The translations under genes were made by a program, and so were the position numbers. From NCBI GenBank assembly GCA_030913385.1, contig CP133159.1:4815001-4879000 (forward strand): a stretch of DNA of 64,000 nt. Reading direction: 5' to 3'. Positions 1 through 64,000 of this stretch are shown here, one piece after another. Position 1 is the first letter of the stretch, and the number at the start of each line of letters is the position of its first letter. The notes below the pieces were generated by a model. That model saw only the letters and a list, made by a program, of their open reading frames with translations. It searched no databases and was not told the origin of the DNA. The stretch is from Cytophagaceae bacterium ABcell3 (GTDB lineage Bacteria > Bacteroidota > Bacteroidia > Cytophagales > Cytophagaceae).

Positions 1-128
1 CAACGGTCAAGTATAAGAGCAGTAGCGGATTTCAAGGCGATTACCTGTCCGACACCACCAAAGTTTATTAAATGCACAGACCTTGATTTTACCGCTTCAC
101 CCGCTATTGCTCTTATACAATGTTGTGC
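1..128 (-). repeat. attC-like site 1 (of cassette c21), left end cut
   Basis: Imperfect palindrome: the arm AAGTATAAGAGCAGTAGCGG near the left edge pairs with the arm ending in GCTCTTATACAATGTTG. It ends in the box GTTGTGC, which is complementary to GCACAAC at 5935. It is of the same arm type as the site at 22143-22273. Confidence 0.75.
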
Positions 129-244
129 GGTCGTACTTTTTTTTCGGTCGTTTGTCAGCGTTGGCAAAGACATACTCTTTTGCAAATTTCGGCTTGCGTG
201 TCGGCTTGTGCGAATTGCAAATGTGTATGGCTTTAGCGTTGGCA

Positions 245-1930
245 TTATTTCGTTTTTATTTCCAATATCAAATCAAAAACACTTTTAAAGTGCTTGAATT
301 CAGAGTCGGGAAATCCATTACAGTCTTGCTCTAATAATCTTTTTACTTGATTTTTAGTGACAATCGAGTCTAATCCTTTAAATGAACTTAAAACATATTG
401 ATTTAGCAGATTTTTACTAAAGTAGTCCTCTATATTAAAATTTAGACCTCCTCTATACCATTGGCGTGTTGGATAAATTGAAATCCATATTTCGCCCTTC
501 TTGCGGTATTTGTTGAAATTACCATTATTAAATGCATTTGCACTTGTTCGGTTAAATATTTTATTGACTGCACCCCATCCTGATTGGTCGCTATCGAAAA
601 AAGCGATTATATGTTGTCCTACTTTTGGTGTAAATTTTTCAGTTAACAATTTAACTCCTTCAGCTCCGCCACAAGGTAGATATTCGAATTCAAGGTTGGA
701 GTATCTAGGTTCTGTTTGTTTCAATACTTCCAAAGCCTTTTTAAGGAAAACTTCATCTGTTTTCCCTTCAACTAGTAATATATCTTTTTGAGAGTTGAGA
801 AAAATGTTTTGCTCTTGATAACTCCAAATGCCTTTCGTTAACTCGTAAACAATTTTCTGCTTTTCCATTGCTTCCACTTGTGCATCATTATTTGCTTTTT
901 TAGAAAGCATTGTAATGTGTTTTAAGTCGAAATTATGTGTAAGTGTTGGCGAGTGAGTCGTAATTATATTTTCTCGGTTTGAATAGGCTTTTAAAAGCTT
1001 TTCAATTTGTTCCTTGTTGGAAAGGTGGATATGACTGTCTGGCTCGTCAAGAAGTATCAAAGAATTCTCATCTCCAATAACTTCCAAAATCAGCATTATG
1101 AGTAAAAGTTTCTTTTCGCCTTCGCTTAAACTTTCGGCTTTTAATCCTGTGTTGTAGTCGATTTCAATTTTGGTGATTACCTTATCATCCTTTGGCATAA
1201 ATGCCGCAGCAAGATATTTGAACAAATCAATCTCGTTAATGAAGTCAAGTTTTTCCTTAAACTCTTCTAAAGTCATTTGAACCGAAGCGTCTTTGTTCGG
1301 GTTCAAAGTCATAACCAAGTTGGTAACAGGATTTGGATTTTTTAACCAAGTTCCTAGAGTCGGAATATCAAAATCGAATTTGATGTAGTTGACCGTTTGA
1401 ATGCCCAATGTGGCGTGGCAAAACTTTCTAATATCTTCAAATGCGGCAAAATCGTAGAAATGAAGAGTTAAAAGAGCAATATTCCAATAATATTTATTGA
1501 TGTAAATTAATTCAGAATCTGGAATTGATGCACCTTTTAAAGCTTTGGTGTATTCATCATAAAATGGTTTGTAGTAGGTTTCCCAAAGACGACTTTCTTC
1601 TCCGCTATATGAGCTTATTAATTGGCTCGGTAAATGTTCTGATTTTAAAGAAGTATCAGTTCCATTTACTTTGGTTTCATAATTACCATTTTCAAATTTC
1701 ACCTGCACACTGTAAGTGTCTTTTGTGTAGGTAAGATCATAATTGAAACTTGGATTGTGTTTATTATCGTACAAGCCTGCAAAAACACTACTAATAGCTT
1801 CTAAAATATTACTTTTCCCACTTCCATTGTTGCCAATCAAAACCGTAATGCCTTCTTTGTTTGAAAAATCTATTTCGAAATTTTCCAAATTCTTAAAACG
1901 TGTGTTGATTTCTAGCTTTTCTAGTCTCAT
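245..1930 (-). CDS. OLD-family ATPase with C-terminal TOPRIM nuclease domain
   Basis: This 561-residue protein has an ABC/SMC-type ATPase (Walker A GNNGSGKS at residues 33-40, signature LSEGEK at 268-273, Walker B LILLDEP at 291-297). A TOPRIM domain follows (VEGKTDE with Glu388, and acidic DSD at 446-448). OLD nucleases such as GajA of the Gabija defence system share this layout, so an ATP-regulated DNA nuclease in anti-phage defence is likely. It is the last gene of a four-gene operon. Its ATG overlaps the stop of the specificity subunit (ATGA), indicating translational coupling. It may replace the missing helicase-type HsdR of this restriction-like system. The ATPase and TOPRIM assignments are firm; the defence role is inference. 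Confidence 0.85.
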   Translation of the reverse strand: MRLEKLEINTRFKNLENFEIDFSNKEGITVLIGNNGSGKSNILEAISSVFAGLYDNKHNPSFNYDLTYTKDTYSVQVKFENGNYETKVNGTDTSLKSEHLPSQLISSYSGEESRLWETYYKPFYDEYTKALKGASIPDSELIYINKYYWNIALLTLHFYDFAAFEDIRKFCHATLGIQTVNYIKFDFDIPTLGTWLKNPNPVTNLVMTLNPNKDASVQMTLEEFKEKLDFINEIDLFKYLAAAFMPKDDKVITKIEIDYNTGLKAESLSEGEKKLLLIMLILEVIGDENSLILLDEPDSHIHLSNKEQIEKLLKAYSNRENIITTHSPTLTHNFDLKHITMLSKKANNDAQVEAMEKQKIVYELTKGIWSYQEQNIFLNSQKDILLVEGKTDEVFLKKALEVLKQTEPRYSNLEFEYLPCGGAEGVKLLTEKFTPKVGQHIIAFFDSDQSGWGAVNKIFNRTSANAFNNGNFNKYRKKGEIWISIYPTRQWYRGGLNFNIEDYFSKNLLNQYVLSSFKGLDSIVTKNQVKRLLEQDCNGFPDSEFKHFKSVFDLILEIKTK

Positions 1931-3324
1931 ATTGAAAGTACCGAATTTTGAACATTAGTAATGGCATTGATTTTCTGTTCTTCAGATTGGGCAAGCAATG
2001 AATTTTGTTTTTCCTTCATCAATAATGCCTCGTTTGCTATCTTTTTTTGTATATCAATATCTGGAATCGGGAAAACAAACTCTCTTAATTCTTGGGCATT
2101 GACATTAGCTTGTCCTAATACTTGCCGACTAATAAGGTCAATCTGTACACGTCCTATTGGTGAATTAAAAAGGAAGTTTATGTAATCAACATCTAATTTT
2201 AGATTGTTTAATTTCAATCTTATTAAATATGATGCAAATGTGTATTCCTCATCTTCTTTGAATACTGCTGTTTTACCCACAAGCTCTTTACTGTTGGTTC
2301 TATTAAAAAGAAGATCTCCCTTTTCTAATAGATATTTCTTCTTTTCATCCTTGGAAAGTGTAATATATTTTAAGTCACTGATGTCTAATTCAGAATTGTT
2401 GATATTATTCATTCTTAACATTGGAGTTCCAACAGGATTAGGTGAAGCTTTTGATGATAAACCATACTGGGATTCGATGATGTATCGACTAATCGGGTGT
2501 AAAGGGTATTTAGCGTTCTGTAAACCATCAATTGATGATAGGTTAAATAAATAATCTACTGACCATCTATCTATTGTTGAGAACTGAGTAAAAGACAAAC
2601 CTGTTTTACGCTCTTTTAACGTTAGGTTAATTCCCAACTCTTTTAAAAGGAATGCATCTATTTCAAAACCAATCTGATTTGATTTTTTGGCAAAATCTAT
2701 TGATTTTTTGCTTTCAGAATAGTATTTATCAAGAATCTTTTTTTGAACTTCAATTGGTGGCAAAGGAATATCCAATGACTTTAAAATATCAATAGTCAAA
2801 TTTTGCCTTACCGAGCCTGTGGTGCTTGCGTTTATTACTTTATTAAATCGTTCTGTTTTAAAGAGTTTAAAAAGAAAATCGGGTAACAAAGTTTGTTTGC
2901 AACTAAATACTACATAAGCAGGGCTTATATATTCGTTTTCGTGTTCATTCGTTCGCAAACCGATACTACCCACATTTACACGATACGGATTGTAAGCCAA
3001 CCAACCCTTTTCCATTTTCTTGTAGGATTGGTTAATGTTAGCTCCCTTTTCTTTGTAGGCATCAAAAATGCCAATTTTGTTGTTTACGCCTAAAATGCCA
3101 AATTCTGCATCAGGATAGTCAGCCAATTTAACTTTATGGCTTTCTTCTTGAATGTGCATTCCCAATTTTACAATAGGGTATTGCGACTTTATTTTCTCAA
3201 ACGAATATCGTTTTACATCCCATAACACAACATCACTGAATGGGATTGTTTTAAACCATTCCATTGTGTTATTGATTGATTTTTGCATAATTCGTGTAAA
3301 ATGTTTCTGGTTCGCCAAACGCAA
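1927..3324 (-). CDS. hsdS: Type I restriction-modification specificity subunit (HsdS)
   Basis: This 465-residue protein has two target-recognition domains, each followed by a helical spacer. The two conserved PLPPIEVQKKIL-like and FPIPDIDIQKKIA segments near residues 180 and 435 are the hallmark of HsdS half repeats. It determines which DNA sequence the partner methylase binds. The ORF start overlaps the upstream methylase by 56 bases. An internal Met at residue 13 (position 3288) gives a more usual 20-base overlap and is a good alternative. It lies between the methylase and the OLD-like ATPase, so it probably serves both modification and restriction. The family call is secure. Confidence 0.9.
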   Translation of the reverse strand: MRLANQKHFTRIMQKSINNTMEWFKTIPFSDVVLWDVKRYSFEKIKSQYPIVKLGMHIQEESHKVKLADYPDAEFGILGVNNKIGIFDAYKEKGANINQSYKKMEKGWLAYNPYRVNVGSIGLRTNEHENEYISPAYVVFSCKQTLLPDFLFKLFKTERFNKVINASTTGSVRQNLTIDILKSLDIPLPPIEVQKKILDKYYSESKKSIDFAKKSNQIGFEIDAFLLKELGINLTLKERKTGLSFTQFSTIDRWSVDYLFNLSSIDGLQNAKYPLHPISRYIIESQYGLSSKASPNPVGTPMLRMNNINNSELDISDLKYITLSKDEKKKYLLEKGDLLFNRTNSKELVGKTAVFKEDEEYTFASYLIRLKLNNLKLDVDYINFLFNSPIGRVQIDLISRQVLGQANVNAQELREFVFPIPDIDIQKKIANEALLMKEKQNSLLAQSEEQKINAITNVQNSVLSI

Positions 3325-5560
3325 CTACTCGTTGAAATTTTTCATCATACTCATCATATTGAACTGTGGTATAACGTTCTTTCCAAAGTTGTTTCTCAAT
3401 ACGGTATTTGGTGAACTCTTTAGCTACTGGTTCTAATTCGTTTTCAATTTTTGCACCTGTTGTGCTAATACCTGCCTTTTCAACTTCAACAATTGGGATT
3501 TCATAATCAAAATTGGTCTTCACTTCCAATTTAATTTCATCTTCCATTTGTTGCTGTACTTGATTTAGTTTGTCTCGCAGTTCTTTTTTCTCGTCTTTAT
3601 CAAGACCTCTTGTTTTTATCTTTTCTTGCAAGTCGGCAATTTCTTTACTGTATTTATTTTTGGCGTTTGTTTTGGCTGTTTTAAGAATGGAAGCATATTG
3701 TTTTGCTTCTTCCTCAGTAAATTTTTTGAAGAATAGCAAACTTGGTTTTACAGTAGCACCCGAAGCAATAAATACATCTTGCGGAATAGAAGTAATGTTG
3801 ATGATTTTTGCCTTGCCTTCTACATAATCTCGTACTTTTTGAAGTTTGGTATTATTCAAAACTCCTTCAGGTAAAACAATTCCCATTCTCCCGCCTGGTT
3901 TAAGTAAGTCAAGACAACGCTCTATAAAAAGCACTTCTGTTAAACTGCTCATTTTGCCTGTGTCAAATAGACTTAAAACGGGCTTTCCAATGTTGTCATT
4001 GATTTGTTTTAGTGCTTTTACATAATCCTCTTTGTAGCGTTCAGTATATTTTGCAATACGCTCGATATCTGTGTATTTGTCTTGCTCGGTAATTTTTAAA
4101 GATTTTTCAACCCTTGCTCCAAAAGGTGGATTGGTTAATATAATATCAAAACGACCGTCAAATATTCCGTTTACATTTAATAATCCATCGTGATGGTGAA
4201 CGCCACCGTGACCGTCACCGTGCATTATCATATTCATTTTTGCTGTTCGTGCCATTCTTGGGTTGGCATCCGTGCCAAAAATGCAATCATAGGAAAGACG
4301 TCTTAAACGGCTTTCAGGATTTAATATATCAAGTTCAGAATTGAGTAGTGTAAATTGGTCGTTTACTTTTTGGTCAATTTTCTCTTGCTCCTTTTTTGAA
4401 GCATTGTAATACTCGTCTGTGTAATATTTTAGTTTTACCTGATCTTTAGCTTCTTTGATTTCATTTTCAATTTTGCTTCTTACATATTCAAAAGCCTTAA
4501 TTAAAAATCCACCACTACCACAACAAGGGTCGCAAACAGTTTCGCCCTCTTGTGGGTCTAGAATTTCAACTATATAATCAACTACAGTTCTTGGTGTAAA
4601 GAATTGTCCTAATTCACCTCTGAATGTTCTGCCAAGAAATTTTTCAAAGGCAATTCCTTTAATGTCATCAGAAGTTGTTGAAAGGTTATATATTTCTAAT
4701 GCTTTTACAATCGCTTCAAAACTTCCTTGTTTGATTTTTATCTTTTCGTTTGAGTCGAAAAGGTCATCATCCTTAAACTCGTCTTTTGTCAATTCAAACC
4801 AATAATCCATATACGGAATGTCGTCTTTTGGTCCGTTTCGTTTTACGTTAATTGGTCGTATGTTTTTCTCGTATTGAGATTCTTGTTTTTTGAATTGTTT
4901 AAGTGAAAATATATTGTCTTCGTCTGGATTCCGCTCGTAGCGGATTTTCATAAAAAGAATTTTACTTGTTTCGTCAAATGCAGCTTCGGGTGAAAGTTTA
5001 TCATTATTTCTAATGATGTTATGGCATCTAAAAAGTAGATTACTGAATTCGTCTCTTGTAAATGCTTTGGTTTGAGTTAATAAGTCTTTTACTTTTTTCT
5101 CACTTTGTAAATCTTGATTGGTAGGAATATCAAGAATTTCATCTTCCAAGTCTTTTGGATAGCCGTCAAGATTTACTTTAAAAACTTTGGTATGCTTTAG
5201 ATTGGTAGTTACAAAAAACGGTGACTTTACGTAACGAGCATAATGCGAACCCTGAAAGTAATCGCCCTCAACAATATCAATATTGTCAGCTTTACACTCA
5301 ACTACAATCGAAGGTGCTTTTTTCTCAACTTCTTCTTTACTTTTCCAAACAACAATATCGGCACTGGCTCTGCCTGTGCCTCTTTTGTTGCCTTCGGCAA
5401 CAGTAACCTCTTGTTGCATTTGTTCAAGCGAGTAACCGTAATGATTTACAAGTCGGCAGATGTAGGTCTGTCTAACTTTTTCCTCTGGTGTTAGCACTAA
5501 CCATTTGTCCTTTAATGGGGCAAATATTTTATTGTCTTCTATTTTTAGTTCTAATTTCAT
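3269..5560 (-). CDS. hsdM: N6-adenine DNA methylase with N-terminal endonuclease-like domain (HsdM-like)
   Basis: This 763-residue protein fuses two activities. Residues about 20-115 resemble the HsdR N-terminal PD-(D/E)xK fold, with Asp68 and Glu88-Cys-Lys90 as candidate metal ligands. From about 165 to 640 it is a type I N6-adenine methylase, with the AdoMet motif DPCCGSGGF at 344-352 and catalytic NPPF at 477-480. A long charged coiled coil follows. With the HsdS next door it should methylate adenine at a bipartite site. No HsdR helicase is present, so cutting must come from this nuclease domain, the OLD-like protein, or both. Usual HsdM proteins are about 500 residues, which makes the fusion notable. 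It is second in the operon after an HTH regulator. Confidence 0.9.
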   Translation of the reverse strand: MKLELKIEDNKIFAPLKDKWLVLTPEEKVRQTYICRLVNHYGYSLEQMQQEVTVAEGNKRGTGRASADIVVWKSKEEVEKKAPSIVVECKADNIDIVEGDYFQGSHYARYVKSPFFVTTNLKHTKVFKVNLDGYPKDLEDEILDIPTNQDLQSEKKVKDLLTQTKAFTRDEFSNLLFRCHNIIRNNDKLSPEAAFDETSKILFMKIRYERNPDEDNIFSLKQFKKQESQYEKNIRPINVKRNGPKDDIPYMDYWFELTKDEFKDDDLFDSNEKIKIKQGSFEAIVKALEIYNLSTTSDDIKGIAFEKFLGRTFRGELGQFFTPRTVVDYIVEILDPQEGETVCDPCCGSGGFLIKAFEYVRSKIENEIKEAKDQVKLKYYTDEYYNASKKEQEKIDQKVNDQFTLLNSELDILNPESRLRRLSYDCIFGTDANPRMARTAKMNMIMHGDGHGGVHHHDGLLNVNGIFDGRFDIILTNPPFGARVEKSLKITEQDKYTDIERIAKYTERYKEDYVKALKQINDNIGKPVLSLFDTGKMSSLTEVLFIERCLDLLKPGGRMGIVLPEGVLNNTKLQKVRDYVEGKAKIINITSIPQDVFIASGATVKPSLLFFKKFTEEEAKQYASILKTAKTNAKNKYSKEIADLQEKIKTRGLDKDEKKELRDKLNQVQQQMEDEIKLEVKTNFDYEIPIVEVEKAGISTTGAKIENELEPVAKEFTKYRIEKQLWKERYTTVQYDEYDEKFQRVVAFGEPETFYTNYAKINQ

Positions 5561-5564
5561 CCGT

Positions 5565-5777
5565 TTAATCTTTTTGAGTTGAGTAAATCAGTTCTTTTAC
5601 ATCAATGTTCAGCAGTTCGCTTATTTGTATCAAAGTTTCCAAAGAAGGCTGAACCTCGTTTGTGCACCATCTTGAAACAGTCGTTTCGTTTTTATCTAGT
5701 TTTTCGGCAAGCCATTTATTGGTCTTTCCGTGTTCTACTAAAACTACTTTCAGCCTGTTAATTGCTTTTTTATTCAT
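5565..5777 (-). CDS. XRE-family helix-turn-helix regulator, probable control protein
   Basis: This small HTH_3 protein (about 70 residues) has the pattern TNKWLAEKLDKNETTVSRWC over the two central helices. Small XRE proteins at the head of restriction operons usually act as control proteins that delay nuclease expression. The start at 5777 (MNKKAINRL) is preferred over the in-frame ATG at 5798, because a TATATTTG -7-like box at 5803-5796 overlaps the longer version. It lies 4 bases upstream of the methylase gene in the same operon. Confidence 0.85.
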   Translation of the reverse strand: MNKKAINRLKVVLVEHGKTNKWLAEKLDKNETTVSRWCTNEVQPSLETLIQISELLNIDVKELIYSTQKD

Positions 5778-5795
5778 ATTAATTAGCATCAGATG

Positions 5796-5803
5796 CAAAT
5801 ATA
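5796..5803 (-). promoter_or_regulatory. Candidate -7 box of the restriction operon
   Basis: TATATTTG on the minus strand fits the Bacteroidota -7 consensus TAnnTTTG and sits about 19 bases upstream of the preferred start of the HTH gene. No clear TTTG was found at -33, so confidence is moderate. It suggests that this 5.9-kb cassette brings its own promoter. Confidence 0.45.
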
Positions 5804-5934
5804 TAAACTTTTAATGAAATATCGTCTTTTTCAGCGGTGGGAAAGGGCAAGCTCTTTTGGTTTTTCAGCGTTTGGCTTTGTGTGTCGGCAAAAACCAAAT
5901 GTGCTTGACCGAGCGTTGGCTTTTTTTGTATGCC

Positions 5935-6065
5935 GCACAACGTTTATATATACCTTCGGAGGGGGATTTTATAGCAGTCCATTATCCACCGATGCCGAAG
6001 TAAGATAATGAGAAACAGCCTGACAAACAACGCCCACCCCCTCTGAGGTATATATGTTGTTGTAC
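5935..6065 (-). repeat. attC-like site 2 (of cassette c20)
   Basis: Palindrome with arms ATATATACCTTCGGAGGGGG and CCCCCTCTGAGGTATATAT. Outer boxes are GCACAAC at the left and GTTGTAC at the right. The left box matches site 1 across the restriction operon; the right box matches GTACAAC at 8424. The centre carries the shared GAGAAACAGCCTGAC motif. Confidence 0.85.
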
Positions 6066-6145
6066 TAAACCTACGGTAGTTTTTGAAAGCAGCGAATAAA
6101 GGTTAACTTTTTATCAAAGTAAATTTTCACTTTAAATTAATTACC

Positions 6146-7061
6146 ATGAAAAAAAAAGCCAACCATTATTCAAACCGCATGTTCTAAGGTAGCAGGTTTT
6201 CAGGAATTTTATGAAAAGTTTCGCAAAAAAATAACTGTTGCCGGAAAGAGTCAAAGTACCGTCAACAATTACACCCGGCACCTTGCAAAAATTGCCCTCC
6301 ACTTTGACCAAGTTCCCACAGAAGTAGACCCCGACCAGATCAACGACTACCTCTTCTTGGTAAAAGAGCAGCACGAAAGCCCATCGGAAACCTATTTTAA
6401 ATTTACCGTTTATGCCCTCCGCTATGCTTACCGGATAGAAGGGCTCAAAGACAAACGCATCGAGCTACCGTCTATCAAAAAGGACAAAAGGCTACCTGTC
6501 GTACTGAGCCGTGAAGAAGTAAAACGGCTACTGTGCACTCCAAAGCTGCTCAAGCACCGGGTCCTTATCGGACTGCTGTATGGCTGTGGGCTGAGATGTT
6601 TTGAAGGACGGGGCATCAAACTTGCAGATCTGGACTTTGACCGAAAAGCGCTCCTTGTACATGGCAAAGGCAACAAAGACCGATATGTCCCCCTCAGCGA
6701 TATGCTCATCAGAGGCCTAAAAACTTATATTGATGCCGAGCGGCCCGAGGAATGGCTTTTTAACGGAAAACCCGAAGGCTGTGCAGGTGGAGACTTTGAC
6801 GGCAGGTATTCACAGCGCGGTGTCCAGTGGGCCATAAGACAGGCTGCCAAAGATGCGGGCATTGAAAAAGCGGTAAACGTACACACCCTGCGGCATACTT
6901 ACGCTACGCACCTTTTGGAGGACGGGCTCAACATCATGACCATTAAAGACCTCCTCGGCCATGCATGTGTCCAGACAACCATGGTCTACCTCCATGTCGC
7001 CCAGTCCGGCAGGCAAAAACCGTTCAGCCCGCTTGACTCTTTATACCCCTCTAAGCAATGA
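6146..7061 (+). CDS. Tyrosine recombinase of the IS91-like element, frameshifted at an A9 run near the start
   Basis: From 6357 on this is a normal tyrosine recombinase catalytic domain (GLRCFEGR, HTLRHTYATHLLEDG, LGHACVQTTMVYLHV, with the catalytic Tyr near the end). The N-terminal core-binding part (VAGKSQSTVNNYTRHLAKI) is readable from 6150 in the same frame but has no usual start codon. The natural ATG at 6146 is followed by nine adenines and is one base out of frame; with eight adenines the protein would be whole. Either transcriptional slippage on the A run restores the frame or the gene is newly broken. A TTG at 6357 would give only a truncated 234-residue form. This recombinase type commonly precedes IS91-like transposases. 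Confidence 0.75.
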
Positions 7062-8206
7062 GGGCGCAACATGAAGTGGCCCATGTCCTGAAAAAACATT
7101 GGCCAAAAGTGGAAAGCCACCCCAACATAAACAGGTGGCAGCTCCGCACTTTAGGTGCCCTTATGCGCTGCCGTACCAATGCCATGGGCGGGCATATATA
7201 TGCCTGTAAAGCATGTGGCGTGGAACGGATCAGCTATAACAGTTGCAGGAACCGTCATTGCCCAAAGTGCCAGGGCAAGAACCGGGAAGATTGGATCCGA
7301 AAACGGGAGGGGGAGCTTTTGCCCGTACCATATTTCCATGTGGTGTTCACCTTGCCAGATGCACTGAACGGTTTGGCAATGGGCAAGCCCAAGGAAGTGT
7401 ATGACACACTTTTTGAGGCCGCCTGGGAAACAGTGGCCACTTTTGCCTCAGACCCTCAACACCTGGGGGCAAAGGCAGGTATGGTTTCGATCCTCCATAC
7501 ATGGGGGCAGACCTTGTCCCTGCACCCCCACCTGCACTGTATCGTCCCGGGGGGCGGGCTTACAAAACAGGGAAAGTGGAAAGCGGCAAAAGGAAAAAAG
7601 AAGTCAGGAAAACGCAAGGCCAAATACCTTTTTCCGGTAAAGGCCATGAGCAAGGTGTTTAGGGCAAAATATGTTGAAAAGCTGAAATATAAGATCCCGG
7701 ATTTAGACAAAGCTTTGGCAAGCTCCCTTTTTGAAAAAGATTGGGTCATATATGCCAAACGTCCATTTGGGCATCCCAAAGCTGTCCTGGAATACCTCGG
7801 AAGGTACACCCACAAGATCGCCATAAGCAATCACCGCATCAGGGAAGTAGGAAAGGACACCGTCACGTTCGGGTATAAGGATTACCGGCAAGGCGCCAAA
7901 AAGCTTGAGATGGAACTTGATGCCATGGAGTTTATACGAAGGTTCTCTATGCATGTCCTGCCAAGAGGCTTTATGCGCATCAGGCATTATGGTATTTTGA
8001 GCAGCTCCTCCAAAAAGGCAAGCATTCCGGAAATATTAGGGCAACTGGAAAAAGATATCAACAAAGCCAAGGAGGTACGAACCCTGGAAACCTACAACCC
8101 AAAAGTTTGCCCTTGTTGCAAAGAAGAAGCGTTGATCCCGATTGGTGTCATAAACAAAAGAGGCCCTCCTGTCTGGAAAAAGTCCCTGGACTATATAACC
8201 AATTAA
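7058..8206 (+). CDS. IS91-family transposase (HUH/Y1-type, zinc-binding N-terminus)
   Basis: This 382-residue protein has an N-terminal zinc-binding domain (CKACGVERISYNSCRNRHCPKC, residues about 48-71). It is followed by the HUH nuclease core, with the His-rich motif SLHPHLHCIVPGGG near residue 154 and a catalytic Tyr region (YLGRYTHKIAISNHR) near residue 247. It nicks single-stranded DNA and drives rolling-circle transposition. Its ATG overlaps the stop of the preceding recombinase gene, so the two are coupled. The length is normal for the family and no inactivating change is seen. Confidence 0.92.
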   Translation: MRAQHEVAHVLKKHWPKVESHPNINRWQLRTLGALMRCRTNAMGGHIYACKACGVERISYNSCRNRHCPKCQGKNREDWIRKREGELLPVPYFHVVFTLPDALNGLAMGKPKEVYDTLFEAAWETVATFASDPQHLGAKAGMVSILHTWGQTLSLHPHLHCIVPGGGLTKQGKWKAAKGKKKSGKRKAKYLFPVKAMSKVFRAKYVEKLKYKIPDLDKALASSLFEKDWVIYAKRPFGHPKAVLEYLGRYTHKIAISNHRIREVGKDTVTFGYKDYRQGAKKLEMELDAMEFIRRFSMHVLPRGFMRIRHYGILSSSSKKASIPEILGQLEKDINKAKEVRTLETYNPKVCPCCKEEALIPIGVINKRGPPVWKKSLDYITN

Positions 8207-8423
8207 AAACACAGCCACATTGGTGGCAATGGGAAAGGTATGCCTATACGGCAACAAAAACAGCTTTAAAAGGTCAAAAAATCGAAAATTGAGGCGGTAG
8301 ATTTAACTTATAAACCCAAAACTGCGAAATCATAATTTGCAAAAAACTGCATTGGCCCTCAATTCTAACCTACAGAAAACCCCAACCCAGAACAGCAATC
8401 CCCATAGCGTTACCCCCGGTTTC

Positions 8424-8481
8424 GTACAACACTGGCTTCATTGTGGGCATTACATACCCAACGAAGCCTTAGTTGTTGTGG
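8424..8481 (-). repeat. attC-like site 3 (of cassette c19), short form
   Basis: Only 58 bp, less than half the size of the other sites. ACTGGCTTCATTGTGGG pairs with the inverse of CCCAACGAAGCCTTAGT. Outer boxes are GTACAAC and GTTGTGG; the latter is complementary to CCACAAC at 9044, extending to 10 bases (GTTGTGGTGC). Confidence 0.75.
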
Positions 8482-8497
8482 TGCGTTTTTTTAAATA

Positions 8498-8971
8498 TTA
8501 TCTAGTTAATAAATAATGACTTCCTATAAATCTTTTTCCTTCTTTTCTTTCGGTACTTATAGCCATATTTCTTAAGACAATTGTATCATTGTTAAACTTT
8601 TCAATATCAAGGATAGAAAGTTGTCCTTTATCAATAAGAGTGATTTTAGGATTATAAGTAGTATCAATCTCATAATAAAACTTATATCTTTCTCTATTGG
8701 CTATAATCACAACAGAATCTTTAAAAAAATTAAAATTCAAAGAGTCTATTGCAATTTCCTCTTCAAATTCAACCGCTGAAAGATAATCAACCAATGATCC
8801 TTCAGAATCATTTTCTTTACTTATTTCATAAGTATTAATCAGTTGAGCCTGCCATAAACCTCTAAAATTATCTTTTGAATAACCTTGGGTTATAGATTCA
8901 ATTTTTTCTTGATTAAAAGATTCGCAAGAGGTGAGCAGTACTAAAATTAATGCAGTTATTCTCAAATTCAT
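8498..8971 (-). CDS. Hypothetical lipoprotein
   Basis: This 157-residue protein of unknown function starts with MNLRITALILVLLTSCES, a lipoprotein signal with its lipobox Cys at residue 16. No recognised domain follows. The stop is 16 bases from attC-like site 3 and the start is 72 bases from site 4, so it is the sole gene of cassette c19. No promoter was recognised. It is probably periplasmic-facing and membrane-anchored. Confidence 0.75.
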   Translation of the reverse strand: MNLRITALILVLLTSCESFNQEKIESITQGYSKDNFRGLWQAQLINTYEISKENDSEGSLVDYLSAVEFEEEIAIDSLNFNFFKDSVVIIANRERYKFYYEIDTTYNPKITLIDKGQLSILDIEKFNNDTIVLRNMAISTERKEGKRFIGSHYLLTR

Positions 8972-9043
8972 AAATTCATTCTTTTGTAGCTATAAAGCAG
9001 TAAATTGTGTTATTATTCAATGTTAGCTCATTTTTAAAATGCA

Positions 9044-9175
9044 CCACAACGTTTAGTGTATGTGGCGTGGGGCGTTTTTAAAGCAGTTCTCTATCCCACA
9101 GTACCAAAGCAAGATAAAGATAAACAGCATGACTTACAAGCAGAACCGCCCCATGACATATACACAGTGCTAGCT
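9044..9175 (-). repeat. attC-like site 4 (of cassette c18), with a mutated GTT box
   Basis: Arms GTGTATGTGGCGTGGGGCG and CCGCCCCATGACATATACAC pair. The left box is CCACAAC. The right box reads GCTAGCT where GTTAGCT is expected from its partner AGCTAAC at 9989, a T-to-C change in the nearly invariant triplet. The centre holds a variant of the shared AAACAGCCTGAC motif. Confidence 0.75.
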
Positions 9176-9192
9176 GTTCGCCTTTTTATTTT

Positions 9193-9960
9193 TCAAAATG
9201 GCAAATCATTATAATCATCAATTTCAGGTTCGGATTTTGGATATTTTGATTTAAAAAATTTATTCAAAAATAATCCAACGGTTGCAACAGAATTCACAAT
9301 GAAATATGCATAGATTGTGTCTTCAATCACTAAATCATCACTCGTTTTTCCGTGAAAATGAGTTCTTTCACTTCTTAGCTTTTCAATGGCTTGGTTAATA
9401 GCAAGCAAAGAATTTCCAATTGTCTTAATTTCTTTAGGATGTTCTGTGCAAGTTAATTTAAATTCCTTAAGTACAATTGAACTCAATTGATAGAGCGTTT
9501 CATTGCCTTTTATTTTTGATTGAATTCTATCATCTTTTAATATCTCTTTGATAATACTTTCAAGTGCAGAGTTTGCAAGCCCTATAGCTGTACCAGGGTC
9601 TGATTCAATTTGTTTATATGCTTTATTAAAAGTATCATATGCAGTTTTGTATTCAGACTTTATCTCGTTTTTGAAAGTAGGAATAGAGGGAATAAAATCA
9701 GGCGTATCTACCCCTAAGTCTATTGCAATTTTTAAAAGAATATCTCCTGGCATTGAATGCAAGGTGGAATTTAAATCAATATTTTTATCTTCCTTTTCTA
9801 TAATTCTAAAATTTTCCCAATGAAAGTTTTGCTCGTCATACACATACCATTTAAGGATATAATTTTTAGCATTTTTATACGAGTTATATTCACCCCAAAT
9901 AGCTTTTTCCACTTCTGCTACAAGTTTCATTTGGTATTTAGGCGAAATTAATTCGTTCAT
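9193..9960 (-). CDS. Abortive-infection C-terminal (Abi_C) family protein
   Basis: In this 255-residue protein, residues about 115-235 match the Abi_C pattern: DPGTAIGLANSALESIIKEIL, then LYQLSSIVLKEF, then a helical stretch ending RSERTHFHGK with the conserved Arg and His-Gly. This HEPN-like helical domain occurs in phage abortive-infection proteins; some HEPN proteins are RNases, but the catalytic motif is not certain here. The N-terminal 110 residues are not recognised. It is the sole gene of cassette c18, with its start only 28 bases from the next palindrome and no own promoter visible. Confidence 0.7.
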   Translation of the reverse strand: MNELISPKYQMKLVAEVEKAIWGEYNSYKNAKNYILKWYVYDEQNFHWENFRIIEKEDKNIDLNSTLHSMPGDILLKIAIDLGVDTPDFIPSIPTFKNEIKSEYKTAYDTFNKAYKQIESDPGTAIGLANSALESIIKEILKDDRIQSKIKGNETLYQLSSIVLKEFKLTCTEHPKEIKTIGNSLLAINQAIEKLRSERTHFHGKTSDDLVIEDTIYAYFIVNSVATVGLFLNKFFKSKYPKSEPEIDDYNDLPF

Positions 9961-9988
9961 GTTTGATAATTGATGTTTTTGTGGTGAC

Positions 9989-10116
9989 AGCTAACGTCAG
10001 GCTATGAGAGGCCGCAGTTTATGTACGCCAACCTCGAAGCCTTGTAAAGCTTAAATATAACGAATAACAGAGAAATATCAACGATTACCTGCGGTCTCTT
10101 ATAGCTATTGTTGGGG
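9989..10116 (-). repeat. attC-like site 5 (of gene-less cassette c17)
   Basis: GGCTATGAGAGGCCGCAG pairs with CTGCGGTCTCTTATAGCTAT. Boxes are AGCTAAC and GTTGGGG. This arm type is attached to all seven gene-less repeat cassettes. Confidence 0.85.
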
Positions 10117-10564
10117 GCTGTAGTATATTGATAAAGCTCTTCAGCTGGTGGCTACCGGTGTTTTAACAGCTTTCTTTCCGGTTGGTTAATACCTGACGGC
10201 ATGAGCATCTTCGAATCACAGCTTTTGCGGTTCTGTTTAGTTACTCTTGTTCAACCTCTTATCTTTACAAACAAGAACCCGTTCGGGGCAGGCAGTTAAA
10301 CGAAGAACAGGTATTAGGTTTAAGCCATTCGCCTGTTAAAAAGATATCTCTTTATTTTTTAACTTTTAACAGCTTTCCTATTGGCGGTGCAGTATCATAT
10401 TAATGAGCAGCTGCGTTTTGCCGCGACGGAAGAAAATCCGTTCCGGCGCCGTAACTATAAGTTAGTAAAGGAATCGTATTTTATCCTGCGACAGCTTACC
10501 AACTTGCCCCCGTTATTGGAACATGGTTTTATAGCAGATATGGTTGAGATTCGTAATCTATAGC
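10117..10564 (-). repeat. Gene-less repeat cassette body, copy 1 (c17)
   Basis: First of seven near-identical bodies. With copy 2 it forms a subtype marked by the segment AAACGAAGAACAGGTATTAGG. A plus-strand 60-codon reading frame at 10381-10563 (TTG start) is open only here; the other copies carry TAG where this one has CAG. The body holds an inverted repeat CTGTTAAAAAG/CTTTTAACAG around 10336-10376. No gene is supported on the cassette strand. Confidence 0.8.
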
Positions 10565-10692
10565 CCCCAACGTCAGGCTATGAGAGGCCGCAGTTTATGT
10601 ACGCCAACCTCGAAGCCTTGTAAAGCTTAAATATAACGAATAACAGAGAAATATCAACGATTACCTGCGGTCTCTTATAGCTATTGTTGGGG
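10565..10692 (-). repeat. attC-like site 6 (of gene-less cassette c16)
   Basis: Same arms as site 5; boxes CCCCAAC and GTTGGGG, here extending to GCCCCCAAC and GTTGGGGGC because both neighbours are the same cassette type. Confidence 0.85.
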
Positions 10693-11139
10693 GCTGTAGT
10701 ATATTGATAAAGCTCTTCAGCTGGTGGCTACCGGTGTTTTAACAGCTTTCTTTCCGGTTGGTTAATACCTGACGGCATGAGCATCTTCGAATCACAGCTT
10801 TTGCGGTTCTGTTTAGTTACTCTTGTTCAACCTCTTATCTTTACAAACAAGAACCCGTTCGGGGCAGGCAGTTAAACGAAGAACAGGTATTAGGTTTAAG
10901 CCATTCGCCTGTTAAAAAGATATCTCTTTATTTTTTAACTTTTAACAGCTTTCCTATTGGCGGTGCAGTATCATATTAATGAGCAGCTGCGTTTTGCCGC
11001 GACGAAAGAAAATCCGTTCCGGCGCCGTAACTATAAGTTAGTAAAGGAATCGTATTTTATCCTGCGATAGCTTACCAACCTGCCCCTTTTTAGGAACATG
11101 GTTTTATAGCAGATATGCCTGAGATTCGCAATCTATAGC
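10693..11139 (-). repeat. Gene-less repeat cassette body, copy 2 (c16)
   Basis: Nearly identical to copy 1, with a few substitutions, including the TAG that closes the small plus-strand frame. It lies in direct tandem between copies 1 and 3. Confidence 0.8.
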
Positions 11140-11267
11140 CCCCAACGTCAGGCTATGAGAGGCCGCAGTTTATGTACGCCAACCTCGAAGCCTTGTAAAG
11201 CTTAAATATAACGAATAACAGAGAAATATCAACGATTACCTGCGGTCTCTTATAGCTATTGTTGGGG
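11140..11267 (-). repeat. attC-like site 7 (of gene-less cassette c15)
   Basis: Same sequence type as sites 5 and 6, boxes CCCCAAC and GTTGGGG. Confidence 0.85.
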
Positions 11268-11716
11268 GCTGTAGTATATTGACAAAGCTCTTCAGCTGGT
11301 GGCTATCGGTGTTTTAACAGCTTTCTTTCCGGTTGGTTAACACCTGACGGCAAGAGCATCTTAGAATCACAGCTTTTGTGGTTCTGTTTAGTCAACTCTT
11401 ATTCAATCTCTTATCTTCACATACCAAAAACCCGTTCAGGTTAGATAGTTAAAGAAAGTATAGATATTAGGTTTAAGCCATTCTCCTGTTAAAAAGATAT
11501 CTCTTTATTTTTTAACTTTTAACAGCTTTCCTGTTGGCGGTGCAGTATCATATTAATGAGCAGCTGCGTTTTGCCGCGACGAAAGAAAATCCGTTCCGGC
11601 GCCGTAACTATAAGTTAGTAAAGGAATCGTATTTTATCCTGCGATAGCTTACCAACCTGCCCCTTTTTAGGAACATGGTTTTATAGCAGATATGCCTGAG
11701 ATTCGCAATCTATAGC
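11268..11716 (-). repeat. Gene-less repeat cassette body, copy 3 (c15)
   Basis: Belongs to the second subtype, shared with copies 4-7 (AGAATCACAGCTTTTGTGGT hairpin segment). Its right end reads GCCGCCAAC where the other copies have GCCCCCAAC, a one-base mismatch to its own GTTGGGGGC end. Confidence 0.8.
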
Positions 11717-11847
11717 CGCCAACGTTTATATATGCCTTCGGAGGGGGATTTTATAGCAGTTCAATATCCACCGATGCCGAAGCAAGATATTGAGAAACAA
11801 CCTGACTAACAACGCTTACCCCCTCTGAGGCATATATGCTGTTATGT
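11717..11847 (-). repeat. attC-like site 8 (of cassette c14)
   Basis: Arms TATATGCCTTCGGAGGGGG and CCCCCTCTGAGGCATATA; boxes CGCCAAC and GTTATGT. The right box matches ACATAAC at 12843 over nine bases. Confidence 0.85.
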
Positions 11848-11859
11848 GGCGTTTTCATT

Positions 11860-12819
11860 CTATTTCAAGCTATCCATAATTATGAATGGCACGATTACAA
11901 AACTTAAAAACAATATTACTGTATAAACCCCATCCCAAAAAGTTGGAGGTGGTCTGTCAATCACTGGCTCTCTATTTAAAAGAGATTTAAAAATAAACCT
12001 CGTTGGCTTTTGAACAATTAATAATGCTATTGGGCATAGTGCCCCTAAGTCAATAATTCCATCTTTTAAATTCAATTCTTGATTTATTAGAATTGAATAG
12101 GACAAAAAAGCTATAGATAATAACAAACAGTATGCATAATATTTGTTTGATTGCAACATTTTATAATCACCAAAAAACCATACCCCTAAACCCAAACCAA
12201 TAAAGAATGTGAATTTAATAAATACTTTCTGGTCGTAAAAACAAGTAAATGCACTGATTAGCATTAGGCCAAGTACAATAACGGAAATTAATTTGAATCG
12301 CTTATCTATGTAACTTTTATTAGTTTCTAATTTCTTCTTAGCAAATTCTTTCTGATTGATTTTCAATATTTCAGGATTTTCAAATGAAAGATTTACCGGA
12401 AATACGAAAACTCTACTTTCTAATGCTTTTAATATTTTACCACCAAAGTCAACTTTATAGCTATTGTTCTCATTAGTAACAACAAAAACATTATCATAAT
12501 CTTTATCAGACTGGGAAATATAAACTAATAATCTCCTGCCTTTCAACAAATTATCATCTTTGCCTACTGTAAAACCCTCAACATCAATTTTATAATCAAC
12601 ACCTTCAGGATATTTAAGGTAGTTTATGAGATAATAGAATTTGTCATTATCAAGTCGTTCATCTGCTTGTATCATATGATTACCACGACCATTCTTAAAC
12701 AATTTAAAAGTCAAACCGTCCTCAAGGTCATTTGAATAAAGGTCAATCCATTGCTTTAACGCTCTCTTTACGTCGTTGTAAGCACCACCTTTTATAATTA
12801 TTAAATTGTCAACTGTCAC
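11860..12819 (-). CDS. Hypothetical membrane protein with cytosolic N-terminal domain
   Basis: In this 319-residue protein, residues 1-170 are hydrophilic with no recognised domain. They are followed by four or five hydrophobic segments at about 178-197, 204-222, 230-247, 255-272 and 297-316. It is the sole gene of cassette c14: the stop lies 12 bases from site 8 and the start 23 bases from site 9. A soluble sensor coupled to a membrane part is a common design in phage-defence effectors, but nothing in the sequence proves that role. Confidence 0.7.
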   Translation of the reverse strand: MTVDNLIIIKGGAYNDVKRALKQWIDLYSNDLEDGLTFKLFKNGRGNHMIQADERLDNDKFYYLINYLKYPEGVDYKIDVEGFTVGKDDNLLKGRRLLVYISQSDKDYDNVFVVTNENNSYKVDFGGKILKALESRVFVFPVNLSFENPEILKINQKEFAKKKLETNKSYIDKRFKLISVIVLGLMLISAFTCFYDQKVFIKFTFFIGLGLGVWFFGDYKMLQSNKYYAYCLLLSIAFLSYSILINQELNLKDGIIDLGALCPIALLIVQKPTRFIFKSLLNREPVIDRPPPTFWDGVYTVILFLSFVIVPFIIMDSLK

Positions 12820-12842
12820 TTGATTGGGTTATTTTTAATTCC

Positions 12843-12973
12843 ACATAACGTTGATATATGCCTTCGGTGGTGGATTTTAAAGTAGTTCACTATCCGCCGG
12901 CAGAGAAGAAAGATAATGAGAAACAGCCTGACTTGCAACGCCCGCCACCACTGAGGCATATATGCTGTTAGCA
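12843..12973 (-). repeat. attC-like site 9 (of cassette c13)
   Basis: Arms GATATATGCCTTCGGTGGTGG and CCACCACTGAGGCATATATG; boxes ACATAAC and GTTAGCA. The arms show compensating changes relative to sites 2 and 8 (GGTGGTGG with CCACCACT), so pairing is conserved rather than sequence. The centre has GAGAAACAGCCTGAC. Confidence 0.85.
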
Positions 12974-12980
12974 AACGTTT

Positions 12981-13484
12981 TTACTCATTTCTCCACCGTG
13001 GACCTCCTCTGCAAACTATTCTATAAATAACTCTTTTTAAAATCACCTCTTTATTCCTTTTGTCATAATAGATTTTTAAAATTTCTCCTTTTGACTTAGA
13101 ACCTTTCTTTTTTATCTTAATTTTAGATACTTCTTTTAAATCATTTTTATAGATAATTTGGGCTTTATTATTTTCAATTAATTTATAAATTTCATTATAT
13201 CTTAAGCATGATGCTTCATAAGAAAGTCTTTTTTCGTCCAGATATAAATTCAAATTTATGCCGTCCATTTTTACATTTCCATCATCACTTTTTTTACTTC
13301 TATAATTAATTTCATTTTTAATTTCAAGAATTCTCGTTTCTCTATAATTTTTTCTGACTAAGTCATAAAAAGAATTCGTATCTGTTTTTATCAAATGCTT
13401 CTCTGTTTCAAAGATTAAAGTATATCCTAATCCATCGAGAGAACTAAACAATACTAATACAAAAAATAAAAAGGCATACTTCAT
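12981..13484 (-). CDS. Hypothetical exported protein
   Basis: This 167-residue protein has a Sec-type N-terminal hydrophobic stretch (MKYAFLFFVLVLFSSLDGLG), followed by a basic, Lys-rich region without a recognised domain. It is the sole gene of cassette c13, with its stop 8 bases from site 9 and its start 13 bases from site 10. No promoter fits in that gap, so expression must depend on upstream cassettes. Confidence 0.65.
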   Translation of the reverse strand: MKYAFLFFVLVLFSSLDGLGYTLIFETEKHLIKTDTNSFYDLVRKNYRETRILEIKNEINYRSKKSDDGNVKMDGINLNLYLDEKRLSYEASCLRYNEIYKLIENNKAQIIYKNDLKEVSKIKIKKKGSKSKGEILKIYYDKRNKEVILKRVIYRIVCRGGPRWRNE

Positions 13485-13497
13485 TTTTTTAAATGTT

Positions 13498-13625
13498 TGC
13501 TAACGTCAGGCTATGAGAGGCCGCAGTTTATGTACGCCACCCTCGAAGCCTTGTAAAGCTTAAATATAACGAATAACAGAGAAATATCAACGATTACCTG
13601 CGGTCTCTTATAGCTATTGTTGGGG
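13498..13625 (-). repeat. attC-like site 10 (of gene-less cassette c12)
   Basis: Same type as site 5 but with GCCACCCTCGAAG in place of GCCAACCTCGAAG in the central region, a variant shared only with site 14. Boxes TGCTAAC and GTTGGGG. Confidence 0.85.
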
Positions 13626-14062
13626 GCTGTAGTATATTGACAAAGCTCTTCTGCTGGTGGCTATCGGTGTTTTAACAGCTTTCTTTCCGGTTGGTTAACA
13701 CCTGACGGCAAGAGCATCTTAGAATCACAGCTTTTGTGGTTCTGTTTAGTTAACTCTTATCTTCACATACCAAAAACCCGTTCAGGTTAGATAGTTAAAG
13801 AAAGTATAGATATTAGGTTTAAGCCATTCTCCTGTTAAAAAGATATCTCTTTATTTTTTAACTTTTAACAGCTTTCCTGTTGGCGGTGCAGTATCATATT
13901 AATGAGCAGCTGCGTTTTGCCGCGACGAAAGAAAATCCGTTCCGGCGCCGTAACTATAAGTTAGTAAAGGAATCGTATTTTATCCTGCGATAGCTTACCA
14001 ACCTGCCCCTTTTTAGGAACATGGTTTTATAGCAGATATGCCTGAGATTCGCAATCTATAGC
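13626..14062 (-). repeat. Gene-less repeat cassette body, copy 4 (c12)
   Basis: Second subtype, lacking the short TTCAATCTC segment present in copies 3, 6 and 7. Copy 5 has the same deletion and the same attC variant, so attC and the body to its right travel together. Confidence 0.8.
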
Positions 14063-14193
14063 CCCCAACGTTGATATATACCTTCGGAGGGGGATTTCAA
14101 AGCAGTGCACTATCCGCCGATGCCGAAGTAAGATAATGAGAAACAGTCAGACTAACAACGCCCACCCCCTCTGAGGTATATATGCTGTTGGGC
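14063..14193 (-). repeat. attC-like site 11 (of cassette c11)
   Basis: Arms GATATATACCTTCGGAGGGGG and CCCCCTCTGAGGTATATATG; boxes CCCCAAC and GTTGGGC. The right end GTTGGGCGC matches GCGCCCAAC before site 12. Confidence 0.85.
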
Positions 14194-14262
14194 GCTGGGC
14201 TTTCTTTATTCAATAGCTTGATTAATCATTTTTCACTCAACATATCTTATTCTCTATCTCTG

Positions 14263-14766
14263 CTAATTCAATAAATTTTTAGAGTACATTGTATTTGTAT
14301 ATCCTCCATTAAAGTAAATAGCCAAAGAGCAGATATTATCCTTTTTTTCATAATCCTTAATATTCGACCGTCCATCACTTCCCTCTCTATCGGAGTTTTT
14401 GACAAACCCTGCTTTCTCGATTTCTTGAATTCGATTAGTTACTTCGTCTCCTTTAAGTCTTTTCGTTCCTATCTGAATAGCTCTAATCAATCCTTTTTCA
14501 TCAACTATTAGAGTTAGAGAATAACTATTTAGAGATAAATTTTCCGCCTTAAGTTTCTTCCCTGTAACTTTAGTAAGTTGGGTGGCCATTTCATCACCTG
14601 CATTTTTTATCTCTCCAGATGTTACTGACTTAAATCCCTTGTTTTTAATGATTGTTATGACATCATTTTTATTGTTCCCTAAATAGGACTCCATTTCTTT
14701 TATTGATAAATTTTGACCAAAAACATTTGAAGATAAAAACACAAAATATAGAATTAGGTATTTCAT
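14263..14766 (-). CDS. Hypothetical exported protein
   Basis: This 167-residue protein has a signal peptide (MKYLILYFVFLSSNVFGQ, cleavage probably after Gly17). The mature part carries a charged helical segment around residues 45-65 and two Asn/Gly-rich ends. No recognised domain. It is the sole gene of cassette c11; the start is 103 bases from site 12, enough room for a promoter, although none was recognised. Confidence 0.65.
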   Translation of the reverse strand: MKYLILYFVFLSSNVFGQNLSIKEMESYLGNNKNDVITIIKNKGFKSVTSGEIKNAGDEMATQLTKVTGKKLKAENLSLNSYSLTLIVDEKGLIRAIQIGTKRLKGDEVTNRIQEIEKAGFVKNSDREGSDGRSNIKDYEKKDNICSLAIYFNGGYTNTMYSKNLLN

Positions 14767-14869
14767 ATTAACACTTTTGAAAATTATATTATTTATTTTA
14801 TAATAATCCTTTTATAAAATCCGATTAAAATTAATGATTAAAACGTTGATGAAGCATTCTTTGCCTTGC

Positions 14870-15000
14870 GCCCAACGTAACGGGTATGAGCAGGCGGGCG
14901 TTTGCCTGGCAGTCCGTATCCGCCGTAATATAAAGTTTGCTTAAGGTGTTAATGTTTCTACTCCTACATTCCGCCCGCTTGCTTATACCTAATGTTATGA
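14870..15000 (-). repeat. attC-like site 12 (of cassette c10)
   Basis: Distinct arms: GGGTATGAGCAGGCGGGCG with CCGCCCGCTTGCTTATACC. Boxes GCCCAAC and GTTATGA. The centre differs from the GAGAAACAGCCTGAC class. Confidence 0.8.
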
Positions 15001-15005
15001 AACGT

Positions 15006-15644
15006 TTATTTTTTTTTCCACCCCCAAAGTCGACCTGTTTTAGGTTTTCCATTATTATTTTTATTCATATCATTCTTTAATTCCTCTGCAAAATCTAGAA
15101 TTGCAGGATAGTTTTTGTCCCCTGACGCTTTTCTAAATTCTGCTAAAACATAATGGTTTTCCTCTGGCTTAACTAGGTATGTAAATTGTTCTTTTAAAAT
15201 CTCTCGGTCTGCAACATTATGTCTATATGCAGTTAGTATACTTTCTAAAGTATTAAGGTAAGTAATAATTTCCCATCGAAGTTTAGATGAATTCTCATAA
15301 TCAATTGAAATCTTTGAATTAGCTGCAGTAGGTTCTGATTCAAATATAACTTTAAAATACTTTTTATTGCTTTCCGAATCTTCTATTTCAAAGGTCTCTT
15401 GCTTATTTAGCTTAATGCATTGTTGTTGGTCAAATGTTTCCACTAATTTTCTAGCTGTAGATGATTTACTATTTAGTGATTTAGTCCAATCTTTGATTAA
15501 ATCCACAGCTTTAGAATTTCTTTTATTTTCATGATCTTGTTCAAAGGTAGATTTCAATATCCATAAACGGTAAACAATTAATGGGAAACCAATTATTGCG
15601 ATTATATCCCTAATCAAGGCTATGTTTTCTTTTGTGAACTCCAT
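15006..15644 (-). CDS. Hypothetical membrane-anchored protein
   Basis: This 212-residue protein has one N-terminal transmembrane helix (IALIRDIIAIIGFPLIVYRL, residues 8-27), followed by a charged helical cytosolic domain. Short one-helix proteins of this shape are common in accessory regions of Bacteroidota, but no family is assigned here. The stop lies 6 bases from site 12 and the start 18 bases from site 13. It is the sole gene of cassette c10. Confidence 0.65.
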   Translation of the reverse strand: MEFTKENIALIRDIIAIIGFPLIVYRLWILKSTFEQDHENKRNSKAVDLIKDWTKSLNSKSSTARKLVETFDQQQCIKLNKQETFEIEDSESNKKYFKVIFESEPTAANSKISIDYENSSKLRWEIITYLNTLESILTAYRHNVADREILKEQFTYLVKPEENHYVLAEFRKASGDKNYPAILDFAEELKNDMNKNNNGKPKTGRLWGWKKK

Positions 15645-15662
15645 TTTACTTATTTAATGTTT

Positions 15663-15792
15663 CATAACGTTGATATATACCTTCGGAGGGGAGGGGTATA
15701 GCAGTTCAGTATCCGCCGATGCCGAAGTAAGGTAATGAAAAACAGCCTAACTTACAACGCCCACCCCCTCTGAGGTATATATGCTGTTACCT
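15663..15792 (-). repeat. attC-like site 13 (of cassette c9)
   Basis: Arms GATATATACCTTCGGAGGGG and CCCCTCTGAGGTATATATG; boxes TCATAAC and GTTACCT. GTTACCTGCA is complementary to TGCAGGTAAC before site 14. Confidence 0.85.
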
Positions 15793-15802
15793 GCAGGCCT
15801 TT

Positions 15803-16213
15803 CTACAAATATCTTTCAGACTCATTGATTTCAAGGTCGTTTATACTTGCATACCTTTTTTTCATTAGTCCATTCTCATCAAATTCCCAATTTTCGTTCC
15901 CATAGGCTCTGAAGTATTTACCATCTTTGTTTTGATATTCATATTCAAATCTAACCGCAATTCTATTTTCTGAATGTGACCAATACTCTTTTTTGAGCTT
16001 ATAATTTAATTCCTTTTTCCATTTATCAGCTAAGAATTTTACAATTTCTTTTCTACCATTGACAAATGTATTTCGGTTTCTCCATTCGCTGTCAATAGTA
16101 TATGCTAATGAAACTTTTTCTGGATTCTGTGAATTCCAAGCATCTTCAGCCATTTGAATTTTCAGTTTTGCAGTTTCCAGGGTGAAAGGTGGGAGCGGAT
16201 GTTTTTGTTCCAT
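15803..16213 (-). CDS. DUF1348 / SnoaL-like (NTF2-fold) protein
   Basis: This 136-residue protein opens with [30 protein letters not shown], the start typical of the DUF1348 NTF2-fold family. A Trp/Arg-rich segment ([20 protein letters not shown]) and a C-terminal [15 protein letters not shown] follow. NTF2-fold proteins bind small hydrophobic ligands or act as simple enzymes; the substrate is unknown. It lies 4 bases downstream of a TetR gene, so it is probably the regulated target and may metabolise the ligand sensed by TetR. Confidence 0.8.
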
Positions 16214-16217
16214 TTTT

Positions 16218-16742
16218 TTAAATTAAATTGTTTACTATCGATTTTGATTTATTTACGATTTCATTTGATTTAAATAGTTGACTTTCTATAATAGAACTTT
16301 CAAATAGAAGGTAAATATGTGTTGCCAATAATTCATCTTCGACTAATAGTTCAAAAAAAATCCTTAAATCATTTTTGTGAGTTTGGATAACTGTAAGAAT
16401 ACTTTCTTGTTCTTTTGATATTTCAGATAAAATATTCAAGAAACTACAACCTCTAAAGTTCTCTTTATTGTTCATATGTATTATGAAATCAAATGCAGAT
16501 AAAATTTTTTCTTTCAATTTTTTAGATTTTAAAGTAAAATTTGAAAGTTCATTAAACCAATATTTATGTCTTCTATTAAGATACTCAACACATAAATCAT
16601 CTTTAGATTTAAAATGTTGGTAAAAACTAGCTTTTGCTACATTTGCTTCACTTATAATTTGGTTAATTCCTGTACTGTTATAACCTTGTTGATGAAATAA
16701 TAGGGAAGCTTGTTCTAATATTCTTTCTTTCGGAAAACTCAT
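16218..16742 (-). CDS. TetR/AcrR-family transcriptional regulator
   Basis: This 174-residue protein has an N-terminal TetR HTH ([25 protein letters not shown], then [15 protein letters not shown] with the conserved YxHFxSKDDL). An all-helical ligand-binding domain follows. It is first in a two-gene cassette with a DUF1348 gene 4 bases downstream. Its promoter region holds a near-perfect palindrome that covers the -33 area, so autorepression is likely. Confidence 0.9.
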
Positions 16743-16760
16743 ATTTACCTAATTGTTCAA

Positions 16761-16768
16761 CAAAGGTA
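16761..16768 (-). promoter_or_regulatory. -7 box of the TetR cassette promoter
   Basis: TACCTTTG on the minus strand matches the Bacteroidota consensus TAnnTTTG. A TTG lies 20 bases further upstream, inside the operator, at the expected -33 spacing. The start codon of the TetR gene follows 18 bases downstream. This is the clearest promoter seen inside a cassette. Confidence 0.65.
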
Positions 16769-16783
16769 TAAAACATCAAACGA

Positions 16784-16797
16784 ACAGACAAGTCTGT
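16784..16797. promoter_or_regulatory. Probable TetR operator
   Basis: ACAGACAAGTCTGT is a dyad with six perfect pairs around a two-base centre. It covers the -33 element of the TetR promoter, so a bound dimer would block polymerase. This fits autoregulation of the TetR-DUF1348 operon. Confidence 0.65.
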
Positions 16798-16857
16798 CTA
16801 TGTTTTATTTTAAAAAATTGTAATATAATTTTGGTATGGCTGTTTAAATCGGCTTGC

Positions 16858-16985
16858 AGGTAACGTCAGGCTATGAGAGGCCGCAGTTTATGTACGCCAC
16901 CCTCGAAGCCTTGTAAAGCTTAAATATAACGAATAACAGAGAAATATCAACGATTACCTGCGGTCTCTTATAGCTATTGTTGGGG
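16858..16985 (-). repeat. attC-like site 14 (of gene-less cassette c8)
   Basis: Same variant as site 10 (GCCACCCTCGAAG). Boxes AGGTAAC and GTTGGGG. Confidence 0.85.
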
Positions 16986-17422
16986 GCTGTAGTATATTGA
17001 CAAAGCTCTTCTGCTGGTGGCTATCGGTGTTTTAACAGCTTTCTTTCCGGTTGGTTAACACCTGACGGCAAGAGCATCTTAGAATCACAGCTTTTGTGGT
17101 TCTGTTTAGTTAACTCTTATCTTCACATACCAAAAACCCGTTCAGGTTAGATAGTTAAAGAAAGTATAGATATTAGGTTTAAGCCATTCTCCTGTTAAAA
17201 AGATATCTCTTTATTTTTTAACTTTTAACAGCTTTCCTGTTGGCGGTGCAGTATCATATTAATGAGCAGCTGCGTTTTGCCGCGACGAAAGAAAATCCGT
17301 TCCGGCGCCGTAACTATAAGTTAGTAAAGGAATCGTATTTTATCCTGCGATAGCTTACCAACCTGCCCCTTTTTAGGAACATGGTTTTATAGCAGATATG
17401 CCTGAGATTCGCAATCTATAGC
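16986..17422 (-). repeat. Gene-less repeat cassette body, copy 5 (c8)
   Basis: Shares the nine-base TTCAATCTC-type deletion with copy 4. It lies in tandem with copy 6, upstream (in the cassette direction) of copy 4 and of the TetR cassette. Confidence 0.8.
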
Positions 17423-17550
17423 CCCCAACGTCAGGCTATGAGAGGCCGCAGTTTATGTACGCCAACCTCGAAGCCTTGTAAAGCTTAAATATAACGAATA
17501 ACAGAGAAATATCAACGATTACCTGCGGTCTCTTATAGCTATTGTTGGGG
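17423..17550 (-). repeat. attC-like site 15 (of gene-less cassette c7)
   Basis: Same type as sites 5-7 (GCCAACCTCGAAG variant); boxes CCCCAAC and GTTGGGG. Confidence 0.85.
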
Positions 17551-17999
17551 GCTGTAGTATATTGACAAAGCTCTTCAGCTGGTGGCTATCGGTGTTTTAA
17601 CAGCTTTCTTTCCGGTTGGTTAACACCTGACGGCAAGAGCATCTTAGAATCACAGCTTTTGTGGTTCTGTTTAGTCAACTCTTATTCAATCTCTTATCTT
17701 CACATACCAAAAACCCGTTCAGGTTAGATAGTTAAAGAAAGTATAGATATTAGGTTTAAGCCATTCTCCTGTTAAAAAGATATCTCTTTATTTTTTAACT
17801 TTTAACAGCTTTCCTGTTGGCGGTGCAGTATCATATTAATGAGCAGCTGCGTTTTGCCGCGACGAAAGAAAATCCGTTCCGGCGCCGTAACTATAAGTTA
17901 GTAAAGGAATCGTATTTTATCCTGCGATAGCTTACCAACCTGCCCCTTTTTAGGAACATGGTTTTATAGCAGATATGCCTGAGATTCGCAATCTATAGC
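17551..17999 (-). repeat. Gene-less repeat cassette body, copy 6 (c7)
   Basis: Second subtype without the deletion, closest by eye to copies 3 and 7. Confidence 0.8.
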
Positions 18000-18130
18000 C
18001 CCCAACGTCGGTGTATTACACGTGGGGCCTTTTTAAGCTAGTTTAGTATCCCCCGCGACAAAAGACAAGATAGTGAGAAACAGCCTGACTTACAAGCCTC
18101 CCGCCCCATGTGTAATACACACTGTTGGGC
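18000..18130 (-). repeat. attC-like site 16 (of gene-less cassette c6)
   Basis: GTGTATTACACGTGGGGC pairs with GCCCCATGTGTAATACAC. Boxes CCCCAAC and GTTGGGC. The centre holds GAGAAACAGCCTGAC. Confidence 0.85.
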
Positions 18131-18527
18131 AAAGTTTGATTTTTCCCCGTTAAGATGAGAAGTGCTTTCAGCTTTATGCCGTTAAAATATTAAGAAGCAG
18201 ACCCATTTTCTTTTAAATTTTAAAATCTTTTTATTTTTTATTCCTATTAATATTTATTTTCCTTTTAGTTAATTATCAGTATTTAACGAGCAGAAAAATT
18301 ATTACTTACCTGGACAGCATTGACAAACCTCCAATGAATTAAAAATTAAATTTGCTACTAAAAGCGGGTTTGTTTTGGGGCATGAGCATTCAGATAGATA
18401 ATGCTAGATCTGGAAAAAATTCAACCGAATAGTAAAGAATTAATTCCTAAAAAAATTCCGGTGAATTAAAGACAGTTAAAAAATCTACTTTTTCCGGAAA
18501 GAAGTCGTCATTTTTTTTCCAAATTTT
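18131..18527 (-). other. Second type of gene-less cassette body (c6)
   Basis: 397 AT-rich bases with no credible reading frame on either strand, unrelated by eye to the seven repeat cassettes. Its ends match (GTTGGGCAAA and TTTTGCCCAAC), so it is a complete cassette. It contains several poly-T and TTTAAATTTTAAAAT-like stretches that could be promoter or decayed gene remains. Confidence 0.6.
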
Positions 18528-18541
18528 GCCCAACGTGAGCA
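18528..18541 (-). repeat. attC-like site 17, left piece (of cassette c5, split by intron)
   Basis: GCCCAACGTGAGCA is the outer left arm. Joined to 20454 it gives GCATATGGCATGGCCAGCAG, which pairs with the right arm CTGCTGGTCTGCTATATGC. This restores a normal palindrome and fixes both intron ends. Confidence 0.75.
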
Positions 18542-18615
18542 GTCGAGTAGGCAAGGGGAATTTCACCCCAAGCCTCTCACAGAACCGTACTTGATAGTCT
18601 CCCATCATACGGCTC
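18542..18615 (-). ncRNA. Group II intron domains V and VI
   Basis: On the minus strand, GAGCCGTATG through AAGTACGGTTC (18615-18582) is a 34-base domain V with its characteristic AGC...GTACGGTTC pairing. Domain VI follows with the stem GGCTTGGGG/CCCCTTGCC around the branch region GTGAAATT, then the intron end CTACTCGAC. Domain V is the catalytic heart of the ribozyme and appears intact. Confidence 0.85.
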
Positions 18616-18640
18616 TTGTTATACAATCTTAAGCGTTAGC

Positions 18641-19891
18641 CTATTTAAATCCTAATTGCCAATGGTAAAATAGATTAGGAAATTGCTCTCTAATCTGCTC
18701 AAGCCAATTGTAGGCCTTTTTCAGGCTTGTTTTATAACGCTTGTACCTTTTCCTTGCCCACCGGACAATCCTCTGTGACAGTATACGAAATACCGGATGA
18801 AGTGCTGACTTCCGATATTTGCCATAATAGTTTACCCAACCCCTTATAAAGGGATTTAAGTATCCTGCTATTCCGACAATGCAGTGGAAACTCAGCTTTT
18901 CAAAATCCAACGCTTCCAATTTATCTGCAATTCGCTTCTTTGACTTTATACTGATAGCACAGTCATAACCTACGAACAGTTTCCCCGCTTCTTTCGAACT
19001 TGTGGTTCGTGGTTGAAAAGAGAAACCTAAAAAGTCAAACTTTACAACAGGGAATTTTTCTGTTCTTCGATAGTCGCGACAGTAGACAAGTTTGGTCTTT
19101 TCTGGATGAAGTTCTAGTTTACACTCCTCCATACGGTACTGAAGAGACCTTAGAACATATTCTGCATGAGGCTTTGAACGACAGTGAAGTATGGCATCAT
19201 CGGCATATCTGACATATTTCACTGAAGGGTGGTTGCGGTCAAGCCATTTATCCATACCATAATGAAGAAACAGGTTTGCCAGTAACGGGCTGATAACACC
19301 TCCTTGTGGCGTGCCTTTTCCTTGCTTTTCAATCAGGGAACCTGATTTACTTTGCACGGGGGCTTTTAACCACCTCTCGATATATAGCAGGCACCATTTT
19401 TCCGGCACATGCTTCTTTACTGCCAGTAATAACTTGGAATGGTCTATATTGTCAAAGAATCCTTTGATATCAAGGTCTATTACCCAGTCAGACCTTTTAC
19501 AGTTTAATCGAACAGCTTGTAATGCATGGTGTGCACTCTTGCTTGGACGATAACCATATGAGTCGGGACTGAAGACCTCTTCGAACCTTGGTTCCAGATA
19601 TTCCTTGATTACCATTTGAGCTACCCTGTCACTTATGGTGGGGATTCCCAGCTTCCGCAATTTACCGTCGTCTTTTGGTATTTCTACCTCTTTAACTGGT
19701 GGGGGGAAGTAGCTTCCTGAAGCCAGCCGGTTCCAAAGTTTGTACAGGTATTTTGACCTATCGGCATCAAATTCTTCCATGCTGACAGAGTCTATACCTG
19801 CCTTCCCTTTGTTGGCTTTGACTTTCTTATAAGCTCCCCAAACCATTTGACGGCTTATGGGTACTGATTTTGTCTCATTCCATAAAATCAT
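18641..19891 (-). CDS. ltrA: Group II intron reverse transcriptase/maturase
   Basis: This 416-residue RT contains the blocks GYRPSKSAHHAL, VIDLDIKGFFDNIDH, KGTPQGGVISPLLANLFLH and the catalytic VRYADD. A thumb/maturase X region ends FIRGWVNYYGKYRKS...RRIVRWARKRYK-like. No HNH endonuclease domain follows, so retrohoming would rely on nicked or single-stranded DNA, as for other EN-minus introns. Attraction to single-stranded folded attC would fit that. All motifs are intact. It sits in domain IV of the intron, 26 bases upstream of domain V. The exact intron class cannot be decided by reading. Confidence 0.93.
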   Translation of the reverse strand: MILWNETKSVPISRQMVWGAYKKVKANKGKAGIDSVSMEEFDADRSKYLYKLWNRLASGSYFPPPVKEVEIPKDDGKLRKLGIPTISDRVAQMVIKEYLEPRFEEVFSPDSYGYRPSKSAHHALQAVRLNCKRSDWVIDLDIKGFFDNIDHSKLLLAVKKHVPEKWCLLYIERWLKAPVQSKSGSLIEKQGKGTPQGGVISPLLANLFLHYGMDKWLDRNHPSVKYVRYADDAILHCRSKPHAEYVLRSLQYRMEECKLELHPEKTKLVYCRDYRRTEKFPVVKFDFLGFSFQPRTTSSKEAGKLFVGYDCAISIKSKKRIADKLEALDFEKLSFHCIVGIAGYLNPFIRGWVNYYGKYRKSALHPVFRILSQRIVRWARKRYKRYKTSLKKAYNWLEQIREQFPNLFYHWQLGFK

Positions 19892-20453
19892 CCTCTTTCG
19901 GAGTTGTTAAATGTAATTGACTGTATAACCTAACCCCTTCGCTCCACTCCCATTACAGGAGCTTCATCACTACTACGAGTTAGTCCGCCCCTGCATAATG
20001 CACCGGTATTTTGCCTTTAGGTTGTTCCTATTGTGCATTTCCCTTTGAGGGCTGGAACTGTCCCCAGCCTCAACACTATGCAGGTTCCCAAGTTCCTTAA
20101 TTGAGCCTGAATAAAGTCATGCCGCCTGAATGACGCCCATCGTTCAGCCAGTAGACAGGTTTCCGCTGAACTCTTAACTGCATAGCATACTCTACAGCTT
20201 TTGATGGAATGTGGCTGGTTCTCGACACCTCATCAGCGGTTACGGTTAGTTCATCTCTTTTATTCTTACCTGTAGTACTCATGGTACTACTTTTCCTGAA
20301 CGCTCAGCACCATAGCTCTTTACTACAGCACCTTCAGGTGGTTTGGAACCCTCTCCTGTAAGACGATTCCGGTGGGCCAACCTTACAAACGGTCTCCACC
20401 ATCTCAATTAAAGCATGCAGTGTGTTTAATGCCGACACTGCTTCTTGGCACAC

Positions 20454-20570
20454 TATGGCATGGCCAGCAGATTTTAAAGCAGTTAACTATCCACCGAAAC
20501 AAAAAACAGATAAAGCTCTGAAGTATCGGATTCTATAGAACCTGCTGGTCTGCTATATGCATTGTTGTGG
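20454..20570 (-). repeat. attC-like site 17, right piece (of cassette c5)
   Basis: Continuation of the split site after the intron, ending in the box GTTGTGG, which with following bases (GTTGTGGTAC) matches GTACCACAAC before site 18. Confidence 0.75.
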
Positions 20571-20581
20571 TACGTTTTTTA

Positions 20582-21157
20582 TTATTTTTCAGGTATTTTT
20601 CCCGTTTTTTTACTGCTGTTAATTGTCACATTTTTTAAAATTTGGTAATGTTCTTCCATTGAAGTATCAAATTTATACCTCAAGGTAAAACAGCAATCAC
20701 AAGAACAAAATCCACCATAAGATGTATAAATTAAATTTAATGTATCACTACCAATTACTTCGGCTTCTCCAAGGAAATTGTGACAACAGTTTGCCACAAC
20801 CGTCACATCAATTATCAAATCATCCTTATCTCTAATAATATTATTAAATATTGGATAGTTATTAAATGTATCTGGTTTTCCTGAATTATCACACTCATTT
20901 AATATTTCCAAGTTAATTGGAGAAAGTCCATTGTTCAGAAGTTTAATCATTTTTTCTGAATAGGGAAGAAATGTTGTTCCTGCAAGTACTTGCTTAGTAC
21001 TTCTTCCACCGGGGATATATAAAGTATCTATTTCAAATTCACTATCTGACACACTTCTTTTTACGAAAACTGTATCTAAATTTGAGTTTTGACCGAAAAC
21101 AGAGTTTGCTTGCAAAACAACAGTCAAAAGAATTACTATAACAGATGTCTTATTCAT
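20582..21157 (-). CDS. Hypothetical exported protein with Cys-rich segment
   Basis: This 191-residue protein has a clear signal peptide (MNKTSVIVILLTVVLQANSVFGQ). The mature part includes an unusual cysteine cluster near residues 135-160 (NCCHNFLGEAEV and GGFCSCDCCFTLRY), which may bind metal or form disulfides. No family is recognised. It is the sole gene of cassette c5, with its stop 11 bases from site 17 and its start 10 bases from site 18. Confidence 0.7.
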   Translation of the reverse strand: MNKTSVIVILLTVVLQANSVFGQNSNLDTVFVKRSVSDSEFEIDTLYIPGGRSTKQVLAGTTFLPYSEKMIKLLNNGLSPINLEILNECDNSGKPDTFNNYPIFNNIIRDKDDLIIDVTVVANCCHNFLGEAEVIGSDTLNLIYTSYGGFCSCDCCFTLRYKFDTSMEEHYQILKNVTINSSKKTGKIPEK

Positions 21158-21167
21158 TTTAAATGTA

Positions 21168-21301
21168 CCACAACGTTTCTCAGCTATACACAGGCAGGGA
21201 TTATAACCACTGAACTTCCTGCGAAGAGCTGAACTTTAAATTTACCACTTTCCTGTCCTACGAAGTACGAAACCCCTGCTTGTGTATAGATGATGTTATA
21301 G
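21168..21301 (-). repeat. attC-like site 18 (of cassette c4)
   Basis: GCTATACACAGGCAGGG pairs with CCCTGCTTGTGTATAG. Boxes CCACAAC and GTTATAG; GTTATAGGGC is complementary to GCCCTATAAC before site 19. The centre is longer and unlike the others. Confidence 0.8.
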
Positions 21302-21313
21302 GGCGTTTTTCTT

Positions 21314-22108
21314 TTATTTTCTTGGTTTCGCTTCACTTCCTGCTAAAATTCCACCGTCAATAGTTAGTTCAATTCCGGTTACATATTTACTTTCGTCACT
21401 TGCTAAATACAGAATTCCGTAAGCAACATCAATCGGGTCTCCAAAGTGTCCCATTGGAATTCCAAATTCTACATCTTCAATTATTTGTTGTCTTTGTTCT
21501 CCTTCACCAAGCATAGCGTCCCACATTGGTGTCATAATAGCTGCTGGATGAACACTGTTACATCTAATCTTATATCCTTTTTCTGCACAATGTAGGGCTA
21601 CACTTTTTGTGTGATTTCTAACGGCTGCCTTGCTTGAAGCATATGCAACAGCTCCTGGAATTCCAACTACACCACTTCTTGAAGAAATATTTACAATACT
21701 TCCGCCTTTTTCCTTCATTAGTTTTATGGCATATTTACATCCAAGCATAACGCCTGTTGAGTTTACTCTGTGTACCTCTTCCCAAGATTGTAAGTCTGAG
21801 TTTTCAGCGTCCCAAGGTCCCGATGATTCTAAAAATCCTGTTATCCCTGCATTATTTACTAAAATGTCAAGGCGTCCGAATTTTTTAGTTATGTACTCGG
21901 TTGCTTTCAACCAACTTTCTTCATTTCCAACTTCCAAATTTAAATATTCAGCTTTTGTCTTTAAACCCTTAACAAGAGCATTTCCTTCTTCGTCCCTAAT
22001 GTCAGAAACGATTACAATTGCTCCTTCTTTATGAAAGAGTTCAGCAGTTGCACGTCCGATTCCACGAGCCGAACCTGTTATTAATGCTATTTTGTCTTTT
22101 AGTCTCAT
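21314..22108 (-). CDS. Short-chain dehydrogenase/reductase (SDR)
   Basis: This 264-residue classical SDR has the NAD(P)-binding TGSARGIG, NNAGITG, catalytic Ser in NISSRSG and YASSK (Tyr-Lys). An Asp after beta-2 (VSDIRDEEG) suggests NAD preference. The longer ORF to 22240 runs into the palindrome, so MRLKDKIALITG at 22108 is chosen. It is the only clearly metabolic enzyme among the cassettes; the substrate cannot be read. The stop is 12 bases from site 18. Confidence 0.9.
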   Translation of the reverse strand: MRLKDKIALITGSARGIGRATAELFHKEGAIVIVSDIRDEEGNALVKGLKTKAEYLNLEVGNEESWLKATEYITKKFGRLDILVNNAGITGFLESSGPWDAENSDLQSWEEVHRVNSTGVMLGCKYAIKLMKEKGGSIVNISSRSGVVGIPGAVAYASSKAAVRNHTKSVALHCAEKGYKIRCNSVHPAAIMTPMWDAMLGEGEQRQQIIEDVEFGIPMGHFGDPIDVAYGILYLASDESKYVTGIELTIDGGILAGSEAKPRK

Positions 22109-22142
22109 TTTTATCTTCTTAGTGTCTTTTTTTTTAAATGCC

Positions 22143-22273
22143 CTATAACGTTTGAGTGTATAAGTAGTAGCGGATTTCGAAGCACTTTCCTTTCCGCTTA
22201 GCACAAGGTTTTTTAGAAGCACAGACCTTCGATTTACCACTTAACCCGCTATTACTTATACACTTTGTTGGGC
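22143..22273 (-). repeat. attC-like site 19 (of cassette c3), overlapping a coding end
   Basis: GTGTATAAGTAGTAGCGG pairs with CCCGCTATTACTTATACAC. Boxes CTATAAC and GTTGGGC. The last 22 bases of the D12 methylase gene lie inside the right arm. Confidence 0.85.
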
Positions 22274-23211
22274 ACAGTATTCTTCCTTTTTTCAATCCAA
22301 TTGGCCTTTAAACCAAGTAAGTCAATCTTTTTTATTTCAATCTTATTTGTCGGGTTATGGATTTCAGGTACTATTAAATTATGTGAGTAAATCATTATTT
22401 CTGTTCCTTTTGAAGCATTAGCTGCGTGGTAATTCAGCTCGTACGTTCTTTGTAGGAAAGGTTGATAAAGATTTCTGATATTCACGTCATTGTCATACGA
22501 AACTAGCCAAAATCTATTTTTTAGCTTTGAGATTATTTGAGAAATCTGTTGATGGTCTGCGTGCTCGTAAAAGTTGATATAAAGGTCTTTTCCTTTGTTG
22601 TAATAAGGTGGGTCAAAATAAAAAAGAGTCTTGTCGGGCAGTTCCTTATCCAATCTATTCGTTAAATCAACCGCATCTAAGTTGTATAAGGCAATTCTAT
22701 TTTTGTAACGGCTTATTTTCTTTATTCGCTGGATTAAATCGTCTTTATTAAATCTTGCGTCAATTTTCCAATCACCGGTTTGATTTTTACCGCCAATTAC
22801 TCCTGCTTTTAAGATTCCTGACCTATTAGTTCTGTTTAGGAAAAAAGTTGAAAACCCAATTTCAAGGTTATTGTAGTTATTAGGGGCTTGCTGTATTTCC
22901 TTCTGCTTTTCCCAATTCTTTATTGTAATATCAGTTTCAATTATTTTTTCGCAAAGTTCGTCTGTTTGGTTTAATACGCTGTCCCAAAATGCATAAATTC
23001 GAAAGTCATAATCATTAATATGGATTTTTTGGACGTATTCGTTGAATAGCAATGAAAGAGCAACGGACGCACCACCCGCATATGGTTCAACATAGTGGCC
23101 ATCTGTCAATAGGTTATATTCAATAAGTAATTGAACGTAATGCGACAGTTTTCCTTTTCCGCCTGGGTAACGAAGGGGCGAATAATAATTTGTGTTTAAA
23201 TTAATTCCCAT
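22252..23211 (-). CDS. D12-class DNA adenine N6-methyltransferase
   Basis: This 319-residue Dam-like enzyme has the AdoMet-binding YPGGKGK at 15-21, VEPYAGGASVAL at 41-52, FFLNRTNRSGIL at 123-134 and catalytic DPPY at 200-203. It methylates adenine in duplex DNA; the target is unknown. It is third in an operon: its start overlaps the ParB-like gene by 16 bases. The C-terminal residues (VPNKVYK) are encoded by the attC-like palindrome itself. No matching restriction enzyme is obvious, so it may protect DNA from, or license, the ParB-like protein. Confidence 0.92.
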   Translation of the reverse strand: MGINLNTNYYSPLRYPGGKGKLSHYVQLLIEYNLLTDGHYVEPYAGGASVALSLLFNEYVQKIHINDYDFRIYAFWDSVLNQTDELCEKIIETDITIKNWEKQKEIQQAPNNYNNLEIGFSTFFLNRTNRSGILKAGVIGGKNQTGDWKIDARFNKDDLIQRIKKISRYKNRIALYNLDAVDLTNRLDKELPDKTLFYFDPPYYNKGKDLYINFYEHADHQQISQIISKLKNRFWLVSYDNDVNIRNLYQPFLQRTYELNYHAANASKGTEIMIYSHNLIVPEIHNPTNKIEIKKIDLLGLKANWIEKRKNTVPNKVYK

Positions 23212-24551
23212 AGTTTTACAAAAAATATTTCTAAGTTATCCCAATTCTTTTTCAACTGTTCAGCATCTGGATTGAAGTCTTTGTTATGTACAAAGGCATT
23301 GAATGTGTCAATTGAAAAAATACTGTCTTTCATTGTAGAAGCAGTATATGCACCTTTTAATTTGTTTTTATCAAGCACTCCTTTACTTTCTAAGTCTGAT
23401 GCTACGGATTTTAGTTTATGACTTAATTTACTATTCTCGTTAACTCCTGTAATTGGATTTTTTTCTATGTAACTATCCATCGACAATTCAATGAACACAC
23501 GAAAAGCAATGGCACCTGAGTTTTCAAAATCCCTTAAATCAAGGTCTTTGAGTTCGTGGTAAATTTTATTAACTCTAGGCTGACTAATAGGAATTATTGT
23601 GCTTTTAGGAATAATTGTGTGCCGTTTAGAAATCAACGGATTACTTTTTTTGCCTTTTGGCTTGTCTTTTTTGGGGTCAGCTTTCTTTGGTCTAGTTGTG
23701 CTAATCAATTCCCAATTTCCTGATAGTTCCTGAGTTTTGTCAGGCAGGTCTGTTTTCTTAAAAGTTTCAAGATAGTTGAGACGGTCGTCTTTATAGTAAA
23801 TGTCTTTAACTGTAAAATCTTTTCTCAATAAATCATTTGCGGCTTTGCTTAAAGGTTTTGCTACTTCTGATGGTTCATATCTAGTAATGACCTTGCCATC
23901 TTTGATATCAATTCCTGCAACTCTTCTAAAGTCAGGGTCGGTAACCAAACGTTGAAGTGAAGAAGATTTTACTTTGCTTAAATTCTTTTTAAGTTCAGAG
24001 TCAACGGAATCTTCTTTTTGCAAAAAATCAATTACTTGTAGTGCATAACTTGAAGTTCCTTTAACTCGCTCATCGTAACGGGCTTTTTGTTGAGCATCCC
24101 AAACAACAGTTCCAACTCCATCGTTTTGGCCTGTATGCTTTAATTCAATCCAATGCTCTGCTTCCTTTTCTTCATCAAAAAGTATACAAGGCACCTTTTC
24201 AATAGGTGATTTTGAGTATTGTTCAGATAGCTTTTTGAACTTATTTAAAAGGGACTTATTCGTTTCAGGAATTAGGTCGGGATTTTCAAGCAGCTTTAGT
24301 GCAGTAACTCTTCGATTACCTTCTAATACATTATATTGATTTGGCTGTTTTTCGTGTTTTGTTACAAAAATTGGGTCGCCTGGGTTTAACCCTTCATTGG
24401 TAATGTCTTCAGCTAACTTGGCCAATTTTTCTCCTTGGTCTTCAATCATTGTCTTGATTGCTTCCCTTTGATTGCCGACCATCTCAAATCTGGGATTTTC
24501 GATATTTATGTGTAAATCGGCTATGTCCAATAATGTTCGTTTATGGCTCAT
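23196..24551 (-). CDS. ParB/Srx-fold domain protein, putative nuclease or defence component
   Basis: This 451-residue protein has an N-terminal ParB-like domain (LADLAEDI-type helix at about 43-52 and EGNRRVTALKLL at 77-88 with the GNRR motif). The middle is Lys-rich and positively charged (about 285-320), and the helical C-terminus (IKTLSK-like and FNAFVHNKD near 425) could be HEPN- or RloF-like. ParB/Srx-fold proteins bind or cut DNA with CTP or ATP. The gene is 5 bases after a cyclase-like gene and overlaps a D12 methylase, so the three probably form one system. The first domain is well supported, the rest is not. Confidence 0.75.
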   Translation of the reverse strand: MSHKRTLLDIADLHINIENPRFEMVGNQREAIKTMIEDQGEKLAKLAEDITNEGLNPGDPIFVTKHEKQPNQYNVLEGNRRVTALKLLENPDLIPETNKSLLNKFKKLSEQYSKSPIEKVPCILFDEEKEAEHWIELKHTGQNDGVGTVVWDAQQKARYDERVKGTSSYALQVIDFLQKEDSVDSELKKNLSKVKSSSLQRLVTDPDFRRVAGIDIKDGKVITRYEPSEVAKPLSKAANDLLRKDFTVKDIYYKDDRLNYLETFKKTDLPDKTQELSGNWELISTTRPKKADPKKDKPKGKKSNPLISKRHTIIPKSTIIPISQPRVNKIYHELKDLDLRDFENSGAIAFRVFIELSMDSYIEKNPITGVNENSKLSHKLKSVASDLESKGVLDKNKLKGAYTASTMKDSIFSIDTFNAFVHNKDFNPDAEQLKKNWDNLEIFFVKLWELI

Positions 24552-24556
24552 TTTGT

Positions 24557-25180
24557 TTATGACTTTAAAGCGTTAATCATTCCTGCATATTTTAAAGAAT
24601 AACTGTCTCGATAATTATTTTCAAAGTTTTGAATCTCTTCGGGGTTCTCTAGATGCCAATAATAATACAGATGCTGTCTGTCGTTTCCCCTTTCTACTAA
24701 AAGCGGAATGTTTTCTATATTAAGCTGTGGTAAATTTTGCTTTACCAACCTGCATTGACCGGGCTGAATTTTTGGCTTACCCGTTTCGTTGTCTAAAAAT
24801 GACTGAACGTATGCACCACCATAAATCGCATTCTTTTCAATTCCCTGAAATTCAATTTTTCCCTGATAATCAAAAGAACCGAATGAAATTGATGTCGTCA
24901 ACATATAGTTCCTTTCGATCATTCTTTTGTTAATTTTCTTCACGGCATCCAAAATACTCAAAAGTTTTGTCTGGTTGTCTCCATTTCGAGAAAACAAAAT
25001 TCCACAATCAGATACAAAGAATCCTTCTACATTGTCAGTTTCTCTTAGCACATTGAAGCCCGTCTGATAAAAATATTTTATGGCTTCTAGTGCAGTTGCG
25101 TCATTTTTCATTAGTTCTTTAAAACCTGAAATGTCAGTAAATGCAACAAATGTATTTCCGTTAAAGTCTGCTATTGGCAT
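24557..25180 (-). CDS. Class III nucleotide cyclase-like protein
   Basis: This 207-residue protein opens with VAFTDISGFKELM, matching the first metal-binding Asp (Asp16) of class III adenylate/guanylate cyclases. The second, FVSDCG (Asp58), follows at the expected spacing, and GSFDYQGKIEFQGIEKNAIYGGAYVQ resembles the dimer-interface and substrate segment of that fold. Single-domain cyclases of this kind make cCMP/cUMP in Pycsar defence, so a signalling role is possible. It heads the three-gene operon of cassette c3. Activity and base preference cannot be decided by reading, and no obvious cyclic-nucleotide effector domain is next to it. Confidence 0.7.
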   Translation of the reverse strand: MPIADFNGNTFVAFTDISGFKELMKNDATALEAIKYFYQTGFNVLRETDNVEGFFVSDCGILFSRNGDNQTKLLSILDAVKKINKRMIERNYMLTTSISFGSFDYQGKIEFQGIEKNAIYGGAYVQSFLDNETGKPKIQPGQCRLVKQNLPQLNIENIPLLVERGNDRQHLYYYWHLENPEEIQNFENNYRDSYSLKYAGMINALKS

Positions 25181-25198
25181 AGTGTTGTTTTATATTGT

Positions 25199-25330
25199 GC
25201 CCAACGTTTGTATATAGGACGGAGGGCGAATTTTACCATTCGGACTTATCCTCCGATACCAAAGTAAAGATACCCAACATTAGCCTGATTTACAACCAAC
25301 ACGCCCTCTGGCTTATATACATTGTTAGCG
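25199..25330 (-). repeat. attC-like site 20 (of cassette c2)
   Basis: GTATATAGGACGGAGGGCG pairs with CGCCCTCTGGCTTATATAC. Boxes GCCCAAC and GTTAGCG; GTTAGCGGAT matches ATCCGCTAAC before site 21. Confidence 0.85.
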
Positions 25331-25342
25331 GATGTAATTTTT

Positions 25343-26029
25343 TCACAGTTCATTAATTTTGTGTGTCTTATCTGGTTTTAAAATTTCAAGAATGTAAGTC
25401 GTAAACGTCATATTAATAACATCATTTTTTGGAAATCTGTGAGCAGGTCTGCATCGAATTTTCGAGTATATCTTAAAGTTGGGATACTTTTTTGCCTTCT
25501 CATTGATATAACTTTTTGTTGAATCATCAAGCTTGAATAAGTCAAAAATTAAATAGGTGGAGTTTGCTTTTGCTATTTCATTTTTCTTCTCTGAATTCTT
25601 ATCATAGCAGATATCAAATTCTTCGAGTAGAATATTTATTTTCTTATTGAAACCGGCAAGTATAAAATAACACTTTATGTCTTGGTGATATATGTCAAGA
25701 TTTTGAAGTCGAATTAAGTCCCAAATAACAGAACCCAAAGAAATTATTGAATTGCCAATCCACTTTGACTCAAATGCAAATTTCCACTTTGATTTTTCAT
25801 CCATCAAAACAAAGTCAACCTGAAGCGGTCGTCCTTGACCATCATTAGTACATGGATGATTTATTTCAGTTAGGGTCTTATATTCTGCTATACTATTTAA
25901 AATTTGACCAACAGGATAGGATAAGTACTTTTCATTAAATAAATAGCCCCTGAAGCAGTTGAACTCAAACAAAAGCCAACCTGACACACCTTCGCTTATC
26001 TTTCTTTGTATATTCTTTAAGTTACTCAT
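25343..26029 (-). CDS. Putative PD-(D/E)xK-fold nuclease
   Basis: In this 228-residue protein, QVDFVLMDEKSKWKFAFESKWI (residues about 70-91) has the Asp...Glu-x-Lys spacing of restriction-endonuclease-fold enzymes, on strands typical of that core. The C-terminus has several Arg/His-rich segments (IRCRPAHRFPK). No named family is recognised. The ATG is only 5 bases downstream of the T-run of a strong terminator that follows a tRNA-like RNA. Translation therefore needs read-through of that terminator, which resembles type III toxin-antitoxin layout. Confidence 0.6.
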   Translation of the reverse strand: MSNLKNIQRKISEGVSGWLLFEFNCFRGYLFNEKYLSYPVGQILNSIAEYKTLTEINHPCTNDGQGRPLQVDFVLMDEKSKWKFAFESKWIGNSIISLGSVIWDLIRLQNLDIYHQDIKCYFILAGFNKKINILLEEFDICYDKNSEKKNEIAKANSTYLIFDLFKLDDSTKSYINEKAKKYPNFKIYSKIRCRPAHRFPKNDVINMTFTTYILEILKPDKTHKINEL

Positions 26030-26034
26030 AATCT

Positions 26035-26066
26035 AAAAAAAAGACTGACCCCGCTTAGAGTCAGTC
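26035..26066 (-). terminator. Rho-independent terminator between tRNA-like RNA and nuclease-like gene
   Basis: On the minus strand the perfect 7-bp stem GACTGAC/GTCAGTC, with a ten-base loop, is followed by eight T. It ends the tRNA-like transcript and immediately precedes the start codon at 26029, so it could work as an attenuator. Confidence 0.85.
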
Positions 26067-26085
26067 TATAACAAGGAGCTTTAGT

Positions 26086-26178
26086 GTCTCAAGCAGGACT
26101 CGAACCTACAAATGATGGTTAAAAGTCTTTGCTCCTTGTTTAAATGCCGCCATGTTTTGCCCGTTAAACTATTGAGAC
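26086..26178 (-). ncRNA. tRNA-like RNA without a normal anticodon arm
   Basis: 93 bases with a perfect 7-bp acceptor stem (GTCTCAA/TTGAGAC), a D-arm-like GTTTAACGGGCAAAAC and a proper T-arm GTAGGTTCGAGTCCTGC. The 43 bases between them do not form a usual anticodon stem. They contain AACAAGGAGC, complementary to GCTCCTTGTT in the transcript downstream of the tRNA end, and a CTTTTAA like a lysine anticodon loop but with unpaired flanks. CCA is not encoded. It is unlikely to decode; a tRNA mimic or decoy is more likely. It lies in cassette c2, upstream of a nuclease-like gene. Confidence 0.65.
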
Positions 26179-26254
26179 ATCTAAAAATATTTTTCCTAAA
26201 TATATGCATTTTTCTCTTTTGAGCTCTTGTTGGCACTCTATTTATTTTTATATC

Positions 26255-26382
26255 CGCTAACGTCAGGCTATGAGAGGCCGCAGTTTATGTACGCCAACCT
26301 CGAAGCCTTGTAAAGCTTAAATATAACGAATAACAGAGAAATATCAACGATTACCTGCGGTCTCTTATAGCTATTGTTGGGG
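26255..26382 (-). repeat. attC-like site 21 (of gene-less cassette c1)
   Basis: Same type as site 5; boxes CGCTAAC and GTTGGGG. It is the palindrome nearest the recombinase. Confidence 0.85.
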
Positions 26383-26831
26383 GCTGTAGTATATTGACAA
26401 AGCTCTTCAGCTGGTGGCTATCGGTGTTTTAACAGCTTTCTTTCCGGTTGGTTAACACCTGACGGCAAGAGCATTTTAGAATCACAGCTTTTGTGGTTCT
26501 GTTTAGTCAACTCTTATTCAATCTCTTATCTTCACATACCAAAAACCCGTTCAGGTTAGATAGTTAAAGAAAGTATAGATATTAGGTTTAAGCTATTCTC
26601 CTGTTAAAAAGATATCTCTTTATTTTTTAACTTTTAACAGCTTTCCTGTTGGCGGTGCAGTATCATATTAATGAGCAGCTGCGTTTTGCCGCGACGAAAG
26701 AAAATCCGTTTCGGCGCCGTAACTATAAGTTAGTAAAGGAATCGTATTTTATCCTGCGATAGCTTACCAACCTGCCCCTTTTTAGGAACATGGTTTTATA
26801 GCAGATATGCCTGAGATTCGCAATCTATAGC
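26383..26831 (-). repeat. Gene-less repeat cassette body, copy 7 (c1, first cassette)
   Basis: Second subtype, close to copies 3 and 6 with a few private changes (GAGCATTTTAG, AAGCTATTCTC). It occupies the first position next to the recombinase, where the most recent insertion is expected. Confidence 0.8.
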
Positions 26832-26868
26832 CCCCAACTTGCGGATAGGCGCATGTTATTGCGCCTAT
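26832..26868 (-). promoter_or_regulatory. Candidate attI-like junction and hairpin
   Basis: The box CCCCAAC (26832-26838) ends cassette c1 and is followed by non-cassette DNA TTGCGG. A perfect 9-bp hairpin ATAGGCGCA/TGCGCCTAT with a six-base loop (26845-26868) overlaps the recombinase stop codon. On the cassette strand the loop holds ATAAC, which with the GTT box 16 bases on resembles a simple attI core pair. It has no T-run, so a terminator role is less likely. Confidence 0.5.
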
Positions 26869-28343
26869 TTCCCTTTTGGTTTCCTTTTAGTCTTCAATAT
26901 ATGCTTTAAGTTCGATAAATTCAAATCATCTGCCGGACTTTTTATGCCTTTAATGTACCTTGTACTTACGTGGGTGTATAGCTCAGTTGTTTTACTACTA
27001 TTGTGACCCAATAATTCTTGGATGTACCTTATATCTGTTCCATTTTCTAACAGATGGGTGGCAAATGAGTGTCTCAACCAATGCAAGGTAGCATCTTGAG
27101 GAAGCCCTGCGTCCAGGCAGGCGTTTTTAAAGACCGATTGTAGGCTCTTTTTTGAATATTGTCCTCCAAATTGCCCTTCAAAAAGATAGTGTGATGGTTT
27201 GTAGGCTTTATAGTAAGCTCTAAGCAGATCCAGGTTTTGCTTAGAAAGTAAAGTAATACGATCTTTTGCTCCTTTGCCCTTTTCTATCATCAGATACCCT
27301 TGTTCTTTATTTATGTCACAGATTTTTAGGTTTAGCAACTCACCTGCCCGCAAACCGGAAGCATATACCAGCGTAAGCATACAAAGATGTTTTATATTCT
27401 TACACTTGGAAAGAATCCTCTGTATCTCTTCTTTAGAAAATGTTTTCGGTAATCTGATTTCTTTTTGTGGCCGGGTTACGGCCAAACATACATCTGTTCT
27501 TTTCAGAACTTCTCTATAATAAAAATTGATGGCGTTAATCATCACATGAACACTAGATGTTCCATACTTCCTAACTGTACTACAAGCTAATACATAGCTG
27601 TTTATTTCTTCAAAGTGCAGGTCGTCGACTTTTTTGCTTTTATTTTGCCAGTAAAAACAAAACCTGTAAAAGTTATTATAGTAAGAACTAATGGTTTTAT
27701 CGCTATAATTTCTGGCCTTCAATGTTTTAAGATAGTCCTCAGGAATATGTATCCGATCTTTGTACGATTGAGTCCAAAATTGCTCTTTAAGTATTAGACT
27801 TTGTATGGACATATTCTGGTGTATGAAAAAATAAACCGTTCCTTGCACACACCTTAGCAGGCGGTAAAGTAGTTTTTCGTCCGCAAGCATATATAATGCA
27901 CTCATCTTCCGATGATACTTAACAAAATCAATGTTTTTTAAGTACTTCTTTAACTCCATAATTCGCTCTGAGGTTAACATATACATAAGCTGCCCCTCAA
28001 TTTCAGCTTTTCTTACAGTCGCTTTAAAAAAAGGTCGAATGGTGGGTATCTCAAAGTATTCGTCTCTGATACAAGAGCCATCATGTTGATTTGCTTTGCT
28101 AACAGCCTCTTTTTTCAAATACACCCTATCTAAAACTATTCTATTTCCAAAATTAAGTTCTATAGAGTCCGGGTAAAGCTCATCTGCAGGAGAAATAAGG
28201 CACTTTAAATCATGATTATAGGCTATGCCGTCTAAAGAAAGGATTTCTTTAAAAAGTTTTACATCTCTTTTAAAATGGTAAGTATAGTACGGATGCCCAT
28301 TTAGAATAACCTTGTTTTGTTTAATCGTAGTCCTGGTAAACAT
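26865..28343 (-). CDS. Tyrosine recombinase with long N-terminal extension, probable cassette integrase
   Basis: This 492-residue protein has an unrecognised extension at residues 1-190, a SAM-like core-binding domain at about 200-290 (LKARNYSDKTISSYYNNF) and a catalytic domain from about 300. Catalytic residues are Arg332 (SGLRAGE), Lys near 357 (KGKGAKDR), His421/Arg424 (LHWLRHSFATHLLE), His447 (LGHNSSKTTELYTH) and Tyr456. It ends KGIKSPADDL, as in many IntI and XerC relatives. The extra IntI segment, expected between KDR and the HxxR motif, is missing: only about 60 residues separate them. It lies directly upstream of the cassette array on the same strand, so it is the best candidate to move the cassettes, but this is inferred from position. 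Confidence 0.88.
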   Translation of the reverse strand: MFTRTTIKQNKVILNGHPYYTYHFKRDVKLFKEILSLDGIAYNHDLKCLISPADELYPDSIELNFGNRIVLDRVYLKKEAVSKANQHDGSCIRDEYFEIPTIRPFFKATVRKAEIEGQLMYMLTSERIMELKKYLKNIDFVKYHRKMSALYMLADEKLLYRLLRCVQGTVYFFIHQNMSIQSLILKEQFWTQSYKDRIHIPEDYLKTLKARNYSDKTISSYYNNFYRFCFYWQNKSKKVDDLHFEEINSYVLACSTVRKYGTSSVHVMINAINFYYREVLKRTDVCLAVTRPQKEIRLPKTFSKEEIQRILSKCKNIKHLCMLTLVYASGLRAGELLNLKICDINKEQGYLMIEKGKGAKDRITLLSKQNLDLLRAYYKAYKPSHYLFEGQFGGQYSKKSLQSVFKNACLDAGLPQDATLHWLRHSFATHLLENGTDIRYIQELLGHNSSKTTELYTHVSTRYIKGIKSPADDLNLSNLKHILKTKRKPKGK

Positions 28344-28409
28344 AATCTTCTTATTTTTTGATTAGAATATGAATATCAGGACTTTTACTTGACTATTCGT
28401 GTTATTATC

Positions 28410-28441
28410 CGTATATATACGTTTATATTCGTATCTATACG
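28410..28441. promoter_or_regulatory. Paired palindromic operators between recombinase and zinc-ribbon gene
   Basis: CGTATATATACG (28410-28421, perfect dyad) and CGTATCTATACG (28430-28441, one central mismatch) are two copies 20 bases apart, two helical turns, just before the start at 28451 in the divergent intergenic region. The spacing suggests cooperative binding of a dimeric regulator to control one or both genes. The regulator is unknown. Confidence 0.6.
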
Positions 28442-28450
28442 TATAATAAT

Positions 28451-28831
28451 ATGGAAGATAAAGTTTGTCTGCAGTGTAATCAAAAATTTACAGGGAGATT
28501 TGATAAAAAGTTTTGTACAGATCAATGCAGGGCATCATACCACAACAGCGAAAGACGCAACCACGAAAAAACCATTGTTGAGACTAACCAAGTACTCAGA
28601 AGAAACAGAACGATCCTCAAAAAATTAAATCCTATTGGAAAAACTACTGTACGAATCCAGCATTTGAAAGAATATGACTTTGACTTCGGCTTTTTTACTA
28701 ATATTTACAAAACCTCTTCAGGAAACATCTACTACTGCTGCTATGAATATGCTTATATGCTCCTTGAGGGCAAAGAAAAGGCTGTAATCATCAACCGCCA
28801 AAACTACATGAACAACTGGACACCGGTATAA
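28451..28831 (+). CDS. Small zinc-ribbon protein divergent from the recombinase
   Basis: This 126-residue protein has an N-terminal Cys4 knuckle, CLQCNQKF...FCTDQCRASYHN (residues 5-29), followed by a basic helix and a beta-rich C-terminal part (residues about 70-120). Small DNA-binding zinc-ribbon proteins of this type accompany mobile elements in Bacteroidota. It could be the regulator acting on the palindromes in its own promoter or an accessory factor for recombination; neither is proven. Confidence 0.7.
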   Translation: MEDKVCLQCNQKFTGRFDKKFCTDQCRASYHNSERRNHEKTIVETNQVLRRNRTILKKLNPIGKTTVRIQHLKEYDFDFGFFTNIYKTSSGNIYYCCYEYAYMLLEGKEKAVIINRQNYMNNWTPV

Positions 28832-29930
28832 AAAATGGCTAGGCAAAAAAGCTTTACAAAGGTTTCTAAGGGAACCTTGTATTGTCTGAATCGGGACTTT
28901 CTTCCTGGCACCCTGGTGTAGCGAAGGTACTGCCAGACAACACCTCTTACCTTTAGATAGGGCTCAGACTGACCGCATTCGCCCATAAGCAAACAGATGC
29001 TTCGTGCCTCAGCATGACAACTATTCTCCTGTTATTCCTTTAGGAATCTTTTCATGTCATGGGAGGAGGAAAAAGCTCTTTTACTACTGAGGTTAAAAGT
29101 AGCAGAAAAATTAACTTCAGCCTTTACCGAGGCCAACCAGCTTAATCCTTCTTTACTGCTAGAGTCAAACAAGTTCCTCAGGAGGGCGATGTTGTTTAGA
29201 ATCCCGAAAAGGGAAATGGTATCACTTTTTCACCTATTAAAGTGTTTCCTATTGCGCCCCTTCGGTGCTTTAGGTAGGTTGTTGTCTAGCACAATGGGCT
29301 GTTACCCATTGTTTTATATTTCGCACCGTTGGTGCTAATTGCCTATAAATACAAGATGCGTTTTTTTGCTGTAGACCCTAGATGTTGCCCGTCATTTATT
29401 AACGGAAATGCTGGGTATACTCCTATGTCGGAAGCTTGTTGGTGAAAACACCAACAAGTGGGGGGAGTTTCTCCGGAGGGTGAGGTTGTTTAGAATCCCG
29501 AAAAGGGAAATGGTATCACTTTTTCACCTATTAAAGTGTTTCCTATTGCGCCCCTTTGGGGCTTTAGGCAGGTTGTGGTCTAGCACAATGGACTGTTACC
29601 CATTGTTTTATATTTCGCACCGTTGGTGCTAATTGCCTATAAATACAAGATGCGTTTTTTTGCTGTAGACCCTAGATGTTGCCCGTCATTTATAAATTGA
29701 AATGCTGGGGGTACTCCTATGTCGGAAGCATGTTGGTGAAAACACCAACAAGTGGGGATGGAAGTATTACGAAAATCTCCATTAGAGATTTTTAGCGATG
29801 GGCCGGCCTGTAAAGAGACCTCCTGGTAGCCTCGGGATACGGTGGTGTGAGAGACCTGCCTGCTGGCAAAGACAGGGTCGCACTCTGCCAGTTTTCTAGC
29901 TGGCAAAGCCGTCTACTCATTGGGGTGTCG
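28832..29930. other. Non-coding stretch with remnants and a tandem duplication
   Basis: About 1.1 kb with no credible gene. Small open frames in it repeat with the duplication (a 49-residue segment starting MLFRIPKREMV-like appears twice), which argues against real coding. The left third has no recognised feature; the middle is a 294-base duplication listed separately. Confidence 0.6.
29185..29758. repeat. 294-base tandem duplication
   Basis: Two near-identical units (about 29185-29460 and 29479-29758) begin GTTGTTTAGAATCCCGAAAAG and end with the hairpin GTTGGTGAAAACACCAAC. Differences are few (TTCGGTGC against TTTGGGGC, for example), so the event is recent. The hairpin occurs a third time at 31227-31244, so it is an independent interspersed element. 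Confidence 0.8.
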
Positions 29931-30773
29931 TTATTTTTTATCCTTTTTTATGTCTTTTAAAATCTTCTTCTCCGTGCTATCTATTCTTCTTTGAACTTTC
30001 TTTACATCTTCTGAAGGGAGGAGATTTTCAGGTTTTACTCCACGTTTTAAAAGCATTTTACGGATTTCCTTATTATTATCAATATGTTCTTTGCTGATTG
30101 CTTGATCGCCTGACAAGTCTTTGTCCACGACATTATGGCTTGTCAATTCAGTAGCAAAATCTTTTGCCTTTATCATTAGAGTTGGAAGAAAATCAGCAAG
30201 TGGTCTGTTTGTTGGGACACCAAGTTTGTTTTTCATAAATTGAGTTGATTTGCCACCGTATAAAGCTTGGTCTCCCTTAGAGCGAATTATTGCGAAACTT
30301 CTATTGTCAACCCCCCTTTCATAAATAATTCCTGAAAGTTTCTTTTCTGATTTAGAGAGCTTCTCACGAGCATTTACTCGAGCAATGTCAAGAAGCCTTT
30401 GCTCGATCAACTCCTGTTTTCTGGTTTGAACAGCAAAATAGGTTTGCGCAAAGGCTATTTCTGGTTTAGAGGCGTCACCATTTTGTGCAACTAAATAGCA
30501 AGCATACCTTGTCAAAGCCACGTCTTGAACTTCTCTATGTCCACCTTTTCCAATTTCTATCATTTTGGTGACACCAACGAAATGATCCGATTCCTTTTCC
30601 CCTGAGTTCTCACAAGACTTAACCGCTTTCTGTATTGTATTTGTAAAATTTCGCCAATCTGAATAGCCTAAAATTTCTTGTAACTCTCTGCCACTCCAAC
30701 ATTCAAGCCCGTCAAGATCGTAACAGGCGTCTTCAAATTTTTCAAATAATTCAGTGATTAATTCTTTCTTCAT
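29931..30773 (-). CDS. dinD: DNA-damage-inducible protein D family (DinD)
   Basis: This 280-residue protein is of normal family length. It starts with a BRO-N-like segment (FEDACYDLDGLECWSGRELQEILGYSDWRNF), followed by the DinD signature ALTRYACYLVAQNGDASKPEIAFAQTYFAVQTRKQEL and ALYGGKSTQFMKNKLGVP. E. coli DinD is SOS-induced and inhibits RecA filaments. No SOS box was identified here. It lies between the integron-like region and the core genome. Confidence 0.9.
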   Translation of the reverse strand: MKKELITELFEKFEDACYDLDGLECWSGRELQEILGYSDWRNFTNTIQKAVKSCENSGEKESDHFVGVTKMIEIGKGGHREVQDVALTRYACYLVAQNGDASKPEIAFAQTYFAVQTRKQELIEQRLLDIARVNAREKLSKSEKKLSGIIYERGVDNRSFAIIRSKGDQALYGGKSTQFMKNKLGVPTNRPLADFLPTLMIKAKDFATELTSHNVVDKDLSGDQAISKEHIDNNKEIRKMLLKRGVKPENLLPSEDVKKVQRRIDSTEKKILKDIKKDKK

Positions 30774-31254
30774 GCTGTAAATTTAGTTCGTTTTAATGCA
30801 CGTCAACGAATGATTATGCATCCCAAAAAATTCAGGATACATCTACTTTATAATTTTTTTATTCAAAAACAGCAAATAGCTGACATTCAACAATAAATTC
30901 CTTTTTAACATTTATAAATGCTTGCTAACGCTAAATACAGATATTAAATTATCTAAAAAAAACCGTAGTTTCAAAGGGTTTATTTGATTATCCAAAATAT
31001 TGTTAGGTGTGGCACACTCATCAAGCCTTACAAGTACATCAATCCAATTGATAGTAGCAAAAGACACGAAGTGAAGCTGGAGATGATCATGAAATACCTA
31101 CTCCCTGTCCATTAGCTAAAAAATGTTAACCAAAAGTATACCCGAAAAAAAACATAGCACAAGCTACAAGCTTGCATCATTTTAGGCCGAAGATACGCTA
31201 ATGCTAATTTTTGACAGGCAGCCAGTTGGTGAAAACACCAACAAGTGGAAGCAT
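30774..31254. other. Non-coding spacer before tRNA-Arg
   Basis: About 480 AT-rich bases without a gene. A TGCTAAC box at 30923 and a GTTAGGT box at 31002 could be a decayed attC, but the arms pair poorly. A third copy of the GTTGGTGAAAACACCAAC hairpin lies at 31227-31244. Confidence 0.5.
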
Positions 31255-31290
31255 AAAAAAAGCGTTTAGAGATTACCCTAAACGCTTTTT
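31255..31290. terminator. Bidirectional terminator after tRNA-Arg
   Basis: AAAAGCGTTTAG pairs with CTAAACGCTTTT around a short loop. It lies just downstream of the minus-strand tRNA-Arg and has the U-run in that direction. Confidence 0.8.
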
Positions 31291-31294
31291 CTTG

Positions 31295-31368
31295 TGCACT
31301 CGTAGGGAGTCGAACCCCAAACCTTCTGATCCGTAGTCAGATGCTCTATCCAATTGAGCTACGAGTGC
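31295..31368 (-). tRNA. tRNA-Arg (anticodon ACG)
   Basis: 74 bases with a complete cloverleaf: acceptor GCACTCG/CGAGTGC, D-arm GCTCAATTGGATAGAGC, anticodon arm CTGACTACGGATCAG with ACG, and T-arm GGGGTTCGACTCCC. A34 is presumably edited to inosine. CCA is not encoded. The tRNA marks the border of the accessory region, though no direct repeat of its 3' end was found. Confidence 0.95.
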
Positions 31369-31505
31369 TAATATCTACCTTCCCTTCATTCAACTAGGTT
31401 GCAAATTAAATACTTTATTATGTATTTTAAAAGCAAAATGGGATTTTTTACCAAATTAAACATTTGCCGAAGTTTCAGGTTCTATACAGTAAGTTTTTTC
31501 TAATT

Positions 31506-32234
31506 ATGAACAAGTCTTTAGCGTTTTTACTGATATCTTTTTTTTACACCTTTCAATTATTTGCTGACATAAGCAGTAGGAAAGATACCGCAGACCAACC
31601 GTTAAACCTTGATCTGCTAGAACCACGACATAGCGCATGGAAAGGGTTAATGATAGACAAAGGTTTTGCCTACCTTCAAGGGGCGCCCTCTGTGTTGCAA
31701 ACCCGCTGGTACCGTCCGGCCAATCTAAATATTTACTACTACCACCGTATTGAGCTCGGAAGCGAAAAGCTGACCTTGAACCCAGGTATAGGATTGGCTT
31801 TTGACAACTACTTTTTCGAGGACAATGTAAGACTAGAAACCTTAGGAGACGAGGTGGTTGCTTACGAAGAAGATATCGAAGGCATTACATACAGGCGGTC
31901 TAAGTTGAATGCAAACTATATAGATATTCCTGTAGAAATAAGGTTTAAGAGCAGTACCATCAACAGAAAAGCTTTTAAATTAGGCCTTGGGGTAAAAGCA
32001 GGTGTCATGTTCGATGCCAAAACTAAGTTCGTATACAGCACCGAAGACAGAAGAATTAGAGAACAGCAAAAGCACCACCATCATGTAAACCGGTTTAGGT
32101 TTGGCCTAACGGGGCGAATCGGATATGGAAAACTCTTGTTTTACGGTTACTATGGCCTCAACAACCTCTTTAGAGATGGCACAGCACCAGAAATGCGTCC
32201 TGTAATGTTTGGACTCAGCCTTTCGTTTTTTTAG
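31506..32234 (+). CDS. Hypothetical outer-membrane beta-barrel-like protein
   Basis: The start at MNKSLAFLLISFFYTFQLFA (31506) is preferred because it yields a signal peptide; an in-frame ATG at 31464 gives 14 extra residues. The 242-residue protein shows alternating strands (LNIYYYHRIELGSEKLTLNPGIGLAF, FRFGLTGRIGYGKLLFYGYYGL) and ends FGLSLSFF with a terminal aromatic, as in outer-membrane barrels. The specific function is unknown. Confidence 0.75.
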   Translation: MNKSLAFLLISFFYTFQLFADISSRKDTADQPLNLDLLEPRHSAWKGLMIDKGFAYLQGAPSVLQTRWYRPANLNIYYYHRIELGSEKLTLNPGIGLAFDNYFFEDNVRLETLGDEVVAYEEDIEGITYRRSKLNANYIDIPVEIRFKSSTINRKAFKLGLGVKAGVMFDAKTKFVYSTEDRRIREQQKHHHHVNRFRFGLTGRIGYGKLLFYGYYGLNNLFRDGTAPEMRPVMFGLSLSFF

Positions 32235-32249
32235 GGAAGAAAGGCTTTT

Positions 32250-33026
32250 TTATTTTCCTTGATAGTTGGGCATCCTTTTTTCAATAAAGGCATTTACACC
32301 TTCCCGAAAATCTTCCGTTGCCCCAGCTATATCCTGGGCTTTTGCCTCTATTTCCAGAACCTCCTCTAGCGATGGGCTAGCACTTTGACGAAGGTTACTT
32401 TTCATTAACCCTAAAGCTACTCCAGGCCCTTTAGAAAGACAATGGCTCATTTCGTCAGCTGTTACATCAAGATCATTTTCTGGCACCACTTGGTTAACGA
32501 GGTTCAGATCCAAGGCTTCTTTAGCGCTTAAAGTTTTACCTGTAGCAAAAATCTCGTAGGCTTTATTGTACCCAACTTTTTCTTTTACGAACCATGTAGC
32601 CCCACAATCAGGGACAAGGCCAATTTTCATAAAAGAAAAAGCTATTCCAGCATTTTCGGAGGCAATAATCATGTCACAAGCCAATAAAAGTGAAGCACCG
32701 GCGCCGGCGGCCATACCTTTAAGTTTGCCAATTACAGGTATAGGCAGTTTGTGCAAACCAAGTATAACGGGATGAAAATATTTGTCCAGTATATCAGAAG
32801 GCTTGTCCAAGTTGCCCGAAAAGGCTTTTAAGTCAAGTCCGCTACAAAAACCTTTTCCACTGCCAGACAAGCAAACAGCTTTAATGTCTTTATTTGAAGC
32901 TATGGACTGAATGCATTCCTGAAGCTCCAGCGAGAGCGCCGGATCAAGAGCATTGACTACCTCTGGCCTGTTTAAAGTCAAGAAAGCTACATTTTCATCA
33001 ACCTGATATACTACTTTATTTGCCAT
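32250..33026 (-). CDS. Enoyl-CoA hydratase/isomerase family protein
   Basis: This 258-residue crotonase-fold protein has the oxyanion-hole segments GSGKGFCSGLDLKAFSG (residues about 56-72) and KGMAAGAGASLLLACDMIIAS (about 103-123). It acts on acyl-CoA thioesters. The length and second segment resemble PaaG/PaaB-type isomerases, but the exact reaction cannot be assigned. The stop of the PAP2-like gene lies 4 bases upstream, so the two and rpoN form a probable operon. Confidence 0.88.
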   Translation of the reverse strand: MANKVVYQVDENVAFLTLNRPEVVNALDPALSLELQECIQSIASNKDIKAVCLSGSGKGFCSGLDLKAFSGNLDKPSDILDKYFHPVILGLHKLPIPVIGKLKGMAAGAGASLLLACDMIIASENAGIAFSFMKIGLVPDCGATWFVKEKVGYNKAYEIFATGKTLSAKEALDLNLVNQVVPENDLDVTADEMSHCLSKGPGVALGLMKSNLRQSASPSLEEVLEIEAKAQDIAGATEDFREGVNAFIEKRMPNYQGK

Positions 33027-33029
33027 AGA

Positions 33030-33704
33030 TTATATAAAATAAATTAAGCCCAACGAACCAACGCCCGATACAAATCCTAACACAGCGCCCCATAAAACTT
33101 GGGCAGGTGTGTGTGCATTAAGGTATAGCCTGGCAGACAGAAGCGCTCCTGAAAGCAATATGATAATCACGAGAGGATAAAGCAATGCATTTTCTTTATA
33201 CATCCAGGTGAGGGCCATCAAGAAACCGATCACTCCATTGATGCCCACTGCATGGGCGCTGATTTTCCAAAAGTAAGAAACTACGGCAGTTATAAAAGTC
33301 GAGGCGGTAATACCAGCCATAATGAGCAGAATAACCGTATTCAAGGAGCTAAACAGGTAATAGGTGACTACCAGATAGAAAATACTTGTAAAGAAGAAAG
33401 GCATAAACCGCTCTTTTGCCTTGCTCATCTGAAGGTTACCCAAAGAAAACTCCTTTTTAGAAACCACAAGCATGGCCAAAATCATGAGGAAAGGCATTAC
33501 AAATGTGGAAAGAAAAATCAAGAACAGCACACTCATTCTTCCTTCATTGCTCAAAGGGTTCATGATGTCGGGTACTTGAAAAGCGATAATGCCAAACAAA
33601 GCCGTGGGCATGAGCAATGGGTGAAGCGCAATGGATAATATCCAAGACAAAACTCGGTAAAACAGCAAGCGATTTTTTATTGTTCTATATTCAGACTTAT
33701 GCAC
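33030..33704 (-). CDS. PAP2-related integral membrane protein
   Basis: This 224-residue protein has about six transmembrane helices. KISAHAVGINGVIG (about residues 147-160) and SARLYLNAHTPAQVLWGAVLGF (about 190-211) correspond to the second and third phosphatase motifs (SxH and SRxxxxxHTxxQ). The first Lys/Arg motif is not clear. A lipid-phosphate phosphatase role is plausible. Its start overlaps the rpoN stop by one base. Confidence 0.75.
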   Translation of the reverse strand: MHKSEYRTIKNRLLFYRVLSWILSIALHPLLMPTALFGIIAFQVPDIMNPLSNEGRMSVLFLIFLSTFVMPFLMILAMLVVSKKEFSLGNLQMSKAKERFMPFFFTSIFYLVVTYYLFSSLNTVILLIMAGITASTFITAVVSYFWKISAHAVGINGVIGFLMALTWMYKENALLYPLVIIILLSGALLSARLYLNAHTPAQVLWGAVLGFVSGVGSLGLIYFI

Positions 33705-35146
33705 TATAATTCCTTCCTTAAACGTGCTACAGGTATATTTAATTGTTCTCTGTACTTAGCCACCGTCCTTCTGGCAATGTTATAACCCTTCTCTTTGAGC
33801 ATCTTTTCCAGCTTCTCATCTGAAAGTGGCTTCTTTTTATCTTCCGATTCTATAATATCTTTAAGCGTATGCTTCACTTCTCTACTGCTGACATCCTCTC
33901 CCGAATCTGTGGCTATACCTTCCGAGAAAAAGTACTTCAATGGATAAACACCAAATTCGGTCTGAATAGTTTTACTATTGGCCACTCTTGACACAGTAGA
34001 GATGTCCATATCTATTTGCGTGGCAATATCTTTCAGTATCATCGGCTTGAGCTTACTCTCATCACCTTCCAGAAAGAATTCATATTGATATCTTACGATA
34101 GCATCCATTGTTTTCAACAAGGTTTGCTGCCTTTGTTTGATAGCATCAATAAACCATTTGGCAGCATCTAGCTTCTGCTTAACAAAAGTGACCGCTTCTT
34201 TCAACTTCTTATCCTTTTTGGCGCTTTTGTCATATGTATCAAACATTTCAGCATAAGACCTGCTAACCCTTAGCTCTGGTGCATTTTTCGAGTTTAGGGA
34301 CAACTCCAACTTTCCATTGTTGTTATACAATATAAAGTCAGGAATGATATACTGGGTCTTAACATCACCACCGGTATCTCCTCCTGGTTTAGGGTTTAAT
34401 CTGGTAATAATACCGACAGCTTCTTTAAGTTGCTCGTCGTCAATATTGAGTTTCCTTTGAATTTTATCGTAATGTTTTTTAGAAAACTCTTCAAAACATT
34501 CGTCAATAATTCTTTTGGCAATAATTACCATAGGGTCAGCCAAGTATTTCTTCTCTAACTGCAAACTCAGGCACTCCTTCAAGTCCCTTGCTCCAATCCC
34601 TGCTGGCTCAAAATCCTGAATTCGAAACAAAATTTCCTCAACTTCTTCTATGGAAGTTTCAATGTTTTGCAGAAATGCCAGGTCATTGACAATTAACTCA
34701 AGATCACGGCGCAGGTAACCGTCTGCGTCAATAGACCCTATAAGCTGCTTGCCAATAATTTCCTGTCTATCATCTAATTTAAGAAAACCCAATTGGGTTA
34801 ACAAAGATTCTGTCAAAGAAGAGTAGCTAGCGATAGGCAATTCTTTTTCATCATCATCAGAAGGGCCATCGCCATGCATTTTATATCCACTTATATCATC
34901 ATCCCTGATGTAGTCTTCAACATTTATCTCATCAAAGTTGTCGTCCTTACCATCATCATCAAATAAGTTATCGTCACTTTGTGAGTCAGGCTCCTCCTTC
35001 CCTTCCTCAAGAGCCGGATTCACTTCAAGTTCCTCTTCAATCCGGGACTCAAGTTCCGCCACTGGCACCTGCAACAGCTTTATAAACTGAATCTGCTGTG
35101 GTGACAGCTTTTGCGACAGCGTTTGAGATAAACTAAGTTTCTGCAT
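33704..35146 (-). CDS. rpoN: RNA polymerase sigma-54 factor
   Basis: This 480-residue sigma-54 has the glutamine-rich activator-interaction region at the N-terminus (LSQTLSQKLSPQQIQFIKLLQ), an acidic linker around 55-100, the core-binding domain, an HTH (MDISTVSRVANSKTIQTEFG) and the RpoN box ARRTVAKYRE near the C-terminus. All regions are present. It directs enhancer-dependent transcription. Confidence 0.97.
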   Translation of the reverse strand: MQKLSLSQTLSQKLSPQQIQFIKLLQVPVAELESRIEEELEVNPALEEGKEEPDSQSDDNLFDDDGKDDNFDEINVEDYIRDDDISGYKMHGDGPSDDDEKELPIASYSSLTESLLTQLGFLKLDDRQEIIGKQLIGSIDADGYLRRDLELIVNDLAFLQNIETSIEEVEEILFRIQDFEPAGIGARDLKECLSLQLEKKYLADPMVIIAKRIIDECFEEFSKKHYDKIQRKLNIDDEQLKEAVGIITRLNPKPGGDTGGDVKTQYIIPDFILYNNNGKLELSLNSKNAPELRVSRSYAEMFDTYDKSAKKDKKLKEAVTFVKQKLDAAKWFIDAIKQRQQTLLKTMDAIVRYQYEFFLEGDESKLKPMILKDIATQIDMDISTVSRVANSKTIQTEFGVYPLKYFFSEGIATDSGEDVSSREVKHTLKDIIESEDKKKPLSDEKLEKMLKEKGYNIARRTVAKYREQLNIPVARLRKEL

Positions 35147-35351
35147 AAAATTTTACTATAATGTACCTATAGGCAACCAGAAAAACATACACCTTTCACT
35201 AGGGACAAAATTATTATATTTAACTAAATCTTTGCCTAAAATAGTAAAATATACTTTTTTTGTTAACGATTCTAAAACATAAATATTTGTTTGCTCAAAA
35301 AACGCATTTTTAAGAACTACAGTTTCAGCCCCTGGCATAATAAATCATAAT

Positions 35352-36791
35352 ATGATCAAATATAAAATCAAGGAACTTCTTGAAAAAGGAGAAGCAGGAA
35401 AAGAAGTATATGTAAAAGGATGGGTACGGAATAAAAGAGAAAGCAAAAATGTAGCTTTTATTTCTGTGAATGATGGCTCTACGATCAACAGCATACAGGT
35501 TGTGGCTGATGTAGAGAACTTTTCAGAAAACATCCTTAGGCTTGTCACTACAGGAGCATGTGTGAACATCAAAGGTAAACTAATTGAGTCACCAGGCAAA
35601 GGCCAAAGAGTTGAAGTACAAGCGGCGGACATAGAAGTATATGGGCCAGCAGACCCTGACAAATACCCATTACAGCCCAAAGAGCACTCAATGGAATTTC
35701 TTAGGGAAATAGCACACCTTAGACCAAGGACCAATACTTTTGGCGCTGTTTTCAGGTTAAGGCATGCCATGTCCTATGCCATTCACAAGTACTTTAATGA
35801 CAATGGTTTCTTTTACTTGCACACACCCATCATTACAGGTGCAGATGCAGAAGGTGCGGGAGAAATGTTCCGAGTAACCACCTTAAACCCTGCCCACCCA
35901 CCTATGGACGACCAAGGACAGGTGGACTTTAGGGAGGATTTCTTTGGAAAAAAGACCAATCTGACCGTATCTGGCCAGCTAGAAGGTGAATTGGGCGCTA
36001 TGGGACTAGGTGCTATCTATACTTTTGGCCCTACTTTCCGTGCTGAAAACTCTAATACAGCCAGACACTTGGCGGAGTTCTGGATGATTGAGCCAGAAGT
36101 TGCCTTCAACGACCTGGACGACAACATGGACCTGGCAGAGGACTTTATGAAGTATCTCATTAAGTATGCCCTAGACAATTGCATGGAAGACCTACAGTTT
36201 TTGGACAAAAGATATGCAAAAGAGGAAGCTAAAAAGAAAAAAGAGGAAAGAAGTGAAATGGGGCTTATTGAAAAGCTTAAGTTTGTAACTGAAAACAGCT
36301 TTGAAAGGGTCACGTATACAGAAGCAATCTCTATTCTTGAAAACTCGAAGCCATTTAAAAAGAAGCAGTTTAAGTTTCCTGTCTCTTGGGGAATAGATTT
36401 ACAATCGGAACATGAAAGGTTCTTGGTTGAAAAACACTTCAAAAAGCCGGTAATAATTACCGATTATCCAGCAAAAATCAAAGCATTTTACATGAAGCTC
36501 AATGACAATGAGCAAACTGTAAAAGCCATGGATGTATTGTTTCCAGGCATAGGAGAAATCATAGGAGGCTCGCAGCGGGAAGACAATTATGAGAAGCTTT
36601 TAGGAAGAGTGAAAGATTTTGGTATCCACGAAGAAGATATTTGGTGGTACTTAGAAACCAGGAAATTTGGGACGGCACCTCATAGTGGTTTCGGTCTTGG
36701 CTTTGAAAGGCTCATGCTTTTCGTGACCGGCATGGGCAACATCAGGGATGTAATTCCTTTTCCTAGAACCCCGCAAAACGCAGAGTTCTAA
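35352..36791 (+). CDS. asnS: Asparaginyl-tRNA synthetase
   Basis: This 479-residue class II synthetase has an N-terminal OB-fold anticodon-binding domain ([23 protein letters not shown]), motif 2 ([24 protein letters not shown]) and motif 3 ([15 protein letters not shown]). It charges tRNA-Asn. The start MIKYKIKEL fits the family length. It is followed by a strong terminator. Confidence 0.97.
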
Positions 36792-36828
36792 CCATTAATA
36801 TCCTTAATAGCAAAAAGCAATTTTACAT

Positions 36829-36867
36829 AAAAAAAAGGATGCCGGTTACCAGCATCCTTTTTTTTAT
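36829..36867 (+). terminator. Terminator after asnS
   Basis: AAAAGGATGC pairs with GCATCCTTTT around a nine-base loop, followed by a T-run, 38 bases after the asnS stop. Confidence 0.9.
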
Positions 36868-37496
36868 GTAATCTCCTTTCTTAAATGGCGATATGTGCCA
36901 TTGTTAGAAAATAAAGCGGCCATTGATGAAATTGCGCCTGCCTGCCGTAGGTAGGCAGGTTAGAACTTTGTAACCATGAAGCGGCCAAAAAATTTGCTGT
37001 TTAAGCCCGACGCAAGGGGGTGAGTTTCATTCCGATAGCTATCGGAATAGCGTAATGGTTATAAAGTTCAGCAAATTTCAGGGCCTTGACTTTTTTGCTT
37101 ACTTTTTTTGTCCAAGAAAAAAAAGTAAGGCCCTGCCGGCGAGGCAAAAAGTAACTTAGCGAGCCTAAGTAGGGCCTGCTGAAAAAGTCACAAGTGTGCA
37201 AGATACGCATGGCCTTACATGAAGACGTATTGGAATACTTCGAATGTAAGGCCATAAAGTAGATTGTGCGCTTGTGGCTAGCCCAAAAAAGTATTGAGTT
37301 AAAAGCTTCTCAATTTAATGTGCACGGAAAAATAAGAAGTAACCGAAAAACCCTTGCTCCTATACCTCCTAACTTTTATACAATTATTAATATATCAATG
37401 TTTTGGGCATTTTTCAGCGTGCCCTAAGTAAGCTAATAACACATAAGATATCTCAGTGGGTAACCCTAAAATTTTTATTACCAGAAGGCTCAGGCT
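36868..37496. other. Non-coding region with dispersed repeats
   Basis: 630 bases without a credible gene. It holds several hairpins: CCTGCCTGCCGTAGGTAGGCAGG-like near 36938, the dyad TTCCGATAGCTATCGGAA near 37029, and CTTACTTTTTTT/AAAAAAAAGTAAG near 37098. The block from about 37096 recurs at 42877, and the GGGCCTGCTGAAAA block at 37170 recurs at 59811. These look like genome-wide interspersed repeats. Confidence 0.7.
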
Positions 37497-38213
37497 CTAC
37501 CTACTAAACTCAGTCAACTCCGAATAGCTTTGAAGCTTGCCATTCTTATTATAGACTTCATTTCTCACATTACCGTGTCCAGGAGCTATAAAATCAATGC
37601 TTTGCGTTTTTGCCCCAGGAACTTTTATCCCCATCACTTCTGTCTCTACCTGTACATCATAGCTTATTTTCCAAGCTTCAAACTTTCCAGCAGGACACTC
37701 TACCTCTTCTTTCCCCTCTATTTTCCTATTAGTAACGTTTACTACCACGTTTGCTATGTCGCTACCGCCACCTTCACCAGAAAACTTAATATCCATTTTG
37801 GAGTCAGGTAGTGATTGTCCCTCTTGAGGATTGAGTGGAAAATCCAGCAAGTCTCCATCGGCAGAAATTTCCATGCCTTCCGTAGCTTGGGAAACACCTG
37901 CCGTAAACAAGATGCTGGTAAGGTCTAAACTAACCTTGTCATCCCCACATATCATTTTAAAATCAGCATCGTTTTGTTCGTTGCCTTTTTTATCCGCATA
38001 TTGAGAAGAAACAATAGCCTGCTGCTTACCATCGACAGTAGAAACTTCCTTCACGGCATAAGAGACTGTACCTTGTTTCTTTCCGCGGGCATTGTAATTT
38101 GTTACCTCAAAACTTACACCCTCTTCAAAAGGGAAATATACGTTACAATCTTGCGCTATCGATCCAGAGCAAAAAACTCCTAGTAAAAGTAAAATTTTTA
38201 TTAGATGCTTCAT
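37497..38213 (-). CDS. TapB/DUF3108-like exported protein
   Basis: This 238-residue protein has a signal peptide (MKHLIKILLLLGVFCSGSIAQ). The mature part begins DCNVYFPFEEGVSFEVTNYNARGK and later has ECPAGKFEAWKISYDVQVE and FIAPGHGNVRNEVYNKNGKLQS. That pattern is typical of TapB/DUF3108-like proteins, whose beta-rich domain occurs in the periplasm or envelope. The precise role is unknown. The start lies 12 bases from bioB's stop, so co-transcription with bioB is possible. Confidence 0.75.
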   Translation of the reverse strand: MKHLIKILLLLGVFCSGSIAQDCNVYFPFEEGVSFEVTNYNARGKKQGTVSYAVKEVSTVDGKQQAIVSSQYADKKGNEQNDADFKMICGDDKVSLDLTSILFTAGVSQATEGMEISADGDLLDFPLNPQEGQSLPDSKMDIKFSGEGGGSDIANVVVNVTNRKIEGKEEVECPAGKFEAWKISYDVQVETEVMGIKVPGAKTQSIDFIAPGHGNVRNEVYNKNGKLQSYSELTEFSR

Positions 38214-38225
38214 GCCATTAAATAC

Positions 38226-39230
38226 TTAATGTTGTGGTATTTGTTCAAAACTAACCCCTGGTTTATCTTGATCTTTGTATGCTTTTCTTGGTTTAAGGTT
38301 AAGCACTTGGAACATCTCCTTATCAGCATCATATTCAGGGTTTGGCGTAGTCAATAACTTATCTCCTGCAAAAATGGAGTTTGCGCCAGCCATAAAACAC
38401 AATGCCTGTTCTTCCATGTTCATCCTGACTCTTCCAGCAGAAAGCCTGACCATGGATTTAGGCATAATTATACGTGCCGTAGCAATCATTCTTATCATTT
38501 CCCACACAGATACACGAGGCTGTTCTTCCAAAGGTGTCCCTTCTACAGGTACCAAAGCATTTACCGGCACTGACTCCGGGTGTTCAGGAAGGGTAGCTAA
38601 GGTATGCAACATACCTATACGGTCAGTGACCGATTCGCCCATACCAATTATTCCACCTGAGCAAACAGAAATTTTTGCTTTACGAACATGATTAAGCGTA
38701 TCCAGACGGTCGTCATACGTTCTGGTAGAAATTATCTTATCATAATGCTCTTCACTGGTGTCCAGGTTATGGTTGTAGGCATAAAGACCGGCATCTTTCA
38801 GTTTTTCTGCCTGTTCTTCTGTAAGCATGCCCAAAGTACAACAAACTTCTAGTCCCATGTTGCTCACACCTTTTACCATATCTAGCACACGGTCAAAGTC
38901 TTTATTGTCCCTAACTTCTCTCCAAGCAGCCCCCATGCAAAAACGGGTACTACCACCTTCTTTGGCATTTTTAGCAGCATTTAGCACTTCCTCCGTTTCC
39001 ATTAGCTTATGCACCTTTACATCGGTGTGGTAGCGTGCGGCTTGCGGACAATAAGCACAGTCTTCGGGACACCCTCCAGTTTTTACAGACAACAAGGTAC
39101 ACACTTGTACTTCTTGAGGGTCATGATATTTTCTGTGTTGCGTGGCAGCACGATAAATAAGTTCAAAGATGGGCAGGTTAAAAATTTCAGAGATTTCCTC
39201 CCTGGTCCAGTTATTTCTGATCTCACTCAT
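38226..39230 (-). CDS. bioB: Biotin synthase
   Basis: This 334-residue radical SAM enzyme has the [4Fe-4S] motif Cys54-x3-Cys58-x2-Cys61 ([12 protein letters not shown]) and the conserved [12 protein letters not shown] and [34 protein letters not shown]. It inserts sulfur into dethiobiotin. No other bio genes are adjacent. Confidence 0.97.
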
Positions 39231-39309
39231 TGAAAACGAAAATTAGTAATATACAAAAATAGCAATATTCACTTGTATATCTTAAAGAAAAATCAAATAA
39301 GATTACAAG

Positions 39310-41070
39310 CTATTTTATTTTAATGTCATAAGGCATTCTTGCCTGCACACCTTCCATTTTTTGAAGCTCTATAATAGACTTAACATAAGGAGCAAACTTA
39401 CCCAAATGCTCATCATAGGCATCTCCATCCGATCCATCAAAAGCTCTTAAAATCTGCCTCAAGAAAGCATCAGGCAATTCAGGCAAATAAACCACTGAGT
39501 AATCATCTTCAATACCGGCTTTCTCGGCCGCTATTTTTATGGCGTCTTCCAGTCCACCATTGACATCAGACAGTTTATTTTCTTTGGCTTCAATACCAGA
39601 CCAAACGCGTCCTTGTGCAATGCTGTGCACATACTCTTTATCCAAATCCCGACCCTTGGCAACAACTTCAAGGAAATCTTCATAAATCTTGTTTACAGAC
39701 TTCTGAATTATCCCCCTTTCTCTTTCTGTCATAGGCCTCGTAGCACTTCCTATATCGGCCATAGGGTTCGTCTTTACACGATCTGTAGTAATACCCAATT
39801 TGTTATTCAAGAATTCTTCCAAGTTTACCAGTAAGCCAAAAACCCCAATAGATCCAGTAATGGTATTAGGTTGGGCTACAATAGTGTCACAAGCGGCAGC
39901 CATGTAATAACCACCAGATGCAGCTACATCAGACATAGACGCAATCACAGGCTTGACCCTACCGGTCAATTCAACTTCCCGCCACATAAGGTCAGAAGCA
40001 AGCGCACTACCACCAGGAGAGTTTATACGAAGCACAATGGCTTTCACATCATCATCCAAGCGTGCCTTTCTTATTTCTTCAGAAAAAGTATGCGACCCAA
40101 TAATATTCCTCCTTCCACTTCCATGTTCTATAGACCCCTCTGCTACAATAACTGCAACTTTTCTATTCCCATCATTTTCCCTTTCAAACAGATCATACAA
40201 ATCGTCGTACCTTGCATATTCCACCTTTTTATCTTTCTCTATACCTGTCTCTTCCCGAATAATAGACTCAAGACTATCAAAATAAGCCACATGTGTAACC
40301 AACTCATATTCCTGTGCATCTTCAGCAGTTTGCACAAGTATAGAATCTGCAATGTTTCTTAACTGAGAAACCTCAACCCCTCTGGCATCTGATATTTTTT
40401 GCAGATAATCGTCATAAACAGAATTCAGCAACACCTCCATCTGCTCACGGTTCTCCTCACTCATCTGTTTTTGGGTAAATGTTTCTATGGCACTTTTATA
40501 ATCCCCAACCCTAAAGATTTCAGGTTGAACATTTAACATATCAAGCGTACCTTTAAAAAATACCACCTCGCTACTCAAACCATTAAACTCCAGATCACCT
40601 ATTGGTGGCAAAAAAATCTTATCTGCCACCGATGCCAAGAAATACCCAGCTTCAGAATAATTGTCGGACCAAGCATATACAAATTTACCGGATTCTTTAA
40701 AGGTCTTTATTTCATTTCTCAATTCTTCTATTTGAGCCATTCCAGCATCAAAGTTTCTTATATCCAGCAAAATGCCTTTAATATGATTATTTCGGGCAGC
40801 TTCTTTGATGGACTTTCTTAGCTCAATCAATCCTAAGCTACCTGACTCCCTGCTGGTAAATGGACTGGTAAACTGTCCAAAAATATCGTCGGTTTCCCTT
40901 TCTGTAATATTTTTGTTCAAAACAATTCTCAATACAGGCCTTTCCTCAAGCCTTGCTTCCCTATCTGGGACAAGAGCAGCTATAACGGCTAAAAGTGAGA
41001 AAAAAGAAAAAACCGTGAACAAAAAAATGCCTACTATAGTGGCCAGAACTTGTCTTATAAACTTTAACAT
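39310..41070 (-). CDS. sppA: Signal peptide peptidase SppA, 67K type
   Basis: This 586-residue membrane-anchored Ser/Lys protease has an N-terminal transmembrane helix (residues about 9-34). The catalytic Lys lies in RVGDYKSAIETF and the catalytic Ser in MSDVAASGGYYMAAACD. The tandem-domain structure, with INSPGGSALASD, and the length match the long form. It degrades cleaved signal peptides in the inner membrane. Confidence 0.95.
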   Translation of the reverse strand: MLKFIRQVLATIVGIFLFTVFSFFSLLAVIAALVPDREARLEERPVLRIVLNKNITERETDDIFGQFTSPFTSRESGSLGLIELRKSIKEAARNNHIKGILLDIRNFDAGMAQIEELRNEIKTFKESGKFVYAWSDNYSEAGYFLASVADKIFLPPIGDLEFNGLSSEVVFFKGTLDMLNVQPEIFRVGDYKSAIETFTQKQMSEENREQMEVLLNSVYDDYLQKISDARGVEVSQLRNIADSILVQTAEDAQEYELVTHVAYFDSLESIIREETGIEKDKKVEYARYDDLYDLFERENDGNRKVAVIVAEGSIEHGSGRRNIIGSHTFSEEIRKARLDDDVKAIVLRINSPGGSALASDLMWREVELTGRVKPVIASMSDVAASGGYYMAAACDTIVAQPNTITGSIGVFGLLVNLEEFLNNKLGITTDRVKTNPMADIGSATRPMTERERGIIQKSVNKIYEDFLEVVAKGRDLDKEYVHSIAQGRVWSGIEAKENKLSDVNGGLEDAIKIAAEKAGIEDDYSVVYLPELPDAFLRQILRAFDGSDGDAYDEHLGKFAPYVKSIIELQKMEGVQARMPYDIKIK

Positions 41071-41311
41071 AAATTTTAATTAATTAAAGGCAAAAAAGAT
41101 ACATTCGGATTATGCAATATGGGTTTTACTACGAGCGGCAAAAATATTGGCAGCCACTTAGTAAAGAAAAATATAGCAGCACTAAATTTAATATACAAAC
41201 ATGAATGAAGCGACTGATTATTTTTTTATTTTACTTTGTATTAAAAATAATATTGATATTCCGGGATAAATACTATACAAAAGTACATTTTGTTATCATA
41301 ATTAGCGAACA

Positions 41312-41806
41312 ATGACTTTGGTTTTAAATGAAATTTACCTTTTAACAGGAGGCAATCAGGGCGATAGACGCCAAGAGCTTGAGAGCGCATGTGTACACAT
41401 AGAAGAGCAAATTGGTACAATAGCGGAAAAATCAAAGATATATGAGACTGCGGCTTGGGGCAAAACAGATCAACCATCTTTCTTAAACCAGGTGCTTAAA
41501 GTTTCCTCCCCACTATCTTCACAGGAAGTGCTAAAAAAAATCCATCAAATTGAAACGTATATGGGCAGAGTAAGAAAAGAAAGGTGGGCAGAAAGAAATA
41601 TTGATATTGATATTTTATACTATAATGACGATATAATCGTATGTGATCACCTAAAAGTCCCTCACCCAGAACTCCACAACAGACGATTTACGTTATACCC
41701 TCTGGTAGAATTAGCTCCTGATTTTCTTCACCCGGTTTTCAACATCAGCAACCAAAAGCTGCTGGCACAATGCCCGGATCAGTGTGAGGTAAAAGTATAC
41801 AAATAA
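41312..41806 (+). CDS. folK: 2-amino-4-hydroxy-6-hydroxymethyldihydropteridine pyrophosphokinase
   Basis: This 164-residue HPPK of the folate pathway has LLTGGNQGDRRQELESA at the start, ETAAWGKTDQPSFLNQVLKV, and the motif RWAERNIDIDILYY with the Mg-binding Asp pair, followed by VPHPELHNRRFTLYPLVELAPDFLHP. Folate biosynthesis step before dihydropteroate synthase; no folP is adjacent. Confidence 0.95.
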   Translation: MTLVLNEIYLLTGGNQGDRRQELESACVHIEEQIGTIAEKSKIYETAAWGKTDQPSFLNQVLKVSSPLSSQEVLKKIHQIETYMGRVRKERWAERNIDIDILYYNDDIIVCDHLKVPHPELHNRRFTLYPLVELAPDFLHPVFNISNQKLLAQCPDQCEVKVYK

Positions 41807-41883
41807 ATTTTTAATCTGAGATCATGCAATAGAACTTAGTCCCATTACAAATCTCAGATTAAAAACCATAAAATAGCCGATTG

Positions 41884-42750
41884 TTAGGCTCCAGACACTT
41901 CCGCAGATCTTTCAATTTTCTTTACCAGACCCTGCAATACTTTACCAGGCCCACACTCAACAAACAAACCGGCTCCATCTGCAATCATATTTTGGACAGA
42001 TTGGGTCCATCTTACAGGTGCGGTAAGCTGTACAATCAAATTCTTCTTAATGGTTTCCACATCATCAGATGGCAATGCATTAACATTTTGATAGATAGGG
42101 CAAATAGGCTTATTCAAAACAGTCTTGTTAATTGCCTCCTCAAGCTCTGCCCGGGCAGGTTCCATAAAAGGAGAATGAAATGCGCCACCTACAGGTAAAG
42201 GCAAAGCTCTTTTGGCTCCGGCAGCTTTCATTTTCTCACACGCCTCCTCTATTCCTTTAACTGACCCAGAAATCACTAATTGACCAGGGCAGTTATAGTT
42301 AGCAGCAACTACAATATCATCAATTTCGTTACAAATCTCTTCAACTTTTGCATCGTCCAGACCCAAAATGGCGGCCATGGTAGAAGGCTCTTTTTCGCAA
42401 GCTTTTTGCATTGCCATAGCCCTTTGGAACACAAGCTTTAGGCCATCTTCAAAAGATAAAGCACCACTTGCTGCCAATGCAGAAAACTCTCCCAATGAAT
42501 GACCAGCCACCATATCAGGAGCAAAGTCTTCTAAACTTTGGGCAAGAACCACAGAATGGATATAAATGGCAGGCTGAGTAACTTTCGTTTGCCTAAGATC
42601 TTCATCCGATCCCTCAAACATTGTTTTAGTAATGTCAAACCCAACTACATCATTGGCCAACGCAAACTTTTCTTTAGCCTGATCATATAGATCCTTACCC
42701 ATGCCAGGAAACTGAGCTCCTTGACCGGGAAAAACATATGCTTTTTTCAT
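41884..42750 (-). CDS. fabD: Malonyl-CoA:ACP transacylase
   Basis: This protein of about 288 residues starts MKKAYVFPGQGAQFPGMGKDLY (42750), with an in-frame ATG two codons upstream. It has the catalytic Ser in GHSLGEFSALAA, the malonyl-binding Arg region QRAMAMQKAC and the catalytic His in GGAFHSPFMEPA. It supplies malonyl-ACP for fatty-acid synthesis. It is not within a fab cluster here. Confidence 0.96.
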   Translation of the reverse strand: MKKAYVFPGQGAQFPGMGKDLYDQAKEKFALANDVVGFDITKTMFEGSDEDLRQTKVTQPAIYIHSVVLAQSLEDFAPDMVAGHSLGEFSALAASGALSFEDGLKLVFQRAMAMQKACEKEPSTMAAILGLDDAKVEEICNEIDDIVVAANYNCPGQLVISGSVKGIEEACEKMKAAGAKRALPLPVGGAFHSPFMEPARAELEEAINKTVLNKPICPIYQNVNALPSDDVETIKKNLIVQLTAPVRWTQSVQNMIADGAGLFVECGPGKVLQGLVKKIERSAEVSGA

Positions 42751-42867
42751 TTGCAAAATATTTGTTTTAGGCCGTAAAGTTATAAAAAATTAACAATCTG
42801 TTAACAGCAAATAGATCAACTGACTCAAATACCAAGTGAAGCCATTGGTTTAACCTGAAACATGCAC

Positions 42868-42985
42868 TAGCGTTTTGCTTACTTTTTTGTCTAAGAAAAA
42901 AAGTAAGGCCCTGCCGGCGAGGCAAAAAGTAACTTAGCGAGCCTAAGTAAGCTAATAACGCATAAGATATCTAAGCGGGCTACCC
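42868..42985. repeat. Dispersed non-coding repeat
   Basis: A block with the CTTACTTTTTT/AAAAAAAGTAAG hairpin and GGCCCTGCCGGCGAGGCAAA is shared with 37096-37170. The CTAATAACGCATAAGATATC tail is shared with 37432-37455. Confidence 0.75.
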
Positions 42986-42990
42986 CATAA

Positions 42991-43026
42991 TAAAAAAGAC
43001 TGCGCTAGAAAAGAACAGTCTCTATT
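42991..43026 (-). terminator. Terminator after the CHU_C adhesin gene
   Basis: On the minus strand AGACTG pairs with CAGTCT around a 13-base loop, followed by six T, 32 bases after the stop of the gene at 43053. Confidence 0.7.
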
Positions 43027-43052
43027 TATAATATCATGATGGGGCAACAACA

Positions 43053-45689
43053 TCAATCACTCAATGGGTTCCGGTCATATATATGCACCCAACCTTTAAG
43101 CGTTTTTACTTGATCTTCTTTCCGCAAACGCCTTCTATACGTAACTTCGGCACTATAATAGTAAACTCCTTCTTTTAAATCATACCCTTCGAAATTCTTC
43201 CCATCCCAATCTAAGTTTATATTATCATTACTACTGTAAACAAGCGCTCCCCAGCGATTATAAACATTGAATAGCACGCTTTCTACATTTAACGGCTCTG
43301 ACAAAGGAACAAAAAAGTCATTATATCCGTCGTTGTTCGGGGTAATAAGGTTTGGCAGGTCATACCCTACGCAGAGGTCTACACAAACTTTATTGCTCTT
43401 AGCTCCCTCCATACCATAATAATTGACTGCCGATATGGCATAGCACCCCGCAGTAGAAACTGTATCTATATGCCGAAAATACTCATCCTGAACATCAGCA
43501 ATATGTTCCAGCTCTTCATCTTCGTGAGGAGCAAAGTAGACTTTATAACCATAGCTTTCGGGCAAACAGTTTTCTTCCACAGAAAGCGTCCAGTACAAAT
43601 CGTTGTAATCAATATCCCTTTCGGCGCAGTTCAACCCTTCAAGAACTGGCGGGCAAGGCTCTATTGAGTCACGAGGTATAATACATACCTCCTGCGAGGT
43701 ATTGTAATAAATATCTGTAAAGATTTCTCGGCAATATTCACCCACAGTTTCAACATAATAACAAACCGTATCATCGTTTTGCAGACCAACATCAACATAG
43801 CTTCCAGCGTCTCCTGCATGCATTAAACTATCATGCAAACTAAACGATTCACCATTTACACTCCGGTATATTCTGTGATAAAAACCAGAAGTATTCCAAG
43901 GCACATCATATTCCCAACTAAGTATAGCCCTTTCATCTCCTGGCGCCCCTTGCAACCACACTGACGAAGCCCGTTCAGACCGCCCTAGGTATTCCCCACC
44001 GTTATGATAAAAATCTACCCGGTAACTATAAGCCATAGTAGCATTGTCCACCACATCTACAAAGGTGGTGTCATCGATATCGTTTGCCGTATGAATATGG
44101 GTATATTCTTGCCCGTCTATTCCTTCAGTTCTATAAAGCCTATATTCAAATGCGGGTTCTCCTGTAAGAGCAGGAGGTTTCATCCACCTGACCGTAATTT
44201 CACCAGCAAGGCTATCTGTCAAATTTACCGATACATTTGAAAACAAAGGCTCATCAGGAATCAAGCCACCACATACTTCTTCTGAAGGGAAACTCCGCCC
44301 AGCACCAGGATCTGGAAACTCTGCAACAATTACATAACAGTACTCAGAACCCTTGTTCAACCCTTCTCCCCTATTAGTATCAGTCCATGAGGTTGTTCCA
44401 ATAGGCACACGCCCTACCATCCTAAATCCATTATTTTCCAAAGAATAGTCGTCGCACGGTTCCAACTCAACACCTGGGTCGCACTCTTTCCTATAAATAG
44501 CCATTGCCCTCGCATCAGGGCAGGAGTAATCATCCCATTCTAGGAGCATTTCCCTACCTTCAGGAGTAGTTTTCAAACCAGTAGGTTCAGGGCCATAGAC
44601 AAAAATTTGCCAAGTTTTCATATCCACAAGCCTTACACTATTGCCACCAGGTATATCTTCAGCCTTAAACAATACATGATAAGGTTCTTTGCGGACATGC
44701 CCGCAGGTAGTTTGCCACTCAAAATCTCCTGTGGCAATAGGGAGCTGAGAACCTGAAGCAGAAAACGATGCCCTGTCTGAAAAATCTTGTAAATATATAC
44801 CGCTTACAGAACTAAGGTTTATTCTATGTCCATCGGGGTCATCTGCTTCAATTACCCTTTCAAGTTTTTTTCCAGCAACCAAACAAGTATCTTCAGGAAT
44901 AACCAGTTCAGGTTTTCTATTTCTATTATTAATTACTTCTATTTGCATATCCCGCACGATATGACTGATCCGTTGCCCGTCCCTCCACTCTTCAATCAAA
45001 AAAGCCACATTATAAATACCAGGTTCTGCAGGGGCGTCCCACACTAAATCACCTGTTACAGGGTCTAAGTTCAAGCTGCCGCCACCAAAAGCAGGATCGT
45101 TAGGATCGCGATAACCAGGGGCATTTACGCCAGGCCCCATGCGAGGTATGGTCATACGATAAGAAATGCTATCGCCGTCAATATCGAACGCACCGGGGTT
45201 ATGAATAAAGGTTTCGCCTACCACTGCACGGTCTATAGGAGGGTTCAATAAAACCGGTGTATTGTTTACGCCCATAAAAGGGTTAATACTAATGGCTGTC
45301 TGCAGGTAAAGCTCTACTCTTTCAGAATTAGAAATATTGCGGATACCAGCATTTCTGTAAATTTCAACAAAACTTACACGATAATTTCCAGCCGCACCAT
45401 AAGTATGCTCAACAACATAAGTTCTTCTTTCCGTATCGTTACCTATATTGACAGTAGACCTTACATTAACAGTTCTGGTAGTCCCATCCCCAAAGTCAAA
45501 ATCGGCAGTCCTTTGATCGATTCCAGAAGATATTTTAAGGTATAAGGTAAGTGTAAATCTAAAGGTCAAACTATTCTCCGAAACCCGCTGGGCCGTAATT
45601 TCACCTGCCCTTATATGACTGGCATGCAAGGCTGTAGAAGCGCCTATAAGCAACAACAAAGCAAGTAAGTATTTAATCTGAGCGTTCAT
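43053..45689 (-). CDS. Large exported gliding/adhesion-type protein with CHU_C (T9SS type B) C-terminus
   Basis: This 878-residue protein has a signal peptide (MNAQIKYLLALLLLIGASTALHA). PKD/cadherin-like domains follow at about 25-270, then several fibronectin III-like modules from about 365 to 700. The C-terminal CHU_C domain contains LPNLITPNNDGYNDFFVP, VFNVYNRWGALVYSS and LKEGVYYYSAEV, a type IX secretion signal. It is likely a cell-surface or secreted adhesin. A terminator follows. Confidence 0.88.
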   Translation of the reverse strand: MNAQIKYLLALLLLIGASTALHASHIRAGEITAQRVSENSLTFRFTLTLYLKISSGIDQRTADFDFGDGTTRTVNVRSTVNIGNDTERRTYVVEHTYGAAGNYRVSFVEIYRNAGIRNISNSERVELYLQTAISINPFMGVNNTPVLLNPPIDRAVVGETFIHNPGAFDIDGDSISYRMTIPRMGPGVNAPGYRDPNDPAFGGGSLNLDPVTGDLVWDAPAEPGIYNVAFLIEEWRDGQRISHIVRDMQIEVINNRNRKPELVIPEDTCLVAGKKLERVIEADDPDGHRINLSSVSGIYLQDFSDRASFSASGSQLPIATGDFEWQTTCGHVRKEPYHVLFKAEDIPGGNSVRLVDMKTWQIFVYGPEPTGLKTTPEGREMLLEWDDYSCPDARAMAIYRKECDPGVELEPCDDYSLENNGFRMVGRVPIGTTSWTDTNRGEGLNKGSEYCYVIVAEFPDPGAGRSFPSEEVCGGLIPDEPLFSNVSVNLTDSLAGEITVRWMKPPALTGEPAFEYRLYRTEGIDGQEYTHIHTANDIDDTTFVDVVDNATMAYSYRVDFYHNGGEYLGRSERASSVWLQGAPGDERAILSWEYDVPWNTSGFYHRIYRSVNGESFSLHDSLMHAGDAGSYVDVGLQNDDTVCYYVETVGEYCREIFTDIYYNTSQEVCIIPRDSIEPCPPVLEGLNCAERDIDYNDLYWTLSVEENCLPESYGYKVYFAPHEDEELEHIADVQDEYFRHIDTVSTAGCYAISAVNYYGMEGAKSNKVCVDLCVGYDLPNLITPNNDGYNDFFVPLSEPLNVESVLFNVYNRWGALVYSSNDNINLDWDGKNFEGYDLKEGVYYYSAEVTYRRRLRKEDQVKTLKGWVHIYDRNPLSD

Positions 45690-45858
45690 TACTTATTTAT
45701 ATAATGTAAGTATACAGAAATATCCTGATAAATGTTTTAAAATGGTGTTAGCCGTAAATAACTTACCCACCTGTAAAAATAATTGCTTTTGACCGGATTG
45801 GGGGTTAAATTTGGGCAATATATAAAATAAACGAAAACCATTACTAAATATTGACAGA

Positions 45859-46524
45859 ATGAACTGGTTTGCAAGAGCCTTCTCAGGCAGTATAGGAAGG
45901 AAGCTAATAATGTCATTAACCGGCATCTTCCTTATAAGTTTTTTAATAGTCCATTTATCTGGTAATTTCCTGCTCATTAGAGATGACGGTGGCGTAGCAT
46001 TTAACGCTTACGCACATTTCATGAAGGAAAACCCAATCATAAAGCTAATGGAAATTGTTTTGGCATTTGGCTTTATTTTTCACATTGTGTTTGCTGCCTT
46101 CTTAACATCCAGCAACAAAAAAGCCCGTCCGACGGCATATGCCCACAACAATGCTTCTGCTAACAGCTCATGGTTTTCAAGAAACATGGGGCTTACAGGC
46201 AGTATCATCTTAATCTTTTTGATCCTTCACTTAAGAACTTTTTTCATACCACACAAAGCTGGATGGTTTGAGCCTAGAGCTGACAATATGTATGATGAAG
46301 CAGTTATAGCCTTTTCTAGTGGCTTATATGTTTTATTCTATGTATTTGCAATGATCCTATTGGCATTTCACCTTGTACATGGTTTTTCCAGTGCTTTTCA
46401 AACTTTAGGATTAAGACATCCGAAATATTTTCCGGCAATCAGGTTAATAGGGTATGGCTTTGCAATCATAGTACCTCTGCTTTTTGCATTCATACCTGTT
46501 TACATGTATTTTGCCCAACAATGA
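45859..46524 (+). CDS. sdhC: Succinate dehydrogenase cytochrome b subunit
   Basis: This 221-residue membrane subunit has five transmembrane helices and the typical start NWFARAFSGSIGRKLIMSLTGIFLISFLIVHLSGN. Conserved His residues lie in helices 1, 2, 3 and 4 for two haems. This is the single-polypeptide type B form, so no sdhD is expected. A candidate TAAATTTG -7 box lies upstream near 45808. It heads sdhCAB. Confidence 0.95.
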   Translation: MNWFARAFSGSIGRKLIMSLTGIFLISFLIVHLSGNFLLIRDDGGVAFNAYAHFMKENPIIKLMEIVLAFGFIFHIVFAAFLTSSNKKARPTAYAHNNASANSSWFSRNMGLTGSIILIFLILHLRTFFIPHKAGWFEPRADNMYDEAVIAFSSGLYVLFYVFAMILLAFHLVHGFSSAFQTLGLRHPKYFPAIRLIGYGFAIIVPLLFAFIPVYMYFAQQ

Positions 46525-46575
46525 TCCTGACGGATTTATAAAAAATTAAAGTTTGAAAGCTGAGACATTACAATT

Positions 46576-48489
46576 ATGAAATTAGAATCAAAAATACCTG
46601 ATGGGCCGCTAGCAGAAAAGTGGACCAAACATAAATTTAACCTGAAGCTGGTAAACCCAGCCAATAAAAGAAAATACGATATTATTGTAGTAGGTACTGG
46701 TCTTGCAGGTGCATCTGCCGCCGCAACCCTTGCAGAACTTGGCTACAATGTAAAGGCATTTTGTTACCAAGATAGCCCTAGAAGAGCACACAGTATTGCT
46801 GCTCAAGGGGGTATCAATGCTGCCAAAAACTACCAAAACGATGGTGACAGTATTTTCAGATTGTTTTATGACACGATCAAAGGTGGAGACTACAGGGCTC
46901 GTGAAGGCAATGTACACAGACTGGCAGAAGTCAGTGTCAACATTATAGACCAATGTGTAGCACAAGGTGTTCCTTTTGCTAGAGAATACGGAGGGTATTT
47001 GGACAACCGCTCATTTGGTGGTGCTCAGGTATCTAGAACTTTCTACGCAAGAGGCCAAACCGGTCAGCAGTTGCTACTAGGTGCATATAGTGCACTTTCG
47101 AGGCAAGTAGGGCTTGGAAAAGTAAAGATGTATCCAAGAACTGAAATGCTTGACGTCATTACCATAGATGGACATGCAAGGGGAATTGTTGCCAGAGATC
47201 TTGTAACTGGTGAAATTACTACACATGCTGGCCATGCCGTGCTTCTATGTACAGGTGGTTATGGAAATGTTTTCTACCTTTCTACCAATGCACAAGGATC
47301 AAATGCAACAGCAGCATGGAGAGCGCATAAAAAAGGTGCTTATTTTGCCAATCCTTGTTATACACAAATTCACCCTACTTGTATTCCTGTTACAGGCGAC
47401 CATCAGTCAAAACTAACACTGATGAGTGAGAGTTTAAGAAATGACGGTCGTGTTTGGGTGCCTAAAGCCAAAGGAGACAAGAGAAAGCCTCAGGATATCC
47501 CTGAAAATGAAAGAGATTATTACCTAGAAAGAAAATACCCTTCTTTTGGTAACCTAGTACCAAGGGATGTGGCTTCAAGAAATGCCAAGGAGCAGTGTGA
47601 TGCAGGTAAAGGTGTAGGAACTTCTGGCTTAGCAGTATACCTCGACTTTTCTGACGCAATAAACAGAATGGGCGAAGATGCAGTAAGGGCCAAGTATGGT
47701 AACTTGTTTGACATGTACGAGCAGATTACCGGAGAAAACCCTTATAAATCCCCAATGAGAATATATCCGGCAGTACACTATACAATGGGTGGTCTTTGGG
47801 TAGATTACAACTTAATGACAACCATTCCTGGCTTATATGCACTAGGAGAAGCAAACTTCTCAGACCATGGCGCAAACCGTCTTGGAGCCAGTGCTCTTAT
47901 GCAAGGACTTGCCGATGGGTATTTTGTAATTCCATATACACTTGGTGATTATTTGGCGACTATAGGGCCAAAGCCTGTAGATGCTAAAGACCCTGCTTTC
48001 AAAGCAGCTGAAAAAGAAGTTACAGATAGAATAAAAAAACTACTTTCTATACAAGGTACCAAAACCGTTACCGAATATCATCGTGAGCTTGGCCATATTA
48101 TGTGGGACTACTGCGGAATGGCCAGAAATGCAGAAGGGCTTAAGAAAGCTAAAACCATGATAAAGGAGTTGCGTGAAGACTTCTGGAAAAATGTAAAAGT
48201 AACAGGTGCTGAAGGCGAACTTAACCAAAACCTTGAAAAAGCTAACAGAGTAGCAGACTTCTTGGAGCTTGGAGAACTAATGGTGGATGATGCATTGAAC
48301 AGAAATGAATCATGCGGTGGCCACTTTAGAGAAGAATATCAGACTGAAGAAAATGAAGCAAGACGTGATGACGAAAATTATGCCTATGTAGCAGCATGGG
48401 AGCATAAAGGAGAAGGTGCACAGCATGAGCTTCATAAAGAAGAACTGAAATTCGAAAATGTAAAACTGACTCAAAGAAGCTATAAATAA
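46576..48489 (+). CDS. sdhA: Succinate dehydrogenase flavoprotein subunit
   Basis: This 637-residue FAD subunit has the dinucleotide-binding [20 protein letters not shown], the flavinylation segment [17 protein letters not shown], the substrate region HPTCIPVTG, and the catalytic Arg near [20 protein letters not shown]. It oxidises succinate to fumarate. It sits 51 bases after sdhC. Confidence 0.97.
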
Positions 48490-48540
48490 GCTAGAGTCTA
48501 TTAAATTAAATCTTTCAATAATTCATTAGATCTTAATACC

Positions 48541-49305
48541 ATGGCCGGAAATATGAATTTAACCCTAAAAGTTTGGCGTCAGAAAGATGCTAAATCTGAA
48601 GGCAAACTTGTTACTTATAAAGCTACAGATATATCCCCAGACATGTCTTTTCTAGAAATGATAGATGTGGTAAATGAGAGCATTATAAAATCAGGCGATG
48701 AGCCTATTGCCTTTGACCACGACTGTCGTGAAGGTATCTGCGGTACCTGTAGTATGTATATTAACGGAAGAGCCCACGGCCCTAAATCTGGTGTAACCAC
48801 TTGCCAGCTCCACATGAGAAGTTTTAAAGATGGAGACACCATAGTTATTGAGCCGTGGAGAGCTGCAGCATTTCCGGTCATCAAGGACTTGGTTGTGGAC
48901 AGAGGAGCCTTTGACAGGATAATGTCAGCTGGTGGTTATGTTTCGGTAAATACCGGAGGCGTACCTGATGCCAATGCCATTCCTATTCCTAAGCAAGATG
49001 CCGACAAAGCTTTTGACGCTGCTACCTGTATAGGGTGTGGTGCTTGTGTGGCTGCCTGTAAAAATGCCTCTGCCATGTTGTTTGTTTCTGCCAAAGTATC
49101 TCAATTGGCCCTACTCCCTCAAGGTAAAGTAGAAAGAAAAACCCGTGTAGAGAGAATGGTAGAGCAAATGAACGAAGAAGGCTTTGGCTCTTGCACCAAT
49201 ACTGGCGCGTGCTCTGTAGAATGCCCTAAGCTAATCTCTCAAGATAATATTGCTAGGTTGAACAGGGAGTATATAAAAGCAAAAGCTTCTTCTGAGAACT
49301 TGTAA
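48541..49305 (+). CDS. sdhB: Succinate dehydrogenase iron-sulfur subunit
   Basis: This 254-residue protein has the [2Fe-2S] motif [28 protein letters not shown] shortened around residues 61-88. It also has the cysteine groups [14 protein letters not shown] and [13 protein letters not shown] for the [4Fe-4S] and [3Fe-4S] centres. It passes electrons from SdhA to SdhC. It is the last gene of sdhCAB, followed by a terminator. Confidence 0.97.
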
Positions 49306-49375
49306 GCCTTGCGTTAAACAGGGAGCTTTGTTAAAGATCCCCTTGCAGTAGTTTGTTCAACATTGAACAAGACAT

Positions 49376-49417
49376 ATAAAAAAAGCCGATAGTTTACTAA
49401 AACCGTCGGCTTTTTTC
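49376..49417 (+). terminator. Terminator after sdhCAB
   Basis: AAAAAGCCGA pairs with TCGGCTTTTT around a loop of about 15 bases, followed by a T-run, 70 bases after the sdhB stop. Confidence 0.88.
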
Positions 49418-49504
49418 TTTTAACCTGAATTATGCGATAGATTTCGTATTGAGGAGCAAAATAGCAATAATCAGTACTTTTGGGCGCTTGTCAGAACGCC
49501 CTAA

Positions 49505-52294
49505 TTAATAACAGATCATTTTTTTAGTAATATTGATCCCCTCCCCCGACAAGCGATATAAATAAGTGCCAGTTTGTAGCCCTGGGCTGTTGAATTCAAA
49601 TTCATGCTCCCCTGCACTTACCGTTTGATCAGCAACTACACCAACTATCTGCCCAAGCATATTGAGTACTTCCAAACGTACATGCTGAGGCTCTTCTAAA
49701 CTGACCTTAAAGGTTGTATGACCATTGAATGGGTTCGGATAGTTAAATATATTAGCATTTTTGACCACCACTTTCTTCTCCCGGTTTCCTACAATAGCTG
49801 GCTCCTTATTGATTAACACATAGTCGTGTGTTTCTCCATAGGGATAATACCCACAAGCTGCAACTTCACCTGACACATACTCCGTCTCCCAGCAAATAAT
49901 TCGCATACCTAAAACTTTTGCAGTGGCATTAGGGACTCTTACCGTCGTTGTATAGGTTGTTTGAAAATGAGACAGGTTTGGAGATGTACTGACTAATTCA
50001 TCGTGATCATTATAAACACCGTCTCCATTCCAATCGATATAAACCTTTACCCTTCTAGAATAATCATTTTGACAACTAGCTAAACCAACCTCTAATTCTA
50101 TTTCTTGTCCATGGTAAACTTCGGCGAACTCATCATAAAAATCAGAGTAAGTCCTACAGTTGTTATTTAAAGAGGTATTTATATCCCCAAATTTAACACT
50201 GTTAATAATCGCATCTTCATCAGATATTGCCCTTGAGTTACAGTATGGGTGAATAGCATAAAAAATATGCTCATACTCGGCAGTTCCCGCAGCGTTTGTT
50301 ACAGCCAACGTACCTATCGGGTCGTTATAAGGAATAGTTGCCTCAATTGTATTTTCTGACAAAACATTGAAGTACGCTTCGTTTCCATTAAAGGTCACCG
50401 AAGTAATACCATTAAAAACGCCTTCTATTGTCACCTTACTCCCCCTTACACCCATAGCAGGTGAAACAGAAGTAATTTCTGGCACAGCATCTACAGGCCC
50501 TGAACCTATTCGCAAAGTATAATCTTGCGTCTCCCCGTAGCTATAATTGCCGCAAGCACTGACATCCGTGTCGTGCGCGTGTTCCCAAACAATTACCCTC
50601 ATTCGAACCCGGCTATTAGGAACAGCATGCTCGGGGACATCAATCATAGAAGAAAAATCGCTGCCAGACGACAACTCCCCTGTTTCAACAACTAGCTCGC
50701 CTTCATCCCCAAAATCAAAATTGTTATTCCAGTCGACATAGACTTTAATTTTTTGGCTATTGCTTAAACCACATGTTCCAGTATAAACCCCCAGTTCAAA
50801 AGACTCATATACTTCATTTACCAAGCTGGAATTATCCGTATATGTCCTACAGTTCTCGGAAAAAGAAGTATCCAAACTACCACCTATTGTCACCCTTTGA
50901 ATAAGAGAATTCTGTTCATTGCTAGCCTCAGACACACAATATTGTTGACGTTCGTTAGCTTCCATCCCATCATGGAACATTGCTCCGCTATTAACAGGGT
51001 CTAACCAATCCATCAAACGACGATATGTGATTCCGCCACCATTCCAGGAAACGTAAAACTTTCCATAATAGTCCACTCCATCGGCACGGGAACAAGAGGC
51101 CGTACCACCATAAAGCTGACCAATAATTCGGTGGTTTTCATCAAAAAGAGGGGCTCCTGAGGAACCAGCTTCTGTAGTAGTATTTCTGTCCCATTGTACC
51201 TCCCACATATCAGGATATCCAAGATGTTCTCCATCTGCAGGAGAGTCATCGAATGAAATCTTTTTAATATCTCCAGAAGGGTGGTGAATGCTTACCGTAC
51301 TGGAAGGAGCAGTCTTTTCTCTAGACCAGCCAGCATAAAACACATTATAATGTTCCGGCGCCTTGGAGTTCATTTCTAAAAGCAGAAAATCTGACACCTC
51401 GTCTCTAGCTTTTAGACTAGCACCAGAAACGGTATAATTTGAAGGTCCATCCTGATCGCTACAATCAGGACTTTCATAATTAAAAGCAAATACCCAAGTG
51501 GACACATCTCCACCAGAAACCAAACAGTGGTCTGCTGTCAATATATAGGGCGTACCATCATTGGCTGTATTGTTGATCAAGGCACCACTGCATAAACCAC
51601 CACCAGCCAGAACTAAAGAAACAGCCCTCTTTTCTTTTTCCCAATCGGCACCATCAGGACAATTAACATTCATGTTACAATCACCCGAATCCCCAAACCC
51701 TCCAAAAGATTTCATCTTTGTAAAAACATCTTCAAAAGCATGAATTACCTGCCCTACAACTAACTGTCCTTTGCCTGCTACATTGGCAGGTTCATAGTAT
51801 TCAAGATATATCTCTTCCCCACTCACAGGCATAATGCCTAACTTACCATCATCTTGATTTATTCTACTGGAAAATGCGCCAAGCACCTCAGACCTGTCGG
51901 CATTATAGATAAATAGAGAGGCTCCCTCAGGAAGTTTATATTTACTAAGGATCAAGTTAATAGAAAAGGCTCCTTCGGAGCGTATACCTAACCTCCACAA
52001 CCGATCTCCATTGGGTAAGGAAGTCCATTCTCCTGCATCTTCCAGCCCCTTCTCCAATTTCAGCGAATGCCCAAATTGATAATATTTGCCTTTGCCGAGT
52101 TTTCTTGCCTCAGCTTTCACCTTTTCAACATCAAATTTCGGCATGTTTATAACCGGTACATTTGATGACTTTCGGGCAAAACTATTCCTAAGGCTATAGG
52201 GCTCGCCACCTTCACTTATTTGACCAAAAGATTTGGTACCTAGAAAAAAAATTGTGCTAAAAACAAAGCAAACGACATAAAGCTTATTCTTCAT
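49505..52294 (-). CDS. Exported Lys-C-like serine protease with GEVED, TIG and T9SS type A domains
   Basis: This 929-residue protein has a signal peptide (cleavage near residue 25), a propeptide, and a trypsin-fold domain at about 205-440 with the complete triad: His256 (TADHC), Asp302 (SDFLLLEM) and Ser379 (GSSGAP). That organisation matches lysyl endopeptidases. Two GEVED domains (DWNNNFDFGDEGE, DWNGDGVYNDHDE) flank a TIG/IPT domain, and a Por-type C-terminal sorting signal (NYPNPFNGHTTFKVSL...GTYLYRLSGE) ends it. It is secreted by the type IX system, perhaps surface-anchored. Its larger paralogue follows at 52441. Confidence 0.88.
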   Translation of the reverse strand: MKNKLYVVCFVFSTIFFLGTKSFGQISEGGEPYSLRNSFARKSSNVPVINMPKFDVEKVKAEARKLGKGKYYQFGHSLKLEKGLEDAGEWTSLPNGDRLWRLGIRSEGAFSINLILSKYKLPEGASLFIYNADRSEVLGAFSSRINQDDGKLGIMPVSGEEIYLEYYEPANVAGKGQLVVGQVIHAFEDVFTKMKSFGGFGDSGDCNMNVNCPDGADWEKEKRAVSLVLAGGGLCSGALINNTANDGTPYILTADHCLVSGGDVSTWVFAFNYESPDCSDQDGPSNYTVSGASLKARDEVSDFLLLEMNSKAPEHYNVFYAGWSREKTAPSSTVSIHHPSGDIKKISFDDSPADGEHLGYPDMWEVQWDRNTTTEAGSSGAPLFDENHRIIGQLYGGTASCSRADGVDYYGKFYVSWNGGGITYRRLMDWLDPVNSGAMFHDGMEANERQQYCVSEASNEQNSLIQRVTIGGSLDTSFSENCRTYTDNSSLVNEVYESFELGVYTGTCGLSNSQKIKVYVDWNNNFDFGDEGELVVETGELSSGSDFSSMIDVPEHAVPNSRVRMRVIVWEHAHDTDVSACGNYSYGETQDYTLRIGSGPVDAVPEITSVSPAMGVRGSKVTIEGVFNGITSVTFNGNEAYFNVLSENTIEATIPYNDPIGTLAVTNAAGTAEYEHIFYAIHPYCNSRAISDEDAIINSVKFGDINTSLNNNCRTYSDFYDEFAEVYHGQEIELEVGLASCQNDYSRRVKVYIDWNGDGVYNDHDELVSTSPNLSHFQTTYTTTVRVPNATAKVLGMRIICWETEYVSGEVAACGYYPYGETHDYVLINKEPAIVGNREKKVVVKNANIFNYPNPFNGHTTFKVSLEEPQHVRLEVLNMLGQIVGVVADQTVSAGEHEFEFNSPGLQTGTYLYRLSGEGINITKKMICY

Positions 52295-52440
52295 GGAATA
52301 ATTGGGATAATATCATTTTAAAGATATGGAAATTATTTAAAGAACGTAAAGGCAACAGTAAATTTTGTCCTGTATATAAACTTCTTAAGAGTTTTTTGTT
52401 CACCTTTAGAACCCAATAATTTCCATATCAACGTTAAGCA

Positions 52441-55400
52441 TTAATACTTAACGATTTTCCCAACATAATCCACATCTTCGCCAGTTAGTTTATAAATGTA
52501 AGTACCGGCAGGCAAAGAGTTGCCATTAAACTTATATAAGTGCTCACCGCTGCCCAGTTGCTGGTCAAATACTACAGATACCAATTCTCCTAAAACATTA
52601 TGTATTTCCAGTTTTAAGTGCTGCCCTTTAGGAGTGGCTATTTTAAAATTAGTAATATCATTAAAAGGGTTAGGGTAAGAAGTAACAGATACATTATTGC
52701 TGATTTGTCTATTAGCAGACATAATCTCGTCAATAGAAATAGTATAGTCTTGTGTTTCCCCGTGAGGATAACGGCCACACGGCTGAATTACATCTGGGTT
52801 ATCAGTTTTGACACAGACAATCCTCATTTTTGTTTCACCGAGTACAGCATCTTCCGGCACTTCTATTGAACCTTCAAAGAAGTCGTCAGTAGACATAGTA
52901 CCCGTAAAAGCCGCTTCTTCATCTTCCGTAAATACTTGGTCGCCATTCCAATCTATATATACTTTAGCCATGCTGTTCCTTTCAGCCCCACATGAACCCA
53001 GTGCAATATAAGTATATACATCATCGCCCTGTCGCACTTTTATAGGCTCATCTTCTACAAAGCTTTGGTAAGATTTACATTCTCCTAAAGAAAAGTACTC
53101 CATATCGTCAAAGCGGAAAACAGAAACAATAGAATAATCATCCTGAATAGCTTCAGACATACAATATTCTTCTATAGTAAAATCATCGTAAGAGTCAGAG
53201 CCCATATCATTGACCACGGTTATAGGTGCAGTTACATTCTGGGGAGCAGTAACAGATAAGGATGAAGAAGTCTGGCTCTCTATTTCAACAGCCACCCCTC
53301 CAAAATAAACGGTAGATACATTTTCAAAGTTACTGCCCGATATCACAACACTAGTACCAGATGCAATACTTTCAGGAGACACCGATTCAATTTGAGGGAA
53401 ATCTTCTGATGAAGAAACGATATTTACAGAATAGTCTTCTGTTTCTCCCCAGTTATACTCGCCACAAGCACTAACAGAAGCCAATTCTGCCCCTTCTACA
53501 CATACCAGACGCATACGAGCAGTTCCTGTAACATCCAAGTCTTCAGGTATTGTTACTTCTAAATTGTATATATCCTGATTTGACTGCCCTGATGCCACAA
53601 GCTCTGCGACCTCATCAAACTCATGATTTTGGTCAAAATCTATATAAGCTTTTAGTGCATGATTTTCCAGACTTCCACAAGAATTTACCAACACCTGAAG
53701 ATGTAAAACCTGCCCAGGATAAACATTAGCTACATGGTCTGTAAAGTCTGTGTATACCGGACAATCGCCAGACTCGTTGTCAATAGTACCAAACAGCACT
53801 CGGTCTATTTTGGTATCGATAGAAGATGAGGCCTGGCTGACACAATAATTTTCAATTCGAAAGACTGAAGATTCGCCACTACCAGCGGGGTTGGTAACAA
53901 TTACAGGCCCCGTACTTGCACCCGTTGGAACCTCTACAGTAATTCTGGAATCAGACTCCACGTTAAAAACCGGTGTAACAGCCCCCCCGAAAGATATAGA
54001 AGTGATGGCTTCAAAGTTTTCACCTTCCAGTGTCACTAACGTACCAGGTTCTCCTGCCTCAGGGGAAATAGAAGTGATAACAGGAGCGTCACCTGTATAC
54101 TCTTTGACATCTAAAATATAGTCTTGTGTTTCTCCAAAAGCGTAAGAGCCACATGGATCAACTTGGCCTCCTCCCGCCGATTCCCAACATACAACCCTAA
54201 GACGCACAGGTCGGGAAGTAGATGCTTGGTCAGGTATAGTCAAAAATGTGCTGAAGGTACCTTCCGCTTCATAAGGAGGAGAAGTTGCAACGATTTCCCC
54301 TGGGCCATCAAAAGAACCATCAGCATCCCAGTCTGCAAAAATCCGAACCCGTTTGGTATAATTTTCCCTACAAGCGCCTACAGAAACTTCGATTGGCAAA
54401 GTTTTACCTTTATAGGTCTCTTTAGGCATGTTTGTAAAATCCGAATATCCCCTACAATTGTCGCCAAGCCGGTTTGTAAATGAGCCAATGGTAACACTAT
54501 CTATCCTAGCACCACTATTACTATTAGGACTTGAAGTGCAATAACTAGGCACAAAGGAAAAAACACCTTCGGAAGTACTTGTGCCTGCAGGGTTACCCAC
54601 AGAAATCGTCCCTTCTGTATCACCTTCTGGCACTACAGCTCTAATTTCACTATCAGAAACAACTGTAAAAGAAGCGGCTTCAATACCATTGAAAGTAACG
54701 CTGGTAATTGATTCAAAAGAACCAACAATGGTAACCTGAGTACCAGCAGTTCCGCCTTCTGGAGAGAAAGAAGCGATAACAGGCGCTTCGCCAGCAGCAA
54801 AATCTACGTCAGACTCTCCAGCGCCTGCTGGGTTATGCACTGCTATAGGACCGTAAACATCTCCATTCGGAACTATAGCTCTTACTTCTTCAGAAGAAAT
54901 TACTTCATACGATTCAGCTTCAACTCCATTGAAAGTGACACCATTAACCATTTCAAAAGATCCTAAAATTGTCACTTCATCTCCAGGAAAACCGTTTTCT
55001 GGAGAAAAAGAAGAAATAACAGGAACGTCCCCTTCAAATTCGTTTACTTGAATAGAATAGTCACGCGTTTCACCCCAGTTATAAGAATCGCATGGCCCCA
55101 AATCAGACATACCACTTGACTCCCAGCAAATAATTCTCATTCTAACAGGGCGTGCTGTTACGGCACGATTTGGCACCTCTACAAGCAAATCAAAAGTACC
55201 TTCACGGCTAAAAACGGGAGAAACACCCAGTTCTTCGCCTTCATCTTCAAAATCACCATCTCCATTCCAGTCCACAAAAACTTTAACCATTTTATTATAA
55301 TGTTCATCACATGCCCCTACTGAGACCGAAAGTTCTTGAGACGCTCCATATTCCATTTCGTTGACAAGATGCGTATTGTTAGAATAACGTCTACAGGAGC

Positions 55401-57516
55401 TCGACAAAGCCTCACTAATATCTCCAAATTCCACATGGGTAATTATTGCGCCATTAGAAGTAGTAGCCATAGAGGTACAGTAAGCAGGCTCAAAAGAAAA
55501 AATATCATCAGACAATACAGTTCCAGCGGGATTCTTTATGGCAATATGGCCTCCTTCAAATCCACTAGGAACCGTAGCCAACAATTCCGATTCGGAAACA
55601 ACAGTAAAAGAAGCGGGAATATCACCAAAAAGCACCTCTTGAATAGCCCTAAATTCACCAGTAATAGTTACTTCATCTCCAGGTGCCCCACTTGAAGGAG
55701 AAAAATCAGAGATTACAGGCACATCACCTTCGTATAAAACTTCCAATGAAAAGTCTTGTGTTTCACCTCTTTGATAAATATCACAAGGAGAAACATCTTC
55801 ATCCAGTTCAGATTCCCATGTAACTACCCTCATACGGAATACAGCCCCCTCCTCAACATCTTCAGGTACTGTAAAAGATAAAGCAAGAGGAGAGCCGCCA
55901 TCTGTCTCTTCTGATTCCGCTACCAGCTCCCCTTCATCATCAAAGTCGAAATCCCGGCTCCAATCAACCCATACTTTAACCTTTCTTGCCCGATCATCAT
56001 CGCAAGAAGCCGTGACAACATTTAGGTTCAGTTCTTCATCTGGAACAATAGACAGTTTGGTATCAGTAAAATCAGAATATTTTCTACATACAGGGTCTTC
56101 CGATGCTAAACTATCTTCTCCTACCACCACCAAATCAATGCGAGCACCATCCTCTTCAGCAGCCTCCGAAACACAATAATTCCACTCAGGCTCTCCTGAA
56201 GCATCCAGCCCGTCTAAGTACTCAGGATCCGCACCAACAGGGTCAAGCCAATTTTTCAACCTTGAGTTATCAGTACCGCCCCCTTCCCAGGACCTGTTAA
56301 ACTTTCCAAAAAACTCATAGCCGTCTTGATTGTCACAGCTAGAATGTCCCCTTCTCAATTGACCTATGATACGTTGATTCTGATCAAAAAGGGGAGCGCC
56401 AAGAGACCCTGTTTCAGTAACTGTATTTCTGTCCCACTGCACTCGCCATTCATTCTCATCTGAGTCATAAACAGAGTTGTCGTCAAAAGATATTTTTTTC
56501 ACATCTCCCTGAGGGTGATGAATACTGGCTGTACTGGTAGCCAAAGAAGAGGCACGTGACCACCCGGAGTAGTAAGTGTTATAATCTTCCGGAGGTGCGG
56601 AATGCATTTCCAATAAGGCGAATCCAGAATAAGCAAAATTTGCCCTTAGCTCTGCCCCTGATATTGACTGGGCAACCGGGCTATCGTTACCATCACACTC
56701 TGCACTTTCAAAATTAAAAGCAAAAACCCACCCAGAAACAGAGCTACTGCCAATCATACAATCATTGGCTGTAAGGACCAATGGTTTTTTATCCTGAGCG
56801 GTATTGTTAACAAGTGCGCCACTACAAAAGCCACTACCGGTTACAATTAAGGCTACAGACCTCTTCTGCTTCTCCCACTCTTCACCATCCGGACAATTTA
56901 CGTCCATATTGCAATCGCCAGACTGTCCAAGCCCATATGATTTCATGATAGGCATGATATCCTCGAAGGCATGCACAACCTCACCAATGACCAGCTCACC
57001 CTGTCCAGCACTTTCTGCAGGTTCAAAATATTCAATTACCACTTCCGAACCATTTACAGGCATGGTACCCAACATACCATCAGGCTGGTTATTTTTAGAA
57101 GTAAAAGCACCTAGCACTTCAGACCGGCTAGCGTCGTATATAAAAAGCTTTCCGCCTTCAGGCAGTTTGTACCTACTAAATACCAAATTAATAGCGAAAG
57201 CCTGTTCAGAACGTATCCCAACCCTCCATATCCGATCGCCATTTCCAATATCTTCCCAAAGACCAATCTCGTCCAAACCCTTATTAAGCTCCAAAGAATG
57301 GCCAAATTGATGATATTTCCCTTTACTGTTTTTCTTAGCTTCTTCCTGTACAGCCTCTATGTCAAAAGCAGGCATAGTGACATAGGGAACTTTGTTAGTT
57401 ACTTTCAATCTATCGCTAAAGCTTAAAGGTTCACCACCTTCGCTAACCTGCCCCATAGCAGTCTCTACACAAAAGATCATGGTCAGAAGAAGTAAACAGT
57501 AAATTCGATTAATCAT
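52441..57516 (-). CDS. Giant exported pseudoprotease paralogue with repeated GEVED/TIG modules
   Basis: This 1691-residue paralogue of the neighbouring protease has a signal peptide (residues 1-22) and a trypsin-fold domain at about 200-435. All three catalytic positions are replaced: TANDC has Asp252 in place of His, YSGFALLEM has Gly298 in place of Asp, and GSLGAP has Leu372 in place of Ser. Structural Cys pairs and surrounding sequence remain conserved. Five GEVED modules and several TIG/IPT domains follow, then a type A sorting signal (YPNPFNDITNFKIATP...GTYIYKLTGED). It probably binds a ligand, substrate or matrix rather than cutting. Confidence 0.85.
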   Translation of the reverse strand: MINRIYCLLLLTMIFCVETAMGQVSEGGEPLSFSDRLKVTNKVPYVTMPAFDIEAVQEEAKKNSKGKYHQFGHSLELNKGLDEIGLWEDIGNGDRIWRVGIRSEQAFAINLVFSRYKLPEGGKLFIYDASRSEVLGAFTSKNNQPDGMLGTMPVNGSEVVIEYFEPAESAGQGELVIGEVVHAFEDIMPIMKSYGLGQSGDCNMDVNCPDGEEWEKQKRSVALIVTGSGFCSGALVNNTAQDKKPLVLTANDCMIGSSSVSGWVFAFNFESAECDGNDSPVAQSISGAELRANFAYSGFALLEMHSAPPEDYNTYYSGWSRASSLATSTASIHHPQGDVKKISFDDNSVYDSDENEWRVQWDRNTVTETGSLGAPLFDQNQRIIGQLRRGHSSCDNQDGYEFFGKFNRSWEGGGTDNSRLKNWLDPVGADPEYLDGLDASGEPEWNYCVSEAAEEDGARIDLVVVGEDSLASEDPVCRKYSDFTDTKLSIVPDEELNLNVVTASCDDDRARKVKVWVDWSRDFDFDDEGELVAESEETDGGSPLALSFTVPEDVEEGAVFRMRVVTWESELDEDVSPCDIYQRGETQDFSLEVLYEGDVPVISDFSPSSGAPGDEVTITGEFRAIQEVLFGDIPASFTVVSESELLATVPSGFEGGHIAIKNPAGTVLSDDIFSFEPAYCTSMATTSNGAIITHVEFGDISEALSSSCRRYSNNTHLVNEMEYGASQELSVSVGACDEHYNKMVKVFVDWNGDGDFEDEGEELGVSPVFSREGTFDLLVEVPNRAVTARPVRMRIICWESSGMSDLGPCDSYNWGETRDYSIQVNEFEGDVPVISSFSPENGFPGDEVTILGSFEMVNGVTFNGVEAESYEVISSEEVRAIVPNGDVYGPIAVHNPAGAGESDVDFAAGEAPVIASFSPEGGTAGTQVTIVGSFESITSVTFNGIEAASFTVVSDSEIRAVVPEGDTEGTISVGNPAGTSTSEGVFSFVPSYCTSSPNSNSGARIDSVTIGSFTNRLGDNCRGYSDFTNMPKETYKGKTLPIEVSVGACRENYTKRVRIFADWDADGSFDGPGEIVATSPPYEAEGTFSTFLTIPDQASTSRPVRLRVVCWESAGGGQVDPCGSYAFGETQDYILDVKEYTGDAPVITSISPEAGEPGTLVTLEGENFEAITSISFGGAVTPVFNVESDSRITVEVPTGASTGPVIVTNPAGSGESSVFRIENYCVSQASSSIDTKIDRVLFGTIDNESGDCPVYTDFTDHVANVYPGQVLHLQVLVNSCGSLENHALKAYIDFDQNHEFDEVAELVASGQSNQDIYNLEVTIPEDLDVTGTARMRLVCVEGAELASVSACGEYNWGETEDYSVNIVSSSEDFPQIESVSPESIASGTSVVISGSNFENVSTVYFGGVAVEIESQTSSSLSVTAPQNVTAPITVVNDMGSDSYDDFTIEEYCMSEAIQDDYSIVSVFRFDDMEYFSLGECKSYQSFVEDEPIKVRQGDDVYTYIALGSCGAERNSMAKVYIDWNGDQVFTEDEEAAFTGTMSTDDFFEGSIEVPEDAVLGETKMRIVCVKTDNPDVIQPCGRYPHGETQDYTISIDEIMSANRQISNNVSVTSYPNPFNDITNFKIATPKGQHLKLEIHNVLGELVSVVFDQQLGSGEHLYKFNGNSLPAGTYIYKLTGEDVDYVGKIVKY

Positions 57517-57744
57517 ATTTTATATATTTTAAATCCTAAATATATTAAAATGCAGGCAATTTTTAAAGATAAATTATCTGCTAAAAAAGCTTAATGCATA
57601 TAAATACAATTGAAATAAGCATTAGTAACTAAATGCTGGCCACAAAATCTACGGTCAAAAAATCTTAATAGTGTAAAAAACACAATAAATTTCGCTCCCT
57701 CCTGATAATTCAATATTTTTGAAGAGAAAAAGAAATAATAACAT

Positions 57745-59649
57745 ATGAAGAACCTATTTGTTTTTGCTACTTTAGTCTGCATGGCATTTTCATGTAATGC
57801 ACCTGAAAAGCAAGAGAAAACCCGAGATGTAGACGCCGATCTCGAAAAGATCTTAAAGGGCACTGAACCCTTAACGTTACGTTGGATAAAAGCACAAACC
57901 GAAAGTTGGTCTGACCTTTCTGTTGATCAGATTATCGCTCAAAAAACCATTAAACCAATTCTTGCACATGGAGGGTATGAGCCTTGGGCGTCTAAAAAAG
58001 CAGTTATCTGGACTAACAATGAAGAGTACACGGGGAAATTTGAAATTATAGATGTACAAAGAAACTCCCAACCACCTGCAGAACCTATAGTATATACAGG
58101 AGAGCTGAAAAAAGCAGGAAACCACATCTGGGGCGGAAACAATCTTATAGCAGATTTCTCAGACTTCAAGACGCCTGGCCTTTACAAACTAAGACTAAGG
58201 CTCAATGAAACTTACGAAACTACTGACAGCTACTATTTTCCAATTAAAGAAAACTTGTATGCCGAATTAGCTGAAAAAGCTGCGGATTGGTTTGCTTATC
58301 AAAAGTGCGGAGTAGAAGTAGAAGGCTGGTATGAAGCATGCCATTTAAATGATGCAAAACTAGAAAGCGAAGAAAAGTGCGTAACTGGCGGCTGGCACGA
58401 TGCTGGCGATTATAATAAGTGGCCAACCTATACCCCACCCCCACTTGTGGCGCTCAGCATGCTTTATGAAGAACAATACCACCACAAAGAAGAAAACAAA
58501 AAAGGACGTGAAATTCTTGATGAGTTAGCATGGGAATTATCGTTTCTATGTAAGGTGCAAAAAGATGATGGTACCTTTTATTCCATTATTTCGAAAGAAG
58601 ACAAGCCTTGGTTATGGGCAGGTGTACCTGAACTAGAAGAACAAAGAGTTGGGGTAAATTTCAATGTAGGAAATGGCGACCCTGCCAGCATCTCAAGTGG
58701 TATAAAAATAGGCGCTGCTGTATTAAAAAGTGCAATACACTTAAAACAGCATTATCCAGAACTAGCTGATTCTTCATTGAACCTGACAAAAAAAGTATAT
58801 GACAGAGCTATAGCTGTTGATTATAATACCAAAGAATATGAGCAAGACAAACAGGATTACCTAAGCATCCAATCTGCTTTACTTTCTGCAAACTTGTCAC
58901 TACTTGCCTTTGAAGAAGATGAAAAATATGAAAAAGATGCAGAAAAGCGTGCAGAGGCTATACTAAAAGCACAATCGCCAGAGGGCATTTTCTATTCTGA
59001 CTATGACCAAGAATCTAAAGCTTATTGGCCAGACATGTACCTTACAGCGCTTTATGATTATTACCATTTTACAGAAAATGATCGTTTAAAAAAATCTATA
59101 GAAGAAGCATTTATTAATTACAGCAATTTTTATGTAACACATGCAGAGAAAAGCGCTTTTGGCCATACTGGCAAATATGAAAACAACGAGTTCTCGCTTA
59201 TAATGGAAAATAAAACTGCTGGATATAATGCTTGGGCACTGGCTTTTACCTATTCACTAACAGGAGACGAAAAATATCGTGAAACGGCCGTACATAACTT
59301 TAACTGGATATTAGGTTATAACCCAGCAGACGTTTCCATGATGGCAGGTGTAGGCTTTGGCCCTGGCGCTTACCACCACAGGTACACCTCTATCCCAGGA
59401 CATGAAGACGGAATTGTGCCAGGTGGGGTGCTAAATGGTATTAAAGCTGGAACAGGAGACCTGTTGTTTCTTGGAGATGAAGGTGCTGAAAATTTTGTCA
59501 TAGGCTATTATCTTCCAAAAGACTACCCAGCCATTGACACTGACGCAAGAGGTTGGACTTATGCGTGGTGGCCAAATGAGTACCACATTCCTAACAATGC
59601 ATACTTTATAATGGCAGCCAACATGTTATCTCAAGCAGGTAAAAAGTAA
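57745..59649 (+). CDS. Glycoside hydrolase family 9 lipoprotein (endoglucanase-type)
   Basis: This 634-residue protein has a lipoprotein signal (MKNLFVFATLVCMAFSC, lipobox Cys17). A CelD_N Ig-like domain at about 75-170 is followed by the (alpha/alpha)6 GH9 domain: GGWHDAGDYNKW near 214-225 with the catalytic Asp pair, YHHRYTSIPG near 546-555, and WWPNEYHIPNNA near 612-623 with the proton-donor Glu. It hydrolyses beta-1,4-glucans such as cellulose, probably at the cell surface. No polysaccharide-utilisation locus is around it. A terminator follows. Confidence 0.92.
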   Translation: MKNLFVFATLVCMAFSCNAPEKQEKTRDVDADLEKILKGTEPLTLRWIKAQTESWSDLSVDQIIAQKTIKPILAHGGYEPWASKKAVIWTNNEEYTGKFEIIDVQRNSQPPAEPIVYTGELKKAGNHIWGGNNLIADFSDFKTPGLYKLRLRLNETYETTDSYYFPIKENLYAELAEKAADWFAYQKCGVEVEGWYEACHLNDAKLESEEKCVTGGWHDAGDYNKWPTYTPPPLVALSMLYEEQYHHKEENKKGREILDELAWELSFLCKVQKDDGTFYSIISKEDKPWLWAGVPELEEQRVGVNFNVGNGDPASISSGIKIGAAVLKSAIHLKQHYPELADSSLNLTKKVYDRAIAVDYNTKEYEQDKQDYLSIQSALLSANLSLLAFEEDEKYEKDAEKRAEAILKAQSPEGIFYSDYDQESKAYWPDMYLTALYDYYHFTENDRLKKSIEEAFINYSNFYVTHAEKSAFGHTGKYENNEFSLIMENKTAGYNAWALAFTYSLTGDEKYRETAVHNFNWILGYNPADVSMMAGVGFGPGAYHHRYTSIPGHEDGIVPGGVLNGIKAGTGDLLFLGDEGAENFVIGYYLPKDYPAIDTDARGWTYAWWPNEYHIPNNAYFIMAANMLSQAGKK

Positions 59650-59758
59650 AACATAACAAACAGCGTTAAATGGTTGAAGCATAGTCAGCCATTAACTGTT
59701 GCGGTTAAGTTTTAGTGGCTGGCACGTTGTGCTTTTGCCATATACGGAATCATCGAAA

Positions 59759-59792
59759 CAAAAAAGAGGGAAAACCAACCCTCTTTTTTTTA
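59759..59792 (+). terminator. Terminator after the GH9 gene
   Basis: AAAAGAGGG pairs with CCCTCTTTT around an eight-base loop, followed by a T-run, about 110 bases after the GH9 stop. Confidence 0.85.
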
Positions 59793-60031
59793 TCCAAAAC
59801 TATATTATAGGGCCTGCTGAAAACTCACAAGTGTTCAAGATACGCATGGCCTTACATGAAGACGCATTAAAGTACTTCAAAAAAAAGTATTGAGGCGAAG
59901 CAAAGCAACAACAAATCAGCACTTGGGGGTCGCAAAACATAGCAGCGTTATGGTTAAGACACAAATGCGAGCAAAGCGACTGGTTTGACTATTTTGCTAC
60001 CTAATAAAAAGCTCTTTTGGGTATTTCAGGT
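59793..60031. repeat. Non-coding spacer with dispersed repeat
   Basis: No gene. The block GGGCCTGCTGAAAA to GCCTTACATGAAGACG (59811-59865) is shared with 37169-37225, with slight differences, and a shorter piece (AGTCACAAGTGTGTG) recurs near 62769. Confidence 0.7.
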
Positions 60032-60922
60032 TTAATTAAATTTTTCTGTCCTTTCGAACCTCTCGAGCCCACTTTTTATATGCAGGTCTCTTTGAGGGTA
60101 TGGTATTTCAATTTGGTGTTCTTTAAACTTTTTGGCTATTGCATAATAGAGGTTACTTTTAAGCACACTAGGACTTTGCACATACATGCTTGTCCAAACC
60201 CTTAAAGTAAAGTCCAAAGAGCTATCATTGAACTTATCAAACAAGACATCGGGCGCTGGACTTTGGAGTACACCAGAGTTTTCATGAGCCACCTCAAGCA
60301 ACACACGACGGACTTTTTCTGGATCTTCCTTATAATGCACTCCAACAGGAAAATTAAACCTAGTTTTCTGGTCGCTATGGCTCCAGTTTATGACTTTAGA
60401 AGCAATAAACTCAGAGTTGGGAATGATAACTGCTATATTGTCATTAGTTATAACAGTGGTAGCCCTGGCAGCAATAGACACAACATTGCCAACAATAGCC
60501 CCAACTTCTATTCTGTCCCCTATTTTTATTGGCCTTTCAAAAAGGATAATGATACCGGAAATAAAGTTATTTGTAATATTTTGAAGGCCAAAACCAATAC
60601 CCACACCTAAAGCACCAGCAATAATGCCCAAAGCACTCATATCTATTCCTATAGAATGAATGATTACAATAAAACCTACAGTCAAAATAGAGTATTTGAC
60701 TATAGTGGCAATAGCTTGGCTAACCCCGGAGCTTATTTTATAACGAGGGAAAACCCTAAAAATCATTACCATCCGCAATCTCTCTGCAAGAAAAAAGAGG
60801 ATAACGAGAGAAAAGAAAAAATACAATATAGAGCCTACTGTAATGCTGCTTACACCAATGGTAAAAAGCTCTTTATTTATTAAATCCCCTAAAAAATCTA
60901 AAATCTTGTAAACCCAATCCAT
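60032..60922 (-). CDS. MscS-family mechanosensitive channel
   Basis: This 296-residue protein has three N-terminal transmembrane helices; the pore-lining third helix and following loop read IDMSALGIIAGALGVGIGFGLQNITNNFISG. A beta domain with ERPIKIGDRIEVGAIVGNVVSIAARATTV and an alpha/beta cytoplasmic domain follow. It releases solutes under hypo-osmotic shock. A 9-base gap separates it from the lipoprotein gene upstream, so the two probably share an operon. Confidence 0.93.
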   Translation of the reverse strand: MDWVYKILDFLGDLINKELFTIGVSSITVGSILYFFFSLVILFFLAERLRMVMIFRVFPRYKISSGVSQAIATIVKYSILTVGFIVIIHSIGIDMSALGIIAGALGVGIGFGLQNITNNFISGIIILFERPIKIGDRIEVGAIVGNVVSIAARATTVITNDNIAVIIPNSEFIASKVINWSHSDQKTRFNFPVGVHYKEDPEKVRRVLLEVAHENSGVLQSPAPDVLFDKFNDSSLDFTLRVWTSMYVQSPSVLKSNLYYAIAKKFKEHQIEIPYPQRDLHIKSGLERFERTEKFN

Positions 60923-60931
60923 TATAAGAAA

Positions 60932-61351
60932 TTAATACTTATACATTATGCGATCGTCGTATCCCTTGATAAGAAGAAAAATGCTATTGGTGTTATGGTA
61001 CTGCAGTGAAGAAATATCATATTTATAAACACCTGAACCAGTTTCTGACTTTCTGCCATCGGAGGTCTTTACCGGATATAAATAAGTCCCAGGAGGAAGG
61101 GACTTCATGTATTTGCCATCGTTAACCATGTCAAAGGCAGCCCCTGCGCCACATCCATCACATTCTAACTCAACAGAAAGAACATCTCCCTCGACAGTGG
61201 CCGTTAACACCTTTACATCAGCGTCTGCCTTCCGGCTGTCAAAATTTTTATCTATAATAACTTCTTTCACTTCATCATGAGATAATGCTTGGTTTCTTAA
61301 GCAAGCAGTAGCAATTAACAACACGAATACAAAAACAGGGACATTTTTCAT
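60932..61351 (-). CDS. Hypothetical lipoprotein
   Basis: This 139-residue protein has a lipoprotein signal (MKNVPVFVFVLLIATAC, lipobox Cys17). The mature part contains VELECDGCGAGAAFDMVNDGKYMKSLPPGTYLYPVKTSDGRKS, which looks like a small beta-sandwich. No family was recognised. It is between MscS and a DUF4230 gene on the same strand. Confidence 0.7.
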   Translation of the reverse strand: MKNVPVFVFVLLIATACLRNQALSHDEVKEVIIDKNFDSRKADADVKVLTATVEGDVLSVELECDGCGAGAAFDMVNDGKYMKSLPPGTYLYPVKTSDGRKSETGSGVYKYDISSLQYHNTNSIFLLIKGYDDRIMYKY

Positions 61352-61375
61352 AATTACCTAAACTTAAAGAAAGAT

Positions 61376-61966
61376 TTAAAGTTCATCTGACTCAAAATTC
61401 AAATAAACTTTTTTATCAGTAAAATTTTCCAAGAAAGATTTAAGCATCACTTTAGCGTGTGCTTTTGTCTGTCCAACAACATCCAATTCTTGGGCGCTTT
61501 TAGCCATTTGCTTTTCAGCCTGTCGGTAAGCCTTGTCAATCAATTTGGCTTGTTCAAAATAATGGTACTCCATATGATAAACCCTCGAACGTTGATGATC
61601 CAATTTCAAATAGCAAATTTCAGGTTCAGGCAACTGAACGTATATGGCATCAGGCATTATTCTAATACTGCTAGAATCTACCATTGCCAAGTTGACACAA
61701 CCTACGATTTCTCCACTAGCTATAAGAACTACTTTTGGATCCGGCAACCATTGCTTTATAACCTTATGTTCAACTATATCCTTCAGGTTATATTTGATAA
61801 GTTCTAGTTTACCAAGAGAAGAAATTTTCTCCACAAGTACATCATGAGAGACAACCTCTCTTTCTTCTTTATCATTTTGATGCTTTTGACCACTCCCATA
61901 AATATATACCCCCATCAAAATAACAATACCCCAGGGAAACAAGTGTAAAAGAATACGCATATTCAA
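61376..61966 (-). CDS. DUF4230 family membrane-anchored protein
   Basis: This 196-residue protein has one N-terminal transmembrane helix (residues about 6-25). The core matches DUF4230: KISSLGKLELIKYNLKDIVEHK, ASGEIVGCVNLAMVDSSSI and IYVQLPEPEICYLKLDHQRSRVY. A helical C-terminus, AKLIDKAYRQAEKQMAKSA, follows. Widespread in Bacteroidota and Firmicutes, function unknown. Confidence 0.85.
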   Translation of the reverse strand: MNMRILLHLFPWGIVILMGVYIYGSGQKHQNDKEEREVVSHDVLVEKISSLGKLELIKYNLKDIVEHKVIKQWLPDPKVVLIASGEIVGCVNLAMVDSSSIRIMPDAIYVQLPEPEICYLKLDHQRSRVYHMEYHYFEQAKLIDKAYRQAEKQMAKSAQELDVVGQTKAHAKVMLKSFLENFTDKKVYLNFESDEL

Positions 61967-62112
61967 AAGTAATATTCTAAATTAAATTAACTTATAATGC
62001 CTTCATTTTTTAATTTTACATTTTGGATGCATAATATGATGTCGTGATAATCAAACTCACTTAAATATATTGACAATCCATATCAATTAACGTAATAAAT
62101 AAACATAAAGAT

Positions 62113-62634
62113 ATGGTAGCGATCATATCCGGTACAAACAGAAAAAATAGCAACTCCTTTGAAGTAGCGGTTATTTACAAAAACTTATTAAAAGAAAAAG
62201 GTATTGAGTCAGAAATCATTTCTCTCGAAAAACTCCCTGAAGACTTTGCCTTTACAGCCCTGTATGAGCGATCAGGTTCAAATCCATTGTTTAATGACCT
62301 TACATTAAGCTTGTTTAAGGCAAAAAAAATAGTTTTTATCATTCCTGAATACAATGGATCCTTCCCAGGAATACTGAAAGCATTTATAGATGGATTCAGC
62401 TACCCTTCTCCTTTAAAAAATAAAAAATGCGCCCTGGTAGGCATTTCTACAGGTATGTCGGCAGGAACTATTGCGTTAAGTCATTTTACCGACATCCTGA
62501 ATTATCTAGGAGTACATGTATTAGCCAAAAAAATAAAGATTCCTGATGTGAGCAATGTTCTGTATAAAGAAAAGAACAAGGAACATTATTTAAATATGTT
62601 AAGCAGGCAGGTAGAAGAGTTTTTATCTTTTTAG
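62113..62634 (+). CDS. NADPH-dependent FMN reductase family protein
   Basis: This 173-residue flavodoxin-fold protein has the FMN-phosphate loop ISGTNRKNSNSFEVA near the start, then IIPEYNGSFPGILKAFIDGFSYPSPLKNKKCALVGISTG, the typical PEYN motif of NADPH-dependent FMN or azo reductases. It reduces FMN or quinones with NAD(P)H. No close functional neighbours. Confidence 0.92.
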   Translation: MVAIISGTNRKNSNSFEVAVIYKNLLKEKGIESEIISLEKLPEDFAFTALYERSGSNPLFNDLTLSLFKAKKIVFIIPEYNGSFPGILKAFIDGFSYPSPLKNKKCALVGISTGMSAGTIALSHFTDILNYLGVHVLAKKIKIPDVSNVLYKEKNKEHYLNMLSRQVEEFLSF

Positions 62635-62833
62635 GCCTTATTTCTACTTCAAAAAACTTTAGCAGTCCGCCCTATGATTTAAGTTGCAGTACATTAATAC
62701 CCCTAGTGCTAAAGCAATACCTAACACACCTCTAATCTTGGGCAGAAAACTAATTTTAATTGCTGTAAAAGTCACAAGTGTGTGTAGCCACAAGGCATAC
62801 CTTGTGCTTAACCCATAACTTTTAATAGTATAT

Positions 62834-62866
62834 AAAAAAAGCCTCTTTTGTAGAGGCTTTTTTTAT
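62834..62866. terminator. Bidirectional terminator
   Basis: AAAAAGCCTC pairs with GAGGCTTTTT around a seven-base loop, with T-runs on both strands. It serves the FMN reductase gene and the minus-strand CHU_C gene. Confidence 0.88.
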
Positions 62867-62888
62867 TGGTTATATCAAATTATATCAA

Positions 62889-64000
62889 TCATCGCATCAA
62901 CTGCACCCACCCTTTGAAGGTCTTCTCACCACAGGAAGGCTTTAAGTTATAGTAATACACACCATCAGAAAGGTTCTCACCATCCCAGCTATTGTCATAA
63001 TCTTCAGATTCATAAACTAGCTTACCCCACCTGTTATACACTTCAATTCGCGCACCCTCAAACATATCATAACCATGAGCATCTTTGATAACATAAGTAT
63101 CGTTCAAACCATCACCGTTAGGAGTAAATAGGTTTGGTAAAACTAAGTCCTGTTCAGACATAGCTACAATACCAGTTGTATCAGAACCACGACAGCCCAT
63201 GGTATCAACAGCTATTACCGTATAATATGTTATTTCCGAAGGAGTCACAGGAACCTTATTATGGAATGTAGGGTCGTCAAACAGCCTTATATCTTCATGT
63301 TCATACCAATAATATCTAAAGTCTGGGGCATGGTCACCATAAGCAGTTGCTATAATATCTGCCCTTGTACCTGCACATACCGTATCCACTGAACTTTCAA
63401 GCTCCACAACAGGAGGCTCTGTAACATAGATTTCAATCGTATCAGATAGCGCACAATTAAAGTTAAAGTCCGTAACAGTCAGTACATAAGAAAATCGCCC
63501 AGGTTCCTCAGCAATAAATGTTGGGATACTATCATCTGGTTCATGAATATAACCTATATGGCTATCCTCATTGTTCGAAGCCCAGCTAAATCCTAAGTTG
63601 CCTGACGCACCAATTACAACTACAGGGAGTTCCCTTTCTTCATCTCTACACATGTGCAGGTATGATGGGATATTTATTTCTGGCGAAACCATATTAATAC
63701 TGATGGATTCAACAGCATCACATCTACCTAAAGAGTCTACCACCCAAACATAATAAGTAATATCTCGAGTGATGTGAACTTCAGGGTTAGCTATTAAAGT
63801 ATCGTTATTCACGAAACCTACAGCCGGATCTTCAAAGAACTGAGAAGAAGACCATCTGTAACCATACTCCCCTGAGCCAGTACCATCTTCTACAAATACC
63901 TCTAGCTGAACTGTATCTCTGCTACAAGCATTCATAGAACTATTCTCTAGATAAATGCTAGGTTGAGGGCTTATAGTTACTGTAGTGGATTGTGGTACCG
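62889..64000 (-). CDS. CHU_C (T9SS type B) exported protein, 5' part beyond the window
   Basis: The reading frame is open to the right edge (residues before the internal Met at 63935 read PQPSIYLENSSM), so the true start lies outside. The visible 370 residues comprise PKD/Ig-like repeats (VNNDTLIANPEVHITRDITYYVWVVD and two more) and a CHU_C domain: LPNLFTPNGDGLNDTYVI, IEVYNRWGKLVYESEDY, LSDGVYYYNL. It is a surface adhesin or matrix-type protein exported by the type IX system. It resembles the C-terminus of the gene at 43053. Confidence 0.87.
   Translation of the reverse strand, partial: VPQSTTVTISPQPSIYLENSSMNACSRDTVQLEVFVEDGTGSGEYGYRWSSSQFFEDPAVGFVNNDTLIANPEVHITRDITYYVWVVDSLGRCDAVESISINMVSPEINIPSYLHMCRDEERELPVVVIGASGNLGFSWASNNEDSHIGYIHEPDDSIPTFIAEEPGRFSYVLTVTDFNFNCALSDTIEIYVTEPPVVELESSVDTVCAGTRADIIATAYGDHAPDFRYYWYEHEDIRLFDDPTFHNKVPVTPSEITYYTVIAVDTMGCRGSDTTGIVAMSEQDLVLPNLFTPNGDGLNDTYVIKDAHGYDMFEGARIEVYNRWGKLVYESEDYDNSWDGENLSDGVYYYNLKPSCGEKTFKGWVQLMR

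Follow-up and report, generated by a model that had tools for sequence, protein, structure and literature searches.

A tRNA-like RNA and the gene of a nuclease-like protein lie together in a single integron cassette of Cytophagaceae bacterium ABcell3. We propose, with a probability of about one half, that the two constitute a mobile module in which the RNA restrains the nuclease, arranged like a type III toxin-antitoxin system; the module is probably directed against phages. The DNA analyzed, hereafter the window, was a stretch of 64,000 nucleotides.

Locus layout and cassette setting

The preliminary description of this DNA had claimed an RNA, a terminator, and a gene. All of these elements were present on the minus strand, in the order tRNA-like RNA, trailer, terminator, and 228-aa ORF, and the ATG was located five bases past the T run, as described. 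The hairpin with eight T was likewise found, except that its stem was longer than the 7 bp given previously. The features are listed below.

26865-28343, minus strand: tyrosine recombinase of 492 aa, probable integron integrase (Pfam Phage_integrase, 7e-40; TIGR02249, 183.6 bits, cut-off 265)
26255-26382, minus strand: attC-like site toward the integrase, where the preceding cassette ends; the same type recurs along the array
26085-26179, minus strand: tRNA-like RNA body, from T-1 (26179) to A73 (26085) (Rfam RF00005, 41.2 bits; conserved and covarying in L005, L006, and L007)
26131-26140, minus strand: insert arm AACAAGGAGC (7 of 10 pairs with the trailer changed on both sides over four loci)
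26070-26079, minus strand: trailer GCTCCTTGTT, complementary to the insert and separated from A73 by 5 nt (14-bp equivalent in L007)
26035-26067, minus strand: intrinsic terminator with 11-pair stem, 4-nt loop, and T8 (kept in L005 and L006)
25343-26029, minus strand: PD-(D/E)XK-like nuclease candidate of 228 aa (sequence motif E22, D72, E87-x-K89)
25199-25330, minus strand: attC-like site of the RNA-nuclease cassette (0 sites in 5 shuffles)

The RNA and the gene form one cassette between two attC-like sites, which had YYYAAC and GTTRRR ends and inverted arms. More such sites were found along the array and none in five shuffled sequences. In this genome, a single contig of 5.115 Mb, the RNA and the gene occur a second time, as an identical copy with different flanks at a distance of 56 kb. 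The adjoining integrase scored below the cut-off for integron integrases; it carries an N-terminal extension of approximately 200 aa, and its reading direction is that of the cassettes. A large integron-like array with many attC sites was observed at 9989-26382 of the window and at 7440-18522 of L019, with several near-identical units approximately 565-577 bp apart. Inside the window array, the region 18542-20382 contained two group II intron matches and a group II reverse transcriptase (18641-19891).

The cassette adjoins a PD-Lambda-5 pair consisting of a ParB-like protein and a methyltransferase (22252-24551), and the array also holds type I restriction-modification (RM) genes. The PD-Lambda-5 pair is preceded by a 207-aa protein without family match (24557-25180). 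Elsewhere in the window (6357-8206), a tyrosine recombinase fragment overlapped a second ORF, which by eye resembled an IS91-type transposase. The palindrome CCCGATAGCTATCGGG, absent from the window, was found in the same genome within a tRNA-Ser-like gene (L042) and a tRNA-Asn gene (L036).

Conservation of the RNA and its linkage to the gene

The Rfam tRNA model matched positions 26178-26085 above its cut-off of 29 bits, and no other Rfam family, including RF03085 (the AbiF RNA motif), matched at the locus. Read canonically, the RNA comprises G1TCTCAA7, U8A9, the D arm, A14, G18G19, the insert, the anticodon loop CTTTTAA (UUU), the T arm, and A73. The acceptor stem (G1-C72) has 7 bp, or 8 bp with T-1:A73, and the T loop sequence is TTCGA. 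The acceptor, D, and T arms covary and the core residues are present, as expected of a cloverleaf. A regular 5-bp anticodon stem with a 7-nt loop is lacking: the extra stretch is placed between the D arm and the anticodon loop, and neither of two candidate stems is fully kept. ARAGORN made no tRNA call at the RNA, presumably because of the insert. These results bear out the earlier statement that the RNA has no normal anticodon arm. ARAGORN reported no tmRNA gene with a tag peptide in the window, and Tandem Repeats Finder detected zero repeats at 25900-26300; the RNA was a single unit in all four loci described below. An origin from a host tRNA was rejected on the basis of the best gapped match (52/72). 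We also considered a small ORF within the RNA (26106-26153, MAAFKQGAKTFNHHL followed by a stop codon), the frame of which was preserved in the four loci but without signs of coding selection; six amino-acid-changing versus two silent changes were counted by eye in the three close loci.

Homologous proteins were found in a Fluviicola MAG (L005, 78% identical), in a Marinilabiliaceae MAG (L006, 75%), and, by a genome search with the protein profile, in genome G679 (L007, 45%). In L005 and L006, the RNA and the terminator were directly upstream of the gene, and upstream of the L007 gene we found an RNA that had diverged but kept this plan; its insert:trailer helix had 14 bp and another sequence. 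The RNA was therefore directly upstream in all four loci with protein identity of at least 45%. The preliminary description had made its reading depend on the presence of the RNA upstream of homologous proteins, and it was found at all three. The most distant relative (L020, 30% identical) was without the RNA; a 933-aa TrlF/Ppl-like ATPase was encoded upstream instead, at a distance of 36 nt. Such a TrlF/Ppl-like ATPase gene followed after 36 nt by a nuclease relative (L022, 6529-10077) is a candidate two-gene defence operon. Defence-related neighbours were also observed at the other loci, namely type I RM-like genes (named by eye) near L007 and an Upx-like gene after L005, in addition to the Ppl-like ATPase partner at L020. 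In L006, attC-like sequence was recognized by eye on both sides, although the pattern of the script did not score this locus. L021 (G1168) was judged too distant to count. No homologues were found in viral contigs, plasmids, or phages, and a 36-nt phage match was discounted, as it covered only part of the 3' half of the RNA, the half in which the generic tRNA T arm is located.

For the covariation analysis suggested in the preliminary description, the four RNAs (window, L005, L006, and L007) were aligned, the unalignable linker was taken out by hand, and 27 pairs were counted in the acceptor stem with T-1:A73, the D arm, the T arm, and the insert:trailer helix. As a result, 99.1% of the cells were paired and 14 of the 27 pairs had changed on both sides, which was matched by none of 500 shuffles; sliding the partners by 1-3 columns lowered the pairing to 42-51%. 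Three of the four distinct RNAs are mutually close, so that most double changes come from the divergent L007. Among the insert:trailer pairs, two of the seven doubly changed ones arose in L006 and five in L007, and every double change in the acceptor, D, and T stems rests on L007. Among the window, L005, and L006, the identity of the RNA was 89-92%, that of the CDS 72-74%, and that of third codon positions 45-51%; the unpaired parts were among the most conserved of the RNA, and there was no variable guide-like segment. The RNA is thus more than a chance resemblance, since three independent homologues are preceded by it and compensatory changes are seen among the copies.

In a covariance-model search, full-length, high-scoring RNA matches were confined to the nuclease loci of the four genomes from which the RNAs came. 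The other matches listed scored far lower, those in a sample of 178 Bacteroidia genomes being tRNA-sized (approximately 71-81 nt), and among the matches listed there was no RNA copy lacking the gene.

Pfam, NCBIfam, and PADLOC gave no family at a useful score for the 228-aa protein, and sequence searches of the PDB with it returned nothing convincing. However, E22, D72, E87, and K89 were invariant in five sequences, in the E...D...ExK arrangement of a PD-(D/E)XK nuclease, which supports the former term "nuclease-like" and a PD-(D/E)XK-like nuclease as the candidate function. The AlphaFold prediction with the three close sequences was too shallow (pLDDT 29) for an alpha-beta core to be assessed; therefore, the nuclease assignment rests on the sequence motif.

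Alternative folds and possible modes of action

The complementarity noticed earlier between a segment inside the RNA and one before the terminator proved to be exact: the insert and the trailer are perfectly complementary, and 10 bp was reached by only 3 of 2000 shuffles. Because the insert:trailer helix crosses the acceptor stem, the two either alternate or coexist as a pseudoknot. When nested folds were predicted, the one with the insert:trailer helix was favored over the forced tRNA fold by 5-18 kcal/mol, and the RNA body without the trailer was predicted to be still able to form the acceptor stem. In addition, all four RNAs have a conserved GGCA with which their first four bases, T-1 through 3, can pair; this pairing showed one-sided changes only. 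For the window, L005, and L006, all predicted folds contained the terminator; L007 had no separate terminator hairpin. The term "attenuator-like", which implied a fold rivalling the terminator, consequently had to be given up: the insert:trailer helix competes or pseudoknots with the acceptor stem, no helix among the predicted folds competes with the terminator, and there is thus no attenuator in the usual sense. A terminator predicted to form in every fold fits a control of ratio rather than a switch.

Based on this design, we infer the following mode of action. A single promoter would produce the tRNA-mimic RNA in excess, since the terminator would halt most transcription and slight read-through would yield the nuclease mRNA. 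The folded RNA, its active shape set by the insert:trailer helix, would bind and restrain the PD-(D/E)XK-like protein in trans, with the conserved segments GGCAUUUA and UUUUAACC as candidate contact points. Loss or refolding of the short RNA, for instance upon shut-off of host transcription by a phage or an attack on tRNA-like molecules, would free the nuclease to cut nucleic acid, whereby it may be toxic. We favor an RNA-restrained nuclease because the design matches that of AbiF/RCd22, in which a terminator-limited RNA restrains the toxin in trans. The upstream position of the RNA, its covariation and conservation, its linkage to the gene in the search, the terminator in all folds, and the defence context were counted for this reading; the dependence of double changes on L007, the missing terminator hairpin of that locus, the RNA-free 30% relative, and the motif-based nuclease call were counted against it.

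The same two sets of pairings could instead belong to a leader that acts only in cis, namely a bistable tRNA-like sensor of tRNA processing, charging, or cleavage that tunes how strongly the downstream nuclease is expressed. Either the 3' acceptor strand or GGCA is available as a partner of the 5' acceptor strand, and the insert has the trailer as its partner; 4/4 RNAs retain both sets, and the predicted stability of the insert:trailer fold agrees with such a sensor. We nevertheless regard it as a tentative alternative, since the terminator hairpin overlaps no alternative helix, L007 has no separate terminator to be controlled, and the changes in the pairing with GGCA are one-sided. A combined version, in which the RNA guards the nuclease and at the same time senses an attack on tRNA, appears doubtful; here, phage or host factors for the processing, charging, or cleavage of tRNA-Lys-like molecules would flip the folds and thereby release the nuclease.

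Strict linkage and strong conservation of the RNA would suit a ribonucleoprotein equally well, with the RNA carried by the nuclease as a cofactor or positional guide required for its activity, not as its inhibitor. This seems unlikely, as the most conserved regions include the unpaired parts, no segment varies as a guide would, and the distant homologue manages without such an RNA. Still less probable is a decoy of tRNA-Lys(UUU) or a resistant spare tRNA, serving in protection from an anticodon nuclease or in translation. The host tRNA-Lys(UUU) indeed has the identical loop CTTTTAA, and U33, UUU, A37A38, and A73 are retained in 4/4 RNAs, but three of the four have a poor stem below the loop, an insert adjoins this stem, ARAGORN rejects the RNA, and its body is not close to any host tRNA. 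That the RNA is a degraded tRNA gene present in the cassette by chance, with an unrelated nuclease gene, would account for its recognition by Rfam and not by ARAGORN; the conserved order and the compensatory changes over four loci contradict this and make it hardly credible.

Comparison with known systems

In AbiF/RCd22 of Clostridioides difficile, the order of RNA, terminator, and toxin expressed by read-through is a working design, and the RCd22 RNA neutralizes AbiF in trans and limits its transcription (PMC12373285). The RNA-restrained nuclease proposed here shares with AbiF/RCd22 (Rfam RF03085) a structured RNA of approximately 100-130 nt and an intrinsic terminator, followed by a toxin gene that is read through. 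They differ in that RCd22 has two hairpin motifs in place of one tRNA mimic with an insert:trailer helix, and AbiF is unrelated to the PD-(D/E)XK-like protein; neither an RF03085 match nor an Abi_2-type Pfam match was obtained at our locus.

With the type III systems (ToxIN, TenpIN, CptIN, and AbiQ), the module has in common the order of RNA, terminator, and protein, the defence context, and a long-range pairing of the pseudoknot type. The type III-like arrangement originally suggested therefore holds as to order, with the terminator between RNA and gene in three of the four loci (window, L005, and L006). It does not extend to the components: the RNA is tRNA-like and has no tandem repeats, and sequence profiles gave no Pfam match to the ToxN/AbiQ/TenpN/CptN superfamily for the protein, whose motif is PD-(D/E)XK-like. 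The RNA-nuclease module would operate in the manner of a type III system, yet it does not belong to these systems, because it has neither the repeats nor a ToxN-family protein.

The RNA resembles tRNA-Lys(UUU) in its acceptor, D, and T arms, U8, A14, G18G19, CTTTTAA, and A73, and departs from it in the insert before the anticodon loop, the weak anticodon stem, the pairing with the trailer, and the fixed link to a nuclease gene. In titles and abstracts of the open-access literature, we found no tRNA-like RNA module of this kind associated with an integron cassette, a type III system, or an antitoxin. If our reading is correct, an RNA family and a protein family absent from Rfam, Pfam, NCBIfam, and PADLOC would join RNA-controlled defence, tRNA mimicry could serve as a controlling RNA, and integron cassettes could move an RNA-protein pair as a single unit. 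Finally, the TrlF/Ppl-type ATPase and nuclease at L020 are related to the present module through the partner nuclease, which is the 30%-identical relative, and differ from it in having an ATPase gene upstream instead of an RNA. One branch of the nuclease family thus has an RNA ahead of its gene, and another has a TrlF/Ppl-type ATPase next to it; therefore, the choice of regulator can be compared directly.

Follow-up and report, generated by a model that had tools for sequence, protein, structure and literature searches.

What does a protease domain do for a bacterium once the whole of its catalytic triad has been replaced? The question is raised by one of two adjacent genes of Cytophagaceae bacterium ABcell3, which lie in a 64,000-nucleotide stretch of contig CP133159.1 (positions 4,815,001 to 4,879,000 of the forward strand) that was analysed as a whole and is called the window here. 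We refer to the pseudoprotease gene, which occupies exactly 52441-57516 on the minus strand (1,691 aa; ORF list, Pfam and NCBIfam scans), as PSE and to its neighbour with an intact triad (49505-52294, minus strand, 929 aa; ORF list) as ACT. A first-pass annotation had described PSE as a giant paralogue of a Lys-C-like protease and had proposed that it is under selection for binding rather than cutting.

Layout of the gene pair

The products of PSE and ACT are 47% identical overall and 56% identical over their first ~440 aa, and both have Pfam matches to Trypsin_2, GEVED, TIG and a T9SS sorting domain. ACT consists of a Lys-C domain, a GEVED-TIG-GEVED series and a T9SS sorting domain (Pfam, NCBIfam, alignment). 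In PSE, whose features are all given here as positions on the minus strand, a hydrophobic N-terminus that was recognised by eye and is presumed to be a signal peptide (aa 1-24, 57445-57516) precedes a prodomain-like, beta-rich region that is also found in ACT (aa 25-196, 56929-57444; alignment and AlphaFold2 model). In the alignment to the PDB Lys-C, aa 197 corresponds to the start of the mature enzyme, and it opens the Lys-C-like domain without catalytic residues (aa 197-440, 56197-56928; phmmer matches to 4nsy and 1arb, and the fold comparison given below). The remainder of the protein is a long modular tail.

Loss of the active site

The PSE and ACT domains align with the Achromobacter protease I and Lys-C sequences of the PDB at E values of 1e-40 to 1e-48. 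The triad of these enzymes (H57, D113 and S194 of Achromobacter protease I, in a numbering counted on the printed alignment) is represented in ACT by His256, Asp302 and Ser379, and in PSE, according to the alignments, by Asp252 (codon 56761-56763), Gly298 (56623-56625) and Leu372 (56401-56403); the three swaps, which had originally been read by eye, proved to be exact when the residues were looked up. The His-Asp-Ser triad of the Lys-C-type endopeptidases is absent from PSE, and inspection by eye near the lost residues revealed no apparent relocated catalytic residue (Ser371 adjoins Leu372, and a nearby motif reads AND for ADH).

Two more active-site residues of PSE depart from the family consensus in the alignments. 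The change G389R (codon 56350-56352) falls at Gly211 of Achromobacter protease I, which presumably sits on the substrate-binding strand, and D401E (codon 56314-56316) places Glu401 at the position of Asp225, which we take to be the residue that specifies lysine at S1; a literature search for Asp225 of lysyl endopeptidase found no paper. In the alignment to Lys-C, the equivalents of His210 and Gly211 are both Arg in PSE. These substitutions bear on the proposal that the dead domain might serve as a decoy, binding protease inhibitors or substrates and thereby sparing ACT. In its favour, the fold and much of the surface are common to PSE and ACT, and Glu in the place of Asp225 leaves the pocket with an acidic residue. 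In chymotrypsin-like enzymes, however, the Gly211-type strand pairs with the substrate backbone, and Arg at both the His210 and the Gly211 positions makes the usual binding of substrates in the cleft unlikely, which leaves the decoy model as an improbable one.

The losses are concentrated in the active site. Among 59 columns that are at least 95% conserved in 70 named homologues (70 of the 72 non-redundant named rows were used), ACT differs in just one, a Ser to Ala change after the GSSG motif, and PSE differs in six, which are the three triad columns, Gly211 (Arg389), Asp225 (Glu401) and the same Ala as in ACT. The 53 columns kept in PSE include every structural column beyond the one with the Ala common to ACT. 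The conservation of cysteines claimed in the first-pass annotation is borne out by the alignment with homologues, in which all six cysteines of the mature domain (C202, C208, C231, C253, C274 and C394) are kept. A leave-one-out count shows between 0 and 7 differing conserved columns per homologue in the set of 70, and none for 30 of them; by this sequence count six changed columns are a high number and not a unique one, and the unusual part is the placement of five of them in the active site. All five PSE-specific changes belong to an 11-column active-site set among the 59, for which random placement has a probability of 9e-5, a value to be read as a rough guide since the set was defined after the changes had been seen. 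Judged by its residue content, the Lys-C domain of PSE is catalytically incompetent.

Predicted fold

For PSE, the structure prediction that the first-pass annotation had suggested for both domains as a check returned a confident Lys-C fold. AlphaFold2, run on aa 25-440 with a 72-row alignment, gave a mean pLDDT of 93.3 and a pTM of 0.92; the fold is a prediction, and the alignment behind it consists almost wholly of triad-keeping homologues. The model superposes on Lys-C 4nsy over 244 residues (Z 38.1, rmsd 1.6, 39% identity; Foldseek, VIA-align 2) and matches 1arb with Z 37.4, and the next fold reaches only Z 20.5. A pseudoprotease, as the term is defined in PMC10211241, is an enzyme fold without the conserved catalytic motif, and this combination is what the residues and the predicted fold of PSE present. 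Because the triad and two more active-site columns have been lost while the fold and the reading frame have been kept, PSE is, with high likelihood, a genuine pseudoprotease and not a decaying gene.

Duplication history and selection

In a tree of 132 domains, PSE and ACT are sisters (SH-aLRT 99) with end branches of similar length (0.53 for PSE and 0.42 for ACT), and the third paralogue of the genome joins them next (94). The sister placement identifies PSE as a lineage-specific duplicate. The third paralogue, which lies 2.5 Mb away and is 1,853 aa long, keeps the whole triad, and its modules are CUB and CARDB where those of PSE and ACT are GEVED and TIG. When it is taken as the outgroup, the protease domain has 39 unique changes in PSE against 17 in ACT (p 0.003) and the prodomain 24 against 14 (p 0.1). 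The faster change of PSE in the protease domain is a real acceleration, and it fits either relaxed constraint or a new role.

Synonymous differences between PSE and ACT are saturated (pS 0.77 and 0.85), so that dN/dS is not computable for the pair; pN is 0.31 and 0.25. About 20 stops would be expected in the 1,691 codons of PSE at just 0.1 neutral substitutions per site, and there are none. Values of pN far below the saturated pS, together with the absence of stops, indicate that neutral decay is not what happened. That PSE might be a pseudogene in ordinary decay, as the loss of all three catalytic residues and its faster evolution than its sister could suggest, is highly improbable given the open frame, the excess of pS over pN and the intact structural columns, and random decay was rejected on these grounds.

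Relaxed constraint represents a different scenario, in which catalysis became unnecessary and PSE has been kept mainly for its GEVED and TIG modules, with the protease domain persisting as a passive folded relic. The accelerated change of the protease domain and the substitution of several active-site positions rather than one are what might be seen in such a case, and the excess of unique changes over ACT fits this scenario as well as it fits the explanation that we prefer. Against this scenario, which we consider unlikely, stand the 53 of 59 conserved columns and the six cysteines kept after long divergence, the open frame, and losses that cluster at the active site instead of being scattered.

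The focus of the losses on the active site, the kept structural columns and the open frame make selection for something other than cutting the best reading and disfavour plain decay, and PSE is very probably a fold-keeping pseudoenzyme under selection. The part of the original proposal that stands is the loss of catalysis with the fold kept; the suggested roles of decoy, regulator of the neighbouring protease and surface adhesin are not told apart by any of the results.

Rarity of triad loss among homologues

To place the loss among relatives, we used a census of 220 distinct rows of at least 200 aa, in which identical or contained rows had been merged and shorter ones dropped. Three rows (L053, L080 and L056) are unreadable at one triad column at least, and His-Asp-Ser is kept in 214 of the 217 homologues that are readable at all three, in a set of loci that represents part of the matches (from the best 80 of 573 named relatives and from part of the 63 matching genomes of the order and the 153 of the class) and is biased to closer relatives. 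The exceptions are PSE, L210 (genome G641, contig C21) and L020 (genome G031, contig C125). L210 has Asn, Phe and Ile at the triad positions, a tail of CUB and fn3 modules (Pfam) and changes in 17 of the 59 conserved columns. L020, which comes from a 1.6-Mb genome, has Ser, Asn and Leu (the third being Val in another alignment) and changes in 16 of the 59 columns, and a Pfam scan of its frame gave no match. By these column counts, both are more worn than PSE.

In a tree of 195 rows, from which the long rows L020, L019, L081, L082 and L086 were left out, L210 has as its nearest row a paralogue from its own genome that keeps the triad, L209 (support 79); both belong to a group of four with support 97. 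A FastTree of 200 rows gives two as the fewest triad losses, as the long branches of L210 and L020 join in it, a kind of joining that is often false according to the program's own warning; in a tree without L210, L020 groups with rows of family f15. Such trees suggest that the triad has been lost independently at least twice, and probably three times.

No other genomes of the same genus were returned by the searches, and no orthologue of PSE was found in the 18 other genomes of the family. Of the 19 family genomes including the source, five match at 1e-5, the four non-self ones at 29-39% identity. In the order, 63 of 390 genomes match, and the best non-self match is 46% identical and has an intact triad; in the class, 153 of 395 genomes match at 1e-10, with non-self identities of at most 46% among the matches listed. 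The best 80 of the 573 named relatives are at most 48% identical to the PSE domain, in a collection from which the source genome or very near ones may have been left out. That the inactive state is maintained by selection may be suggested by the kept structural columns and frame of PSE, and it counts against the explanation preferred here that no orthologue in the searched genomes shows the dead state conserved in a second species.

Tail modules and predicted export

The tail of PSE, as delimited by Pfam and by comparison of modules, begins with the order found in ACT, GEVED-TIG-GEVED (GEVED module 1, aa 447-595, 55732-56178; TIG module 1, aa 596-678, 55483-55731; GEVED module 2, aa 679-826, 55039-55482), and continues as TIG-TIG-GEVED-TIG-GEVED-TIG-GEVED (two consecutive TIG modules, aa 827-991, 54544-55038; GEVED module 3, aa 992-1139, 54100-54543; TIG module 4, aa 1140-1223, 53848-54099; GEVED module 4, aa 1224-1368, 53413-53847; TIG module 5, aa 1369-1450, 53167-53412; GEVED module 5, aa 1451-1597, 52726-53166). 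The Pfam match to GEVED covers five stretches of PSE with 268.7 bits. The seven GEVED modules of PSE and ACT are 22-43% identical to one another and the six TIG modules 27-55%, and such low identities imply that the expansion is not recent.

The expansion itself, which the first-pass annotation had pointed out, is plain from the Pfam counts (five GEVED and five TIG modules in PSE, two and one in ACT), but as an argument for binding it is weak, since equally giant homologues keep the triad. The idea that a giant tail goes with a dead domain was rejected because the triad is intact in the third paralogue, in homologues from genomes G018 (open frame of 2,938 aa) and G015 (3,150) and in L209 (open frame of 3,675 aa); with such homologues in existence, a dead domain cannot be argued from the length of the tail. 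The tail is likewise no proof of a binding role for PSE, as ACT carries the same kinds of modules. The giant triad-keeping homologues had been missed in the first pass, as had the third paralogue with its intact triad and the two additional active-site substitutions.

PMC10952558 assigns GEVED to the stalks of fibrillar adhesins. An AlphaFold2 model of GEVED module 3 is a confident, beta-rich domain (mean pLDDT 91.8), and a fold search with it gave weak matches to RhoGDI/PDE6D-like beta-sandwiches (TMq 0.36-0.54 among the 50 matches listed). These matches name no ligand, which is a further point against a binding role, and they were too weak to be taken as an indication of function.

At its C-terminus PSE has a type A T9SS sorting domain (aa 1614-1691, 52444-52677) that scores 36.8 bits with TIGR04183, over the cut-off of 23. 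The genome encodes the T9SS sortase PorU (model NF033707, 1,455 bits, cut-off 420) and has 103 matches to T9SS sorting domains. A second pair of PorU-like matches (182 and 104 bits, under the cut-off) lies outside the window at G000:C1:2443988-2448841, in a 1,675-aa open frame, besides the main PorU. A further secreted protein, with a type B T9SS sorting domain, is encoded nearby at 43053-45689 of the window. Also outside the window, at G000:C1:1811174-1819196, four GEVED matches follow one another at intervals of ~2,610 bases. Their open frames have lengths of 808, 581, 339 and 810 aa, and every one of these frames also contains a match to the T9SS tail. Together they make up a tandem array of GEVED genes with T9SS tails, in which two members may be shortened.

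The gap between PSE and ACT and a possible partnership

PSE and ACT are adjacent on the same strand and 146 nt apart, and a scan of the gap found no promoter or terminator signal beyond those of shuffled sequences. An arrangement of this kind, and the prodomain kept in PSE, could mean that PSE is a regulator or partner of ACT: by binding ACT, or the ACT prodomain, it would control how ACT folds, becomes active or is placed. The bacterial precedent is the action of MamO on MamE (PMC4794232). In both of the two other genomes with a lost-triad copy an intact-triad copy is also present (L209 in G641, L030 in G031), but as many genomes have more than one copy, little can be read from the presence of an active one. 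A distance of 2.5 Mb separates the related third paralogue from the pair, and we know of no Lys-C enzymes that form oligomers. A regulatory role for PSE is considered unlikely. A Lys-Ser pair stands just before the mature Lys-C start in all three paralogues, and one idea would be cleavage of the PSE prodomain in trans by an active paralogue.

Much of the gap is filled by a perfect 15-nt inverted repeat, with arms at 52323-52337 and 52415-52429 and 77 nt between them, which as RNA folds better than shuffled sequences (z -2.95; 1 of 200 as good). It is present in one full copy in the genome, and the possibility that it is a repeated element was rejected; its sole Rfam match, MIR9486 (20.9 bits, cut-off 100), was attributed to chance.

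A proposed non-catalytic binding protein

Slightly on the favourable side of an even balance, in our estimate, is the explanation that PSE is a pseudoprotease which arose by duplication of a Lys-C-like gene and became a T9SS-exported, non-catalytic and adhesin-like binding protein of the cell surface or the extracellular space, carried on a GEVED/TIG stalk. According to this explanation, a Lys-C-like protease gene would have been duplicated, with ACT as the other copy, and the PSE copy would have lost the triad and two more active-site residues without losing its prodomain, its cysteines or its fold. Its product would then be exported by the type IX secretion system, with a series of GEVED and TIG beta modules bearing the dead protease domain, and, whether anchored or released, would bind something through the dead domain, the tail modules or both, possibly alongside ACT. 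That surface binding is the main role of PSE seems to us about evenly poised.

A more speculative extension, which we regard as doubtful, would treat PSE and ACT as a secreted active/inactive Lys-C pair, in which PSE, dead and stalked, would either capture extracellular targets rich in lysine or keep ACT at the cell surface. Such pairs might have arisen more than once in the Bacteroidota and relatives (as in this genome and in G641), and inactivated Lys-C domains might be recurring binding heads of T9SS cargo.

Comparison with known systems

PSE resembles the lysyl endopeptidases (Achromobacter protease I, 1arb, and Lysobacter Lys-C, 4nsy) in its predicted fold (Z 37.4 and 38.1), in sequence (36-39% identity), in its six cysteines and in having a prodomain before the mature domain, as the known enzymes do. 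It differs from them in lacking the catalytic His, Asp and Ser, in the replacement of Gly211 and Asp225, and in its long GEVED/TIG tail and T9SS sorting domain. The general kind of T9SS cargo with a protease called inactivated is already catalogued in NCBIfam as NF052323 (T9SS-dependent M6-like inactivated metalloprotease); that model describes a metalloprotease, and it matched just the shared sorting-domain end of ACT, far below its cut-off. Papers on inactivated metalloproteases in connection with T9SS were also sought, and none of use was found.

Other comparisons can be made with MamO and MamE, of which T9SS export and a GEVED/TIG stalk are not known to be part, with CspC, which has a subtilisin-type fold, and with HagA, which is not known to retain any protease domain where PSE keeps a folded, dead one. 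MamO, like PSE, is a bacterial trypsin-fold pseudoprotease beside an active homologue; it is described as being needed for MamE-dependent proteolysis, for which its own triad is not needed, and it works with MamE in a partnership that PSE and ACT might parallel (PMC4794232). Unlike PSE, MamO is reported there to be an HtrA-family protein that binds metal and has a TauE domain (PMC4794232). CspC of Clostridioides difficile is likewise a bacterial pseudoprotease, with a regulatory role, and differs from PSE in its involvement in spore germination (PMC6636752). The closest working likeness to PSE in its phylum is HagA of Porphyromonas gingivalis, a protease-related surface protein that is described as having adhesion domains in common with the gingipains RgpA and Kgp, no proteolytic activity, and a place in a surface complex with them (PMC11500903). 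The gingipains are cysteine proteases, unlike PSE, and the HagA-type adhesion modules belong to a different family from GEVED and TIG. With the CshA-type fibrillar adhesins PSE has in common the GEVED domains, which are used there in stalks (PMC10952558). It differs from them in that no NR2 ligand-binding domain was found upstream of GEVED in the Pfam list at E 1.

Among the titles and abstracts listed by searches of PubMed Central, none dealt with a pseudoprotease of the Lys-C family or with one among the serine proteases exported by T9SS, which is not proof of absence. Bacterial pseudoproteases with regulatory roles are already known, as MamO and CspC exemplify; PSE stands out for the clean, complete and localised nature of its catalytic loss and for the parallel case in G641. 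If its role is confirmed, bacteria with a type IX secretion system would be seen to make binding proteins from secreted proteases by either of two routes: loss of the protease domain, as in HagA, or inactivation of its active site with the fold kept.
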